The notes beneath the pieces were generated by a model. It did not search any database. It saw nothing but the letters and a program-made list of their open reading frames with translations, and was not told where the DNA came from. The position numbers were made by a program, and so were the translations under genes. This document shows, piece by piece, positions 1 through 64,000 of a stretch of DNA of 64,000 bases. How positions within the stretch are numbered: position 1 is the first letter of the stretch; every line of letters starts with the position of its first letter. This stretch comes from Apostichopus japonicus (lineage: Eukaryota > Echinodermata > Holothuroidea > Aspidochirotida > Stichopodidae), in assembly GCF_037975245.1 (NCBI RefSeq), contig NC_092571.1:19366917-19430916 (forward strand). Reading direction: 5' to 3'.

Positions 1-3000
1 ACATATCAAACTTAACGATCGGTTCGGCGTCCATTAAACATATTTCAAGGATCATAGACGCTTAGAGACTATTATTCGACGAAAAAAATATGTTTGTTAT
101 TACTTTTAATTTTTAAATTTTAAACTATAACCTACTTAATTTGTCTGCAGATCTGTCGTGATATGAAATGATATCATGTAACCTAATACTATTCAAGGTG
201 AAACTCTAACAACTCATCAAATCATCAATAATGAACATGGACATTTAGTTTAAGATCGGTGTCGTGTTAACTCTTATCCAACTTGAAGGTCAAGCGAGCA
301 CTTTACCAGATGAGCTAGCATATCATTCGATATTGTTGATCACGTGACGCATAACCAATGTCATTAAGCTTGCCGAGGAAGTACATGTTTCTAAGAATCA
401 TCTCTTGTCAGGAAATACCAAAAGCCGATCGACAAATCATGTATGACGTCACTGTAACCAACGATTTATGGCGCTGGATTAAATAAGACCCCCAAAAAGG
501 AAAACAAAACGCATAAAAAACACGAAATAATTTGTTTCATGTCGAAAAAATGCAGAAACTAGAATTCTGAAAAATAACATCATTAGTAACTTTCAATACT
601 GTAACTCATCCTCTTCCCCCCCCCCCTATCCCCAGTACAGGACAATCTGAAGAAAATCAAAACATATCCAAACAGACACACCCAGTCGACACCAACAGAA
701 ACTAAGTTTTTAAGACGTTACTCCTCCTCCTTCTCCTCTTCCTCCTCCTTCTTCTCTTCATCCCTCTGCCATTAAAGTGACTAATGTTATAAGTTTTTTT
801 CTAATAATTAGCTCTTTTTACAATGGAGCATCTCACTTTCCTCCCATTTATCGCTGACTGATATAAATATTTTACTACTGACACACATGTCTATGACAAG
901 TTTATAAATTTATTAGTGAACATTTCACCGACACGTTACCTGTATATTTCATCTCTGCCTTATATGTCAAAATTAACCTTCTCGGGTTATCTAGTTTCTA
1001 TGTAATATTAGGATTATTTTTAGTATTATTAAGGTATAAATTTACAAAGATAAAACCTATAAAAAGAGATAAAATTTGTTATGGCAACGGAATAAACTTC
1101 CAAACAGCTTCAATTGCAGCTTCAATGGAAGATGTTGAGTGAAAATAAAAGAAAATGAAATTTCGTGAGTAGGAAATCAAGCTGTAAGCTATACGACTTT
1201 GATGTCAACCCAAGTAGTGTAATGAGCTTAATTTTAATAAAATCACACTTGTTGGTTTTAAGAGAGCTGTAAAATAGGATAGTTTCAAAATTTCGACAAT
1301 ATGAGCCTTGCATTTTACATTTTGGCGCTGAAAGGTCACGTGATGGCCTTAGAAAAAGGTTGAAACATTTTTACACAGAGACAACTCCCCCTCCCCACCC
1401 GCCCATGAAGATAGAATTCATACTTATTCTCTCAAATTTAAATTTATCGCGAGTATGCAGAACTGGTAGTTCAGAAGTTGGTGGTTATTATTATTTTTTT
1501 TTTGGGGGGGGGGCTGGGAGGGCGGTATATTTATATTTGAAACCGGAAGTTTTCTGACGGTTATGTTAAGCTGAAGTGATTTTACATAATTTGAATTCAC
1601 TACTTTATCAGCTGATTGAATAAATTAGTCAGATTTTCGTCTTCGCCACTAAGCTTACTTGGAATAGTGCAATAACAGTGCGTGAGAACATATCAAGTAT
1701 TCAAGTCCTTTCTATGTAGTAAGTATAATGACATACGTAATACAACAACGCTCTCCCTTCTTCTTTTGTATTACAACGTTGTTCTTGTCTCAGGCCCACA
1801 GGGCATATGGCTTAGCTTTGGGGATAATTAAAAGGGCTTTCAAAGGTCAACATATCAGATTAGGTAAATTGACATGTCGCTATTTAGTAATTGAGTGTGA
1901 TTTCCCAGTATCAAATACTTGCAGTACATGATGTTTACTTGGGATGCGGGGATGGGGGGGGGGGAGTGGGGAGGGGGTTGCACAACAGTCGGTGCCTGCT
2001 ATACGAACAATTTCAATTGTCTTATCATTTATCTAATCTCGTCGACTACCAGTGTTTTATTTTTCTTCTCGTAATCTGGCGGGTAGAATGTAATGGTGAA
2101 ATGAAAAAAAAAGAAAGAAAAAAACTAAAACCAGTGCACGCCATTTATGTTAATCGCATCTGCGATTTGACAGGTTCCACTAAAAAAGTAATTAAAGGTG
2201 TTAAGTGCCAATTGTCACCTGGGACGAAAAAGTCGTCCAAGTTGACCGACATCTTTCCTTCACAGTGACTTTCAAGAAAAAATGACAGTTCTATTGGCAA
2301 AGAATTACCCAAGATTCGTCGCATTTAAATCTTTGTCAAAAGGGAAGATACTGTTATAATCACTATCTATTTCTACGTATGATGTATTTTAAATAGATTT
2401 ACAAGGAAACTACATTGTTACGGCGGTGTCAGATTTAAGTCAATTTAATTAAAACTTTTTGCCTCAAGCAATTTGATAAGGGTATGGAAAGTGTGTTTAA
2501 GAGACGGAACTTATATTGGTAAGATATTGTTAGAGTTAGTATATGCGGTAGCGGAAGTGTACTGAATTAAACAAAGAAACAGAAAACAAAGCAAGAAAAT
2601 AGTAAAAACAGAAAACGGAGAAACGGGAACGGAAGGCAACTGATTTTTCCTAGAAATAACTTGTAATGGAATCGGTTTTCTCAATTTCACCGTAATGACG
2701 TCGCATGATTTTATCTTATGTCATACGATGTCCTGTTATGTGATATCATCTCTGTTGTCCTATGATGACATGATACCACGACTTGTGGTTTCATAGTTAA
2801 CGTAATCTATATGTGATGTAAAGTATAACGGGTGTTATAGCATAACATATATTGCCATGTGATGTGATGTTATTCCATACGCTGTATTGCTATACGATGT
2901 CATGGCATGTGATATTATGATAATATAATGCCAGCTGGTTTATATTGTGACGTCATGATTTATGCCATGTGTAATGATGTGATATGTGTCGTATACATAT

Positions 3001-3006
3001 ATATAA

Positions 3007-3056
<50 letters not shown>

Positions 3057-6000
3057 TAATATATATATACTGTCCTGTGTTCTAATGCCATTCAACAACT
3101 CGATTTTATATATAAGACACTAAAAGTTAACTTTAAACTTTTGACATTTGAATTAATACTAAGACATGTGTGTACTATTTACAAAACGATTGAGAATACT
3201 TTTTGTTATCCATCAATATATCATGAGAAAGAACGCTGAAATCAAATTAAACCGCGTTTTAATTATTTTACCATTCTAACAAGTGACCTTGCTCTATCAT
3301 TATCATATTTGATTATATTAAAAATAGGACGATTTCAATAACCCACGCAAGATGTGCGCACGATTCGTTTCTAGTAGTTTCTCTTACATGGTTGATAAGC
3401 TGTAAAACATGAAATTGAATCTTTTTTTATCATATTTGTCCTTTTGTTTTCTCAAGCTTGATTTAACAGGAAAACAGACATTTCCTATCGATTTTTACTA
3501 ACTCGAATGGGGTAAAAGCAAAATCGTAATTCTTAGGGAGAAAGTTCCCAGTAACGGAAATCCGCAAGTCTTAAAACCTCAGAGTAGTTATGGGAAATGC
3601 CATGATTGTGATATGAAACGTGAAGATCGGAAATCTCTTGCAGGTATCATATAAATTAATACAATTTGGTTGATGAAGATGGTTTTCAATTAAAATCTTT
3701 AAGCAGAGAAAGTTTCATCTTATGTATAATTTATCAAATAAATGGGATAATACTTTGGTTGTGACAAAGGTCTAATTAGTTTAATTAATTTATGTCACCG
3801 ATCGTAATTACCAAGATAGCAACATCAGAAAATCACATGAAGTTATTCATAGCGAATTATTTATCAAAACTTAATCTTATAAATGCCCACGTGAGCATGA
3901 ATCATTTATTGCGCCTCTCATGGAGGGCACTGTTTGCATATTACAAGCGCGAACTCTTGACATCATTCAAATGTAGTCAATATGGTCACTCTACAGAATA
4001 AGCAAACATTTTACATCTAAAACAAATCGAAATATTGACAAATCGTTGCAGTAATCCGGATCTTAACTACTGAAGTAATAAAAAGAAATGATTCATTTTC
4101 AACAATTCAGTTGGCAGGGTTTATGTGTTTGTAGATTTACAAAGTTCTCCAGATGCTGAAATCGAAATATTCTAAATTAATCCCATCTCTGAAATGCGAA
4201 GAGTTTTGTCAGAAATACACTGCTTTCACTTCAATTAGCGAGCAGTGTCTTTGTAAATTTAGCACAAAAAATATATTATTTCACAGGGAATTTGCTGATA
4301 TATACCTAACTATTAATTGTTTAGTATGTGAAATGTTGATATGCAACTCCTCAAGAACACAATCAAGATAAAAATATAAATTTGAAAATATCTTGACTTT
4401 TGTATAGTGGTTTCAAAGTCATACATAATGAAGGAGATTGTTATTTATATCAAATTTAAACCAATTTTTATCGTTTTAGGAAAAGTACCATTTATATGAA
4501 TAGTGCAAACACAGTAACCTAGTTTTTGATATTATATATTATTTGAACTACCAAATCTACTTGTATTGCAACCTTTATCAGTTCATTTGAAACAGAGAAT
4601 CGATTATGAGGGCTCCTGTACTGTCTTGTAAATATTCTTCCATTCAAGATTGAAGAGCAAAGATAAGCTAAAATACCCTGTATGGAAAGAAAAGGTTACA
4701 TGCATTGTAACCTATTTTCATCATGGTATTCACCAGGGACGTTCTGTTAGTTAAAATATCCCATAATACTATAGCTATGAACTTAACATAGTTAACATCC
4801 TCGGGGATCTGTTTATTGGTTAGGCTGGAATAAACGACATAAAGAGAGGCCAGCAAACAATGTTAGGCTATCAAACGCATCCACACCTCCATTGACTCGG
4901 TTAGTTTTACGTAAATACATACTAGATCGACATTGTTTTAAATGTCAAAAAGATCGACAAATCTAATGGAAGGATATTAACAAAGATATGAGAAACCAAA
5001 GTCTTAATACAACAAAAACTGAGACTTTGTCAGATACATTAAAAAGGGGAACTCACTAATTTCAGATGAGAAAGCTTGTTGGTTTATTCTGGATAAAAGG
5101 TTACGATACTGCGGGGGACGACATGAAATAATCCTAAATGAAAATGTGACACATTTAAAAAGAATCATTCAGACCTTCATTCAATAGCATCACAATAAAG
5201 AACTAGTGCGTTTGTCATGAGGCCAATAAATAATAATGTCGCAATTCGTTTCATTTCTAAAGATGACGGAGACAAAACTGCTATTTGTATCGACAGGTTA
5301 ATGTCAAATGTTTCTAAACGGAGGATAGGGCGGAGGAATTGTTTTATACAACATATTTTCGTACTATTAAAACTTTTTTTAAATGTATTAATCAGTTGTG
5401 TGCATTTCAAGTTGTATTAGTATAGTTTATTGTTTTACTACATTATTAACAATGGTGAAAACGTGTTATAGAGGTTGAAAAGGCCTATCCAATAAGAATT
5501 GGTTAAACCCCAACGATCGGCCATGCTTGTTGTTTTTCGTGATGACTACCGCGCAGTGGTATAGTGACGTATCTTCCATTGATTTGAATACTCCTGTTAT
5601 GTTTGCTGTGAATGTGGTCATATCTTATTTAACAACTTCGTCCTATAGCTACACTGTTCTCTATATTTGCTAACTGATCAGATATTTGTCTCGTTAGTTG
5701 GATGAGGAGATTCTGGGATTGGGAATGGGAGTATAACAAAAATATGCTCTACCTTAATGATCCGAACTATTGACTTTCTCACGGGCATGCTGCAACCACA
5801 GGCGCCAATTTCCATCGATGAACCTATTAAACATTGGTATGACCTCTGTTACTCCCTCCCATCTCATCTATGTCAAACCTATGTAATGATCCCCGAATTA
5901 TTCTCGTTTTTAAAGAAACTAATGTACAGATGTAACGAAACGTTTGCAAACATAACCAAAACTATAAAATATAGCTAACATTGTAACCTAACATGACATA

Positions 6001-6119
6001 CGTGACCATCAGAATGTAGGTGTATCTTAAGATGCAGTCCATTTTTCCCCAAAATATTTCATCATCATCGTCATTCATTTATTTCTTTTTATATTTGTTT
6101 CTTTCATAATTTTTTACAG
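1..6119. other. non-coding, 5' of the candidate + strand gene
   Basis: Apart from a pyrimidine tract (720-768), poly(C) and poly(G) runs (near 615, 1503, 1955) and the AT-rich repeats at 2.7-3.07 kb, I see no gene. The missing 5' exons of the + strand gene may be here; none was convincing. Confidence 0.5.
2695..3072 (+). repeat. degenerate ATGTGATGT-type repeats running into an (AT)n microsatellite
   Basis: From about 2695 to 2990 there are many variants of ATGTGATGT, ATACGATGTC and CATGTGATAT. From about 2993 to 3070 the sequence is nearly pure AT. No coding potential. Confidence 0.7.
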
Positions 6120-6326
6120 GGAGAGATATCGATGGTGGAACAGCTTTAATTAATGACTTAGATACAAATTTTGGCTATCCACATGACGATGGCGACGACC
6201 CAGTAGAAACCATGTTACGAAGAACTTTACTCTTAAAGACGTATTGGCAACTCTGCACTGAACTTGATGCTTGTCCCGAGAAAGTTACAAAAACAGAGGA
6301 CGTCCTACCACCAAGGACATCACGTG
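6120..6326 (+). CDS. candidate internal exon of a prohormone-like protein
   Basis: A T-rich acceptor ending TTTTTTACAG is followed by an exon open in one frame only (two bases, 68 codons, one base) and the donor GTAGGT. The translation is acidic at first (DDGDD), has an Arg-Arg pair in MLRRTLLL, two Cys five residues apart (C-TELDA-C), and ends in TSR next to the splice site. No family is recognised. Short length, acidic spacer, dibasic site and paired Cys resemble a neuropeptide or hormone precursor, but this is a resemblance of style only. The exon with the start and any signal peptide is not visible; it should end in phase 1 upstream of 6120 or lie outside the window. Confidence 0.5.
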
Positions 6327-8422
6327 GTAGGTGTCTGCATATATCAGAGAATGTAAACGGTGTTAATTAGTGGAAGCAGCACAGCTTACGCAGACGTGTG
6401 CATAACACAGACTATACAGAGCTGCATTCCATACGTTATTTGTGGTATTCAAACGAGGTAGCAGATAATGTAACACTATTCTAATTTGTTAGTTGTGAAA
6501 ATCTTGTCCCTATAACTCGGATACAGTTACTAGAATGTGGCACATTTGACTGATTAACGCACTCCATGAAGCGGATCACAGTGAGTGATCTATCATGTCA
6601 TCAGGGCAAATGTTCTTTAATAGTATATTATAACACCGCTCTGTTGGTTTCATTTAAAAATGTGATAAATTTGGAATGTTTGCTTAGCACTCAATATTCT
6701 CGATAGTTAAAATATATATAATAATAGTTAAAAAAGCTATTCATCATCACATCATTTTCAGCTCAATTTCAATGATGGCATCATCTGCCCTGCTGTTGCC
6801 AGATGTCTTCGAAAAATGTTGATAAAATTTACACAAAAAAAAAATCATATCTTAGCCAAACATAATTTGACCTAAATATGCCGATAATTTCCAGATGCAG
6901 ATAATTTGTTTTATACAACGAACCTCAGCGATCGGAATATCTCTTTCTATATTTTTCTTTTGATGGGCCCCACTGACCAGAAGAAAACTAGTTCTTTATC
7001 TAACAGAGGATGAAAAACAACTAGGGCTGTTTAATTTATGGAAGATGTTATTGACCATGAAACGAATCGCTTAAGTTATCAATAAAAGTTGGATATTAAA
7101 ATTTGAAACTAGGAGAAGAAGAAAGGTCGACTTTCTTAATGAATGAAAGTAAAACCGCTTCTATTTGTAACTTATAGCTTCAATTGTTTATTCAAAACCT
7201 GTGCATGTTTTCTTAACCCATCGATTTGCTGAGAAATTTGAAGTTTGCGTTAACCTCATACCAGTTATTATTTTTTTTAAATATAGTCTTTGATCTGATA
7301 AATTTCATGGACATTACGTCATGATTCTTACAAGAGAGGGAGATAAAAGGGCAAAGTAAACATGAAATTGACATTAAAGATCAGAATTGATTGACGTTTT
7401 GATACGTTTAATCTCTTTGTCCTTGAGTCATATTATGACATTATATGTAGTGATATGAAATGTTTGCGTTTCTATTTAAAATACATTAAATTGTAACAAA
7501 AAAAAACGAAAAAGATATTGATCCTTTGATATGTGAAAGGAATGATATATAAATTAACGCGTTATATATTTGTACTTTAAAATCGGTATGGTGTATAAAA
7601 TGACACCACATCGGGTTCAATTTGAAAGCTTTGACCAGTTAATTGTCATTTATCTCTGCTATAAAACATGAAATGGAAGATATATTGTTAGGCACGGAGA
7701 TAATTTTATTTCACATACCCATGAGCCCACATAATCTAGCCGAAAGTTTATTGGTTTACAATATTTTTGCAAATAAGAACGCCTTCAACCCCTTTTTCTA
7801 ACCACTTCATTTTGCCACGATTTACATCCAAAGACTAAATCTTATTAATAGATTGCAGACATCATAATTATCACGTGACTGTTATGAACGTAGATCGATT
7901 ACTAGCTATGACGCGTCAAGAAACATTTTTGAAGATGTCAGCTTCTGAAATCATTATTTGCTTTCAATACATTACAATGCCAGAGTTCGTGCGAATTTCC
8001 TCTACTTCATAAAAGATGACAACTCTATCAAGATAACATATTCATATCTTAAAGAAGAATTGGTCTGCGGTTCTTTATTTACTATGAAACAAACATTCAT
8101 TAGCTCATTTAGCTTGTTCTTTTTGGGGGGTTTTCTGCTTCTTGTTATAAATCAGAGTTTCAAAACGATTAATCTCTAAAACTAGACAAATTTTCCAGCC
8201 TGGGAAGTGTTTAATAACTCTTATCTAGTTAGACATCTGTTCAATGTCTGTTAATCTTTTATTCAGAATAGACAGTTTGCTAACAATGGTGGCGGCTACA
8301 GGCAATCCTCACGTGACAGTATTTCTCAAGAAAACTGTTTTGTACACAGTTTAATATGTCGAGCAATCATGCAGGATACAGCCCAATGAATGACATATCT
8401 TATGGACCGGGAAAACCCTTTG

Positions 8423-8460
8423 GTTAGGGTTAACCCTAGGGTTAAACCTAACCCTAACCC
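8423..8460. repeat. interstitial telomere-like motifs in mixed orientation
   Basis: GGTTAGGGTTAACCCTAGGG is followed by TTAAACCTAACCCTAACCC. TTAGGG and CCCTAA units meet head to head within 38 bp, with GGGTTAACCC as a palindromic junction. Confidence 0.8.
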
Positions 8461-9570
8461 GAGGAGTACTACATCACATGTAGTATCATGCAATACCTTA
8501 CTTCTTGAAGCAATGGAACTTGCCAAATTATAACTTGTCTTGAGAGATGAAAAACAAAAAAGTGAGGTTTTGATGGCCGCGGCTACGATTCATCCTTGCA
8601 CAATCAAACTGTCTTTACTCACAGTACCATATAGTCTGCTTTATCGTTCACCAGAATGTAAGCTAACAACACCTATTGTATGTGTCACGTGGTCACTGAT
8701 AATCTATACTTCAGTTTGCTCCTATCATAATATCAAACTTCCTGTTATGAAAAGGTCTTGTTAAAATAGAAGAAGCTCACCTCGATATCGATTGAGTTTT
8801 AATTATTACAAATATCGTAAAGAACACGTTACCGGGTCAATGTATTCAGATGAGAAATAACAAAATAAATAATATCAAAGGCTATATACTTGCGAACTTA
8901 ATGATTAATTTATATAGCGTATTTATGTTGTTGTATAATGGTCTCCTTCCATAAGATGAGATTGACCGTAGTACAGTGCTGCACTATACGGTATGGCGAA
9001 GAAGTATATCAGTCCATTTTATTAGGCCAGGATTGATTTGTAGTTAAAGCCATGAAGGAAAATGATGAAGTTCAGTAAAGTAAGTTAACAAGTAAGTATA
9101 GATGACCGTAGATTTAGGAGGATTAAACTGAAACGTTTCAAGCTAAGCGGTGCTCTTGTGATCTGTCGATGACCAGGTCGGCAAGGTGGAATGGTCAGTT
9201 TGGTCAACAAGAGTTCTTTTGCTGATATCGTCCGATCTATAAATATATTTTAATTAACTGAGGATAACCAACTATGAAGCATACAAGGAGATAGCTCTGG
9301 GCAATGTATCACTTAATTCATAGGTTTTTTTTATAACTTGTTTCGAATTACATTAATATATTTATTGTCTTCAAGAAAATATAATAACAGAGAAATATGA
9401 CGAATAAGAAACCCGCGCCATTTAGTATAAGTTCTGCCAACGAAATAACAAAATGTGATTTTTATGTTTTGAAACATAACAAAATAATTAAGAATAATTC
9501 AAACAAAGAAGGATTGGAAAATAACAGCTTCGGCAATACGTCACTTGGGATTCTTGAGAATGGACTGCGG

Positions 9571-9655
9571 GGGGGGGGGGGGAGCATATTCAAGGAATTA
9601 ATTCAACCATCTGCAAATCAAGAAAGGATAATAATAATAATAATAATAATAAATT
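9571..9655 (+). repeat. poly(G) run and (AAT)n microsatellite
   Basis: A G run of about 13 lies near 9569-9582, and an (ATA)n run of about 27 bp near 9628-9654. Confidence 0.9.
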
Positions 9656-10907
9656 ACAATCAAGAGTTTATGGTTTAAGTCTTTACCTTCAAAAATACTT
9701 ATCTTTAAAATAAATGTTACGTTGTAAGCTAACTATTTAATATTTTTAAATAACAACGTAACAACTCAAGTAACAATTGAAACATATTTATTGTACATAA
9801 ATTGTATGATGAACACGTTACATAAACTTTATGATTAAAACCCCTTCCGATCCACACCCTCGAGTGAACAATTAAAATCCTCCAGAAAGATTTTGAATCT
9901 AGTTCAAATCTGAAATTGTTTTCACCTCTTACTCACAAACGATGATCACAAACAAACACATTAATTATGTCTGACGATATTGGACGTAAAAGAATTGAAC
10001 CCCATGAAAGACATCAAGAAAAATATTTAGGCATAGAGATATTTTCTCATCTATTTTTTTTTATTTCACTATGAATATAATTTCCCCTTCGCAATTTTGT
10101 AACTTAAGAATCACAATGAGAAGTAAATTACAAGTCAGAGAGAGAGAAGATATTTTTGAGGAAGGTCTTTAGGTTTCAATAAACATCTTTTGTCCACGTA
10201 GGACGAATAATAAGTCCATGCAGTTGAGCAAGAATAGAAATATCCTAGCAGTATTTCCTTAGAGAATTGAAAGATCTATTTTCTTGAATAATTATTAACC
10301 TTAAACCAGACAAACAAAAACTAGGTGACATTTAAAATTTTCTTTCAATGGTCGAAGCATTTAAATTTATATATCATCGTCAATTTCCATAATAAAGACA
10401 CAAGATATTAAGAAACCATTAGAAATAGGTTTGGAATAATGTCAGTTGGACATTTTGTATGCGTCTATTGTCTGTTTGTTCAATGTGTGCAGTAAAGCAT
10501 ACATGATTTAATGCACTACAGATTTCATATACATGTGTTTAAATACTTTGACACGACACGACAATATCCACTCAGATAAAAAACAATAATTTAATTATTT
10601 ACAGGAGGTCAAACGTAGATCGTATTTGTAACGTTGAATAATCATAACACAGAGTCAATTATGAAGTTAGATTCCCTTTGTTGGAAAAGAAAAACGCCGA
10701 GAGCAAACTTCCACCCGAAGATTTAGGTCACAAATTTGTCGGTAGATTTGTTTTCTCTTGGTATCTGAATGAAACAAAATTGCAGCGAGTTTTTTAGTAG
10801 AGTAAGATTCTTCTAAATTGTTTTAGTCCTTTGAAAAGGTTAGTGTAAAATGGAAAGTGAAACGCAACTATATATACTTAATGACTGATGACAAGGTGCG
10901 CAACATT

Positions 10908-11285
10908 TACGGACATTTATATCTACTTATATATATATATACGTATACATATACATACACATATACATATCCATATACAGTTTCATTTACATATACATGT
11001 ACATGTACATAAACATATACATAAACGTGTACATATAAATATGCATATCCATATCCATAGCCATGTACGTATACGTATACGTACACATACATACATACAT
11101 ACACATACACATATCCATATCCATATACATATACGTACACGTACACGTACATACATACATATACATATCCAAATCCATATACGTGTACGTGTACGTATAC
11201 GTACACACACATACGTATACATATTCATAGACATATGCATTCACATATACATAGACATATACGTACGTATGCGTATACGAATCAT
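10908..11285 (+). repeat. ACATAT/ACGTAT-rich minisatellite, about 380 bp
   Basis: Hexamer-based alternating purine-pyrimidine repeats (CATATACATATCCATATACA, ACGTATACGTAC). Several frames in both strands are open because of the periodicity, giving fake His/Ile or Tyr/Val-rich proteins. It lies in the large intron just before the exon at 11368. Confidence 0.9.
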
Positions 11286-11367
11286 ATTTACCTAGTACTA
11301 GTGGTGATATCCTGATACATGTTATAAGTTATTTCATTTTATTTTACTTTTGTTTTTGTTTACACAG

Positions 11368-11423
11368 GTCACCTATTCTGGAGGACGGGGATACTGATGC
11401 CACCGTCAAAGGGAGGAAAGTGA
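11368..11423 (+). CDS. candidate terminal exon of the same prohormone-like gene
   Basis: The acceptor TTTTTGTTTACACAG is followed by bases that complete the Gly codon left by the exon ending at 6326, then 17 codons and TGA. The tail contains LFWRTG and ends PPSKGGK. After TSR upstream it would read as one short basic peptide, with a terminal Gly-Lys that could be an amidation and trimming signal. FWRT recalls the FWKT core of vertebrate somatostatin, but the flanking Cys pair is absent, so no homology is claimed. The 5-kb intron and short length keep confidence moderate. Confidence 0.42.
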
Positions 11424-12534
11424 TTTCACTATAACCAGTCGAAATGACTACGAAGTGGAAGGGCACACAAGCGGCTCTAATGCAATGGTCTCTTTGCAGC
11501 CGTTTCAATAATAGCAGGGATCGGCCTTCCTGTCTTTAATTAAGTATTTTGGGATGACATGGAAACGGAATGACATCTATTTTTTTGGAGAAAAGAGAGG
11601 TTTCATTCGGTAGCTTTTGTTTGATATAGTCACGTGGTATGTTTCAACAGGAAATATATGTTACTTAATACAGCTATAGGAATAGATAACATGCGATTCC
11701 CCTTTATATAAGAATGGACTGTATGTCGGTTAACCGATACCGCAGTAGGATGACACATCATAGTATACTGGGTAAATAACGCGTAGGGTATGTTAATATC
11801 GTCATCTTTGACGCTACTATCGCAAATTCATAAATTCATCAAATTCACATAAATTGTAAACAATGCCATTACTTCAAGAATACGTTGTAACTATTATCGT
11901 AACGAAATAACATGATTACAAAGCAACTTAGGTTAGTCTTACCCGCCTATTACTGTCATGTTCATAATTCAAACGAGAAAATTTATTGCAACACAATTTT
12001 TTTTTAAAGGTTATGTCAAGTTCGATGCAATGTAACAAATTCTTACAAATCAGAAAATGGTATTAATTTACTTAGTTGTCAAAGCCACTTCATCAAGATT
12101 ATTCTATTGGGGTTAATTAGATGCATTTACTATGCTAATAATAGCTAAATTTCTTTGAAAGTTGAGTAATCTGTTAATAGTTTCATCTATTTTGGAACAA
12201 AGCCGACACCGTTCTTTTGTCTTAGTCTTTTGTCTATTTCAATCTCTATTAGTCAACGTGTAGGATATATCCCGTAATCTTCTTTTATATCCCCTATATG
12301 AAATTCCTTCATTCAACTTGAAGGATAAGGTAGCCTACTTTCTTGATCTTAGACTGCTGTTCTTAGAACAAACTGTTGCCGTCAACTGGTAGGATAATCT
12401 CATTGGCCTTCGTCTTTCTCCTCGTTTGTAGACGCCATTCTGTTTACAAGAACTATAATCACCTTTAATCACAAATCATAAGGACAAAAAATAAAGTTCG
12501 GTCAAATTTAAACTTCCAGACAAATATCAAAGAT

Positions 12535-12640
12535 ATGAGATATCATGGTTAGTGACACATATATCATAGTCGCAGGACACATAGCATTGTCAAGAGACAT
12601 ATATCATACTTATGGAACATATATCACAGTTATGCTGGGA
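12535..12640 (+). repeat. degenerate ACACATATATCATAG-type repeats
   Basis: Three or four variants of GACACATATATCATAG at 25-35 bp intervals (GACACATATATCATAG, GACATATATCATAC, GAACATATATCACAG). Confidence 0.6.
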
Positions 12641-14253
12641 AAAGTTACTGCTAATTATCTCTCTAAGTAGCAGACCAACGACAGCGAAAAATAAATCAAC
12701 TTTATCTCTCATATGGAAATTTAGATTAACTAGGCTCACCTTCATCTTCATTTTGCACTGAAATGCTGGTTTCGAATTTATGACAATATGAAATTAATTC
12801 TTAAAGTACATTTCCCTGTGTATGTCTACTGACTGGTTACACTGGAATAGTATATTCCAGCCTGTAGACAGAAAAATGATACATTCATTCCCATCTCTTC
12901 TGAAATCTGGTTGATAATTTCATATAGGTTTCCTTTTTTGAACATTTTTATTATCTGTGCACGGAAAATTTGAGCGTTTCAAATTTGATTTTCAAATTCA
13001 TAGCTAGGTTATATATTTTTCTTTCCATAAGCTAATATGTCATCGTTTTCTCACAAAGAATGACGATAGTACATGTAAAGTTTACTCACATGATTATTTA
13101 CAGATGATTATTCATATATTTAACATTTTACGTTTATGAATATTTCTGTTCAAGTTTTCGTTATTTTAAGCGGTAGTTTGACAGACTACAGGAGAACTGA
13201 AATGCCAAAGATATAACTTTTCATCCTTAGACGAAATCAATTCATGTAATTAGGCTTACAGTATTATTTATTATTACTGTAGTGTAATGCGGACAGTTGG
13301 TACGATGGATGGTGTGGAGGGGGTGTGAAAGGGGTGGGAGGGTGGGAAAGGACATTGGGATAACGTTGAAATATTCACCCTTCTTGTACTTTAATTTTGA
13401 TGAGATTCATGATCATGTGACAGGCCCTCTAAATAAGGTCATTTGCATACGTGTGCGAATAGTATTGTAACCGTTTGCAACATTAGATCATAGCGTCTCG
13501 GTATAATTGCTTATGAACACTGACAATTCAAGGGCCAGAAGTGTTGAAATTCACCAATGGTACACACTAAAGGCTTCGACCTTCCTTGGAATAGAATGGA
13601 AAAGTTTATCTCATGTTTGCTACCCAAACAGATCTTTTGCGAAACCTCGCTATTTCTTCTTTCTGGGAGGATGGTGGAAAGGGGGAGGGGGGGGGGGTAG
13701 TATGGTCTTTCGTTTCCTGGATTTTAAGGACATTTATGGATCATCTTGATAGAGAGTGAAATTGCATAGAACTGTCGGTAACGTTATAACTGAATTGACG
13801 TAATGATACAGTTTATTCATTTATTGTAGTGTATATTACTAGCAAATCTATTACGATATTAGGAATATTTCGCAAGTGGCTGTATTCTTAATTTACGATT
13901 TAAGGAAGTAGAAATTAGAAGAAAAAATAGAAACGAAGAAACATAGATTCAGTAGTCGATCACTTGCCAACAAATTAATTATTGTTAATCTCCTTTGATG
14001 TTATTTTAACAGCAGAGCCAATACATTATATGTGTACACTGGAACTTTCTATGTGAACTATGAATATTCATTGAGGTCTTGATTCTTGCACCTAATTATC
14101 CACATCATCGCTAGGAAATTTCCGTAGGAAATGTTCTTCTTCTTGAGGGATGTAACTCATGGACGTACATATGCACTTCTGTGTATGGAAATTCACTTTC
14201 TATTGGAAATATCCTTGAAAGTCTGTTGTATTGGCTCCAATTATAGCACGCTA

Positions 14254-14487
14254 GTGGAGTGTTAGCTCAGTGGTTAACGCCGGTGCCTTCCAATCATAAG
14301 GCCCCGGTTCGAGTCACTCCCAGATTAATGTATGTCGTCCAGTTACAGAGTTGTTGACAATTCATAATCATGGACGTTAAATATGAACGTAAGAGACTGA
14401 CCTCGGTCAGCTTGCGGCTCTGATAACCAATGAGGCTTCTTCGCGAGTTCCTGCTTGCAGGAAGATCTAAAATACATACATACATAC
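14254..14487 (+). mobile_element. tRNA-derived SINE, copy 1
   Basis: The head carries Pol III A-box (TAGCTCAGTGG) and B-box (GGTTCGAGTCA) sequences about 35 bp apart. A body follows (CAATTCATAATCATGGACG, then GACCTCGGTCAGC, then TTCCTGCTTGCAGGAAG) and the element ends in (TACA)n. A second copy with the same body and tail lies at 59766, which shows that it is a dispersed family. Confidence 0.85.
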
Positions 14488-15027
14488 GCTATAGAGAGGA
14501 AAGTTTTGTGATTACGTAATCGACCTGCCACGGCCGTAAATCCACCCCAGGCTCTAAGATTAGCCTGCATAGCTTCTTATTACTATTAGGCTCTTTGTGT
14601 AAACACTGTGTACAAATATGTTCATGTCTACAGTGTATAAGTAATCATACAGCGTTCACACAAAGATCCTCATACAAGAAAAAAATATGTGGCAGGCGTT
14701 GCAGACCAATTGGTAAAAAGAGGTCATTTTACGTCCAAGGCAGGTCGATTACGTGATCTCAAGAAATTTTTCATGATAGCGTGCTATAGTTGTGGTCTAT
14801 ATACCATACCTTTAAATATATACCTAAGGTGATTGTTACTAAAAATAATCAGGGAAAGGAGAGGGAACGAGGGAGGGCACGGGAAGTGGGGGAGGGGAGA
14901 TTCTGTTCTACTCAGAACTCATGTATAACCTCAAATATACACCCACCGTTCTAAGCTACGGTCAAAGCCAAAGATAATAAGGATTGGTTGCTTACATTGG
15001 ATATCAGAATAATACAAACATGTGGAG

Positions 15028-15371
15028 CAGTGCCGTGTGCAAAGAGGGGCTGAATCCCCACCTCCATCGTCGGTGGGGGGGGGGGATGGTTCAACCAGGC
15101 GATTGTTATCTTCTGTAGGGGAAGAATTAGACCACTCTCCCGGGTGCACACCACCACCTCCTTTCAACCTCACGCAAACATACAAGAGTATTATCAGCAC
15201 AAACGTGAGTTTCTACCTAAAGATAAACCTAATTTATAGTCTGAATATGACCTAGAATTACACATTTGACGCCTAAACGGCCATTTTTTTTCAGCCCCGG
15301 CCCCCACTACATGGAAGAGGGAGGGGGATTAAGAATTTTAACCCCAACTGGTAATCCTGTGCACGTCACTG
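15028..15371 (+). mobile_element. possible small TIR element
   Basis: The left end is CAGTGCCGTGTGCA and the right end reads inward as CAGTGACGTGCACA. The flanking octamers do not match, so this may be a chance or eroded pair. Confidence 0.35.
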
Positions 15372-15564
15372 GTAAGAAGTTGTCTGGATTTGCATTCACT
15401 ATTTGTCCTTGATCGAGAAATAACTTCAAGAACGGCTGAAGGCACACAATGAATTCTGATGTTGTAGAGCGCTAGCCACCACTGTAATATGTATATATAT
15501 ATGTATATCAGTACCCCTTGTATCAGCAGTTACTCATTAATGGATTGTTACGGCTAGAAAACAC

Positions 15565-15735
15565 ATCAACAGCTCAGCCGAAGAAACACAACTGCATAAC
15601 AGATCAGATCTTTATGGCTTAAAATAACACAATAGATCAGCTCAGCCGAAGAAACACAACTACATAACAGATCCTTAAGGCTTATCATAACCCAATAGAT
15701 CAGCTCAGCCAAAGAAACACAACTGCATAACAAAG
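15565..15735 (+). repeat. tandem repeat of about 75 bp, 2-3 units
   Basis: CAGCTCAGCCGAAGAAACAC followed by AACTGCATAACAGATC recurs three times, with the last unit incomplete and ending at AACTGCATAAC. Confidence 0.8.
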
Positions 15736-16017
15736 TTTTAAAAGGGAATAACTGAAATACTTAGACAAAAATATATATATTTGACTGGCATACATATTTT
15801 CATTTTGTTTTTTGGTTACATTTATACTAACGACTTACATTAGAGAACCGTAATCGTTTAACGAATATTCCGGAGGAGATTTTTTTCTTTTACAATTTTA
15901 CATAAACAGCTTATAATCTGAAAACGACATCCGGCAGCTTTATAACGAAAACATAGAAGATAAATTGTGATGAATTATTCTGAATCTATCTGGCGACAGT
16001 TATTGTATGATAATTCA

Positions 16018-16060
<43 letters not shown>

Positions 16061-16067
16061 CATACAT

Positions 16068-16102
<35 letters not shown>
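16018..16102 (+). repeat. (CA)n/(TA)n microsatellite
   Basis: ACACACACACA, then (TA)n, CATACATACATA, and (TA)n again. Compound microsatellite. Confidence 0.92.
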
Positions 16103-16104
<2 letters not shown>

Positions 16105-18985
16105 CAATACGAAATGACGTCATCTATCGGAGAAGTTGAAATTGACTGACCTTTTTACCTTTTTCTACTTTTTGTTTGAAAACCAGCAGAATTTCCCAAC
16201 CACACGCCCTTGTTTTTCCTTTTGTAAAGAATTCAAGCTGTTAAATTAAAACTAATATTTATTGAAGGGGATAAGAGCTTTTCCAATAGAAAAATATAAC
16301 CACGGCAACTACAAGCAAACGGCCATCTTAAGTGCTGCTTAGTTGTCAAGAATGAGACCTATGATCTTTTCAAGAACTATAGTACCGCTATATTACAACG
16401 ATGATTAATTTAATTATAGAATAACTAAATTGTTTCAACAAGTATTTCCATCAACAAAGAAGTTCCCAATACGAGGCAGAAAAGATGATTTATCGGTCAT
16501 TTCTGGTAAATTTACGACCACAAGAAGAACAATTAGTGAAGAACTGTAGATAGGCCCTAACCACGGCTTCAGTTAATCCTAGTAACAGAAAATCTCGTCA
16601 AAAATGAGGCAAAATTTACATGTTTCTCTGAGAGAAATTAAAAAAAAAGCTTTTGATTTATTTACTTCAAAACAAACGCATTGATACAGGGAAAATTGAG
16701 ATGTTTGAGAAGGGTTACAGCCATCTCACGTAACGCGATATTTTTGCTTTCTTTCTTAATCAATTAAATATGGTAAACATATTATAAATAGTGATAATTA
16801 TATTTCTTTCGTTTGGGTAAAATCTATCAAGTTCGGTATTAATGACGTATTCAGGTATATAAACAACAAAAGAGAAACGGATAATGGTATGTCTGCCCAT
16901 GATAGATAATGAACATATATTGTCAAGGAAACCATGACGTGTAGAATCTACGTCATCTTTCATTGTTTGATTTCCTCAACTTGATTTTTCTTTTCATTTC
17001 TTCCAAAAAAGTCTCAAAATCCTTGAAACCGTCGCACAACTGTAGAATGCATTCACGGTTACGATTAATTGTTTAATTTGAATGAAGTTCGAAAATTGAA
17101 AAGAAACACGGAAAGAGACTTTCAGTGAGTCTATAAATAACATTCATGTAGTTACCGAGGTCAACATTATCTAGCTTTATATGTCGTGAAATGTTCTGGT
17201 CATTACCTGACATAATGGTGTAGCAGAGACTTGAGTAAGTCCAAACAATTCACATTGAGTAATTTGTCTGGAACATGTGTAGGATTTATGTCAATGTGTT
17301 CTCTTCATATTTCGCCATCCTACGAACAGAAATAGCAAACACTTTGTTTTTATCTGACATTTTCATGCCTGAGCAATTAGCATTTAACCATATCATTGAA
17401 AAAAAAAACCCTGATGAATCTGGAAGGAAATTTGAATCGGTTGTATGGTTTGACGGTGGTTGAACGCAACCTTTAAGCTTTATGCTGAAACCAATGAGTT
17501 TGTGTAGAGCACCTTCGGCGCTGTAACATATACCACTGACTGAAACACACGAAGGCGCACAAGCGTAAACGCACATGTACACCCACGTGCATACGCAGAT
17601 ACGAATTACAAATTATATTGGTCGAACCACTGTATGGGGATGACACATTTATACTGTATTGTATTATTTTTTTCGATGCAGTTTTTAACTTCGTGTTGCA
17701 AAACTTGCAATCGGCACGGTATTCACATGAAATCCTCTAATACAGTAACTATATAACAGACTGATGGCGTGACCAAGCCGGTATAACTACATGTTTGAAG
17801 TTCACCGATTGACCTCAGGCTAAGTTTACCGGAATCCAGATATAAAGTTAAGTAAATTAAGATTTTCTAAGTAAATAGCAACCGTTGAATGTGAAAGTAT
17901 CTAATTTATTTTACAATTTGAGAGCAGTTTGGCGTGTTTGAAACAATTAGGGATTAGCGTTGCAGCTGTTGTCATCGAAGTACCTCACCAGGTTTTATTA
18001 TAATCATAATTACTGGAATCGTTTAATATTTCCCCGAGAAATATAAGACAAGTCTTCTATAATTCTCATGGAAACTTCAAAATCAAAACTACAGTTTGCT
18101 TTAAAATGTACAAATGTTAAATGATTTTATACCCAATAACACATCTATAGCTGGAATAAATTTGCGGTAAAAAACTATTCGCTGTTCCTAATAAAACAAA
18201 TTATTAACAGATAAGTTTTTTAAGTGTCCTTAATACGTAATGTAGGGCTTAACCGTTCTTTGCAATTCCTAGATTTCCTCCCCTCCTCAACAATACCCCA
18301 GGGGTTTGAGTAATAATTTACATAGCATTGTCTTATGAAATAATCCAATTAAATTAGAAGAATGTATACATATAGAGATATTACCCGAGGTACACATTAA
18401 TCTTAATTTATAGAGGGAAATATTAAAAATAATCAAATCCAACAGTTAAAGACATTTTGATCAATTCTGGAAAATAGATCCAATTAAGTTAATTATCTTT
18501 TCTTTTGTTTATATTAATCTTGACATAATCTAGTTCATGACTTGATGACTAGATGACCATTGGTATTTAGATCTTTAAACCATATAATGGTCTGTCTCTC
18601 CAAAGCCTAGTTGATCCAGTTTGTAGATCGATTCCCAGTATTCAGGTTCTTCTGTTATATTATATTATATATTCCAATGCGCCATTTTACCTATTAAATT
18701 TATTTTTCGAATTCTTATTGTTTTATTTGACCGTGATAAGTACGTCACAATTTGCCAACTCCCTTTTCTCAGTGTTAGAAGTAAGTAATTAAGATCATTT
18801 CTCCCAGGATAAAACATGGACATGAACACCAAACAACTTGATTTCACGCGCAACCACAGCCCCCTTTCATCAGTGTAATAACCACGTGATCCATAACGAC
18901 TGTACTGTCAACATATCAGTATCGGGATTCTTAAATGAAGGAACAACAAGTCGAATTTGGGACCAAACGATTAGAAAATGGCTTT

Positions 18986-19366
18986 CTTTTTAATAAAAGT
19001 CAGCCAAGATAAAAGCTGGGCACGAAACCCAACCTACTTAACTGAACCACTCTCACCCCCCCCCACCCCCGACCCACTTTCATCAAGATTGTGAATGTGT
19101 GATATAGGTTTTAAGAAAAAGTCACACAGTAAAGAACCTGGACACGAAAACCCTGAAACTGCCGAACGACTGATCCGCTCTCAACCCCAGTCCCCTTGCA
19201 TCGAGACTGTGACTGTGTGATACTTTTTAAGAAAAAGTCACCCAGGAAAGAACCTGGGCACGAAAACCAAACTACCAAACGACTGATCCGCTCTCAGCCC
19301 CAGTCCCCTTGCATTGGGACTGTGACTGTGTGATCATCGTCAGGTGTGTATCACCATTCCCTAAGG
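18986..19366 (-). repeat. three-unit tandem array fused behind the U2 5' domain
   Basis: Three diverged units of about 113-120 bp (about 18986-19106, 19107-19221, 19222-19334) each contain, on the + strand, a version of AAGAAAAAGTCA, then CTGGGCACGAAAACC, CCGCTCTCA and a GTGACTGTGTGAT-like end. Unit 1 is the most diverged. The array abuts the U2-like head, so the whole 18986-19411 block looks like one U2-derived SINE or composite element. Target duplications were not found by eye. Confidence 0.7.
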
Positions 19367-19411
19367 GAACAGATACTACACATGATCTTAGCCAAAAGGC
19401 CGAGAAGCGAT
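19367..19411 (-). pseudogene. U2 snRNA 5' domain (45 nt), truncated
   Basis: Read on the minus strand from 19411, the sequence is the U2 snRNA 5' end: stem-loop I (CTTCTCGGCCTTTTGGCTAAG), then the branch-point recognition segment with GTAGTA, ending at CTGTTC. After that, U2 identity stops: stem-loop IIa and the Sm site are missing. The next bases instead form a new hairpin with the U2 end (TTCCC TTA GGGAA, outer arms GTGTA and TACAC). This is not a working U2 gene; it is the head of a composite repeat. Confidence 0.85.
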
Positions 19412-20141
19412 CACATGGTCTTATAGCTAAACGTGGAGTGCAATGTTTAGTTGCATAACTACATGCATTAAGATACTTATTGATATACAGACTCTGTGTA
19501 CTTTTCGACTGTGAATAGATGAAAGCAAATTAAACAAGAGGAAAAGTAAAAGAAAGGCATGACGTAAGCTAAATCAGTTCAAAAGAAACAACGTCACGTG
19601 GACAAAGACATTTGAAATTCAGTTCTGAAATGTTCAAAAATAAAGAAATATGGCTGCTCTGTAATAATGTGGAATCTACATGTACGGTGTTGTACTTAGA
19701 GCGCCACATGTAGCTCATGGAATTCACTGAATATTCATATCGAATTTTCTCATTTATAGCGGCAGTGACGTCAGTGAAAACAGGTTTATGTAACAATACA
19801 GTCTCAATCAGAACTTAGTGACGCAATTAAAGCGTGATAAATACAATGGATCCGAATTCTTTTAATAAAACATCTGCATGCCGTAAGTATTAGTTTAACA
19901 CGTACGTGTGTTGTTGTACTATAGTGTCAACAGCGACTCATATACAGTGTGGTTTCCCTGCCTCGTATATAGCTGTACACCGCAGACAGTGCTTCGGGTA
20001 GTATATGGCGAATAAGTGGTATAATATATAGAAATTCAACTAATATAGAGCTTGGCAAAAATGAAACAACTTACAACGAGACTGTAACCGTATGATCCTG
20101 ACGATGTCACGTGGAAGTAAGTATTACTATAGTCTCTTGGG

Positions 20142-20699
20142 CAGGGCCGGGTTTAGCTTGTGGGGGGTCCGGGGCCAGAATAGTTTGGGGCCCTTACACG
20201 ATTAGGCCCACTATCTAAGCGGAGCGCCACCATAGGTTGGCTCGTAGCGTGCACGAAAATTTTGGCAGAAAATGCTTCCCAGATCGCTGGAAATGGCACT
20301 TTTTTTACGTTGTTTTTTCTAATGCCCCCCCCCCAGGAATCAATGTTCCGTTTCCATAGGAATCACATGATCGGTGGTTGATAGCTAGAACGTCATCCAA
20401 ATATCTATAGGGATGCCAATTGTTTAGCAAAAACGATACAATTTACATTTGTAAACACTGAATCTATGGGCTAACTTTGTGGTGTCACATGGGTGACAAG
20501 TTACGCAAATGCCGTAGAATAAAGACCACGCATCCCTATAGGCCCCATGTATTTATGGAAAGACAACTTTTGTTCAGTGTGGAGTTTCGAACAAAGGTCC
20601 GTATTTTACATGTTGACCATCGACGGACGGACGGACGGACGGAAAGGCATCTTATGCCTCCATTTTTTCCCGGTGGGCCCCGCCGTAAACCCGGCACTG
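20142..20699 (+). mobile_element. hAT-like non-autonomous DNA transposon
   Basis: The ends are inverted repeats: CAGGGCCGGGTTTA on the left, and CAGTGCCGGGTTTA read inward from the right. The flanking octamers, CTCTTGGG (20134-20141) and CCCTTGGG (20700-20707), agree at 7 of 8 positions. An 8-bp duplication and CAG...CTG ends are typical of hAT. No transposase is encoded. The interior holds a module (20211-20300) found in three other places in the window and a short (GGAC)n run. Confidence 0.8.
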
Positions 20700-21028
20700 C
20701 CCTTGGGACTGGACTGAACCTGGCAGGCAGAGCTAGCAAACAGCAAATTATACTCAAAAGTAGGTATAATGCGGTCACCGCATGCATCAGCCTAATGCGG
20801 GCAATATGCGGGAATTGCGGGAATGAACAAAGTGGGTAATATAAAGTATTGCAATGATACTTAGAAGAGTCCCGCGTTAACGTTTCTGCTATTTTAACAT
20901 ATGCCTTGATTTGTGCAAACAATTAAAATTGCCATTCTCAAGAGTGGTGTACAAAGGGTTGCAATCGTGGGGAAGGGGAATTCCCTCGACTGATTCAAAA
21001 CCAATGTACCATACGAAACAAGAAGAAC

Positions 21029-21063
21029 AGCAAAAAAAAATAAATAAATAAATAAATAAAAAT
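21029..21063 (+). repeat. (AAAT)n microsatellite
   Basis: A poly(A) run followed by about six TAAA units; it may be the A-rich tail of an old retro-insert. Confidence 0.85.
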
Positions 21064-21662
21064 GGCAACTTCCATTTATTGCTTGATTTAACCCCCTGAA
21101 AAATCATGTTGTACCATTAAATGACCATTATAAACGAATGTATGAGTCATGATTCCTTCGTTTCGTGGTTTTTTGTGGTTCTAGATGCCAGCAGACAGGC
21201 GTTTTCACACAGGGACCTCATCGAGAGTCAATGCAAAAATACTACAGGAAAACAGAGAAAGTAACAATTCTCATGAATTAATTAAGTAATTTAACCCGGT
21301 AAAAAAAAAATTATTCATAAAATGACGGAATATAAGAGACTTTATTCTTTCGTTCTCATGACATTTAATGACAATCGAAGTAGTTATAATACAAGCAGCA
21401 GGTGTATTACGGCAGCGCCCTCATTAATTCAATGCAAAAGTACTACACAGCAAAAATGACATAATTAATATCGCTACATTGACCAACAGTGATGTTGGAT
21501 ACGTATTAAAATAGTTTTACTAATTTATATCAAATAACAGGTTCCTTATATTATCGAACTGCACACGCAGTTATCACATCGCACGGCAAAACAATATGGA
21601 GGACTGGTAGTCTAAGTGTCATTTTTGGTGTCATTAATGAAGTCACATCATCCACCACATCA

Positions 21663-21813
21663 TGACGTCAGTCCTGCCAACTCGACGCGCAACGGATACT
21701 GTAGGTATACCAGGAGGCTACACAACTGCACGTGGACTTGCCTTCACGCATGCGCTGCCACCGGTGACCTCTACCTCCAGCTAATACCAACCAGTGACTG
21801 TTTATGCAGTGTA
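21663..21813 (+). promoter_or_regulatory. promoter-like, CpG-containing stretch with a first-exon-like donor
   Basis: A GC-richer island in AT-rich DNA carries a full CRE (TGACGTCA, 21663-21670), several CpGs, an NRF-1-like core (ACGCATGCGC, near 21745), and ends at GCAGT|GTAAGTAAGG, a strong donor. This could be a promoter and first exon of a + strand transcript. No downstream exon was identified. Confidence 0.25.
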
Positions 21814-24800
21814 AGTAAGGTAAGGATTCATTGATTAGCAATTATATTAATCTAGGCCTAACAACAACGGTATACCTTCACTTAGTTATAATAGTCATGA
21901 ATGATTAGAACAATAACACTTGATTGCGTGATTACCAATTATCATATACTCATATATGAGATATTACTATTTAGTTACTTATAGGGCAAAACGTGTTTAT
22001 TCATGGCAGTAGCGCAGCCGCGGGGAAGGGGGTGGGGAACGAGAGGACTAGGCCCCACCAATTATTTATCTCCCATGGTAACCCCCAAAAATCCTATTTG
22101 TTATTAAATAAGTTCGACCTGCCCCACAAGGAAAGCATCGGGCCCTCCAAAAAGAAGTCAAGCTGTGCCCATGAGTCTTGGTAGCGGACGAATACCAATG
22201 TTGCATAATTTTAGGAATGTAACGCAAGCAACAAGTAGGCCTACAGTAGGCCTATCGTAGCACAACGAATACATGCGACTTTGACTTTAACGTTGGTTAC
22301 AAGCCGTATTTTACTACGGTAAGGGGGGCAGGTGGAGCGGGTGGGGCAAGACGATCGACACATGACGTAGCAATGTGAAACAAAGCGAGGTAAGGCGAGG
22401 CAAAACAAAGCGAGATTAGGCAAAGCGATTTTGAAAAGGTGAGCCACATGATTTAAGAAACTTCCTAAACAATAACTTATAATTGTTAATCCAAGATCAA
22501 TAAATCAATTCAAAGTTTGTGTTACTTGTTGATAGTTGATCAAAGAATCGATAATTGTTCAAAAACAGACTGCACAATGCAACTATATGATATCAACTTT
22601 TTGCCAATATTTGGATTTAAATATACATTGTCATACTCTGAACAATAACTTTCATACCCAACTCTTACGTCAGAGACGATGAACATTTTCTTGAAGAGTG
22701 AAGTATTAAACACTTTATCGTGCTATTACTTATTAATCTGTACAAAGGTTCAATATATATATATTTAATAATTCTTTTGTACATTTTTTAATAAGAAATA
22801 AATCTTGAAGACATTTACCCTTACATTCGTCACGTTTTAGCCGGTAAAGAACGAATAATTTATGTTCGTGTTAATTAAAAATCGTAGACAATAAACAATG
22901 TTTCAATTTAACAATAAATAATGTATTAGTGCTTGTGATTTTCTCTTCTGTTGTTATAGCAATTAGTTAATGATTATACTTCTTCTGACATGTTTCAGTT
23001 ATAAAATTATAAAATTCAGTTATAAAACAAAAATAAGGACTTCGAATAATCTCTTTTATCTATCAAAGAAGTAAAGAATTATATTCTTTGTCATTGTATA
23101 GTGCTACCGTTCCGACTTTATTAAATAGTTCTTGAAGGTCATAAGTAATACCCCAAAATATAATATAAATTCAGAAAATGATCACCGAGTCTGAGATTTC
23201 AACAAGCATTGCTACTGCAAACATTAAAGCATTTTACCTCAATGAGATATTTAAATATCTAATTGGACATCCCCAAATGTCTGGGAATAAATTTTAAAAA
23301 AGTCAAATCTCCAGGAAAGAAAATTTGGAAGATTTTAGCAATTTAGGCAGGCTAAACATTTATGGCAAAATTGAAGACGAAAGTAACAGATAGAAGATGA
23401 GAAGATAACATGTAACATCTTAGTAATATCCCAGTTTGAACTAATATCTGTGTTTTGTGTTTAATTTTTGCAATGTGATAGTGTCACACTGGACGATTAA
23501 ATGAAGCATAAACTGGACATGCTTGAAATATAAATGAATCGCTCTATTAGAATTCTGGGACAACTGTTGTTGTTGTATTGGACAAAAAAAGAAAAGGTTA
23601 TGCCCAAGCTTGACCAGAGAAGAAGGACTGGTCAGGGGGAACCACCCTGTAGGCCAGGGGTCAAAATTGGGTGACGGGGAAAGTAAGGAGGGGGCCGGGG
23701 AAGCCAAGGGATATGAACAGCAGAAACTGCAGTTTTAATTTCAGTGAATGCTTCCAAATAAAGTATAGGCTACCATGTTTCAGTGTGTATATAGTGTGTA
23801 TGTCACCTTGTTTCAATATATATATTGTGTAGGTTACCATGTTTCCATACATGGCATAGGCTAATATACCATATTTCTAGTTTTTCAATGAAACAATATT
23901 TTGTTATGCCAAATTGCCAATGTATCTCGTTTTGAAGTTACACAACGTCTTGAAGAATAAAACGTAACTGATTATGTAGAAGAGTCCGCCTTACTACACG
24001 CATCGAAAAACTGAAGTGATATATCGCCCTCTTTAAGTAACAAACGGCGCTCTTCTGATTTTAAATGATCGGATCGGATCAGAAGTGCAATCTGCTGTAT
24101 TTCAGGACACCCACTAAAACGTTATGCTTCAACTATTGTATTGAACTAAGAGCCTGAATGAAGGCCATACATACGAACCCTGTGCAAATTTCATGATCAA
24201 ACAACTGAAATGTACTGTTAATGAATAGGGGGTGGTGATGGTTGGGGGGGGCGGGAGGTAGGTAGTTGAAATACAGGTATATGAAACACAGACGTGCACA
24301 TAATTTCAATGGTGTGAGTATATGGGGATGGGGATTTCCCCGGCTGAATTAATTAGGTACATGATCCTTCTGGAAAGACCAGAGGCGCGTCCGGTGATTT
24401 ATAAGTATGTGTACAGTGACTCCCATGTAGAAGGCATCCCCCCCCCCCACCGACAAATGGAAGTTTAGACCACAAGTGGCACATCCTGAGGCATATTTAC
24501 ACTATAAACTGGACCCGACAGTGTGTTCTAATTATTCTCAGACTGAATGTTAAAATTACCCCGACTAATCATTCTTTTTCACATACGATAGAAGTGGGTG
24601 GGGGGGGGGGTACACTCTTTGCGAACGCCAGTGTGTTTGTGTGTTCCATTAAATATGACGTTTTTCCTATAGAAATTAAGGACGGCAGATTAGTTAGGCC
24701 TAATTTATTAAGTTAAGACAGGGAAGGTTGTTTGTGTGACATCATTTTCTTTTCTTACATTTTTTCCAGGGGCTTTGTCTTGTTAATAAACGTGGTACTC

Positions 24801-26429
24801 CATGAATAAACGTTCGAAAAATAGCTTCATAGCGTCACTGATGTGAGAGGAGAAATATTTGCGTATAAAACAGATGAGCTGAATAATATGATATTTATGG
24901 GGTGATAAACGGTCTACCTTTGCCTTATCCTGAGAATGCACGAACAGGGGGTGTGGGGGGGGGGGTATAACTCAAGCGATGCACGATATACACGAGGCCG
25001 TAGGGCAAGTTCATCCAGCGAGAGGGTTATACCCCCGTGAGTCTTCGTTTATTAGTCGGATACTGCATTCATAGAACTTCTATATATACTGTATTCAGAT
25101 GTTTATGAGTTAATTTTGCCTTTTCGATTCTTTTACGATACTAACATTATCTAATGATGTAGTTTATTAAGTTTGACCAGACAACTTATATTTCAAATAA
25201 TGAACTCAAACTCGAAATTTGAAATTATGATTTTGCTTATTACTTTGTGATTAATAGCAAAAACATAAATCAGAGACAAAATCGAATTCCGTAACACCTA
25301 ATTATCATTAAAAAAAACTTCTCTGTAAAGGATATGTGAGAAACCCATTTCCTGTCAGATGTTTCCTTATATTAAGCCTCACTGTGATAAATAAGGAGTC
25401 CTTCATAATCTCCTCATTAATATTCATTGATGACGAAATCCAGGCGGATATCTTACTTTGATCAATATGCAACCGTACTTTAGTAAATCATCGTAAACTT
25501 AATAGCCAAATGGTCAAAATGCAGCTATCTGGTTGGAGCGGCCAGTTCAGACAATTTCCTAATGCTAGTTCCTGCACTGTCTATTGTATTTTCATGTCAT
25601 GCTTCAAAGCAATTATACTTTCAGTAAGAATATTTTTCTAATACAGCGGTCCGCAAACTATACATAAGTCTCACGAGCGAGGGCCTCCAATGAGGACTTA
25701 GCAACGACCCACCATAATCCCCCTCCCAACTCCTCATAGGTCGATGTTCTGAAGGCGCTTTCCTGAACTATGAACTTGATATTAATTTTTAATAACTTAA
25801 TCAGTCTCCGTCGGCAGGGACCGAAAAATATAGATATATTCGAAGGCTGACAATATCAGAGCGGCGATCTAATAGAAACAAGATATTCACATTGTACAAG
25901 TGCTGTGGAGCGTTTCATGAAAGGAACTTTTTCTTATTGTCAACTGCAGTGGTAAGCTGTGTGTAGGCCCGTAAATTAAGCTTTATTAACTGTGATAGGT
26001 AACTTAAGGATCTTGATCAACCACAACGGATCAAACTCTATATGCAGGTTGCCAGATTATAATGTCTCATTATGATGAGTCAAATGTCTATAAACGGTAA
26101 ATGGTATTGTCTTTTGTACAAGATCAAATTCTAAAAGAGATTTTTCTTGAAGCTACTTAATTGTTTAAAAAAAAAATCGCCTTTAAAAATTTTTTTTTTT
26201 TAGAATTTAAAATTTAGAATTCAATTTGTATCCACCCTTGATGTTCTTTCCTTTGAATGTGTTGACGGTGTAGGACCAGATTCGACCAAATCGCGATCTT
26301 CAAGGCTAAATTTAACGTTTACCGTCAGACAAATAAAACGTAGCTCTCAAAAAAGTCCCTCGCCCCAACCCCCTCCACCAAAACAAGGCCATGAAATATC
26401 AAATAGCAATCTAAGATACAGTGATTTTG

Positions 26430-26590
26430 CTTGCTGAATTCCTTGCCGTGGACTTACATCCTTTGAATCGAGAACTACCATAATATGTTCATCGGCCAAA
26501 CAGACCTGCCGTGACTTTGTCTTAGACTTGCTCCCTCTGAAAAGGTAACTACAATAATATGAACATCGGTCAAACAGACCTGCCCTCTTG
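26430..26590 (+). repeat. diverged tandem duplication
   Basis: ATATGTTCATCGGCCAAACA with GACCTGCCGTG recurs about 90-100 bp later as ATATGAACATCGGTCAAACA with GACCTGCC. Confidence 0.65.
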
Positions 26591-28339
26591 GTTGTGGGTT
26601 CGAAGAATGTCGACCTAAAAAATCAAACAATAGCAACCATTCACTCAAAATTCATGGTTAATAAACCTTTCCTTTTCCTGCAAAATAATTGAACTCCAAA
26701 TACACGAACACGTAGTCAATTACAAATCAGCAAAATATCTAAATACAATTTGTGAATAATCCGTGAAACCGAGGGCGCTATTTTAGTGCGTTTTTAAATA
26801 TCTTTTCATGACACTCAGTTGCCATTCTCCATTAAAGTTGATATCAATCCGCATGAGTGGGGAAAGGCAAATTGGGTAGGGGGTGGGGTGTATGGGGGCA
26901 TCCTGTTATATAAGACGCTATGTAGTTATGTGATTTGAATGTAAACATGAATTAATCAACTAAACGCCTCTGTGGGACAAACCTAAGGGCAAAATAAAGT
27001 AAGTTTAGGATATTTTATGCCTAAGTTGTGAAGAGCAGCGTAAGAACTCTTTACACAATATCATTATACGAGCAATTAGTGTGGGGTCTTTGAATGGTCA
27101 ACGTGTCAGCTTTCGGGTTAGAAGTAGCTTTTATAACGTGTGAACCACATGCTATACAATGCTATAAAAGAAATATATAATAAGAAATAAAAAGAAAATC
27201 AGATGACATTGTGTTATAGTAAGCATAATCATACCTGTGGAATTATATACTCATTTAATAAACAAATTCGTTATTTCCATGAGTTATCTACTGATATGCT
27301 TTTTGCCTATACATGCAGGACACACAGGAATGAAATTACATATGGGCCCACACTAAAACATCTACACTTAATGATACAAGCCAACTTCAAGCATTAGCTC
27401 TGTGAATTTGCTTTTACGTTAATGCATTGACCACGCATATATATACCTTCACATTCTTACATATTACTCTTCTTTACAAAATAAGAAAAGACTTTAATCA
27501 ACTAAATAAATAATAAATTAAAAATATAAATAAATAAATAAAATAATAATAGAAAAACGCACAGGATGGATCCCAATTTGACAGCTTCGCAAAATTATTG
27601 ATATTTCAAAGTTGTAAGCGGTGTTTTTATTATGATATTGCGGTCACACGGCTTCCTTATGGAGAACACTAACCTATTAAAGGAGCTGAACTGCTCCTTG
27701 TAACTATCAAACCAAAAATGTTACTCAGGAGACCAATAGATGACGTCACCAGATACGTCATTGTGCAGTTTATGCATATTGACATATCTAGCTATAGCAG
27801 GCGAAAAGACGGCGGGATTTGATTTGAAAATAGGCTTGCTATCATTTACGTAGGCCTGTTACAAACTGTGAAGAAAAACCCCTCGGTGCTTGTATTTAGG
27901 TTTTTCTTCTCCCCAAATTACTCCCTTGGGCCTCTTAATGTAGATGAGAGACCCTCTTAAGAAGAGTGGTAAATCAACAGGGGAACGGTATTAGCAAACT
28001 AGATACATTTAATGACAAACTCTGTAAGTTTTTACATAGATACTGAATCTTATATTATTAGTTTATAGACAGCGCTCAATACACGGATGTGATTTTATAC
28101 CCTTTAAGAGCGACCTCACTTTTAATAAGCCTTAGATCGTTCTGGAACACATTAAACTTTTGGTACACATTTTTTGCTATTGGAAAGTTTCAAGTAAATG
28201 TTTGTTGAGCTAAACGGGATTTCAAAAAACTCAATTTCTTGTTTGAAAGATTCGCTTTACATTATTTCACAGCAGTAAATATCGGTCGTAGTGTAGACGC
28301 CTGTAGACATTTGTGTCTAAGTGAGCCCAATTTTTTTTT

Positions 28340-28457
28340 AACGGGAGGCAGGACGTATATTTTACAAACAAACTTGTGACAATTATATTTCTTTGGGATG
28401 GAGGCGGGGGGTGGCAGATATTTAGGGTGGGGACTAGGTTCCCGTGGCTACGCCACT
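28340..28457 (+). mobile_element. possible right end of a TIR transposon
   Basis: The segment ends CCCGTGGCTACGCCACTG, which inward reads CAGTGGCGTAGCCACGGG, a common animal DNA-transposon terminus. The left end was not found; a loosely similar CAGTAGCGCAGCCGCGGGG sits at about 22006. Confidence 0.35.
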
Positions 28458-28836
28458 GGTCTAACGTACAATTTGTTTGTAAATGGTTAGCTGTCGTTTT
28501 AACTCAGCTGTAAAAACAACACGGTCACTATCATATGAAGACGTTTGGAAGAATTGTAGTGCTGATAGCTGATAGCTGTGTGATAAGCTCTATACTTCCG
28601 TCTTAATTCAAGTTTATTGTAATATCTACTGTTGAATGGTCGTGTGTCTTTTACAAATTTAAGAGCCTCTATGGATCCGCGTCTCAGGGCCTCCTCGGCC
28701 AGGAAGAGTGGTCAAATACGTCCCCGACTAAAGGTTTAATTTTCTTGCTCACATAGTTTAAAGTGTTTAGTTTTTCAAAGCTAACACAACTTTTATGCAA
28801 GTGACATCCACTATTCACTTTTATATTTGATGCACA

Positions 28837-28974
28837 AAACTACAAAGATATTCCAGTATTTTGAATAGATACGTTTAATCAAAAGTTATAGTTTACAATT
28901 TTGAAACTACAAAGATATTCCAGTATTTGAATAGATTTGTTCAATCAAAAGTTATAGTTTACAATTTTGAAATC
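28837..28974 (+). repeat. tandem duplication, about 66-bp unit, two copies
   Basis: AAACTACAAAGATATTCCAG to AGTTATAGTTTACAATTTTG occurs twice in a row with few differences (ATACGTTTAATC against TTTGTTCAATC). Confidence 0.85.
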
Positions 28975-29984
28975 TTTCTAAATCGTTCCGTACTACACAA
29001 TTTACTAAAAATAGCTGTATATTCGAAAAATGTATCACTTGGTTATAAAAAAAGCAACTTAATTACCATTAACCAGAACAAAATAGCTGCTGATTTTTGG
29101 CACCTTATAAGTGCACGTACTTTATTTACATAAACTGAACGCTATTGGGTTGATAATATTCTCAATACTTACATATATATATATATACCTCATTAAATCA
29201 CGTTATTAAGATATTTCTGAATTCTAAACCTCTCCCGCTGTGTTGCTATCCTTAGGTAATCCCCTTTCTCTTCTTATCAAGGCACCCGACGCCTTCCTAC
29301 ATTAAGCCACACACTAATAGCTGAGCTGTGACTAAATTTAGTTCTTGAAGCCTCTCGTTAAATGAAAGGGAAGTAAATGACTTAACGACCGCTTTTTAAC
29401 TTAAACTCAATTTAATGCCCTGAAGGACCACTGTGTTCCAAATTATTCAAACTTTTAATTGAGTTGGCTTCTTCAACCTTTGGTGAGATTAATGAAAACT
29501 AGACAAACTCGTGAAGCACGTGGGAGTTCAATAAGAAGAGAAACAAACCACTCGTGTTAATTCTATACTTAACTTGAAATAGCTGCATGCCACCCATGCT
29601 TATCGTATATATGGTTTAGTATAAACACTTGCATGCAATAATACATGATTTTGTTTTGTTTTGTCATTCACCATATATTATCGCTCTTAACGCCCTTTTG
29701 TAGCTTGCAAGTCGTTAATGGTTGTTTGATGCAGTATTCAAACTTCACATTTTCAACCAAAAAAAAGTCTTTATTCAAGCATGTTATGAAATAATTATTT
29801 CATTTATTAGTAATAATCAATTAACTTTTCCCAAGAGGTCTACATATCAAGTAACGGATCTGCTTAATTTCTCAAGTTTAATCCTCGTTAATCTAATTGA
29901 TTCCTTAATCGTCGTTAACCTAGTTGATTACATAATCAGGACGAAAGAATCTTAATATCCTGTCGTGGAACAATTTTATGACCC

Positions 29985-30135
29985 CAGTCTGCTATCACCT
30001 CGTCAGCTTGTGGTTTTAATCATCTTGTATTAGACCTTCCTACCCTATCGTGATAAGTCGATCCTAGTCTGCTCACACTTCATCAGCTTGTCGTGTTAAT
30101 CATCTTGGATCGGATCTTCCTATCCTATCGTGATA
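29985..30135 (+). repeat. tandem duplication, about 77-bp unit, two copies
   Basis: CAGTCTGCTATCACCTCGTC and the later AGTCTGCTCACACTTCATC each lead through AATCATCTTG to CCTATCGTGATAAGT. The two units are about 85% alike by eye. Confidence 0.8.
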
Positions 30136-31401
30136 AGTTTAGAGTTAACTATAGCTTAACCTGAAGGACATTTGCAAAGTCTTTTTGAGAAGTCGTTCCC
30201 TGAGATTCCACGGGGACGTGTATGAAATATACGATATTACAGTACTTGACATTATCCTTGAAAGAATTTGCTCAATATATATCACTCCATTCGATTACAT
30301 CCCGATATTTGATAAAAACGTTAAATCACAGGTTTTAATAACTTCCATGAACACACACAATAGTACAAATCCCACAAAACGTCACAGAAGGGTTGGTATA
30401 ACCTAAAAGTTGTCATGTGTTCAGACCTCTATTTACGTGGAACAACTTTCAGCTCGGTCACAACAGTAACACATAATTCTTTTTCATCCTCCCCACACGT
30501 CGTAAATTTGTTTCCCAGTGGACTCGTTATTATTTGAGGTCACGTAAGTTTTACTAGTGAAATGTTCGACTATATCCCTTGTTTTCACTAGGGTTGCAGT
30601 ATCGCGTCAAATAACTGATATAGGTAAAACTGCGGATTTATAATAAACCGTTTGTCCCTTTTAGTGAACAGTTTGACCAATTGTGGAAAATATGGTATCG
30701 TTTGAAAGATCTATTCAAGTAGAATGAAACTTTGCTGTAGAAATTCACAAAATAACGATTGTATTGTTTTTGGAAACCATCCCTAACAAATCAAACTGAC
30801 GGACAAATTTGCCTATTCGCATGAAAGTATCATCATAAAAAGTCCGGGATATTGGATTCTCAGATTTCTCACCTTTTTGTCAATGTAAATGTTGCCTTAC
30901 AAATATACCCTTATTTGTCAGAATGACTTTAATGAATAAACCCTACAGGTTTAATGCCTAACCCCATACGCGAAAGAGGAAAATAGTCAAGAGGAAGCAG
31001 ACATGAAATAACGTTAGAAAATATAGAAATTAATGTGACAGATGGTATATATTTTCGTCATTGTTATAGCTGTCGTACTTTTACTTTGGAATACAAACTT
31101 TTGTCTGGAGCATATTAAATAATATTCACTTATATCTCTAAGAAGTTCAATTAACGAAGATACTTTCGTGGATAAAAACCACTTATAAGAATTATATGTT
31201 AAATAAACGATAATAAACGTATATGATAAATGGTTAGGTTATACATAATTTAAAATAAATAAGAATAAATGAATATCATAAACATGTAAAATTTGAAAAA
31301 TGTTCGAGGAAAAAGGAAATAAAGACATAAAACAAAACAAACAAGGTAAATAAAACAAGAAATTTCCGTTAAAGTTACAGAGTTAGCAAATTTGGGGTCC
31401 A

Positions 31402-31445
31402 CTGTGGCATCTACAGAAGTGTATACACTTCTGTAGATGCCACAG
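31402..31445. repeat. perfect 44-nt palindrome
   Basis: Bases 31402-31423 are the exact reverse complement of 31424-31445 (CTGTGGCATC... mirrored by ...GATGCCACAG), with no spacer. The flanks do not extend the symmetry. No gene or transposon end was recognised around it. Confidence 0.95.
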
Positions 31446-31974
31446 CAATCAACACGGGATATTTGGAAATTTCACTTTTGTAGCTAACAGGTTCAAATGT
31501 TTCATCTCAAAAGATCAACATTTTTGTCAACAATTTGGAATTTGATGTCGATATTTCAACTGATTATGAGGTATATGAAGCTAAAATCGATCCGCATTTG
31601 ATTGTCTGGCTCTCTTGTTACTAATAATATGGTTCCAGCTGAATTATCCATTAAAGCTGTGGAGTGCATCTCTAGTTTGAAATGTGAGAGGGCAGAAAAC
31701 GTGCTACTGCTGCTCCCCCCATTTTCTAGGTGAGGGGAAGCTGCCGAGTCAAACCCAGTGTTCCTACATCTGTGATGTTTTACATTTAATGCCAATCACA
31801 TGTACAAACAAAAAAAGTCGAGTTTCACAGTTTTGGTCGTTTAACTTTATACTCTGAAATGAATCCTGCGTAACATGTCAAGTTCAATTGGTATTTTATA
31901 ATTATTCTAATTATCATTACTATTATAACTTTTATTATTAGTAGTAGTAGTATTATGTGATTTAGCATTGAATA

Positions 31975-32541
31975 TAGTTTAGTTTAGTATAGTATAAAAA
32001 AAATGGATCGAGAGGGACACTCAATGCCCTATCAAGGAGCATAGAGGAGAAAACAAATGAAGACACAAACACTCAGACCCGATTACAATGCTTAAAGTGC
32101 TTGTCCAAAGCATACTTAAACCCATTCACACTACTTGCAAGTACAACTTTCTCAGGCAAATCATTCCACTCATTCACAACCCTATTAGAACAAAAGTTAT
32201 GCAAAATATTAATCCTACTTTGTGATTTTTGGATTTTTAAGACAATGACCTCTGGTACAACTATTATTAGCAAACATAAAAAAGCTGAATCAAGTCACCA
32301 CGTAACCTCCTAAGTTCCAGTGTGGTGAGATTCAACAGTTGTAACCGCCTATAATAAGGACACCCTTTAAGGAACTAATCATCCTAGTAGCCCTCCTCTG
32401 GACCTTTTCAAGTACTTCCTTATCCCTAGCAAAGTATGGGTTCCAAATCTGCACAGCATACTCCAGATGAGGCCTAACCAACTGCTTATAAAGCCTAACA
32501 ACTATGGCCTCTTTCAGAAAACTGAAGTTCCTCTTGATCAT
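31975..32541 (-). mobile_element. 5'-truncated non-LTR retrotransposon, CR1/L2-like, copy 2
   Basis: The minus strand encodes the C-terminal part of a LINE reverse transcriptase (RLYKQLVRPHLEYAVQ, then LEKVQRRATRMISSL, and later VVNEWNDLPEKVV), then a short 3'UTR ending in TAAACTAAAC-type repeats. Against copy 1 (62372-63133) it lacks two bases after ISSLK, which shifts the frame, and has an internal deletion of roughly 60 bp. It is dead and lies just downstream of the secreted-protein gene. Confidence 0.85.
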
Positions 32542-32877
32542 AACATAATATGATCACTAACCATATCAACATCGAAGATGATACAAGAAATTATCTCTAA
32601 AGTACTAACAATAAAATCACTGCCTACATAGTATTCTAAAAGTAAGAACGATACGAAGATGAAAGGAAGAAAAAACAAAAGTATACCCAACCGAAGCCCG
32701 TCAGTTTTCAAGTAGTTTTACTAAAACGAGAAATAACCGATATATTGTTTTGAAGATCTCACAGATCTAAAAGGATTTGGACCGACAAAGGACATCATAT
32801 TTGTTATAACCTCTAATTCGTAGCTCTTGCAGATTTTCTGGGATATTTAATTTGTTATTTTACTGTGAAGTTTGATA

Positions 32878-33042
32878 TTACAGCAAATCGTTAAGCCTGT
32901 CCTCAAATCTGTTTTCAGCGGTATCATGAGAATACTCGTTTCTTTCGGGTAGGCCATATCTCATGACGTAGGTGAATATCACATCATACCCAAAGCGTAA
33001 TTTCAATGTTTCAGGAGGCATACATTGGCTGTTCCATATTTC
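32878..33042 (-). CDS. exon 7: terminal exon
   Basis: 54 codons and TAA, after the acceptor TTCCAACTGTAG. It contains Cys338, a hydrophobic strand (DVIFTYVM) and a charged C-terminal helix ending in two Leu. Because the stop lies in the frame predicted by six upstream exons, the C-terminus is well supported. Confidence 0.8.
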   Translation of the reverse strand, partial: EIWNSQCMPPETLKLRFGYDVIFTYVMRYGLPERNEYSHDTAENRFEDRLNDLL

Positions 33043-36000
33043 CTACAGTTGGAAAAGAAAAGAGATGTTATATTATAGAAAAGACGTTCACAACTGAAAC
33101 GAATGAGTTATATATTTCAGAATGAGTTATATATTTCAGAATGAGTTATATATTTAAAAATGAGTTACATATTTCAGAATGAGTTATATATTTCAAAATG
33201 AATTATATATTTCAGAATGAGTTATATATTTCAGTTAAAACTGGATTGTGCTGACAAATCTGATAAATCGGTAGCATGTGATGTTAGGTTTACAGTAAGA
33301 ACTGAGGATATGTGTAAATTCCAACAAATCCCAATAACTGGATTTGTTGGAATGATACATATCATCAATTCTTACTGAAATCCAAATAGCACATGCTACC
33401 GATTTATAGCACGATTCAGTGTTTTTACTTTTGGTACAAAACTTTACAATTTACAGTAGTAACTGTGTTCTCTGTGTGTATCGCGTGCATATTTGCAACT
33501 GTGAAATGCGAAAATACTCTACCACGGTCACTTTCTACATGACATTTCCATGACGTTGATAGTCGAAGTTGTCAAATTTTATCAAAATGAAATTGAGCAA
33601 AGAAAGAAATGTCTTTGATTTCAATTTCCCAGTGAGTAACCTTTTGTTCGTTTACTGAAATACTTAACAGATCTTAAACTTGTCAGAACTCTCGCAGCAA
33701 ACAGGTTCGTGACATATAAATGCACATTGAATAAATCTGCATGTTAAGATGAATTTTATTGTTTTGCAATTTTTGTTTCAGAGTTATCCATATTACAAAA
33801 GGTAATAATCTCTCTGATAAAATTGATTCAGGTTTGAATCTCACTCGGGCGAATAAATGTACCTTTAATACTAACTTCTCAAAAAAAGGTAAACTCCATC
33901 CTCCTAAAAGAAAATCAGTACAACGTACCCATTATCGTACAGACGACTTTACTGTGGGTATTTGTTTTTATTTATTGATAGAAAACTGAAAAGTAAACAC
34001 CGATGGGAAGTTCGCCACCAGTAAAACAATTTATTATTGATTTAACCATATTTAGAACAATTAATCATCTTAGAGAAATGAACATACAAATGTTTTTTTT
34101 TCAGTAGGCAGACAGATTATATAAGTAACTTTAATATTCTCCAAAACTGATAACGAAGGAAACCCTATAGCAGGGTTTCCCTAACTTTAACCCCCCAAGA
34201 ACCCCCTGTGGTTGTCAGAGTTGTCCACGAAGCCCCAACTTTTCGAGACACGATCTGAGTCATTATTATACTATAATACGCATAACAGTGCTTCGTAAAA
34301 GATCAAGTTCATAGTGTAATATTGAAATGACAAAAAAAAAAAAAACAAGTGATGAACAAATATTTATTTGGAAACTTCAAGATCAGATCAGCTCTTTATC
34401 TTCACGACGTACTGTCATGCGTACATCAAATTCACCAAAGTCATGCGGTCTGTGTCTGTTTCATAATTCAGTTATTTATCACATGCACGGTACGGTATTA
34501 CTATGACAACATATGCGTATGGAACGCGAAAAGAGTTTGTCGATAGGTACGACTTTTATACATTACTAAATTATAAAGTACAAAAAGTACTCTAGTTTTG
34601 ACTTTCAGAAACGTCTCACAACCCCCTAGCTGGGATGGACTCACGCATCCCCTGGGGGTTCATGCACCCCAGTTAGGGAACCCCTGCCCTATAGAGATTT
34701 AAAAAAAAAAAAACATTTGAATACTTTCAAAGTACTTAACGACAATTACGTTTATAATAAAACAGTTGGAATATGAAATTTGCAAGTGAAATACGTCACA
34801 GAAATATGTGTAGTAGAACAGAAACATTTCAACGATTTATTGTTCCTCATGGAACGATTCAAATTCGTTTTTGCTCTAGAATTATGAAACAAGAAAGAGT
34901 CTTGTCCTGCTTGGAGGAATATACTATAAAACTTCTTAAAATAGGTTTCACACTTGGGGACGCTCTTGATGCCAATGTATCATACAATAAACAAAAAAAG
35001 GTTTTTTTTTAAGATTGCATGCATGCTTGTTATAAATAGCGATGTTATGAAGAAGTGCTCAAAATAAGTTTAATAATGAACCACAGATTTAATAAAACGT
35101 ACTGTTCATGATTCACATTAGAGGGATATCAAAACTTATAATAAAGTACCTTGGACATCCAGTATAGGACGCAATGTCATCGGAAATAGGTACGGTATTG
35201 CATAAACTCTCTAAAAACAAAAACGTTTATGCTCCTTCAATGTATAATTCATTTTGACAATGGCCTTTAATATCTTATACTGGGGAAGAATCTGAGTCCC
35301 TATAGACAGCTTACAACAACAGGGCGCAAGATGGCCTATATCCGCGACTATCATGTTTGAAATTTCATCCCAAACTCAATTCAATTTTCGAGTTGACAAA
35401 TGATTAGATTATTTAAATCTAAGATTAATAACCTTATTTGAAATGGAAATCACGTGACCAGCTTCTTTTAATTTTGAAAATAGTTGGAAGCATTAGTTTA
35501 GAATGTTTACTTACGGGACATGTTCTTATGGAACGGAAGACTATTTTGGTCACGAGTGAGACTTAAGATATCATGTTGACGTAGGTTTGTCTCCCCCAAG
35601 AGGCCGTGTCTATAAAGTTTGACGTGTGGTCAGAACATAATCTGAGGTACTCTACATTAGGAATACAAACTCTTTCTTGCCTTGACGAAAATAATGTTAG
35701 ATCATGGGGTTTGTACTAATTAAATAGGATCAGTAAGTCTTTGAATAATATAAAGTTGAGTACTAGTATGGTATTAAGTGTTATTTCAAAGGGTTGGTCA
35801 TCTATCAAAACTGTGCTAGCTTATGAAAAGGAGATCACGGTTGTAATAGAAAGCAACGATAAGTTGGCCCCTTTTGTTGAAGTCTCTCTCCAAACATCAA
35901 TAGCAGATGACTTTCTCGTTTTAACGAGTTAATGAGAACTATAATTGCTGTTTGTATGAGTGGGTGCGGTAAGGGTTAGCGATGGGAACCAGACGGTTGA

Positions 36001-36851
36001 TGTCCATGTTTGTGTAGAGAACCAATGAGGTGTGTTGTGTTGATCAGTAAGGGGGCCAGTAATAGGGTCAGTGAGGGGGCTAGATGTATGGGTCATTAAG
36101 AGGATTAGTTCTGGATGAAAGGTCAATTACGTTTTACATGGGTTATCATTAGAGATTATTGTCGGTGTTCAGTAAAAAGACCAATGTTCCTTGTCTCTCA
36201 GATCATCAGATGTGGGTGTCAGTGAAAGATGGGCTTTCGGAGTATCAGAAGTGAACTTATTCTGGAAATGAAAAAAAAAACTTGTTAGAATAGTTACCTC
36301 TTCTTGTCTGTTATTAACCAGAATTCTCCATTCAAATGTAGAGTCGACTTGACCAAGTCCATCAATAGTTTCAATGAAGAGACAACTGTCGGTCTTGTTA
36401 AGCCGTATATCTAAAGGACGTGTTTGCTGCAGTGATGAAGAACAATAAGTAAACAGAGACATTATTCTATTGATTCGTATTTACTCGTTATAGTGTTGTT
36501 TATTCCATTCACATAAGGACACTGGCAGGCAGTCACCTGTAGTGGACCCACAAAATAGCTAATTATCTCCCCAAATCAAATCATGAAGTAACAACCTAGA
36601 CATTATATTACTGCAGACTACGTTTGTTCGTTTCCCCCCCCCCCCCCACAATTCAGAAGGTTGAAAGGTCAAAAAGATATATATCCATCAACATATATCC
36701 ACGAAGATGGTATATTAGGTTTCTCTTCTAATTTAATATTCTTACGTTTTTGAGCCAGTAATGAAATCGTTGTAAAGAAAATATTCAAAAGAAAACAACT
36801 GGTCAAAATGAGAGTACTTATGATACAATAAACATACACACACACTTATTT

Positions 36852-36904
<53 letters not shown>

Positions 36905-39900
36905 AAACGGTAAATGAGTTGGATAAAATATACGAATAAATATCTTGAGCTTCCTAAAACGTTCCCATTTAACTCATAGGAATGATACAAAATTCAAGAT
37001 TGACTGCTTCATAACTGTTCTGTTAGGTTATTCAACAAGCTACCATGTCCCCGTCAGCCATTATTTGGATGTTAGAAGATCTTTATCAGGTGACAGCACA
37101 CGTTTAAGTATTTTCTTGTTGGTATTATGCTATAAAATATTAACATGGTCAGGTTGTTCCTACGTAGCCGTACAATGAATGCCTCAAAATCTATGCTCCC
37201 AGCGTCCCCCTAAAAGTCCCAAAGGGAAAATGTTCGTTTAGGACTTTTTTCCTCAATTATAACCTTTCCCATCTAATAACCTGTCACAAGGGATTACGTG
37301 TAAGGAAGAACAAACTCTTCCCAGAGGCCTTGAAATACGAAAACAAAATAACCATTATTAACAGCTACAGCAAGAACATTTTTGTCAATTTAGTATTAAA
37401 TCAACATTACCTATACAGACATGATGATGAAAGAAATAAACCTATTACTTTGAATGGGTCTGACATCAGGTGTCCATTCTCCTTAAACATAAAACCCTAA
37501 CGCCTAGAAGGAAGGTGGGGGGGGTGAGGGGGTGGGGGGAGAATGAAGTTGCACACATCAGGCTTCCATTCTCCTTAAACATAAAACCCTACCACCAGGG
37601 TGGAGGGGCGAGGGGGCTGGTGGTTCACAAGCGTCACATATTGTAAAAAATGTATTTACACAATTAAATATAAAGGATTGTATCTTGTTGATAGATATTC
37701 TAAGACAATATTTAAATATTTGCTTAGCAGTAGGAATATCACATAAGTCTGTCTCGATTTATTACTGATGTGCTTTTATACTTACGTACCCGAGACAATA
37801 AGTCGGTTAGAAGATTCATTAAGTGATAGTTTGGTGAGGGCTCTATGTCATATATTTCCCTGAAGTTAGCATCAATCACTTGGACCGTGATTGACTAAAG
37901 AAAAAAGAAGACAAAGTAACGGATTACAAAATTGCAAAATTTTATAATAAAAGGAGTCTTCCAAGAACTTCGTATATATACTACAATTTCAATCATGTGC
38001 CTTTGTCGTTTACCTCCATTTCATTAACAAAGTCTGTTCAAAGTATCTCTTTCGAGATCCGGCTTTACGAATCACAAATGATTTCTAGTTGGTTAGCATC
38101 ATGTTTGATCTCTAGAGTAAGGCAAATATGTCACCAAAACAGAACTAGTATTGTTCGATACAGGTGAAAAACGCCTACAGTGGAATTACACGCTTTTTCT
38201 ATATTATCTTTTATGAAGTTAGATTTATTACTCTAATTCGACTGTTGGAGCATCTTTTTAACTATACCAACCACAAAAATCGTATAGATCATAATAAGTG
38301 CAAATGTCACTCTGAGCACAGTGACGTCACTGATTGTTACCGGGGTAATATGGTGTAACTGAAAGTGCTTTGTGGTTACTGAAAGTAACTACGAGTAATG
38401 CTGAGCATCTCACAGTATTATAAGTTATTTATAGAACTAAAGCATAATAATTGTCTTACTCACCGGTGGTGGTTCTGACCCTTGCCATACCGGAAATGAT
38501 GTGATATCTGAGGGCGTAAACTCCATGGTTGGTAGTGAAGATATTGCACTAGGAGATGCCCTTTCACCGGTATGATCCAGGGATGCTTGTAAATGTCGAG
38601 GTAAGATTCGGTCTCCCCGGGGCTGCTCTGGAGGTAAGCTGTCGAATGGTAGTTGCTTCGATGGTGAGTTTCGAGGCTGATATGGTAAAGTCTGAGTTGA
38701 AGGTAGCTGATCGTTGGTTGGGAACTTTGCAATATTAGAATGAAGAAAATGAAATGTTTAATTAAATGTTTGTCACTTTTTATGATATATTGATCACTCT
38801 AATAAGTTTCGAGTTGAGTTGTAATCCCAAGGACAGAGTGAGGTGGATATTTGGAAAATTATTGCCTTTTTTTCCCCCTCATTCTGACAACTATAAGTCA
38901 ACTTTAATGACGTGATGGAGTTACGAAAATGTCATTGCGCATTGTCGTGTGTTTGGTCAGCAATTTCGGTGGTTGTAAGAACTAACTATAACACAAAGTT
39001 ATAATAGTTATAATATAAAGTTATTCAAAGCAAGTTAACACACTAAGACTCTCTGTAATAATAATGATACGAGTGTTACTTTCGTTTTCATATTGAATTA
39101 AAACGTGCGGTTCTCTTTGAACTTGATTTCATAATATGAAACTTGACAGGTGAGTTAATGAACTAAGTTATTTTTTCAGATCTAAGTAACATAAATGTGA
39201 TAAAGTCAATTACAAAATCTGATTGAAATAAAAAAAGTATACTTTGAAACATTTACCTCATGTTTCGGAGTACTAGGTTCAGATCTATAAGGTTCTTCTA
39301 TTCCAGAATTCGTTGGCAATCGCAATTTCTTTGCCGAGTTATCTCCTAAATAGAGAAAGGGAGCAGTTTTGTTTAATGAAAATGTATCTTGGAATGAAAG
39401 TGGTATTGCTTTTAATTAAATGTTGCATATTAAAACGTTCGCTCTTATCAAAGATAGAGTAAATAAATAATCACGTGGTGGTGGCTTGTCGTATTGAAGG
39501 AGTGAACATTTTTGAGAACAGGAATTTGTGAAGTAGAGTGATGGGAAGGGGGTAGGGGCATTAATTGGTAAAGGACAATGCAGAGCGAAGACCAATACTG
39601 GTGGAGGAGATTATTGACGGGTGATATGTTTTAGTGAAGGTAGATAATGCTTGCTGTGTGGGGTACAGCAATTGTGAGAGGACATTAGTATACGAGAGAC
39701 AATCATTTATCAATCATTTAGCGGACAGTGCTGGGTGGCGAACAGTAATTGGGCAAGGGGGACTTTTGTAGAGGACAAGTAATGGCAGGAGAGTTGTGGT
39801 TTCGAAAGTTACTAGTAGAGGGTAGTGCTGGGACTAAGTGATTGGTGCAGAGGAATATTCTGTGAGGGGCTTTGTGGAGGGAAGGGGGGGGGGTGGTAAT

Positions 39901-42900
39901 AAATGGAGGAAGTCCTTTGAGGATGGGTGCTCTTTGTGGAGGACATACATTGGGGGACAACCGTGCCTGATGGAGACCAGTAGTTGTTGTACGACATTAC
40001 CTCCATATTTATTACACAAGACTGGGATCTCGTTCTAATTCAAAGTGCATTCGAAGTTTCCAATGGAATTGAATGAACGTGTTCTACAGTTACTACGTTG
40101 TTTAGAACTATAATGAATGCGAAATGTAATGTTTATGGCCGAAAAGTGTTATACAATGAACATAATTATACCTTGTGACCTCAGAGAACTATAAATGATT
40201 CACTTTCGAGAAAGCACACTACGTTGTCTTCAAATTTCATGGTGTCAATTGCGTCATTCATAGATTTAACTATACTTTTGTAATCTGGCAATTTGGACCT
40301 TGAATTGTCACATTTGTGTCAACTTAATGGAAGCAAGGTTCCACTTTGTGTCAATCTATGTTATTCTATTCATAGGGAATTGTAAGAATTTGTCAACGGA
40401 ATTGAAAGTTGGAAAACGTCTTTTGGACAGCAGCAAGTGCGTTCGTTCAAAATGATATTGAATTACTTAGTCAATTAGAGTAATGGAAGTTGTGGACACA
40501 ACGAAAAATATTTCAGGAGTTGTACATTTATGCGTAGTGCTATGACTACCTGCTGTAATACAACAATTAAGTATACTAGCTACAATGATAAAGACGATAA
40601 ATTGAAGAATGAAAACAAACTATGTGCCCGCTCAGTGATACATAGAAAAAAATGATAATGTCGAAAGTGAGAAACTACGCACTTCAATTGGCCTCATAGT
40701 TAGACAAGCACACTTTGTGTTTATCAGTAGAAACTCTAAAACATCACGGAATTGTAAAAAAATTAATTGACAAGCTATTCTTAAAAGTCATCATTATCGA
40801 GGAAGTTAGTTTTGCTTCCGGAGGAAACAAAATAAAGGATAAAAGAAAGGAAGCATGAAGACGAAAACCAAATAGAATTATTAAAGGTAGCTGCAACAGC
40901 TAGCTATTGTTGACAAAATAATTTAAATGCATGGTACATATCACATGCATCAAAAATATATAAGAGTTATTCCGACAAAATGTCTTCAAGTTTAAAAACA
41001 CAAAACGTTGTCATCTAGTTTCTGTTCTCACTATAAAACAAAGTAGGCTAATATCCACGAATCGTGCTATTAAGATATTTGTGTTACAAGACACCTGTTG
41101 GCTTTTTTGTGTTTTTTGTGTGTTATTAATGTGTTACCATTAAGTAATATGCATGAGATATGTTTCTGTATCTGTTGGAGCAACACCCAATGTCAGACAT
41201 AAAGAGCATCCCGGGGAGGTTTCAACTCAAGTTTTTCAAACGAGCAGAAATTGCATAACCATGTTTTATAATTAGCCATTTTAGAACACGAGCCTGCAGG
41301 CGATTTTTGCCTCCTTCGTTGGCGGCATTTCTCTGCGTATTGTATATTATACGGATTAAGACATTCGGATGCAGGGCATTGTTACACAAATCATGTTATA
41401 TTTCGCTGTATAAGATATTATTAAACACATGGAACCTGCTCTTAGTAACACGTGAGAGTCATATACCCTAGTCAATGAATATCCTATCATCTTTCAATTC
41501 ACTTATTGTTGACTCCCTTTATTCTTTTGAGAATCGTTTCCAAGAAATGATTTCGTTGTGTGACCTGATTTTGGTCTGAGTCAATACCAAACTTTATGGA
41601 TTTACTTTATATGTTACATCACTGAAAGCTATAACTATCACCTGGATAAAACAAGCACAGCAGTTCTGTTAGATTGTTTCGGTCGAAGATTTCACTATGA
41701 ATGATGAGACTTTGTTAGTTTTCTGTCAAATATCTTGGTTAAATTAAATTTGTTAACGTAATAATAAATGGCTTGCATTGACGGCAATGCCTAGAAGACT
41801 TCGGATTCAACAGAATGGTTAACAATGGCAATGATGTAAGCCGCATATGCTGGATAATAAACAGTTGATAAAAGACCATTAAAAAGTCACAAATTATTCA
41901 TTATACAAATCGCCCTTGATAAGGTAAGAGAAGCACCCTTATATATTCATTTTGACAAAGATATATGATATCAGCAAACAGACTTCCCTGGCCGTCATGA
42001 TGACGTCATTATGACGTAATAGAAGCCAAACTATGCACATCACGTTGTGTGGGAGAAGAATCAACTTATATATCGAGCAAAACATGTTGAAATCACTGAA
42101 ACGATCCACCTACAGAAATACGTAAATTTGATGTTTTACTTTATTTCAAATCATGAAATTCTTTTTTTTTTGTCACATGAGATTCCATATGTAATTGATT
42201 AAACAAACAGAACACGTATGCAATATTTAAACAATTCGTTATTTAACGATTCAACATTAAAAGGAAAAGGAATAAAACAAACTATGAACGTTAAATTTGT
42301 TTGTTTTTTTTCCTTGAAACTACACCTTTAGTGAAACTGAGGCAAAGAACTTAAGGTTACAACTGGTGACTTAGATTTGGTAGGAATGAAGGCACGGTGA
42401 CATATTCCTACAGAATACCTTATTCATAGATTCATTTTAGTATTTACCGATGAGGTCAAATTTATCCCTTTATCGCAATGACGTGGTGGCGAAGATGAAT
42501 AAGTAACACAAGGAAAGACACCAAATAACAAATAGGACGAAACTTTTCATAATCTAACTAATATAGTTATTAACCTCCACTTGCATATCTTAAGGGCTCA
42601 GTCTCGTTTAATGTCTAGTTATTATTCCTTAAAGTATCTGTATCATTCTGCTCATTCAACTTGTACTATATTTTCTTCTTTACCAGGGAGTCTTCTACTC
42701 TGTTAAGCCAATTCAGGCTTTATAGAATACTTCCTTTCACATTGTAATTTTTTGGTGATAAAACAAATAAATAATCAAGCAAAACAAACAAACAAATGTT
42801 TAAGCGACAGCTAATCCAACGAACAGGAATACTTCAATATTTACAAGTTGATCGTTGTTATGTCAAAGAGAAGAAAATTGACATAAATTGAGATGCACTA

Positions 42901-45162
42901 TGCAATGACTTTGCAGGGTACACGACATAATGAGGAAATGAACGGAAAATAAATAATAAAAGTTTGCAATCAAGATTTTTTTTTTGAAAACACATAACAA
43001 AGAAGGTGTATGCATTTTCTGACTTCATGAACCCATTGAGGCGTTGGTACGTTTCAGAATTTTCCAGTTTAAATTTTAACATATTTAAAAATAGGAACAT
43101 TATAGGAAATAAATTAATACGAAAAATATAACATGAAGAAATGAAGTTGTTATAAAACAAAGAGTGGCAAATTTATAACAACTGTTCTGAGCCTATAGTA
43201 TGAACCTAGTATGACCCTAGTATGACCCTAGCATGACCCTAGCATGACCCTAGTATGAACCTAGTATGACCCTAGGATGAACTTAGTATGAACTAAGTAT
43301 GAACCAAGTTGACTACTCTGTATGGCGACAAAACTTAGCCAAAGGTCTGTTTCTGTATAACTAGGTCGGACCAAGTTCATTCTTGCAATTGTATACATTA
43401 CCAAACAACACTTTGGCAGCTGTAGACTATACAGATGCGGTGCTAAAAAAAACGCAGAGCATTTTGAAGTTTGTTTTGATAATGTATATTCTGATTATAT
43501 CATTACGTAACCAGAATTACATCATTATTTCATGGGACACAGCAGGCGCGGCGGAACGGGAAAATTATTGGGAGGGGGGCTAATATGTGGAGACTATCTA
43601 AGCGGAGCGCCACCATCGGTTGGCGCGGAGCGTACAAGAAAATTTTGGGTTTTTCAAACCCCCCAGATGGCCGGAAACGGCACTTCCCGAGTGTTTCATG
43701 CTGCGAATACCTAGCCCTAAAACATGGGTCTCAAGCCTGCAATTTATCAGATTGCACGTAAAAATCTGTAAAAACATTGTAATTTGTATATTCGATGGTG
43801 TTTTAAGAGAGTAGCTATTACTCGACGTGTACTCGCAAAGACGTTTTTGAGTGTAGTAAATTACTACTTGCAATTAAATGCAATAATTACAAGGGCGTCG
43901 GAAGCTATTTTTGATTGGTACGGCGGTTCAGAGTGTGGCCAACTATCATAATTATCGGGGGGACGTTTGGTAGGTCAAACTACGCTACGCGCCACCATGG
44001 TTGTCGCGTAGCGTAATGGAGAAAATTTTGAAAATATGCCTCCCAGATTGCAGGAAATGGCACTTCCCGAGCTTGAAAACAAGACCCCTGCCATGCCAGA
44101 GTAGTCACATTTAGCCTACTTGCCGTCATCATTATTGAAAATTATTGAAACATATACCTCCGAGATATTTTTTCCCCATTTTTTAGTCCTACTTTTTTTT
44201 TTTTGCGTCGTGAATATTGGTCCGGCGTTCGCCGGACCTGCCCGTAACGGCTCCGACGCCCCTGAATTAAATAAATGTCATAAGAAAAAACAGAAAGCAT
44301 TCCTTAATGTCAACAAATGGGTAATTCCAAAACCATGTGCAGTTGCCAACAAATTTCTATGACCTAGCACTGTCATCATGTCATGAATGCATGTACCCTA
44401 TACAGTACAGGTGAAATGCTAATATTGTGTTTTTGTTTGTTTAATAATTGATTGCGTTTAAAAATAAAGCCATGTTCCACGCCTTGCGTGTACTCGTAGT
44501 GTAATCGCAAATGTTGATGAGTGTAGCGTTTAGCTTATTACCCTCTTATTTAAAACAATAATATTCGATGAGGCATGATACAGACAATCAATTATCATAT
44601 TTAATTATTACACCTATATAGTATACGTGTGCATCGGACAGATCGACAAGTATGCATTAAAAAATGGGCAGATGCACGTTTCGGAGCCTTGGTAAATATT
44701 GGGGGGGGGGGGGCTTATCATGCATTTGCCCCCTCAACTTTTTCATTGGGGGGCTGAGCCCCCCCAAGCCCCCCCGGTTCCGCCGCCACTGGGACACAGT
44801 ACTATATTTCATAAAGTTTGATTTTACATTTCTATAGAAACTATAAGTGCTACTTACGTATATATTCTCCCAGTTTTGCGTTTTTCCTCTGCCTTTGTCT
44901 GTATTGCTTTGAAGTAGTACGTACCAAATTAGCAATGTCCTGTATAAGTGTATGTAACCTGTGCTTGAAATCTTGATCAAGCTCATGCTGCTGGCAACGA
45001 AAAGAGGGAGAGATGTGGATATAGAAAGAGACAAATAGAGAAAGGGGTGGGGTGGGGAGGGGCGGGGTGATAGGTAAGGCAACAAACTATTACAAAACTG
45101 GGTGAAGAAGTTTATCTACAGAAATAAATGGACTGAGTTCAGATGTTGTGTCAGTAAAGCTG

Positions 45163-45212
<50 letters not shown>

Positions 45213-48127
45213 TCTAGTCACGTTTAATTTCGTAGAGGAAATGAGTACTTTGAAAGACAGATAGGCAATTATAGAGAAATGCGCTTTAGGAAACTTCTCT
45301 AAAGGCGTTCACTTACATTTGGCAAGAAGAAAGTACTTTCTTTAAATGAGACTACTAAATTGTCTATTAGATATGAAATTAGATGAAACGACGTTGCAAA
45401 TATATTTCTCCATTTAAAACATTTGCGAAAATTGCGACTCTTTGAGGTAGGTCTAATGGAGTGGAATAAATTTCAATTATCATATCAATAAAACTAAACC
45501 AAACCCGTTCCCTTCAAATCCTTACTGTAGAAAATTGGAATAAACAATCGATTATAGAAGGTAAAATATAATAATTTGATGTGGTCTGTTTATCGTTGTT
45601 AACATACGCCCATAACATATTCAAGGGCCCCATCTGGACTGTTGCTGTAAGTAATTGTTTATATTCGTTTCTTAACTTTGGCAGTAAACCTCAAATAAAT
45701 ACAATTTTTATGTGAACTACTGATGTGGACAATGCTGTTAAGTTTACCCCTTAAGACATACTCAATCACAATCAGAAGAGAAATCGTGGTCACATGAAAG
45801 GTTAGAAGTTCATTGTTCAAAGTAGCTCTAAGAAACTTCAAAACCGTTTTATTGTGTTTCCTGATCATTGTTTCACCTAATAGCAAAAGTTGGGTAGAAT
45901 AATTGTGTCAACTTAAACATATATTCCGATGGTCCACGTTCATATCTTTAGGTTGCCCGGAACCACACACTTAGAGAAGTTTGTATCACGAAGATATGAT
46001 ACTTTGGAGAGATCTTTTATATGCATCTCAAAACAACAGAGTGAACGATGTTCATTAGGTCAAAGTTAGTCCGTTTGTATTACACCTGAAAAGGGGTAAA
46101 ACATCAATTTCTGGACGCTGGACGGATTCAGTTTGTTGTTAAAGTTTATCCAAAATACTATTATTACCTTTTACCTAAAAATATTATTTAAAAGCGGAGA
46201 AACTCTCCCTCCTATAAATGAAATTGGCTGAATAAGAGCTTAATCCTTACTTCTTAATCCTTAATAAAGTGCTTAATCCTTAATGATAGACTCCAGCTCT
46301 TGTCGATATAAGTGCTACAAATAAAGACACGCACCGTACATTAGATCTCAGGTAGGAAACAAAAAGGGATTTATATCTTTCAAGAATCCTCATAGCTTAT
46401 CTCAAAAGATTCTTATTCAACCTGTCCGATTGATTTCAACTCGTGCGAAATTATGACGCATTTTATTTCATTTTGAACTGACGTTAATTCAAAGATCTCA
46501 CTTGATACACTGATAAACAAACAAATCCCATTTACGAGTGATCGTTTCATACGCCATTGTTCTGTTTCTATAGAAAGATAATTGTGTCATCATAACACAT
46601 AAAAGAGAACCTAAAATGCATCGCAGTACCAAACGTCATCGACATTTCATGCACGATTATGAATCTTTGAAGCGCAAAATAAATGACTTTACATCCTGCT
46701 AAGAGTAAGCTTAAACGCAGGTATAATATGATATGATGCATTAATCAAGCACATGTAATTAGTAACGTGTTATTATTACGTGAATAGCTACGTTGATGTT
46801 ATCTATGTATTTAGATCAGTTGACTGTACAAATTGTATAAATTAATGTCATATGATTTTCCGTTTTTACATTGTTTGTATTGCTATAGGAATAATCGAGC
46901 GAATATATGTTGCTTCTTTGTTGCAACGAACAGCTTTAAAAAGGAACAATGACTTGCGGAATTTGTTCTTCCAAAGTTTAAGTCATTTGACGAACATTTA
47001 CTTCCAAACATAATGCGGTATTAGTGTTAATAATCACAGATTGGTTAGAACATTTTGATCGTTTAGATTTTCTATAAATAATAAATGTATACGATTTATA
47101 GCATTTCTTTGTAATGGTACAACATTATTCAACTATTTTGATCAATTACCATCAATAAACTTCATTATTCATTAAACAAAACACGTGTCTGTTAAATCTG
47201 ACGTAGAAATTAAGAAAGGAAAATTCTGATAAATACTTTCATTCAGCTTGTCATTCAGCCTCTGAAGAAGATCCTGCTAGGATCGAAACGTCAGGCCCTC
47301 TTTACTTTTACACATTCTCTTACACAGGCTTCTTTATAAGCAGTTTGCTAACAGTTTTGTTTTATTTTGAAATATTTTCATCATCAAATTAGTTCCGTGT
47401 TTTTTACTATGGAGGTTAGTCTTGGTTTTCCGTTCTGTATGTAGGTTACATTAACAGTTCTACAAGAAACCTGGAAGTGCATGTATAGTTGTTCAGTAAT
47501 ATACGATTAAGTAGGCAAGAGGGGCGTATTTGATATGCCTTACCAACCAATCACATTTATAACCTAATTTGGGGTCACTAAAGTGAGAAAACAACGTGTT
47601 AATCGATGTCTCCAAGATTTCTAGATTTCTAACAATTCTTTTCGCACGTATAAAAGTTCCCTTTTCCCTGCAAGAAATAATATACTGGACCAAAGTAAAT
47701 ACTAAACCAAACTTTTAGTCTGGATGCATGGCAAGTGGGTCGTGTTCTACTGACGTCATTAACAGCCCGAAATTATTATTTTCAACAATACACTAAGACG
47801 AAAGGAAATTGATCATTCCATTTTGGTATCGTGTGTGTTTATACTCACCGAGTAACGGGTATCATAGACATTTTGCAGAAATCTTGAGATAGATTCGGAT
47901 GGGTCTATTGTCCTCTCATTCGTAGTTTCTCCTCTTCTTTTCATCTCTGAGAGGTAGGGATTCTCTTTGTCATGAAAGGCAGGCCAATCGGTATTGGGAA
48001 ATAGATAATCGTTTAGGGAGGATGACATCACCAGAGGTTTAGCGGAGATGGAATGAGTTCGATGTATGAACCACAATATAAAGAGAAGCACTTGACAGTA
48101 TCGCCAGTGTAGAGTAAAAGTTGCCAT
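32878..48127 (-). CDS. seven-exon gene for an unrecognised secreted protein of about 385 aa
   Basis: Seven open blocks on the minus strand, each bounded by AG and GT, join in consistent phase (0, 1, 0, 0, 0, 0) from ATG 48127 to a TAA at 32878. The predicted protein starts with a basic-then-hydrophobic signal peptide (about residues 1-28), so it should enter the secretory pathway. Residues 94-137 are a highly charged, helix-prone block with a basic run (RQRQRK). Residues 138-253 are rich in Pro and Ser and look disordered. Residues 254-385 look folded, with Cys303 and Cys338 (possible disulfide) and one sequon at Asn298. The start of exon 5 faintly resembles the first strand and helix of a SEA domain, but this is weak. 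I do not recognise the family. Extra phase-0 exons in the long introns could have been missed. An AATTAAAT about 30 nt after the stop could serve as a variant poly(A) signal. The splice pattern is strong; the function is unknown. Confidence 0.8.
33104..33235 (+). repeat. 20-bp satellite, 6-7 units
   Basis: Head-to-tail copies of GAATGAGTTATATATTTCAG with one or two changes per unit (for example AAATGAGTTACATATTTCAG). It ends exactly where the fold-back element begins. Confidence 0.85.
33236..33428. mobile_element. fold-back (MITE-like) element
   Basis: Two imperfect arms of about 90 bp meet at a short centre (near 33332-33339). GATAAATCGGTAGCATGTG on the left is mirrored by CACATGCTACCGATTTAT on the right, and ATTCCAACAAATCC by GGATTTGTTGGAAT. 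No coding capacity. It sits in intron 6 and directly follows the 20-bp satellite. Confidence 0.75.
34171..34686 (+). mobile_element. hAT-like MITE with perfect 8-bp target duplication
   Basis: The left end is CAGGGTTTCCCTAACT and the right end reads inward as CAGGGGTTCCCTAACT, so the terminal inverted repeats are about 16 bp. The exact octamer CCCTATAG flanks both sides (34163-34170 and 34687-34694). Length is 516 bp with no transposase. It lies in intron 6 of the minus-strand secreted-protein gene. Confidence 0.88.
35940..36120 (+). repeat. degenerate GGGTCAGT-type repeats
   Basis: GATCAGTAAGGGGGCCAGT, ATAGGGTCAGTGAGGGGGCT and GGGTCATTAAGAGG share a core at about 20-bp spacing. The Thr/Pro-rich minus-strand frame here follows from the repeat. 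It lies in intron 6 close to exon 6. Confidence 0.5.
36298..36426 (-). CDS. exon 6: C-terminal domain, first Cys and sequon
   Basis: 43 codons between the acceptor CATCACTGCAG and the donor GTAACT, phase 0 at both ends. It carries the only N-glycosylation sequon (Asn298, NKT) and Cys303, then beta-like segments (CLFIETI and FEWRILV). Confidence 0.8.
36855..36902 (+). repeat. (AT)n microsatellite
   Basis: About 24 AT units in intron 5 of the secreted-protein gene. Confidence 0.95.
37466..37615 (+). repeat. diverged duplication with G-rich spacer
   Basis: TCCATTCTCCTTAAACATAA with AACCCTA occurs twice, about 90 bp apart. Each copy is followed by a G-rich run (GGTGGGGGGGGTGAGGGGGT in the first). 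It is in intron 5, so the transcript has the C-rich strand. Confidence 0.7.
37790..37894 (-). CDS. exon 5: start of the C-terminal domain
   Basis: 35 codons between a strong acceptor (TTTTTTCTTTAG) and the donor GTACGTAAG, phase 0 at both ends. An alternating hydrophobic strand (ITVQVI) is followed by an amphipathic helix around YHLMNLLTDLL. This pattern is loosely like the first strand and helix of SEA-type domains, but that is only a weak inference. Confidence 0.78.
38464..38724 (-). CDS. exon 4: Pro/Ser-rich region
   Basis: 87 codons, open throughout in the frame set by exon 3. The donor is GTGAGT after CCACCG. The acceptor is TTGCAAAG behind a T/C-rich tract and is weaker than the others. 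The composition (many Pro, Ser, Gln and Thr, no Cys) suggests a flexible linker. The opposite strand is also partly open, so the strand call rests on the splice sites. Confidence 0.75.
39257..39345 (-). CDS. exon 3: short linker exon
   Basis: Two bases complete the Arg codon split with exon 2, then 29 codons follow to GAG and the donor GTAAAT (phase 0). The acceptor is CTATTTAG. The translation is polar and Pro/Ser-containing, with no Cys. Phase agreement with exon 2 on one side and exon 4 on the other is the main support. Confidence 0.72.
39500..39990 (+). repeat. purine-rich degenerate repeat region
   Basis: Many diverged GAGGACA, GGACAGTG and GAACAGTAATTGG motifs at roughly 25-40 bp spacing, with G runs. 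The open frames here on the minus strand are Pro/Ser-rich by composition only. It lies in intron 2, just beyond exon 3. Confidence 0.4.
43198..43310 (+). repeat. 11-bp minisatellite
   Basis: About ten units of TATGACCCTAG with variants TATGAACCTAG, CATGACCCTAG and TATGAACTAAG, increasingly diverged to the right. Located in intron 2 of the secreted-protein gene. Confidence 0.85.
43594..43690 (+). repeat. shared transposon module, copy B
   Basis: Matches the module inside the hAT-like element at 20211-20300: CTATCTAAGCGGAGCGCCAC, then GGTTGGCGCGGAGCG, AGAAAATTTTGG and a CCCAGAT...GGCACTTCCCGA end. It follows a CAGGCGCGGCGGAACGG sequence at 43544 that may be the terminus of another fragmentary element. 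Confidence 0.65.
43890..44264 (+). mobile_element. TIR-bearing non-autonomous element
   Basis: The left end is CAAGGGCGTCGGAAGC; the right end reads inward as CAGGGGCGTCGGAGCC. The inside contains a near-palindromic hairpin module (43981-44015). A clear 8-bp target duplication is not visible, so the superfamily is only probably hAT. It lies in intron 2 of the secreted-protein gene. Confidence 0.6.
44690..44792 (-). mobile_element. end fragment of a G-rich hAT-type element
   Basis: Read on the minus strand from 44792, it starts CAGTGGCGGCGGAACC and continues into runs of G (GGGGGGGCTTGGGGGGGCTC). CAGTGGCGGAACC-like ends are common in animal hAT elements. The opposite end was not located. Confidence 0.5.
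44858..44990 (-). CDS. exon 2: charged helical block
   Basis: 43 or 44 codons plus one base. The donor is GTAAGT after ATATAC (phase 1). The acceptor is a tandem CAG-CAG following a pyrimidine-rich tract; both sites keep the frame and differ by one Gln (exon start 44990 or 44987). The translation is rich in Lys, Arg, Gln, Asp and Glu, with regularly spaced Leu and Ile, and ends near KNAKLGEYI. Confidence 0.75.
45167..45211 (+). repeat. (AT)n microsatellite
   Basis: About 22 AT units just upstream (minus-strand sense) of exon 2, in intron 1. Confidence 0.95.
47258..47296 (+). ncRNA. hammerhead-ribozyme-like motif, Penelope-type
   Basis: The order fits a minimal hammerhead: GCCT (stem I strand), CTGAAGA core, A, GATCC-TGCTA-GGATC (5-bp stem II), GAAA core, CG, then TC and AGGC (stem I partner). 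One extra A sits between CTGAAGA and stem II, so activity is doubtful. Similar GAAACGTC motifs mark Penelope-like elements, known to carry hammerheads. No reverse transcriptase or GIY-YIG domain was seen nearby. It lies in intron 1 of the secreted-protein gene, on the opposite strand. Confidence 0.5.
47849..48127 (-). CDS. exon 1: signal peptide and N-terminal region
   Basis: 93 codons from ATG 48127 to TCG, followed by the donor GTGAGT (phase 0). The N-terminus has basic residues, then a hydrophobic core (QVLLFILWF) and small residues, which is a typical signal peptide. The rest is polar, with a FLQNVYDTRYS stretch before the donor. Just upstream of the ATG, a pyrimidine run ends in CCAAG (AG at 48137-48136). 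It may be an acceptor that places the exon start at 48135 and implies a separate 5'UTR exon further up. Confidence 0.8.
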
Positions 48128-48944
48128 GTCCTCACCTTGGAAAAAAAGATATCTTTAATAAATAATAACAGTGCAATAATTGACGTTTATTAATGCGACA
48201 TGAGAAAGTAAGATAGAAGGCTTGTCGTACAGATGCCAACATGTGAAGGAAAATCATATCGTTATAGCAGACTATCCGGAGTAGAATAGTCATTGTTATT
48301 TCACTAATCATATGATAAACTAGTGATCTCATTTACAGTTTACAATTAATACAAAGTTTTAAAAACATTCTCAGGTTCTGTTTGATAAAAAATATATAAC
48401 TAAAAATTCGGCTTTCGAATGAAACTTGTCTTATAGGTTCAGGCAGTGGAGCCACATGAAAAGAGAAATGTGTAGCCATAAAGTGACATCTTTACTTTAT
48501 TGTAATTTATCTATATCGATAAGCTACTAAAAATCTAGCATGTGAATACGTATCTCTACCAACTGGCGTGACATCACCCTTTCAACATTTTTAGAACTTT
48601 GAAATAATTTCGATAACTCATTTGACTTCTTGTCACGTGCACAACAGTAACTATTTTCATAGAAGCAGTTTGAGTGATAAAGTGCGATTTTTTTAGAATG
48701 GTGAGATATCCTGTCGTTGCGTTATGGAGATGGGATCATGTCTTTGTGAGACGTATATATATTTATATATCAAGATGAAGACTTATATATACTGTATCAC
48801 TCCTTCTTGAGTGCTCTATATTGACATTTCGCCACGTCATATTAGAGTTTCTATTGAATGGCAGAGGTTACGAGGCTGTGCTTCCAAGTTGACGGTCCTT
48901 CATTCAAGCATCCGTGGAGTGGATCATATCAAAGAGTTATTTAG

Positions 48945-48971
48945 GTTTCTCGTACCCTGAGGACTCATCAG
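48945..48971 (-). ncRNA. degenerate hammerhead-like core
   Basis: On the minus strand CTGATGAGTCC is followed by a short loop, GGG, and then GAGAAAC, which recalls the consensus CTGATGA...GAAAC. Stem II is imperfect, two extra bases precede GAAA, and no convincing stem I or cleavage site was found. Confidence 0.25.
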
Positions 48972-51900
48972 CAAGTGTATCCGATTGACTATCTGTCACT
49001 CAAATATTTAAGTGCTGTATATAATGTTTCTAGTCCTGTATTCATTACCCTATTTTGATAATCCGGGGACAAACAACTCCTTTATTATTGGGAAATCATT
49101 AGATTGTCGACCAACAGGTGTGTAATGTTGTTGCACGGTAATGAACGATCAAGCGCTGCGTTAGGCAATTTATTTATGAAATAATGTCTTTCAAGAAGCT
49201 AGTGTTCAGTTGCTGTTTGTATAAAAAAAAAAGATTGATCAATACGATACTTAAGTTTATTCCTTGCCATGATTATTCAATTCACAATTTTCATTTGAAA
49301 TAATGATTAAATTAAAATGAAATTGGCTGTTTTGATTTTTTTTTACATTCAACGGAATGTGGTCACTTATAAAGCGAAAATACTACCTACTTGCTATTCA
49401 TGAAACATTGAAGGATGCAGTCTAAGCCGGGAAACAGGTTACAGTGAATGTTATTTCATAAATTTCTAATCAACAATTTCCCAGCACTTAAATGAAAGGA
49501 AAACACTATTATTTATTGTTTAATAGTCTATCAACGAAAACCATCAAATAAAAAAACTCAAAATATTGTTGATGGTTAAATTTTATTTGAGTCGGAAACC
49601 TATATTGCATTTGACCATAGTTACCCTGTCAGGTATTCTCGGTGAGTTGGTATACATTCAATTGGGAATTACACTTAAATAATTGTGTCTTGTTTTGATT
49701 TTCTCCGTGGGAGTCATTTCATGCATCTCTAGATGCGTGATTCCATCCTCTAGCCGTAACATTTCAGACTTTTCTAATCTTAATTAGATTATGTATCGTG
49801 TTGGGGGTGTTATCTTACCAAATAATGATCTTTACCACTACGTCACGCTTGCCATATTTGGTCATCTATATCACGTCATCGGAAGACAACGTTTTACTTG
49901 ACTTTTGAGAATTTCAAGAAGAGGTAAATTCTTTACAGGAAGAGAGCCTTGAGGGGATAAAAATCTTTCCATTGGTTTTGTTCCCTTAAAAATCCGTTTA
50001 ATTTGGCTCATAAGTCAATATGAAAGATCTGAATCATATAATTATATATAGAATGTTGTTCCGCTCGTGAAACAAAGTCAAGAGAGAGAAACCACAGTCT
50101 GCTTTTGGCGTGAGTTTTTAACTTCCGGATCAGAGGTAATTACAAACTATCGAGTGCCTGTAGTCACACCGAAGGGAAATCATATCTTCTTTTTATGGTG
50201 GTTTAAAGACGAACTAGAGATACTTTATCGATAACTTTTTCTTTGGTTGTATTTCCTGTATTTATCACAGATACATTCGAATTGCCGTGTGGGTGTATTT
50301 TATTATAACACTTCCTTGTTGTCAGGTGATTATGAAATTATCATATTGTAGAACATTTGTAGAATCGTTAACGTTTGTGATTCCGGCAAGAATACAAGAT
50401 CGCTAAATACAGTTTGTTTTGGTTTGGTAATTTCAAGCCTCGTGGTGGTTATCATAAAACCGTCACAGATAGTGTGAAAGAGTTTAATTTACCTAAATAG
50501 GAAGTCAGAATGTACACATTATGAGGTAGAAACAGATGAAGCTTGGCGGAGTCGCGAAAAGAGTGATTGTGTAATTTGAAAAGATGTAATGAAAAATGTA
50601 GGTTATTGATAAAATATCAGCGGCGACCAAAAGAGCTTTTTTGAGACCATCTATTAAGGGTTCCAGACCAAAGGGGGAGAGCAGAGGGGTGGATTTGTAG
50701 ACGAAATATATTGATATCGACTGCTAAAACACTAAACCACCCCTTCCCCTCCAAATAAGAAAAAGACGCCCTTGCGGATGCTAACACTTTATCCGACATC
50801 GTATACGAATGCTTCGACAGAAAGTTCCGCAACTCCCATATTCCCAACAAAAACATAACTTCCACAACAACAACAACGACACCCACGCGATACGACGCAC
50901 ACGCTGACACTACAATACGAAAATTCATAGAATTTAATGCGTCTAATAGTTTATTTTTACATGAGTAAAACATCCCCTCTGTCCTCCCCTTCCGGTATAA
51001 AATCATAAATCGAAAGTTTACAATTTCGAGATAAAATGTCGACAAAACGCAGTGAGATATATGCTCCAATTCCTCAAAAAATGGAGGATTTCTCTGAGAA
51101 GAACCCCCCACACCAATAATCCGTCACCTTTAACCATATCTGAATTGAGGGCAGGTATAGAGAAACGATGAACATGATTTTATGTTATCACAACAGAAAA
51201 TTAAACACGAAACATAAATCGCCTATCTTTGTTACATCGGTGTTTCAGCAGAGGCGTTTGTCTTGTTTATATCGAGGCTAAAACTTGACGAACCTTCGAT
51301 AGGGAACTATATATCATTATGTAAGCATTCATTGATTATAACGATGTAAGCTTTGATAACCTTTGTCATTGTCACCAACTCCATAAGGAGTTGTTCTTAA
51401 TGATCTTTATCAGAATCAATTTTGATTGAGTTGGGCGGGATGACGCTTAATCAGATAACACGTATGTAGTTTTCGGTGATAAGGTTTCCCTGAGTATAGA
51501 ATTGTAGTTAAATATGGAATCGATACAAACTAAGTAAGGCATTTTTATAAACAAAACGAGGAACGCATAGGCAAAACTTAAACAGATTATCTTCGATGTG
51601 GGTGGACATGGAGAGGTAAAGGGATGGGGAGAGAAATAAGAAAATAAATCATTTGAGATTAGTCCGTGGGAGAAGCAATTATTATTTTGGCTAGAATTGC
51701 AGATATTTTATTGTGACAATAATTTCCCCAATTATTAATATGTTTCCTTTTTTAATATATAAACTTGCACGTTAATCGTTATACCAGTGGTAGGACACTG
51801 TGTGGTCCGTACGCTGGCACAATAACCAATTCAAACCAATATCGGCATGCATGCTAATTGTTTATTCATCATTTCTTCTCCTCCATCGAATTATGCTGAA

Positions 51901-52193
51901 TAAATCATTATGTTTTTTTTAGTTAATGTAGAAAGATGAGGCCCTGGGCTTTTGCTTGAATGTTTTAATGTATACCGTGTTTGAAAGCGCTACATAAAGT
52001 GATGTGTTATGAACCTCTATGTGTAATGACCTATGGTTGAATATGGTTTAACGTTTAATGCGTATGACAACGTTTAATACGCATCGTAAAGTATTATTCG
52101 TATGATAACGTGTGATAAATGTATGCTACGATTAAAGAGCTCTACGTATAGAGATGTATTAGGATCCTCTCTGTGTTTTAGGCTTATAGCCTG

Positions 52194-52232
52194 CGGGGAG
52201 GGGGAAGGGGAGGGGAGGGGAGGGGAGGGGTC
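52194..52232 (+). repeat. (GGGGA)n G-rich repeat
   Basis: Six to seven runs of four or more G separated by A. It meets the simple G-quadruplex pattern. Confidence 0.85.
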
Positions 52233-53059
52233 CCAGTGAGATTTCCACATCCTAAATGAAAGTAGGCCTACGATAATTTGAACGCCTAGACAGAATGCGC
52301 TATGTCAGTTAGTTGTAGCAAAATGATCATATGATTTCTTCTGATTTAATTATTAAGTACCGTAGTGTTGCAACCTCAAACTTCTAGGCACGTATTATAG
52401 GAAATGGCGTTCAAAAATTACACAATGTTTATTTTAACCGCTCATCTCACGTGTATGCACGATTGCCGCTGCGATGACTGTGCGTTTGTTTTTGTTTTTC
52501 GAGAGTTTTGTTAGAATAACATGCAATAAACGTAGAGATAAGATTTAACCTGCGTGAACAGTGCAGCAGTCTCATGTGAAACTACGGGTCATAGATATTT
52601 GTTACGTCTATATGTTTGATATAGGCCTACCAGTTTCATTGTTAGCCCCTATATCAGTGCCCCAATGTTTTGACTAAGAATATTGAGGCACAGTCCCCTA
52701 CACGGCTCACCCACTCAGCTCATTTGCACCCCCCTCCCTCCACTATGTCCTTTTTTGGTATGTAAAACAACTAATGATAACACAAACCTAACAATCAATT
52801 TACACATAAATTCCCCATATGGCTTCCCCTCAGCAGATAAAAGCTACGTCTACCACCAGAATGCCCTAGCGTGCTTTTATATCTGTGATTACCTGTGCAA
52901 AACAATGTATAAACCAGAGCTAATGAAGTAACGTAAATCCTAGGTTTCCCCTACAAACTGATTTTACCAAATGATTTTTTTTCTAGTTTCGAAGTGCTAA
53001 TTTCTGAAACATGAAAATCGCAAATTAAGAATGTTGAGATGCAACTTACAAGGCCTTGG

Positions 53060-53153
53060 AATTGCCATTTCGGGTAATCTGGGAAGCTTTTTTTGCAAAC
53101 ATTTTCTCCTTAAGCTACGCGCCAACTGGTGGTGGAGCTCCGCTTAGATAGTG
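53060..53153 (-). repeat. shared transposon module, copy D (minus strand)
   Basis: On the minus strand it reads CTATCTAAGCGGAGCTCCAC, then GTTGGCGCGTAGC, AGAAAATG, CTTCCCAGAT and GAAATGGCA, the same order as copies at 20211, 43594 and 43981. No terminal inverted repeats were seen around it. Confidence 0.6.
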
Positions 53154-53414
53154 TCAAAATGGTCCGTTTAGGAAAAGGCTCACCCACTAAAAAATTCGTT
53201 AATATGGCTATATGTGATACCATGTGTGTGTATGTTGTAGAAATCTGTATAATAAGATGATTTAATCTTGTGTGCAAAGTTTATTAATCATGATAAAGGG
53301 CCTAAGTTACACCCGGATGTTAAAAAGATATACTCTTACTTAATTTATAAGTCTAATAAATAAGTCTAATAACTTGTCAGATGTAAATTTTGCTATAATA
53401 TATTTATGACTGAT

Positions 53415-53440
53415 ATATATATATATATATATATATATCA
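53415..53440 (+). repeat. (AT)n microsatellite
   Basis: About 12 AT units. Intergenic. Confidence 0.9.
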
Positions 53441-56400
53441 ATTCATGGACCAAAAAGGAAGCAAACATGAAGATTTTTAGATATGAGTCCGCAGTGCTGT
53501 ATAAGCAACCTTTTTGTATGCCATAGTCATATGTGGTTGAAATATGATTTAACGATAATAACTTGCCTGGATAGTGCTACAAGGTAAAACCATCGCGAAA
53601 CAAGTCAATTGTACTTTACTTATAACCTAGTATTGAATACCAGAGACGGTCTTTATTTCCGCTAGGACACTATCTAAGAGGGGTAAGTGAAATACATATC
53701 TTTATAGTATATCGTAAGGGCAAAGGTCAAGAACCTATATAATACTTGACTATTTACGCACCAACCCAACTAACATATTACAAGTTTAAAACGGAACATC
53801 GACTGGTCTGTTCATTAAGTCACTGTCTTTTGAAATGTCTCTCCAGAATTGTTTTTCTTGTTTCATCAATGATTCTAACACAATCAACGATAATCAGAAG
53901 TTGCGAAAACCTTTCAAATAGTTCAATGGAAATGATTCACTATCTGATTCAAGTTTAACTGAAAGTATACTAGGATTTGTACCAATGTGACGGGAAAATC
54001 ACGAAAATCGGGTGGGAACTTGTCACGGATCGTTTACAAGGTCAATTCGGCAATTTGCACTTCGACTTTTCAACACTGTTTTACCAAAAATCTATTCTTC
54101 AGTCAAACATGGATTCTTTCCATTTTTTTTATATACATTACGTCAAACCTTCAGTTATTACCATACCTGGCGATCTACAAAAGGTAAAGTTTATAATTCT
54201 AATATTGAAAAAAAAAGGAGTAAATCTATGCTGGTAATATATGCTTCTAATCAAGCCCTGTCATAAATGCTCCCACCTTGCCCATAAACTAAGATTGTGT
54301 AACCTTTAAAACGAAGGCCATGCATGTCAAACGTTTAGGATTTTGACAAACGTCCTAATGCTCGGATCATTCTTTTCACTGTATCGTATACACTTATGGT
54401 AATTGCATCTTTCTACACTATGTAAATATAATATTTCCTTTCCGGCTTTCTTTTTCATAATAAAAAAAAAATATCATTCTGTAACACGGTCTCTGAAACC
54501 GGCAGAATGTACATTCTGTTAAGAAATGATGGATTGAAGAGGTTTTGAATGATCAGAAAAACTGCTTTTGTTTACAGCACTGTCATTTTGTCAACACAAA
54601 CCTATAACAGTGTATAATAATGTTGTGTAATAGCTAGCATTTTTGTTTTTTAAAGGTAAGATTTCCTCACGTGTTCACAATTTATATAGCAGAATATGAT
54701 TCGTTCACAACAATGGATAATTAAGAAAGGTGATTCAAAGCCGCAACACCATTGTCAAATCTTCATTCCCATATCTCAATTTCTATAACAACCCAATGTA
54801 AGAGATAAGGCTACTTTGATACGTTCTTAGAAAATTTCTTCGATAAATTAAGCTTGTCGCAAAGTGTCAACGAAATAACATATATAAGATATTACACTCA
54901 GTAAGTTATTATACTCAAACAACAATCATTCGTATTCATAAATCGTTCCAAAATGTCTAGCAAGAGCTATTTTTATCCCCCAAAAACGAGATAAGAATTC
55001 TAATCATATCTGCCAAACCTATTCTTAATCCATAAACAAAACAAATGAAATAAAGACGAATGAAATAACATTTGTAGTAACAAATTATAGATCAGCTAAA
55101 ATTAGAAAGAAAACTCCTAAAAATTAAATACAAATAAAACCCAACGTTTGTTAACAATATGAAAAATGTTGACACCTTTGTAGCACATTTAATTAAAATT
55201 TTGATTTACAAATACACAAGGAAAATTGCAACAGATCAATACTACATAAACAAAACCTTAAACGTAACATATAAAAAAAAAATACCAACGATTAACCTAC
55301 CTCGCCGAAAAACGAAAACGCAATACAAAAGAAATAAGAATGAAGAAATAAATTGGAAGCGATTCCTACCTACTTGATATTGATAACCGTGTTGAAGCAC
55401 ATACGAGGGCAGATTAACGACAGCAGTCTACATACACCAGTCGACATCCATTCAGTGAAAGTTAAAAAGAACGAACTTTTTTTACCAGATTGGCAATCGA
55501 CAACTTCCGTATATGTCTCCTTGTTTTATTAACAACAAACCTTAAATTCAAATATATATATATATATATAGATAGATGGATCTTACACTACGGTGTGAGT
55601 GAGAAATCTAATCCCTACGTCATTTCATGAATATTCATTTGCTGTATTTATCTAACTATAGTCTGCGTGGTGAGGTGGTGATGAAAACTTTGTTGAATGT
55701 TTTTGGTCTATGAGACGTTCTTCCTTTTCACGATCTACGTTCTGCATGTGTGTATATATATAGTGAACACGACTAGATGATGAATCATATACAGAAGACA
55801 TACAACGATATAATCAAAAGGTCCAAGGGAGGATGCAACATGGAAATCTTCAGTTCAAAGTATTAAATTGACAAGACTGGCTCTCGGGCATTGAGATATA
55901 AGGTTGTTATATATCTAATCCCTATGACAGCTTGATACAGCAGTCTTATGCCATTCAAGATAGATCCATTGCGACCAAAAAAAAAGAAGCAAAAACTGTT
56001 GAAAGAATCACAAGGTGAAGGGCTAGTACGTTTGGGGGTTTTGTTGTTGTTGTAAACAAACCATAAGCGATGACTGTCATGAATATTAATTAACCTATTG
56101 ACTATCAGATTGTCACTGATTGCCACGAGTATTTTCCGAAAATAAAAGGAAATTTACCTTATTAGCTCAAGAGGGGCTTGTTTGAATACGTTCGAACCAA
56201 TAATATTTACGATAATAGATAATATACTTGACTTGAAGCCCAGTTGTTGCTTTGTTTACATTTACAGAAATATTCTTACACGGACGTTTATCATGGTAAA
56301 GATTTCCTTAAATTTGTTTGTGTCACCAGTTGGAAACATTATCATCATTGCATGTGTTGTCGCTATCATAATGAATATCTCTTGTAGAGTAATATATATG

Positions 56401-56779
56401 TAACGAATAATTTGATTTGGAACAGCACTGTTTGTAATTTTAGGTTGAACATCAATTTGCCTTTCTCTACATGACGTAATAAACTTATTTTGAGTAAAGG
56501 AAAGAAATAAAACAATATTAGCTGAGCAATATTCCTAATAGTATAATATTGTAATGAGACAACGACGACTTGATTCAAAATTGGATAATATTAAAACTGG
56601 ATAACTAATTTAAAATTTGATAAAATTAAAATTTGATAACTATCCTTTATTTACCCATTTTGTTCTGATTACACGGCACTGACCAGGCACTGATAACGCC
56701 ACTGATGTAAGTGTTACACAATTTAATTAGAATACGTTACTATCATTAATCACATGCAATTTAATATTTCAAACTGTAA

Positions 56780-57010
56780 TAAGGTTAAGGTTAAGGTGGT
56801 AACACTTGGTAAAGCGCACATTACTGTTAAAACACTCAATGGCGCTGAACAACAATACAATTATTAAAACGATTTCTTAAATAAGTGAGTCTTCAAAGCA
56901 ACTTTAAAAGTTCTGATGGTCTTCGAATTTCTTGTGTCGACGGGGAGAGCGTTCCAAAGTCTGGGGCCAGCGACGCTGAAAGAGCGGCCTGCGAAACATT
57001 TGCGGCGTGT
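56780..57010 (-). mobile_element. LINE C-terminal fragment of a second family
   Basis: The minus strand encodes the typical extreme C-terminus of a LINE reverse-transcriptase ORF (RSFSVAGPRLWNALP, then KTIRTFKVALKTHLFKKSF, then stop). The following 3'UTR includes AGCGCCATTGAGTG and GCGCTTTACC. Upstream of about 57010 the similarity is lost at a poly(G) run. It is unlike copies 1 and 2, so it is a different family. Confidence 0.8.
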
Positions 57011-57232
57011 AATGAGAAACATGTTTGCATACATAGGCGTAGGAGCGGATTTGGGGGGGGGGGGGCTGTCACGACTTGCCCGAAAGATATAACCACATCT
57101 TGAGAAGATTAACGAAAGTGCCAAGTGGCTAAAAGTGTCAAGTGTCTGAATAAGTGCTCTTGTTAATATACATATATTTGAGCAACATTTCTTTGTAAAA
57201 AGACTTTTCTATATTGGCCTATGTTTTGTGAA

Positions 57233-57341
57233 AGTGCAACGTGAACACTTGCACATTATATCGTATATTCGCGTGATTTTATACAAGTGCAACGTGTACA
57301 CTTGCACATTATATCGTATATTCGCGTGATTTTATACATGA
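57233..57341 (+). repeat. tandem duplication, about 55-bp unit, two copies
   Basis: GTGCAACGTGAACACTTGCA to CGCGTGATTTTATACA is repeated at once with a single clear change (GAACAC to TACAC). The near identity suggests a recent duplication. Confidence 0.9.
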
Positions 57342-58885
57342 TGGGTATTCATTCTCATAAAAACTTAATATAAGAAGAATTAGCCATGTTAGAAATGTAT
57401 GCAATCGAGGGGGAAAGGGGGGGAGGGCAAATTAGTGCTTCAAGCAATGAATTCTTAACATGATTTAATACTTGCATTGATTTCAGAGTCAAAACATGTT
57501 TACATTCACTTTGAAAACATATAGAAGTTAAATAAGTGTTATCACTTCTTGACACTATGGTAGCGCACAGCATGACAACATGTTAGCCACTTAAACCATT
57601 TCAAACCATGATACCCCCCTCCCTGCCCCTAAAAGGAGGGAGATTTTTATTCGATATTTATGTGTTTTTGTTCATATCAAATAACTCTATGATATATAAG
57701 CTTAGGATAATTGTTGGGGGCTGCTCCTGTACTTTAAAATCTTGACTAAAATCATGTGTGAACTTGTTTCCGGTGAAAATACACTATCTGTGTGAATTAC
57801 GTATATAAGATTATCATATTCACAATATTTAACTAAGTTAATAGACACAAACAAGAACAACACTACATAAACCAAAGACATAAACGCCCCAAACAAACAA
57901 AACGTTTTTATCCGACAGCAAAGTAACAACAACAACAACAACAATTTATTTTTAAAAATATGGCAGGAAACTAAACATAAAAAACGCCTTTTAATATAAC
58001 AACATCTACATAACGAAGTTACCTCAAAACGTCATCTCAAGTGCCGACCTGAACATAACCCTATATCAACGGAAAGTACAAACCTACAAGGGCATGAAGC
58101 ACGTTACGAAACTACTGTACAGTTTATCCTTGGAGTAGCTTAAAATTAAATTTATGCAAGTCTTCTCTTCCGACAGAATGACGGTTTAAATTCAAATCAG
58201 ATTAAGTAAAAGAATAAAACACGGCTTGAGCTTTTCTGAGAATAAAATTGAGTGGTTTTTGTATTTGGAAATATGATCACGGGGACAATTTCGATTTGCG
58301 GTTAGTTTAGGAGTTTTCTTTTTTGCTTGGAAATCGGAAACAGTTGTTTTAACCCGCATTACCATGCAGTTTCCGATCCGTGTTTCGCATTTCGCTTCAA
58401 TATTTTTTATCAAACAAATGCAAGAGATGTGTCATAATTTGTTGAATTATTTCGGAACCAGGTTAAATTAACAAACCTTAGCAATTGCAGTTTACCTGGA
58501 ACAAAACGTCGATGTGTATTGACTTAGATAATTCTTAGAATAAGATGTACGACACGAATAGAAGACACTAATTCGTTCATAAGATACGTTCTAATCAGTT
58601 CAACTCAACTCAACTCAGTGTAAAAGGGTAGTTCCTATTTCTCGTAGGTGGAAATTATCAGACAATTAAGTTTCCACTTTAGCGAACATTTTCGGAGATC
58701 CAAACTTTATTTCACGGTATGTGCACGGAGGTTGGGTGAGAAGTAGGGGGAGGGGAAGGGGAAAGGGATCAGTGATCTGCTAAAATATATTCTGTTCATA
58801 GTACTAGTACTTATAAGGACCCTGGCGCACGCGTTTATAGGCTCGTGATGGTGTTTCTTATGAAGTCCATTTACAAAACTCTTAC

Positions 58886-58927
58886 CATATACTTATGTGA
58901 TTCTGGTTTGCTTGGGTCATCTTCCAT
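58886..58927 (-). CDS. possible first coding exon of 14 codons
   Basis: On the minus strand an ATG begins 14 open codons (MEDDPSKPESHKYM) that run straight into a good donor, GTAAGAG (phase 0). No matching downstream exon was found at lower coordinates, and so short an ORF can arise by chance. Confidence 0.2.
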
Positions 58928-58941
58928 GAATCAAAGAGTAT

Positions 58942-59441
58942 TTAAGGAAGTGTAGATGGTGTTGCTATCACAACAAACCGCTCTGAAGAAGCTGCTTTCA
59001 CCTGAAAGTGTGGTAATGATCTCGATTTAAATCTTAAGTATTTCATTATACCCTGAACTTCAGCAAGTTTCATATCATACACCTGTATTGTCATCGAGGG
59101 GATACCTTTGTAGTCAGCATTGTTAAAATGCTCCCATTTACCATTTTTTAAAATCATTTTGGGATTGAAGTGTAATGAAACTGAGCAGTCAATAGAGTCA
59201 TTTCTGAAATGAGGTAGTCTTCTTTATTTGATGTTAATAGAGGGCGTTCGTGAAATTCACATACAAAGTAAAAAGAAATAATTCTCTCTGCTGGTTGTTT
59301 ATTTACTCCCAATTTAATTAAAGTGGATCTTGTGATATCCGATGATTCAAAAATGTTTGGAATTTTAGTTATTATTTCGGAAGGTTCGTTTTGAGCCATA
59401 TATGCACAGCGCTTCATTGTATTAATTTTTAACTGCACCAA
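58942..59441 (-). pseudogene. broken coding relic, unrecognised
   Basis: Two long minus-strand reading frames abut with a 4-base overlap (ATGA at 59157-59154). The first ends FHYTSIPK-stop; the second starts MILKNGKWEHF and runs to AIATPSTLP-like residues. A single lost A in the AAAA run would explain the break, so this is most likely one ancestral frame of about 160 codons. AG before TTAAAAATT, near 59440, could be an acceptor. I do not recognise the protein; a transposon-derived ORF is a fair alternative. Confidence 0.35.
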
Positions 59442-59765
59442 ATAGGCAAAACTATGTCAACAACATAGAGCTGAATTCAGTAATTAATAGTTAGTTTAGT
59501 TTTTTGTTTGCTTTATGTTTTTGTATGTTGTGCAATGGTAGAAATAAATAAACTACTAACTAAACTAAATAAGGTACTTCCAAGCGAGCCTCAACGATGA
59601 TTCTTGATCTCAGGAGAGAGTTGCACGTTCATGCTCCCATTTTGCTTTATTTGCTGAATATTGTAGCTCGATCCATTGAATTAGCAAAAACAAAAAAATA
59701 GTACCTGCCAAACCAATTTTTTAATTTTAAATATATATGTGAGTATATATTAAATAAATATATAT

Positions 59766-60003
59766 GTGGAGTGCTATAGCTCAGTGGTTTACGCCGGTGT
59801 CTTCCAATCATAATGTCCCCGGTTCGAGTCACTGCAATATTAATCTATGTCGTCCAGTTACAGAGTTGTTGACAATTCATAATCATGGACGTTAAATATG
59901 AATCTAAGAGACTGACTTCGGTCAGCTTGCGGCTTTGATAAGCCAATGAGGCTTCTTCGCGAGTTCCTGCTTGCAGGAGGATCTAAAATACATACATACA
60001 TAG
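59766..60003 (+). mobile_element. tRNA-derived SINE, copy 2
   Basis: Co-linear with the copy at 14254 along the whole length, including A and B boxes, body and (TACA)n tail, with scattered substitutions (TATAGCTCAGTGG in the A-box region, CAATATTAATC after the B box). It is inserted beside an AT-rich tract. Confidence 0.85.
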
Positions 60004-62350
60004 ATTGTAATCCTTCCAGTATCTTGGCGGTTACACAAAGAATACCCAATAGTACAGATCAAAAGGACATTTAATAGCCTTATTACCAGACTGCATAAAT
60101 TGACAGATTATTTTTACAACACATAGATTGCCCCAACTGATATACGCACAGTTGATTAGTTTGCGCATTCTGAGCGAAAGACATTGCGTCATAAAGTATG
60201 TACAAGACCGGCTTTATCGGCCATGATATCATTGTTCAAATGTTACTTGTAACATGCATTTACCCGATAATAAGGTTTCTATTTTAGTTGGTATCTTATT
60301 TGTTTTTTGCGAGATTTTAAGGGAGCAAGACCTTTTTTGGCGGATGTAAAGATATAGATCGTTTTTCAAACCACACAGGGTAACTCTTCACACTTTCTAA
60401 TAGACGCGAGGATTGAGAGTAAAAATTAATTACAAGTTTCTTGAAACCAACCAGTTTGGCTTCCTGTGAGAGATTTGGATGGGGGGGGGGGGGGGGTATA
60501 TGACCTTGATACATAGTTCACATGCAGGAAATATTTTATATGAAAAAAAAGTGTTTTTCTTATCTTATTTTTGACATTCATTTCTGCGTTCTATTCAATT
60601 TCTATTATACGGTGTTGTTACGTTTTATTCATTTGTTTTTGGTTAAACGCTTTAAATTTTGTGTTAATAACGATGAACAATAATTATAATGCATACCATA
60701 TGACACATAGTGCATCTTTATTGAATGGTATTGAATACTAAGACCCCGTTCCCAAATGATATAAGTGAAAAAACAAGGAAGATTTTGAAATCAATGTTCT
60801 AATTTTGAGAACTAGGCAAGTGAAAACTTTTCTAAAGGAAATGTTTGTTTTTATAATTATACCATTACTTCTCAGATCGCCTTTCAACAACGTCCATCCT
60901 AATTTTGGAAGATGGTGTATCATTGTTTACATGACGTTCAACTGAAAGGAACATGGTTTCATCATGCATTTCACGCTGTGTATCTCATTTCTCAATACTA
61001 TAAACAATGACACCATCGAAATCCATAAGTCGTATCAAAGTAATAATGATATTTAACACCTAGCTGAACACTTCGAAGGTATATAGAGCCGGGTATCATC
61101 ATTGAATATGGCAAGTTTACTATTATCAACTCGTGAGGTGTTAGCATAATGAAAAGTTGCTGGTCGGACATACTTCTCTGCACTAAATTTTACCTGTGCA
61201 CTCCCTATTTGGGAAGCAGGGAATGGGAGTGCATTTGATTATGCATATGTGACGTCACCCTAAACAGACTAACGAAGAAAGACCATAGATCTAAGAGTAC
61301 CATTATCCTTTAAGGAAATGCTATAAAAACTTCACATTAAAAACTACTTCAAGTAAAGATAGTTTTGAAAATCATGATCCAGAAATAAAAAATTGTTTGA
61401 TTGAAGTGTTTCTGCAGGTATCTGATATCGTTTGTTTTCTATATAATGCCTATGCAATGTATGTTACCGTTACGTTTTGGTTGATGTCTTTTTCAAGTGT
61501 TTAGAGATATTGTATATCAATCCTGGTTGACATTTTGGATATGCACTTCTGTAATTGAGAAATGCATATATCAATACTCTTCAGAAAGTTGGACAGAAGG
61601 ACATCCTGCCACTTGACTCGACAAGAGAAATTTGAAGACATCTGAAATAAAAGCTTTCCAAGTTCATATCGCTAAGTGGCTGTCTCCTCTACGTTTCTTC
61701 TATGTTTTCAAGAATAAATATTCCGGATGTAATCTTGTTGAATTTTTCATAGCTTTTAAATGTACTGGCAAACACCTAGGAGGGGAGGATTTCCAGGCAT
61801 CTATTCCCACCTTAAAATAATAATTCATCGTTTCCGTAAATAAATCATTTTACCTGATATGTTCCTGTCCTGAAGCAATCGTGCAACCATGGTATTGGCG
61901 ACAAACTTTTAAAGTTTAAATTATACATTTGATTAAAATCGACGATACAATTTGACATAAAAATTTGTGTTAGAATCTGCATCCTGGACGCTCAGATTGA
62001 GTTTTCTCTCCCGTTTTTTAGGGGATGGGGGTTGTTCCATTTGCAGAATAATTGCCAATTCATGAATATTTATTAGAAATGTTTTTATTTTTCCTTTTGC
62101 ATTCTTTGCATAATAACAATTCACCTGTAACACGCACGAGGGCACTCAACAACAGTCATATGTTAATTTCAACTCTTAAGATTAGTGTACAGGGGAAGAG
62201 GTGAAATAACGTTTAATTCCACTGCATGGTAACTTGAATTTAAATCCTTGTTCTACGGGTAATATAGATTCGATGTCTTTTCACAGAAAATCAACGATAA
62301 ATCTGTCTTTCCGTCTACATAAACTTGTGTGCCAGAAAATGTATAAAAAT
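60004..62350. other. non-coding, no feature recognised
   Basis: AT-rich, with a G run of about 16 at 60481-60496 and one CRE octamer at 61250. Apart from the tiny possible exon at 61854-61890, nothing is supportable. Confidence 0.5.
61854..61890 (-). CDS. possible first coding exon of 12 codons
   Basis: A good start context (ACCATGG) on the minus strand leads to 12 open codons (MVARLLQDRNIS) and the donor CAG|GTAAAA (phase 1). No signal peptide and no partner exon were identified. It is listed only because context and donor are both good. Confidence 0.15.
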
Positions 62351-62390
62351 TTGGTTACTACTACCAATGCACATTGGTAGTAGTAACCAA
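62351..62390. repeat. 19-bp perfect inverted repeat with 2-nt spacer
   Basis: TTGGTTACTACTACCAATG (62351-62369), spacer CA, then its exact reverse complement (62372-62390). The right arm is the first reverse-transcriptase sequence of the LINE copy (HIGSSNQ in its frame). The left arm is thus a foreign, inverted copy at the 5' truncation point. Confidence 0.95.
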
Positions 62391-63133
62391 AAGTTTACAT
62401 ACAATCTTAATTGTGTGGAGTTACAGGAGGTCTCTGTTGAAAGAGACCTAGGTATCTACATTGACTCATCTCTGCAACCTTCTAAACATTGTCTTGCTAA
62501 AAGCTGCTAAAAGAGGTAATAGGGTTTTAGGTATGATAAAGAGGAACTTCAGTTTTCTGAAAGAGGACATCGTAGTTAGGCTTTATAAGCAGTTGGTTAG
62601 GCCTCATCTGGAGTATGCTGTGCAGGCTTGGAACCCTTATTTTGCTAAGGATAAGGAAGTACTTGAAAAGGTCCAGAGGAGGGCTACTAGGATGATTAGT
62701 TCCTTAAAGAGGGTTCCTTATTATAGGCGGTTACAACTGTTGAATCTCACCACACTGGAGCTTAAGAGGTTACGTGGGGACTTGATCCAGGTTTTCAAGA
62801 TTGTGTATGGTTTCGACAATTTATCCTTTACCGACTTTTTCATGTTTGCTAACAGTGGTTGTACTAGAGGCCATTGTCTTAAACTCCAAATGTCGCATAG
62901 TAGGATTAATATTCGGCATAACTTTTTTCTAATAGGGTTGTGAATGAGTGGAATGGTTTGCCTGAGAAAGTTGTACTTGCAAGTAGTGTCAATGGGTTTA
63001 AGAATGCTTTAAGCATTGTAATCGGGTCTGAGTGTTTGTGTCTTCAGTTTTTTTCCTCTCTCTATAGGGTCCTTGATGGGGACTTAAATGTTCCTCCTGA
63101 TCCTTTTTTCTACTAAACTAAACTAACTAACGT
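62372..63133 (+). mobile_element. 5'-truncated non-LTR retrotransposon, CR1/L2-like, copy 1
   Basis: Homology starts at 62372, within the right arm of a perfect palindrome, and covers the end of the reverse transcriptase (VERDLGIYID, RLYKQLVRPHLEYAVQ, KVQRRATRMISSL, LKRLRGDLIQVFKI), then a 3'UTR ending in ACTAAACTAAACTAACTAAC. One extra A near 62500 and one missing base near 62930 shift the frame, and a 13-bp deletion near 63013 removes codons present in copy 2. It is a dead copy. Confidence 0.87.
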
Positions 63134-63592
63134 ACGGAACTCTCCAACGAGGACACGTCGTTTGAACGCCTTGTTGTATCGAGGTCTAAAAGGAACGCAA
63201 AAAAGAACCCATAATGAACATTCTTACCAGTGAAATGTAACATATTTGTTTCTCCAACATGAGTGATAGCAAACATGATGAGGTCAATAACTGACCTTTT
63301 GAATTAATATATTATATAAAATAACCGTTTACAGCGTAACATTAGGGGTGGTGAAATCAAGATACTGATATTTATAGTTTTATTTGCTTTATTTATACTT
63401 ATTTATATTATCAAAATGTTTTGTAACTGTTGACATATCCTATACAGGCCATGTTTCAATCTAATGTTTAACCTTGGTCTGGGTGTGGTTCCCACTATAT
63501 AGGAGTTGTAGGTATACATAACCTGAAGCGTCCACAATTATAGTTGAAGTTCTTTTCAAATGTTTAAGAAAAACGAAACATTTTTTCTTATT

Positions 63593-63616
63593 TGTGTGTG
63601 TGTGTGTGTGTGTGCG
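63593..63616 (+). repeat. (GT)n microsatellite
   Basis: About 11 TG units followed by CGTTTG. Confidence 0.9.
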
Positions 63617-64000
63617 TTTGTTTTGTATTCTGACCGAGGACTTGAACAAAGAATTTCAGGTCCTCGGCTGTGATTTCTAAAGAATCACCACATCCTCGGA
63701 AGAATTCTATTGTATGGGGTATTGTTAAGGTTAGGGTACGTGGATTTGAACAATGGAAAATACAATGGGGTCCTCGGTCTGAATGTAATACAAACATGCG
63801 TGTGTGTCTATGACATATTCTTCGTCTCAATGCTACTTTCGGCTAAGGCCAATATATTTCAAGCGAACGGAACTCAAATACAGTATGCCGAAATAAAAGC
63901 AAGAATTAAAACATTAAATTCCTTTCTTATACGTGAATGAACTTATCTCTGAAACTCTAAAACGTTTTAACAAAGGTTTTGGTATGTTCAAAAAAAGGTA

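Follow-up and report, generated by a model that had tools for sequence, protein, structure and literature searches.

A likely seven-exon gene for an uncharacterised secreted protein in the sea cucumber Apostichopus japonicus

The window, the whole 64,000-nucleotide stretch of the Apostichopus japonicus genome that was analysed (C11:19366917-19430916), contains at 32878-48127 seven blocks that splice in phase into a frame of 386 residues, from ATG to TAA. An earlier note on this DNA had proposed seven in-phase exons with AG/GT borders from start to stop; the structure is borne out, with all blocks on the minus strand. Each of the six introns is of the GT...AG type, their phases are 0, 1, 0, 0, 0 and 0 (the second intron being in phase 1), and the 386 codons are free of stops and frameshifts.

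Ranked among all GT or AG sites of the window, the six donors of the model fall within the top 0.03-5% and the five acceptors other than that of exon 4 within the top 0.4-1.7%. Exon 1 (48127-47849; residues 1-93) supplies the ATG, a signal-peptide-like start and a KRR at residues 63-65, and ends at a GTGAGT donor (top 0.53%). Exon 2 (44990-44858; residues 94-137; acceptor top 0.68%, donor top 4.97%) encodes an amphipathic helix-like stretch and the basic run RQRQRK (residues 124-129; minus strand, 44883-44900); the tandem acceptor CAGCAG in front of it makes Gln94 optional and keeps the frame. Exon 3 (39345-39257; residues 138-167; acceptor top 0.39%, donor top 1.51%) starts with residue 138, which is split by the phase 1 intron. 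Exon 4 (38724-38464; residues 168-254; donor top 0.03%) encodes a linker rich in Pro, Ser and Thr that carries an RGD (residues 203-205; 38611-38619). Its acceptor is weak (-5.2 bits, top 57%), and alternatives at 38706 and 38691 would remove 6 or 11 residues; the 5' edge of this exon is therefore uncertain among 38724, 38706 and 38691, all of which are in frame. The C-terminal domain starts with exon 5 (37894-37790; residues 255-289; acceptor top 1.70%, donor top 0.61%) and continues in exon 6 (36426-36298; residues 290-332; acceptor top 1.52%, donor top 1.28%), which contains the sequon N299-K-T (36399-36391) and Cys304 (36384-36382), and in exon 7 (33042-32878; residues 333-386 and the stop TAA; acceptor top 1.61%), which contains Cys339 (33024-33022). 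An ATTAAA 27 bases past the stop (32846-32851, minus strand) is weak evidence of a possible poly(A) signal; an AATAAA is found 942 bases beyond the stop.

The window also contains several repeat-like elements. Intron 6 contains a MITE-like inverted repeat with 51-base arms that are 86% complementary (33263-33313 and 33357-33407), part of which (about 33232-33300) has at least 47 further matches in the genome. Intron 1 carries, on the plus strand at 47262-47292, the sequence CTGAAGAAGATCCTGCTAGGATCGAAACGTC, which resembles the end motif of Penelope-like elements. A short tandem array with a unit like CTAGTATGAC occupies 43190-43310. Two frames, at 32335-32553 (minus strand) and 62452-62940 (plus strand), carry RLYKQLVRPHLEYAVQ...NPYFA, similar to the terminal part of LINE reverse transcriptases; a Pfam search with the plus-strand frame gave nothing significant.

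The signal-peptide-like start described in the earlier note is consistent with the sequence features of residues 1-28, which by eye comprise a hydrophobic core some 11 residues long and a possible cut at SIS/AK. The best 19-residue hydropathy of the protein, 1.24 at residues 3-21, lies in this segment and is low for a membrane anchor, and no transmembrane segment was seen. Hydrophobic moments are highest at residues 100-125, in exon 2. Pro makes up 18%, Ser 14% and Thr 8% of the linker (residues 139-254), which contains the one RGD, at 203, of which about 0.05 would be expected in the protein from its composition. The C-terminal part (residues 255-386) is acidic (pI 4.55) and, as previously described, has two Cys (304 and 339) and one sequon, N299-K-T; the third Cys of the protein, Cys11, lies within the signal region. 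Basic sites are KRR at 63-65, RQRQRK at 124-129 and KK at 143-144. An ordinary protein of the secreted or extracellular-matrix kind, as yet uncharacterised, is the most likely product.

The protein might instead be a prohormone or a growth-factor precursor, cut at KRR or at RQRQRK to free an active C-terminal part, which we regard as rather unlikely. The signal-peptide-like start, the dibasic sites and an R-X-X-R at RGDR 203 are compatible with such a precursor. However, the cleavage-like site reported in exon 2 stands only as a basic run, because RQRQRK does not contain a strict R-X-X-R; the only other R-X-X-R in the protein, RQTR at 289, precedes Pro. By eye, a neuropeptide precursor's repeated peptides between dibasic sites and its Gly-basic amidation site are absent. 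A TGF-beta-like cystine-knot growth factor has six to nine Cys in its C-terminal domain, whereas the two present here, Cys304 and Cys339, allow no cysteine knot, and neither Pfam nor NCBIfam provides a family match.

It is also improbable that the chain consists, wholly or in part, of chance or decayed exons that are not expressed as a gene. The number of well-bordered exons argues against it. Strong-splice candidates were defined as internal exons of 80-320 bases, open in some phase, with an acceptor of at least 4.0 bits and a donor of at least 1.4 bits. The gene strand has seven within the span of the gene, compared with a mean of 0.70 and a maximum of 3 in 60 dinucleotide shuffles; across the 112,750 bases of the remaining window, both strands included, there are 10 (five per strand), a density of 1.35 per 15,250 bases. 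Six of the seven are part of model exons (exons 2, 3 and 6, exon 5 with two donors, and the 3' part of exon 1), and in each of exons 2, 3, 5 and 6 the phase required by the model is open. The seventh candidate, 47667-47544, is open in phase 2 only and is incompatible with exon 1. The uninterrupted 386 codons and a genome search that places the exons nowhere else likewise speak against chance, whereas the weak exon 4 acceptor, a weak codon bias and a higher-scoring chain elsewhere within the window speak for it.

The last of these points comes from a dynamic-programming gene-finder that was blind to the model. Run with generic splice matrices and a generic mean amino-acid composition rather than values measured in this species, it recovered exons 2, 3, 5, 6 and 7 exactly, together with the exon 1 donor, at an intron cost of 9, and began exon 4 at 38691. 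It departed from the model in starting at Met34 instead of Met1 and in adding a 69-base exon at 44261-44193; at cost 12 it left out exon 5, and at cost 6 it returned 12 exons, several of them additional to the model. The gene scored 52.8 at cost 9, against 19.0 for the largest of 60 shuffles and 23.9 for the best chain on the opposite strand of the same region, and 33.8 against 13.0 for shuffles at cost 12. In a scan of 48 segments, each 17 kb long and read on both strands (96 segment-strand pairs), the best minus-strand chain outside the gene reached 27.9 (17.0 at cost 12), but an 11-exon plus-strand chain at 13287-23738 outscored the gene (59.1 versus 52.8 at cost 9, and 34.5 versus 33.8 at cost 12). 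Because of this chain, the score is less telling than the shuffles had suggested: it counts in favour of the gene without setting it apart from other real sequence. Better evidence comes from the number of strong-splice exons; the plus-strand chain contains a single strong-splice candidate (15119-15204).

The plus-strand chain may be a repeat or a gene in its own right. The minus strand of the same part of the window has a match to U2 snRNA (19328-19411; 53.3 bits against a gathering threshold of 46) that spans the whole snRNA model in only 84 bases and is probably a shortened pseudogene. At lower coordinates, the gene-finder picked a possible Cys-containing coding exon on the plus strand (6120-6330; YWQLCTELDACPEK), and the frame around it (6110-6367) has zero Pfam matches.

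Codon-level support for the gene is weak, or at most modest. Codon statistics were trained on 20 of 30 kinase segments, after removal of six with internal stops (L037-L040, L046 and L049) and four near-duplicates (L045, L047, L048 and L050); its sequences are conserved and long single exons are over-represented among them, so that it may misjudge a fast-evolving gene. Per 100 codons the gene scored -5.6 bits, whereas each of the 20 kinase segments, when left out of the training, scored higher (3.4 to 50.8); with training restricted to 11 segments of low GC3, the gene scored -2.0 against 6.0 to 17.7. Among 20,000 null chains built from stop-free stretches of equal lengths, the fraction that scored at least as high as the gene was 0.047 with the 20-segment training and 0.033 with the low-GC3 training. 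The GC content of the gene is 0.48, 0.40 and 0.39 at the first, second and third codon positions, respectively, and by amino-acid composition the model's frame ranks first among the six possible frames in all seven exons. Taken alone, the statement that the seven-exon gene is real is made with considerable confidence.

The gene appears to be single-copy. A search of the whole genome (671,581,487 bases in 35 contigs) with the full protein returned nine matches from 10 candidates, seven of which are its own exons, the other two having E values of 0.144 and 6.08; no second copy was found. A sensitive tblastn search of the 40 kb on either side likewise found no tandem copies; apart from the seven exons, it gave six matches, with E values of 2.4 to 9.7. 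The match with E 0.144, on C8, spans residues 77-164 with 25% identity and was taken as chance rather than as a paralogue; the open frames around it, which have no database match, look like those of a Penelope or GIY-YIG type element. Beyond the end of the window, about 20 kb away on the plus strand, lies a fibronectin type III stretch (L053:660-1067; E 5e-4), and downstream of it, on the same strand, a frame that has a hydrophobic segment and a DUF4808 match (L053:1995-2399; E 9e-6). Both matches are just below the curated cut-offs, and their arrangement resembles the layout of FNDC4/FNDC5 (irisin precursor).

Searches of Pfam, NCBIfam and PDB sequences brought up no credible relative, in line with the earlier remark that the C-terminal part suggests no family. 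Pfam gave nothing beyond chance for the whole protein, the C-terminal domain or four pieces, and NCBIfam gave zero matches for the protein. The Pfam entries DASH_Hsk3 (0.19 and 0.049) and DUF2357 (0.11) fell below the curated cut-offs and were dismissed as chance. PDB sequences gave zero matches for the C-terminal domain and one non-significant match for the whole protein, to an AAA ATPase (E 0.15), which was dismissed likewise. The part of the literature that was accessible contained nothing bearing on the gene, which has no name to search by.

A SEA-like fold had also been proposed for testing in the C-terminal domain, and a small secreted mucin-like protein with a glycosylated linker and a very divergent SEA domain would fit the linker rich in Pro, Ser and Thr that precedes the domain. 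By eye, exon 5 has a strand-helix pattern (ITVQVIDANF...PSPNY) and, together with the first part of exon 6, a spacing like that of MUC16 SEA domains (27 residues from Tyr/Phe to Cys in both), and SEA half-domain exons are present in this genome. The resemblance is rejected, however, by both a sequence profile and full-length alignment. PF01390 matches neither the domain nor the protein at E values up to 10. On a profile of seven solved SEA domains, the C-terminal domain scores -0.7 bits; among 5000 shuffles, 4370 of them reported, 1541 do as well or better. The whole protein reaches 1.2 bits, against 17.3 and 19.2 for two sea cucumber SEA exons. Full-length alignment gives the domain a z of 0.06, a result matched by 249 of 600 shuffles; three left-out SEA controls, which had themselves helped to set the alignment columns, reach 10.9, 12.15 and 12.4. 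The G-S cleavage motif is absent, the nearest approach by eye to a site of the G-S-V-V-V type being DGLGQVDSTF; such sites sit between strands 2 and 3 and are missing from many SEA domains. A SEA domain is accordingly very improbable here.

Three SEA half-domain exons (L018, L019 and L020) occur within about 190 kb on C13, at 11.9-12.1 Mb; the first two are near-identical, and the three perhaps form a local cluster of SEA genes.

On balance, the locus is probably an ordinary single-copy seven-exon gene for an uncharacterised secreted protein of about 375-386 residues with a role in binding. As predicted from its sequence, a signal peptide of about 28 residues would direct the product into the secretory pathway. 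The mature protein would then have three parts, namely an N-terminal part resembling an amphipathic helix, a flexible linker and a C-terminal domain, about 130 residues long, in which Cys304 and Cys339 are probably joined by a disulfide bond. The linker may serve as a disordered, glycosylated spacer, perhaps presenting the RGD to an integrin, and the C-terminal domain would probably bind an extracellular partner. Cleavage at the basic sites is possible, although no strict consensus implies it. More tentatively, the C-terminal domain (about residues 255-386) could be the founder of a family absent from Pfam and PDB, an extracellular ligand or adhesion module of echinoderms or holothurians with one disulfide.

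If the gene is expressed, it provides a further uncharacterised extracellular protein of an animal that serves in regeneration and aquaculture research. Animal genomes contain many such orphan secreted proteins, and therefore the gene alone settles no open question; its importance would grow if the C-terminal domain turned out to have a new fold or to be common to echinoderms.

The protein can be compared with three known kinds of protein. With SEA proteins (PF01390; for example, MUC1, MUC16 and TMPRSS11D) it shares an apparent location on the secreted side, a linker rich in Ser, Thr and Pro adjoining a domain of about 120 residues and, by eye, the spacing in exon 5, but it differs in having no G-S autoproteolysis motif, no profile or alignment signal and no visible transmembrane segment. 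RGD-bearing extracellular matrix proteins, as a general kind, likewise carry the RGD inside a flexible proline-rich stretch; here, however, it is one short motif with a likelihood of about 5% by chance, in a protein without a Pfam family match. Taxon-restricted secreted proteins of echinoderms, also taken as a general kind, resemble it in the lack of a detected second copy or family, in their few Cys and in their signal-peptide-like start.
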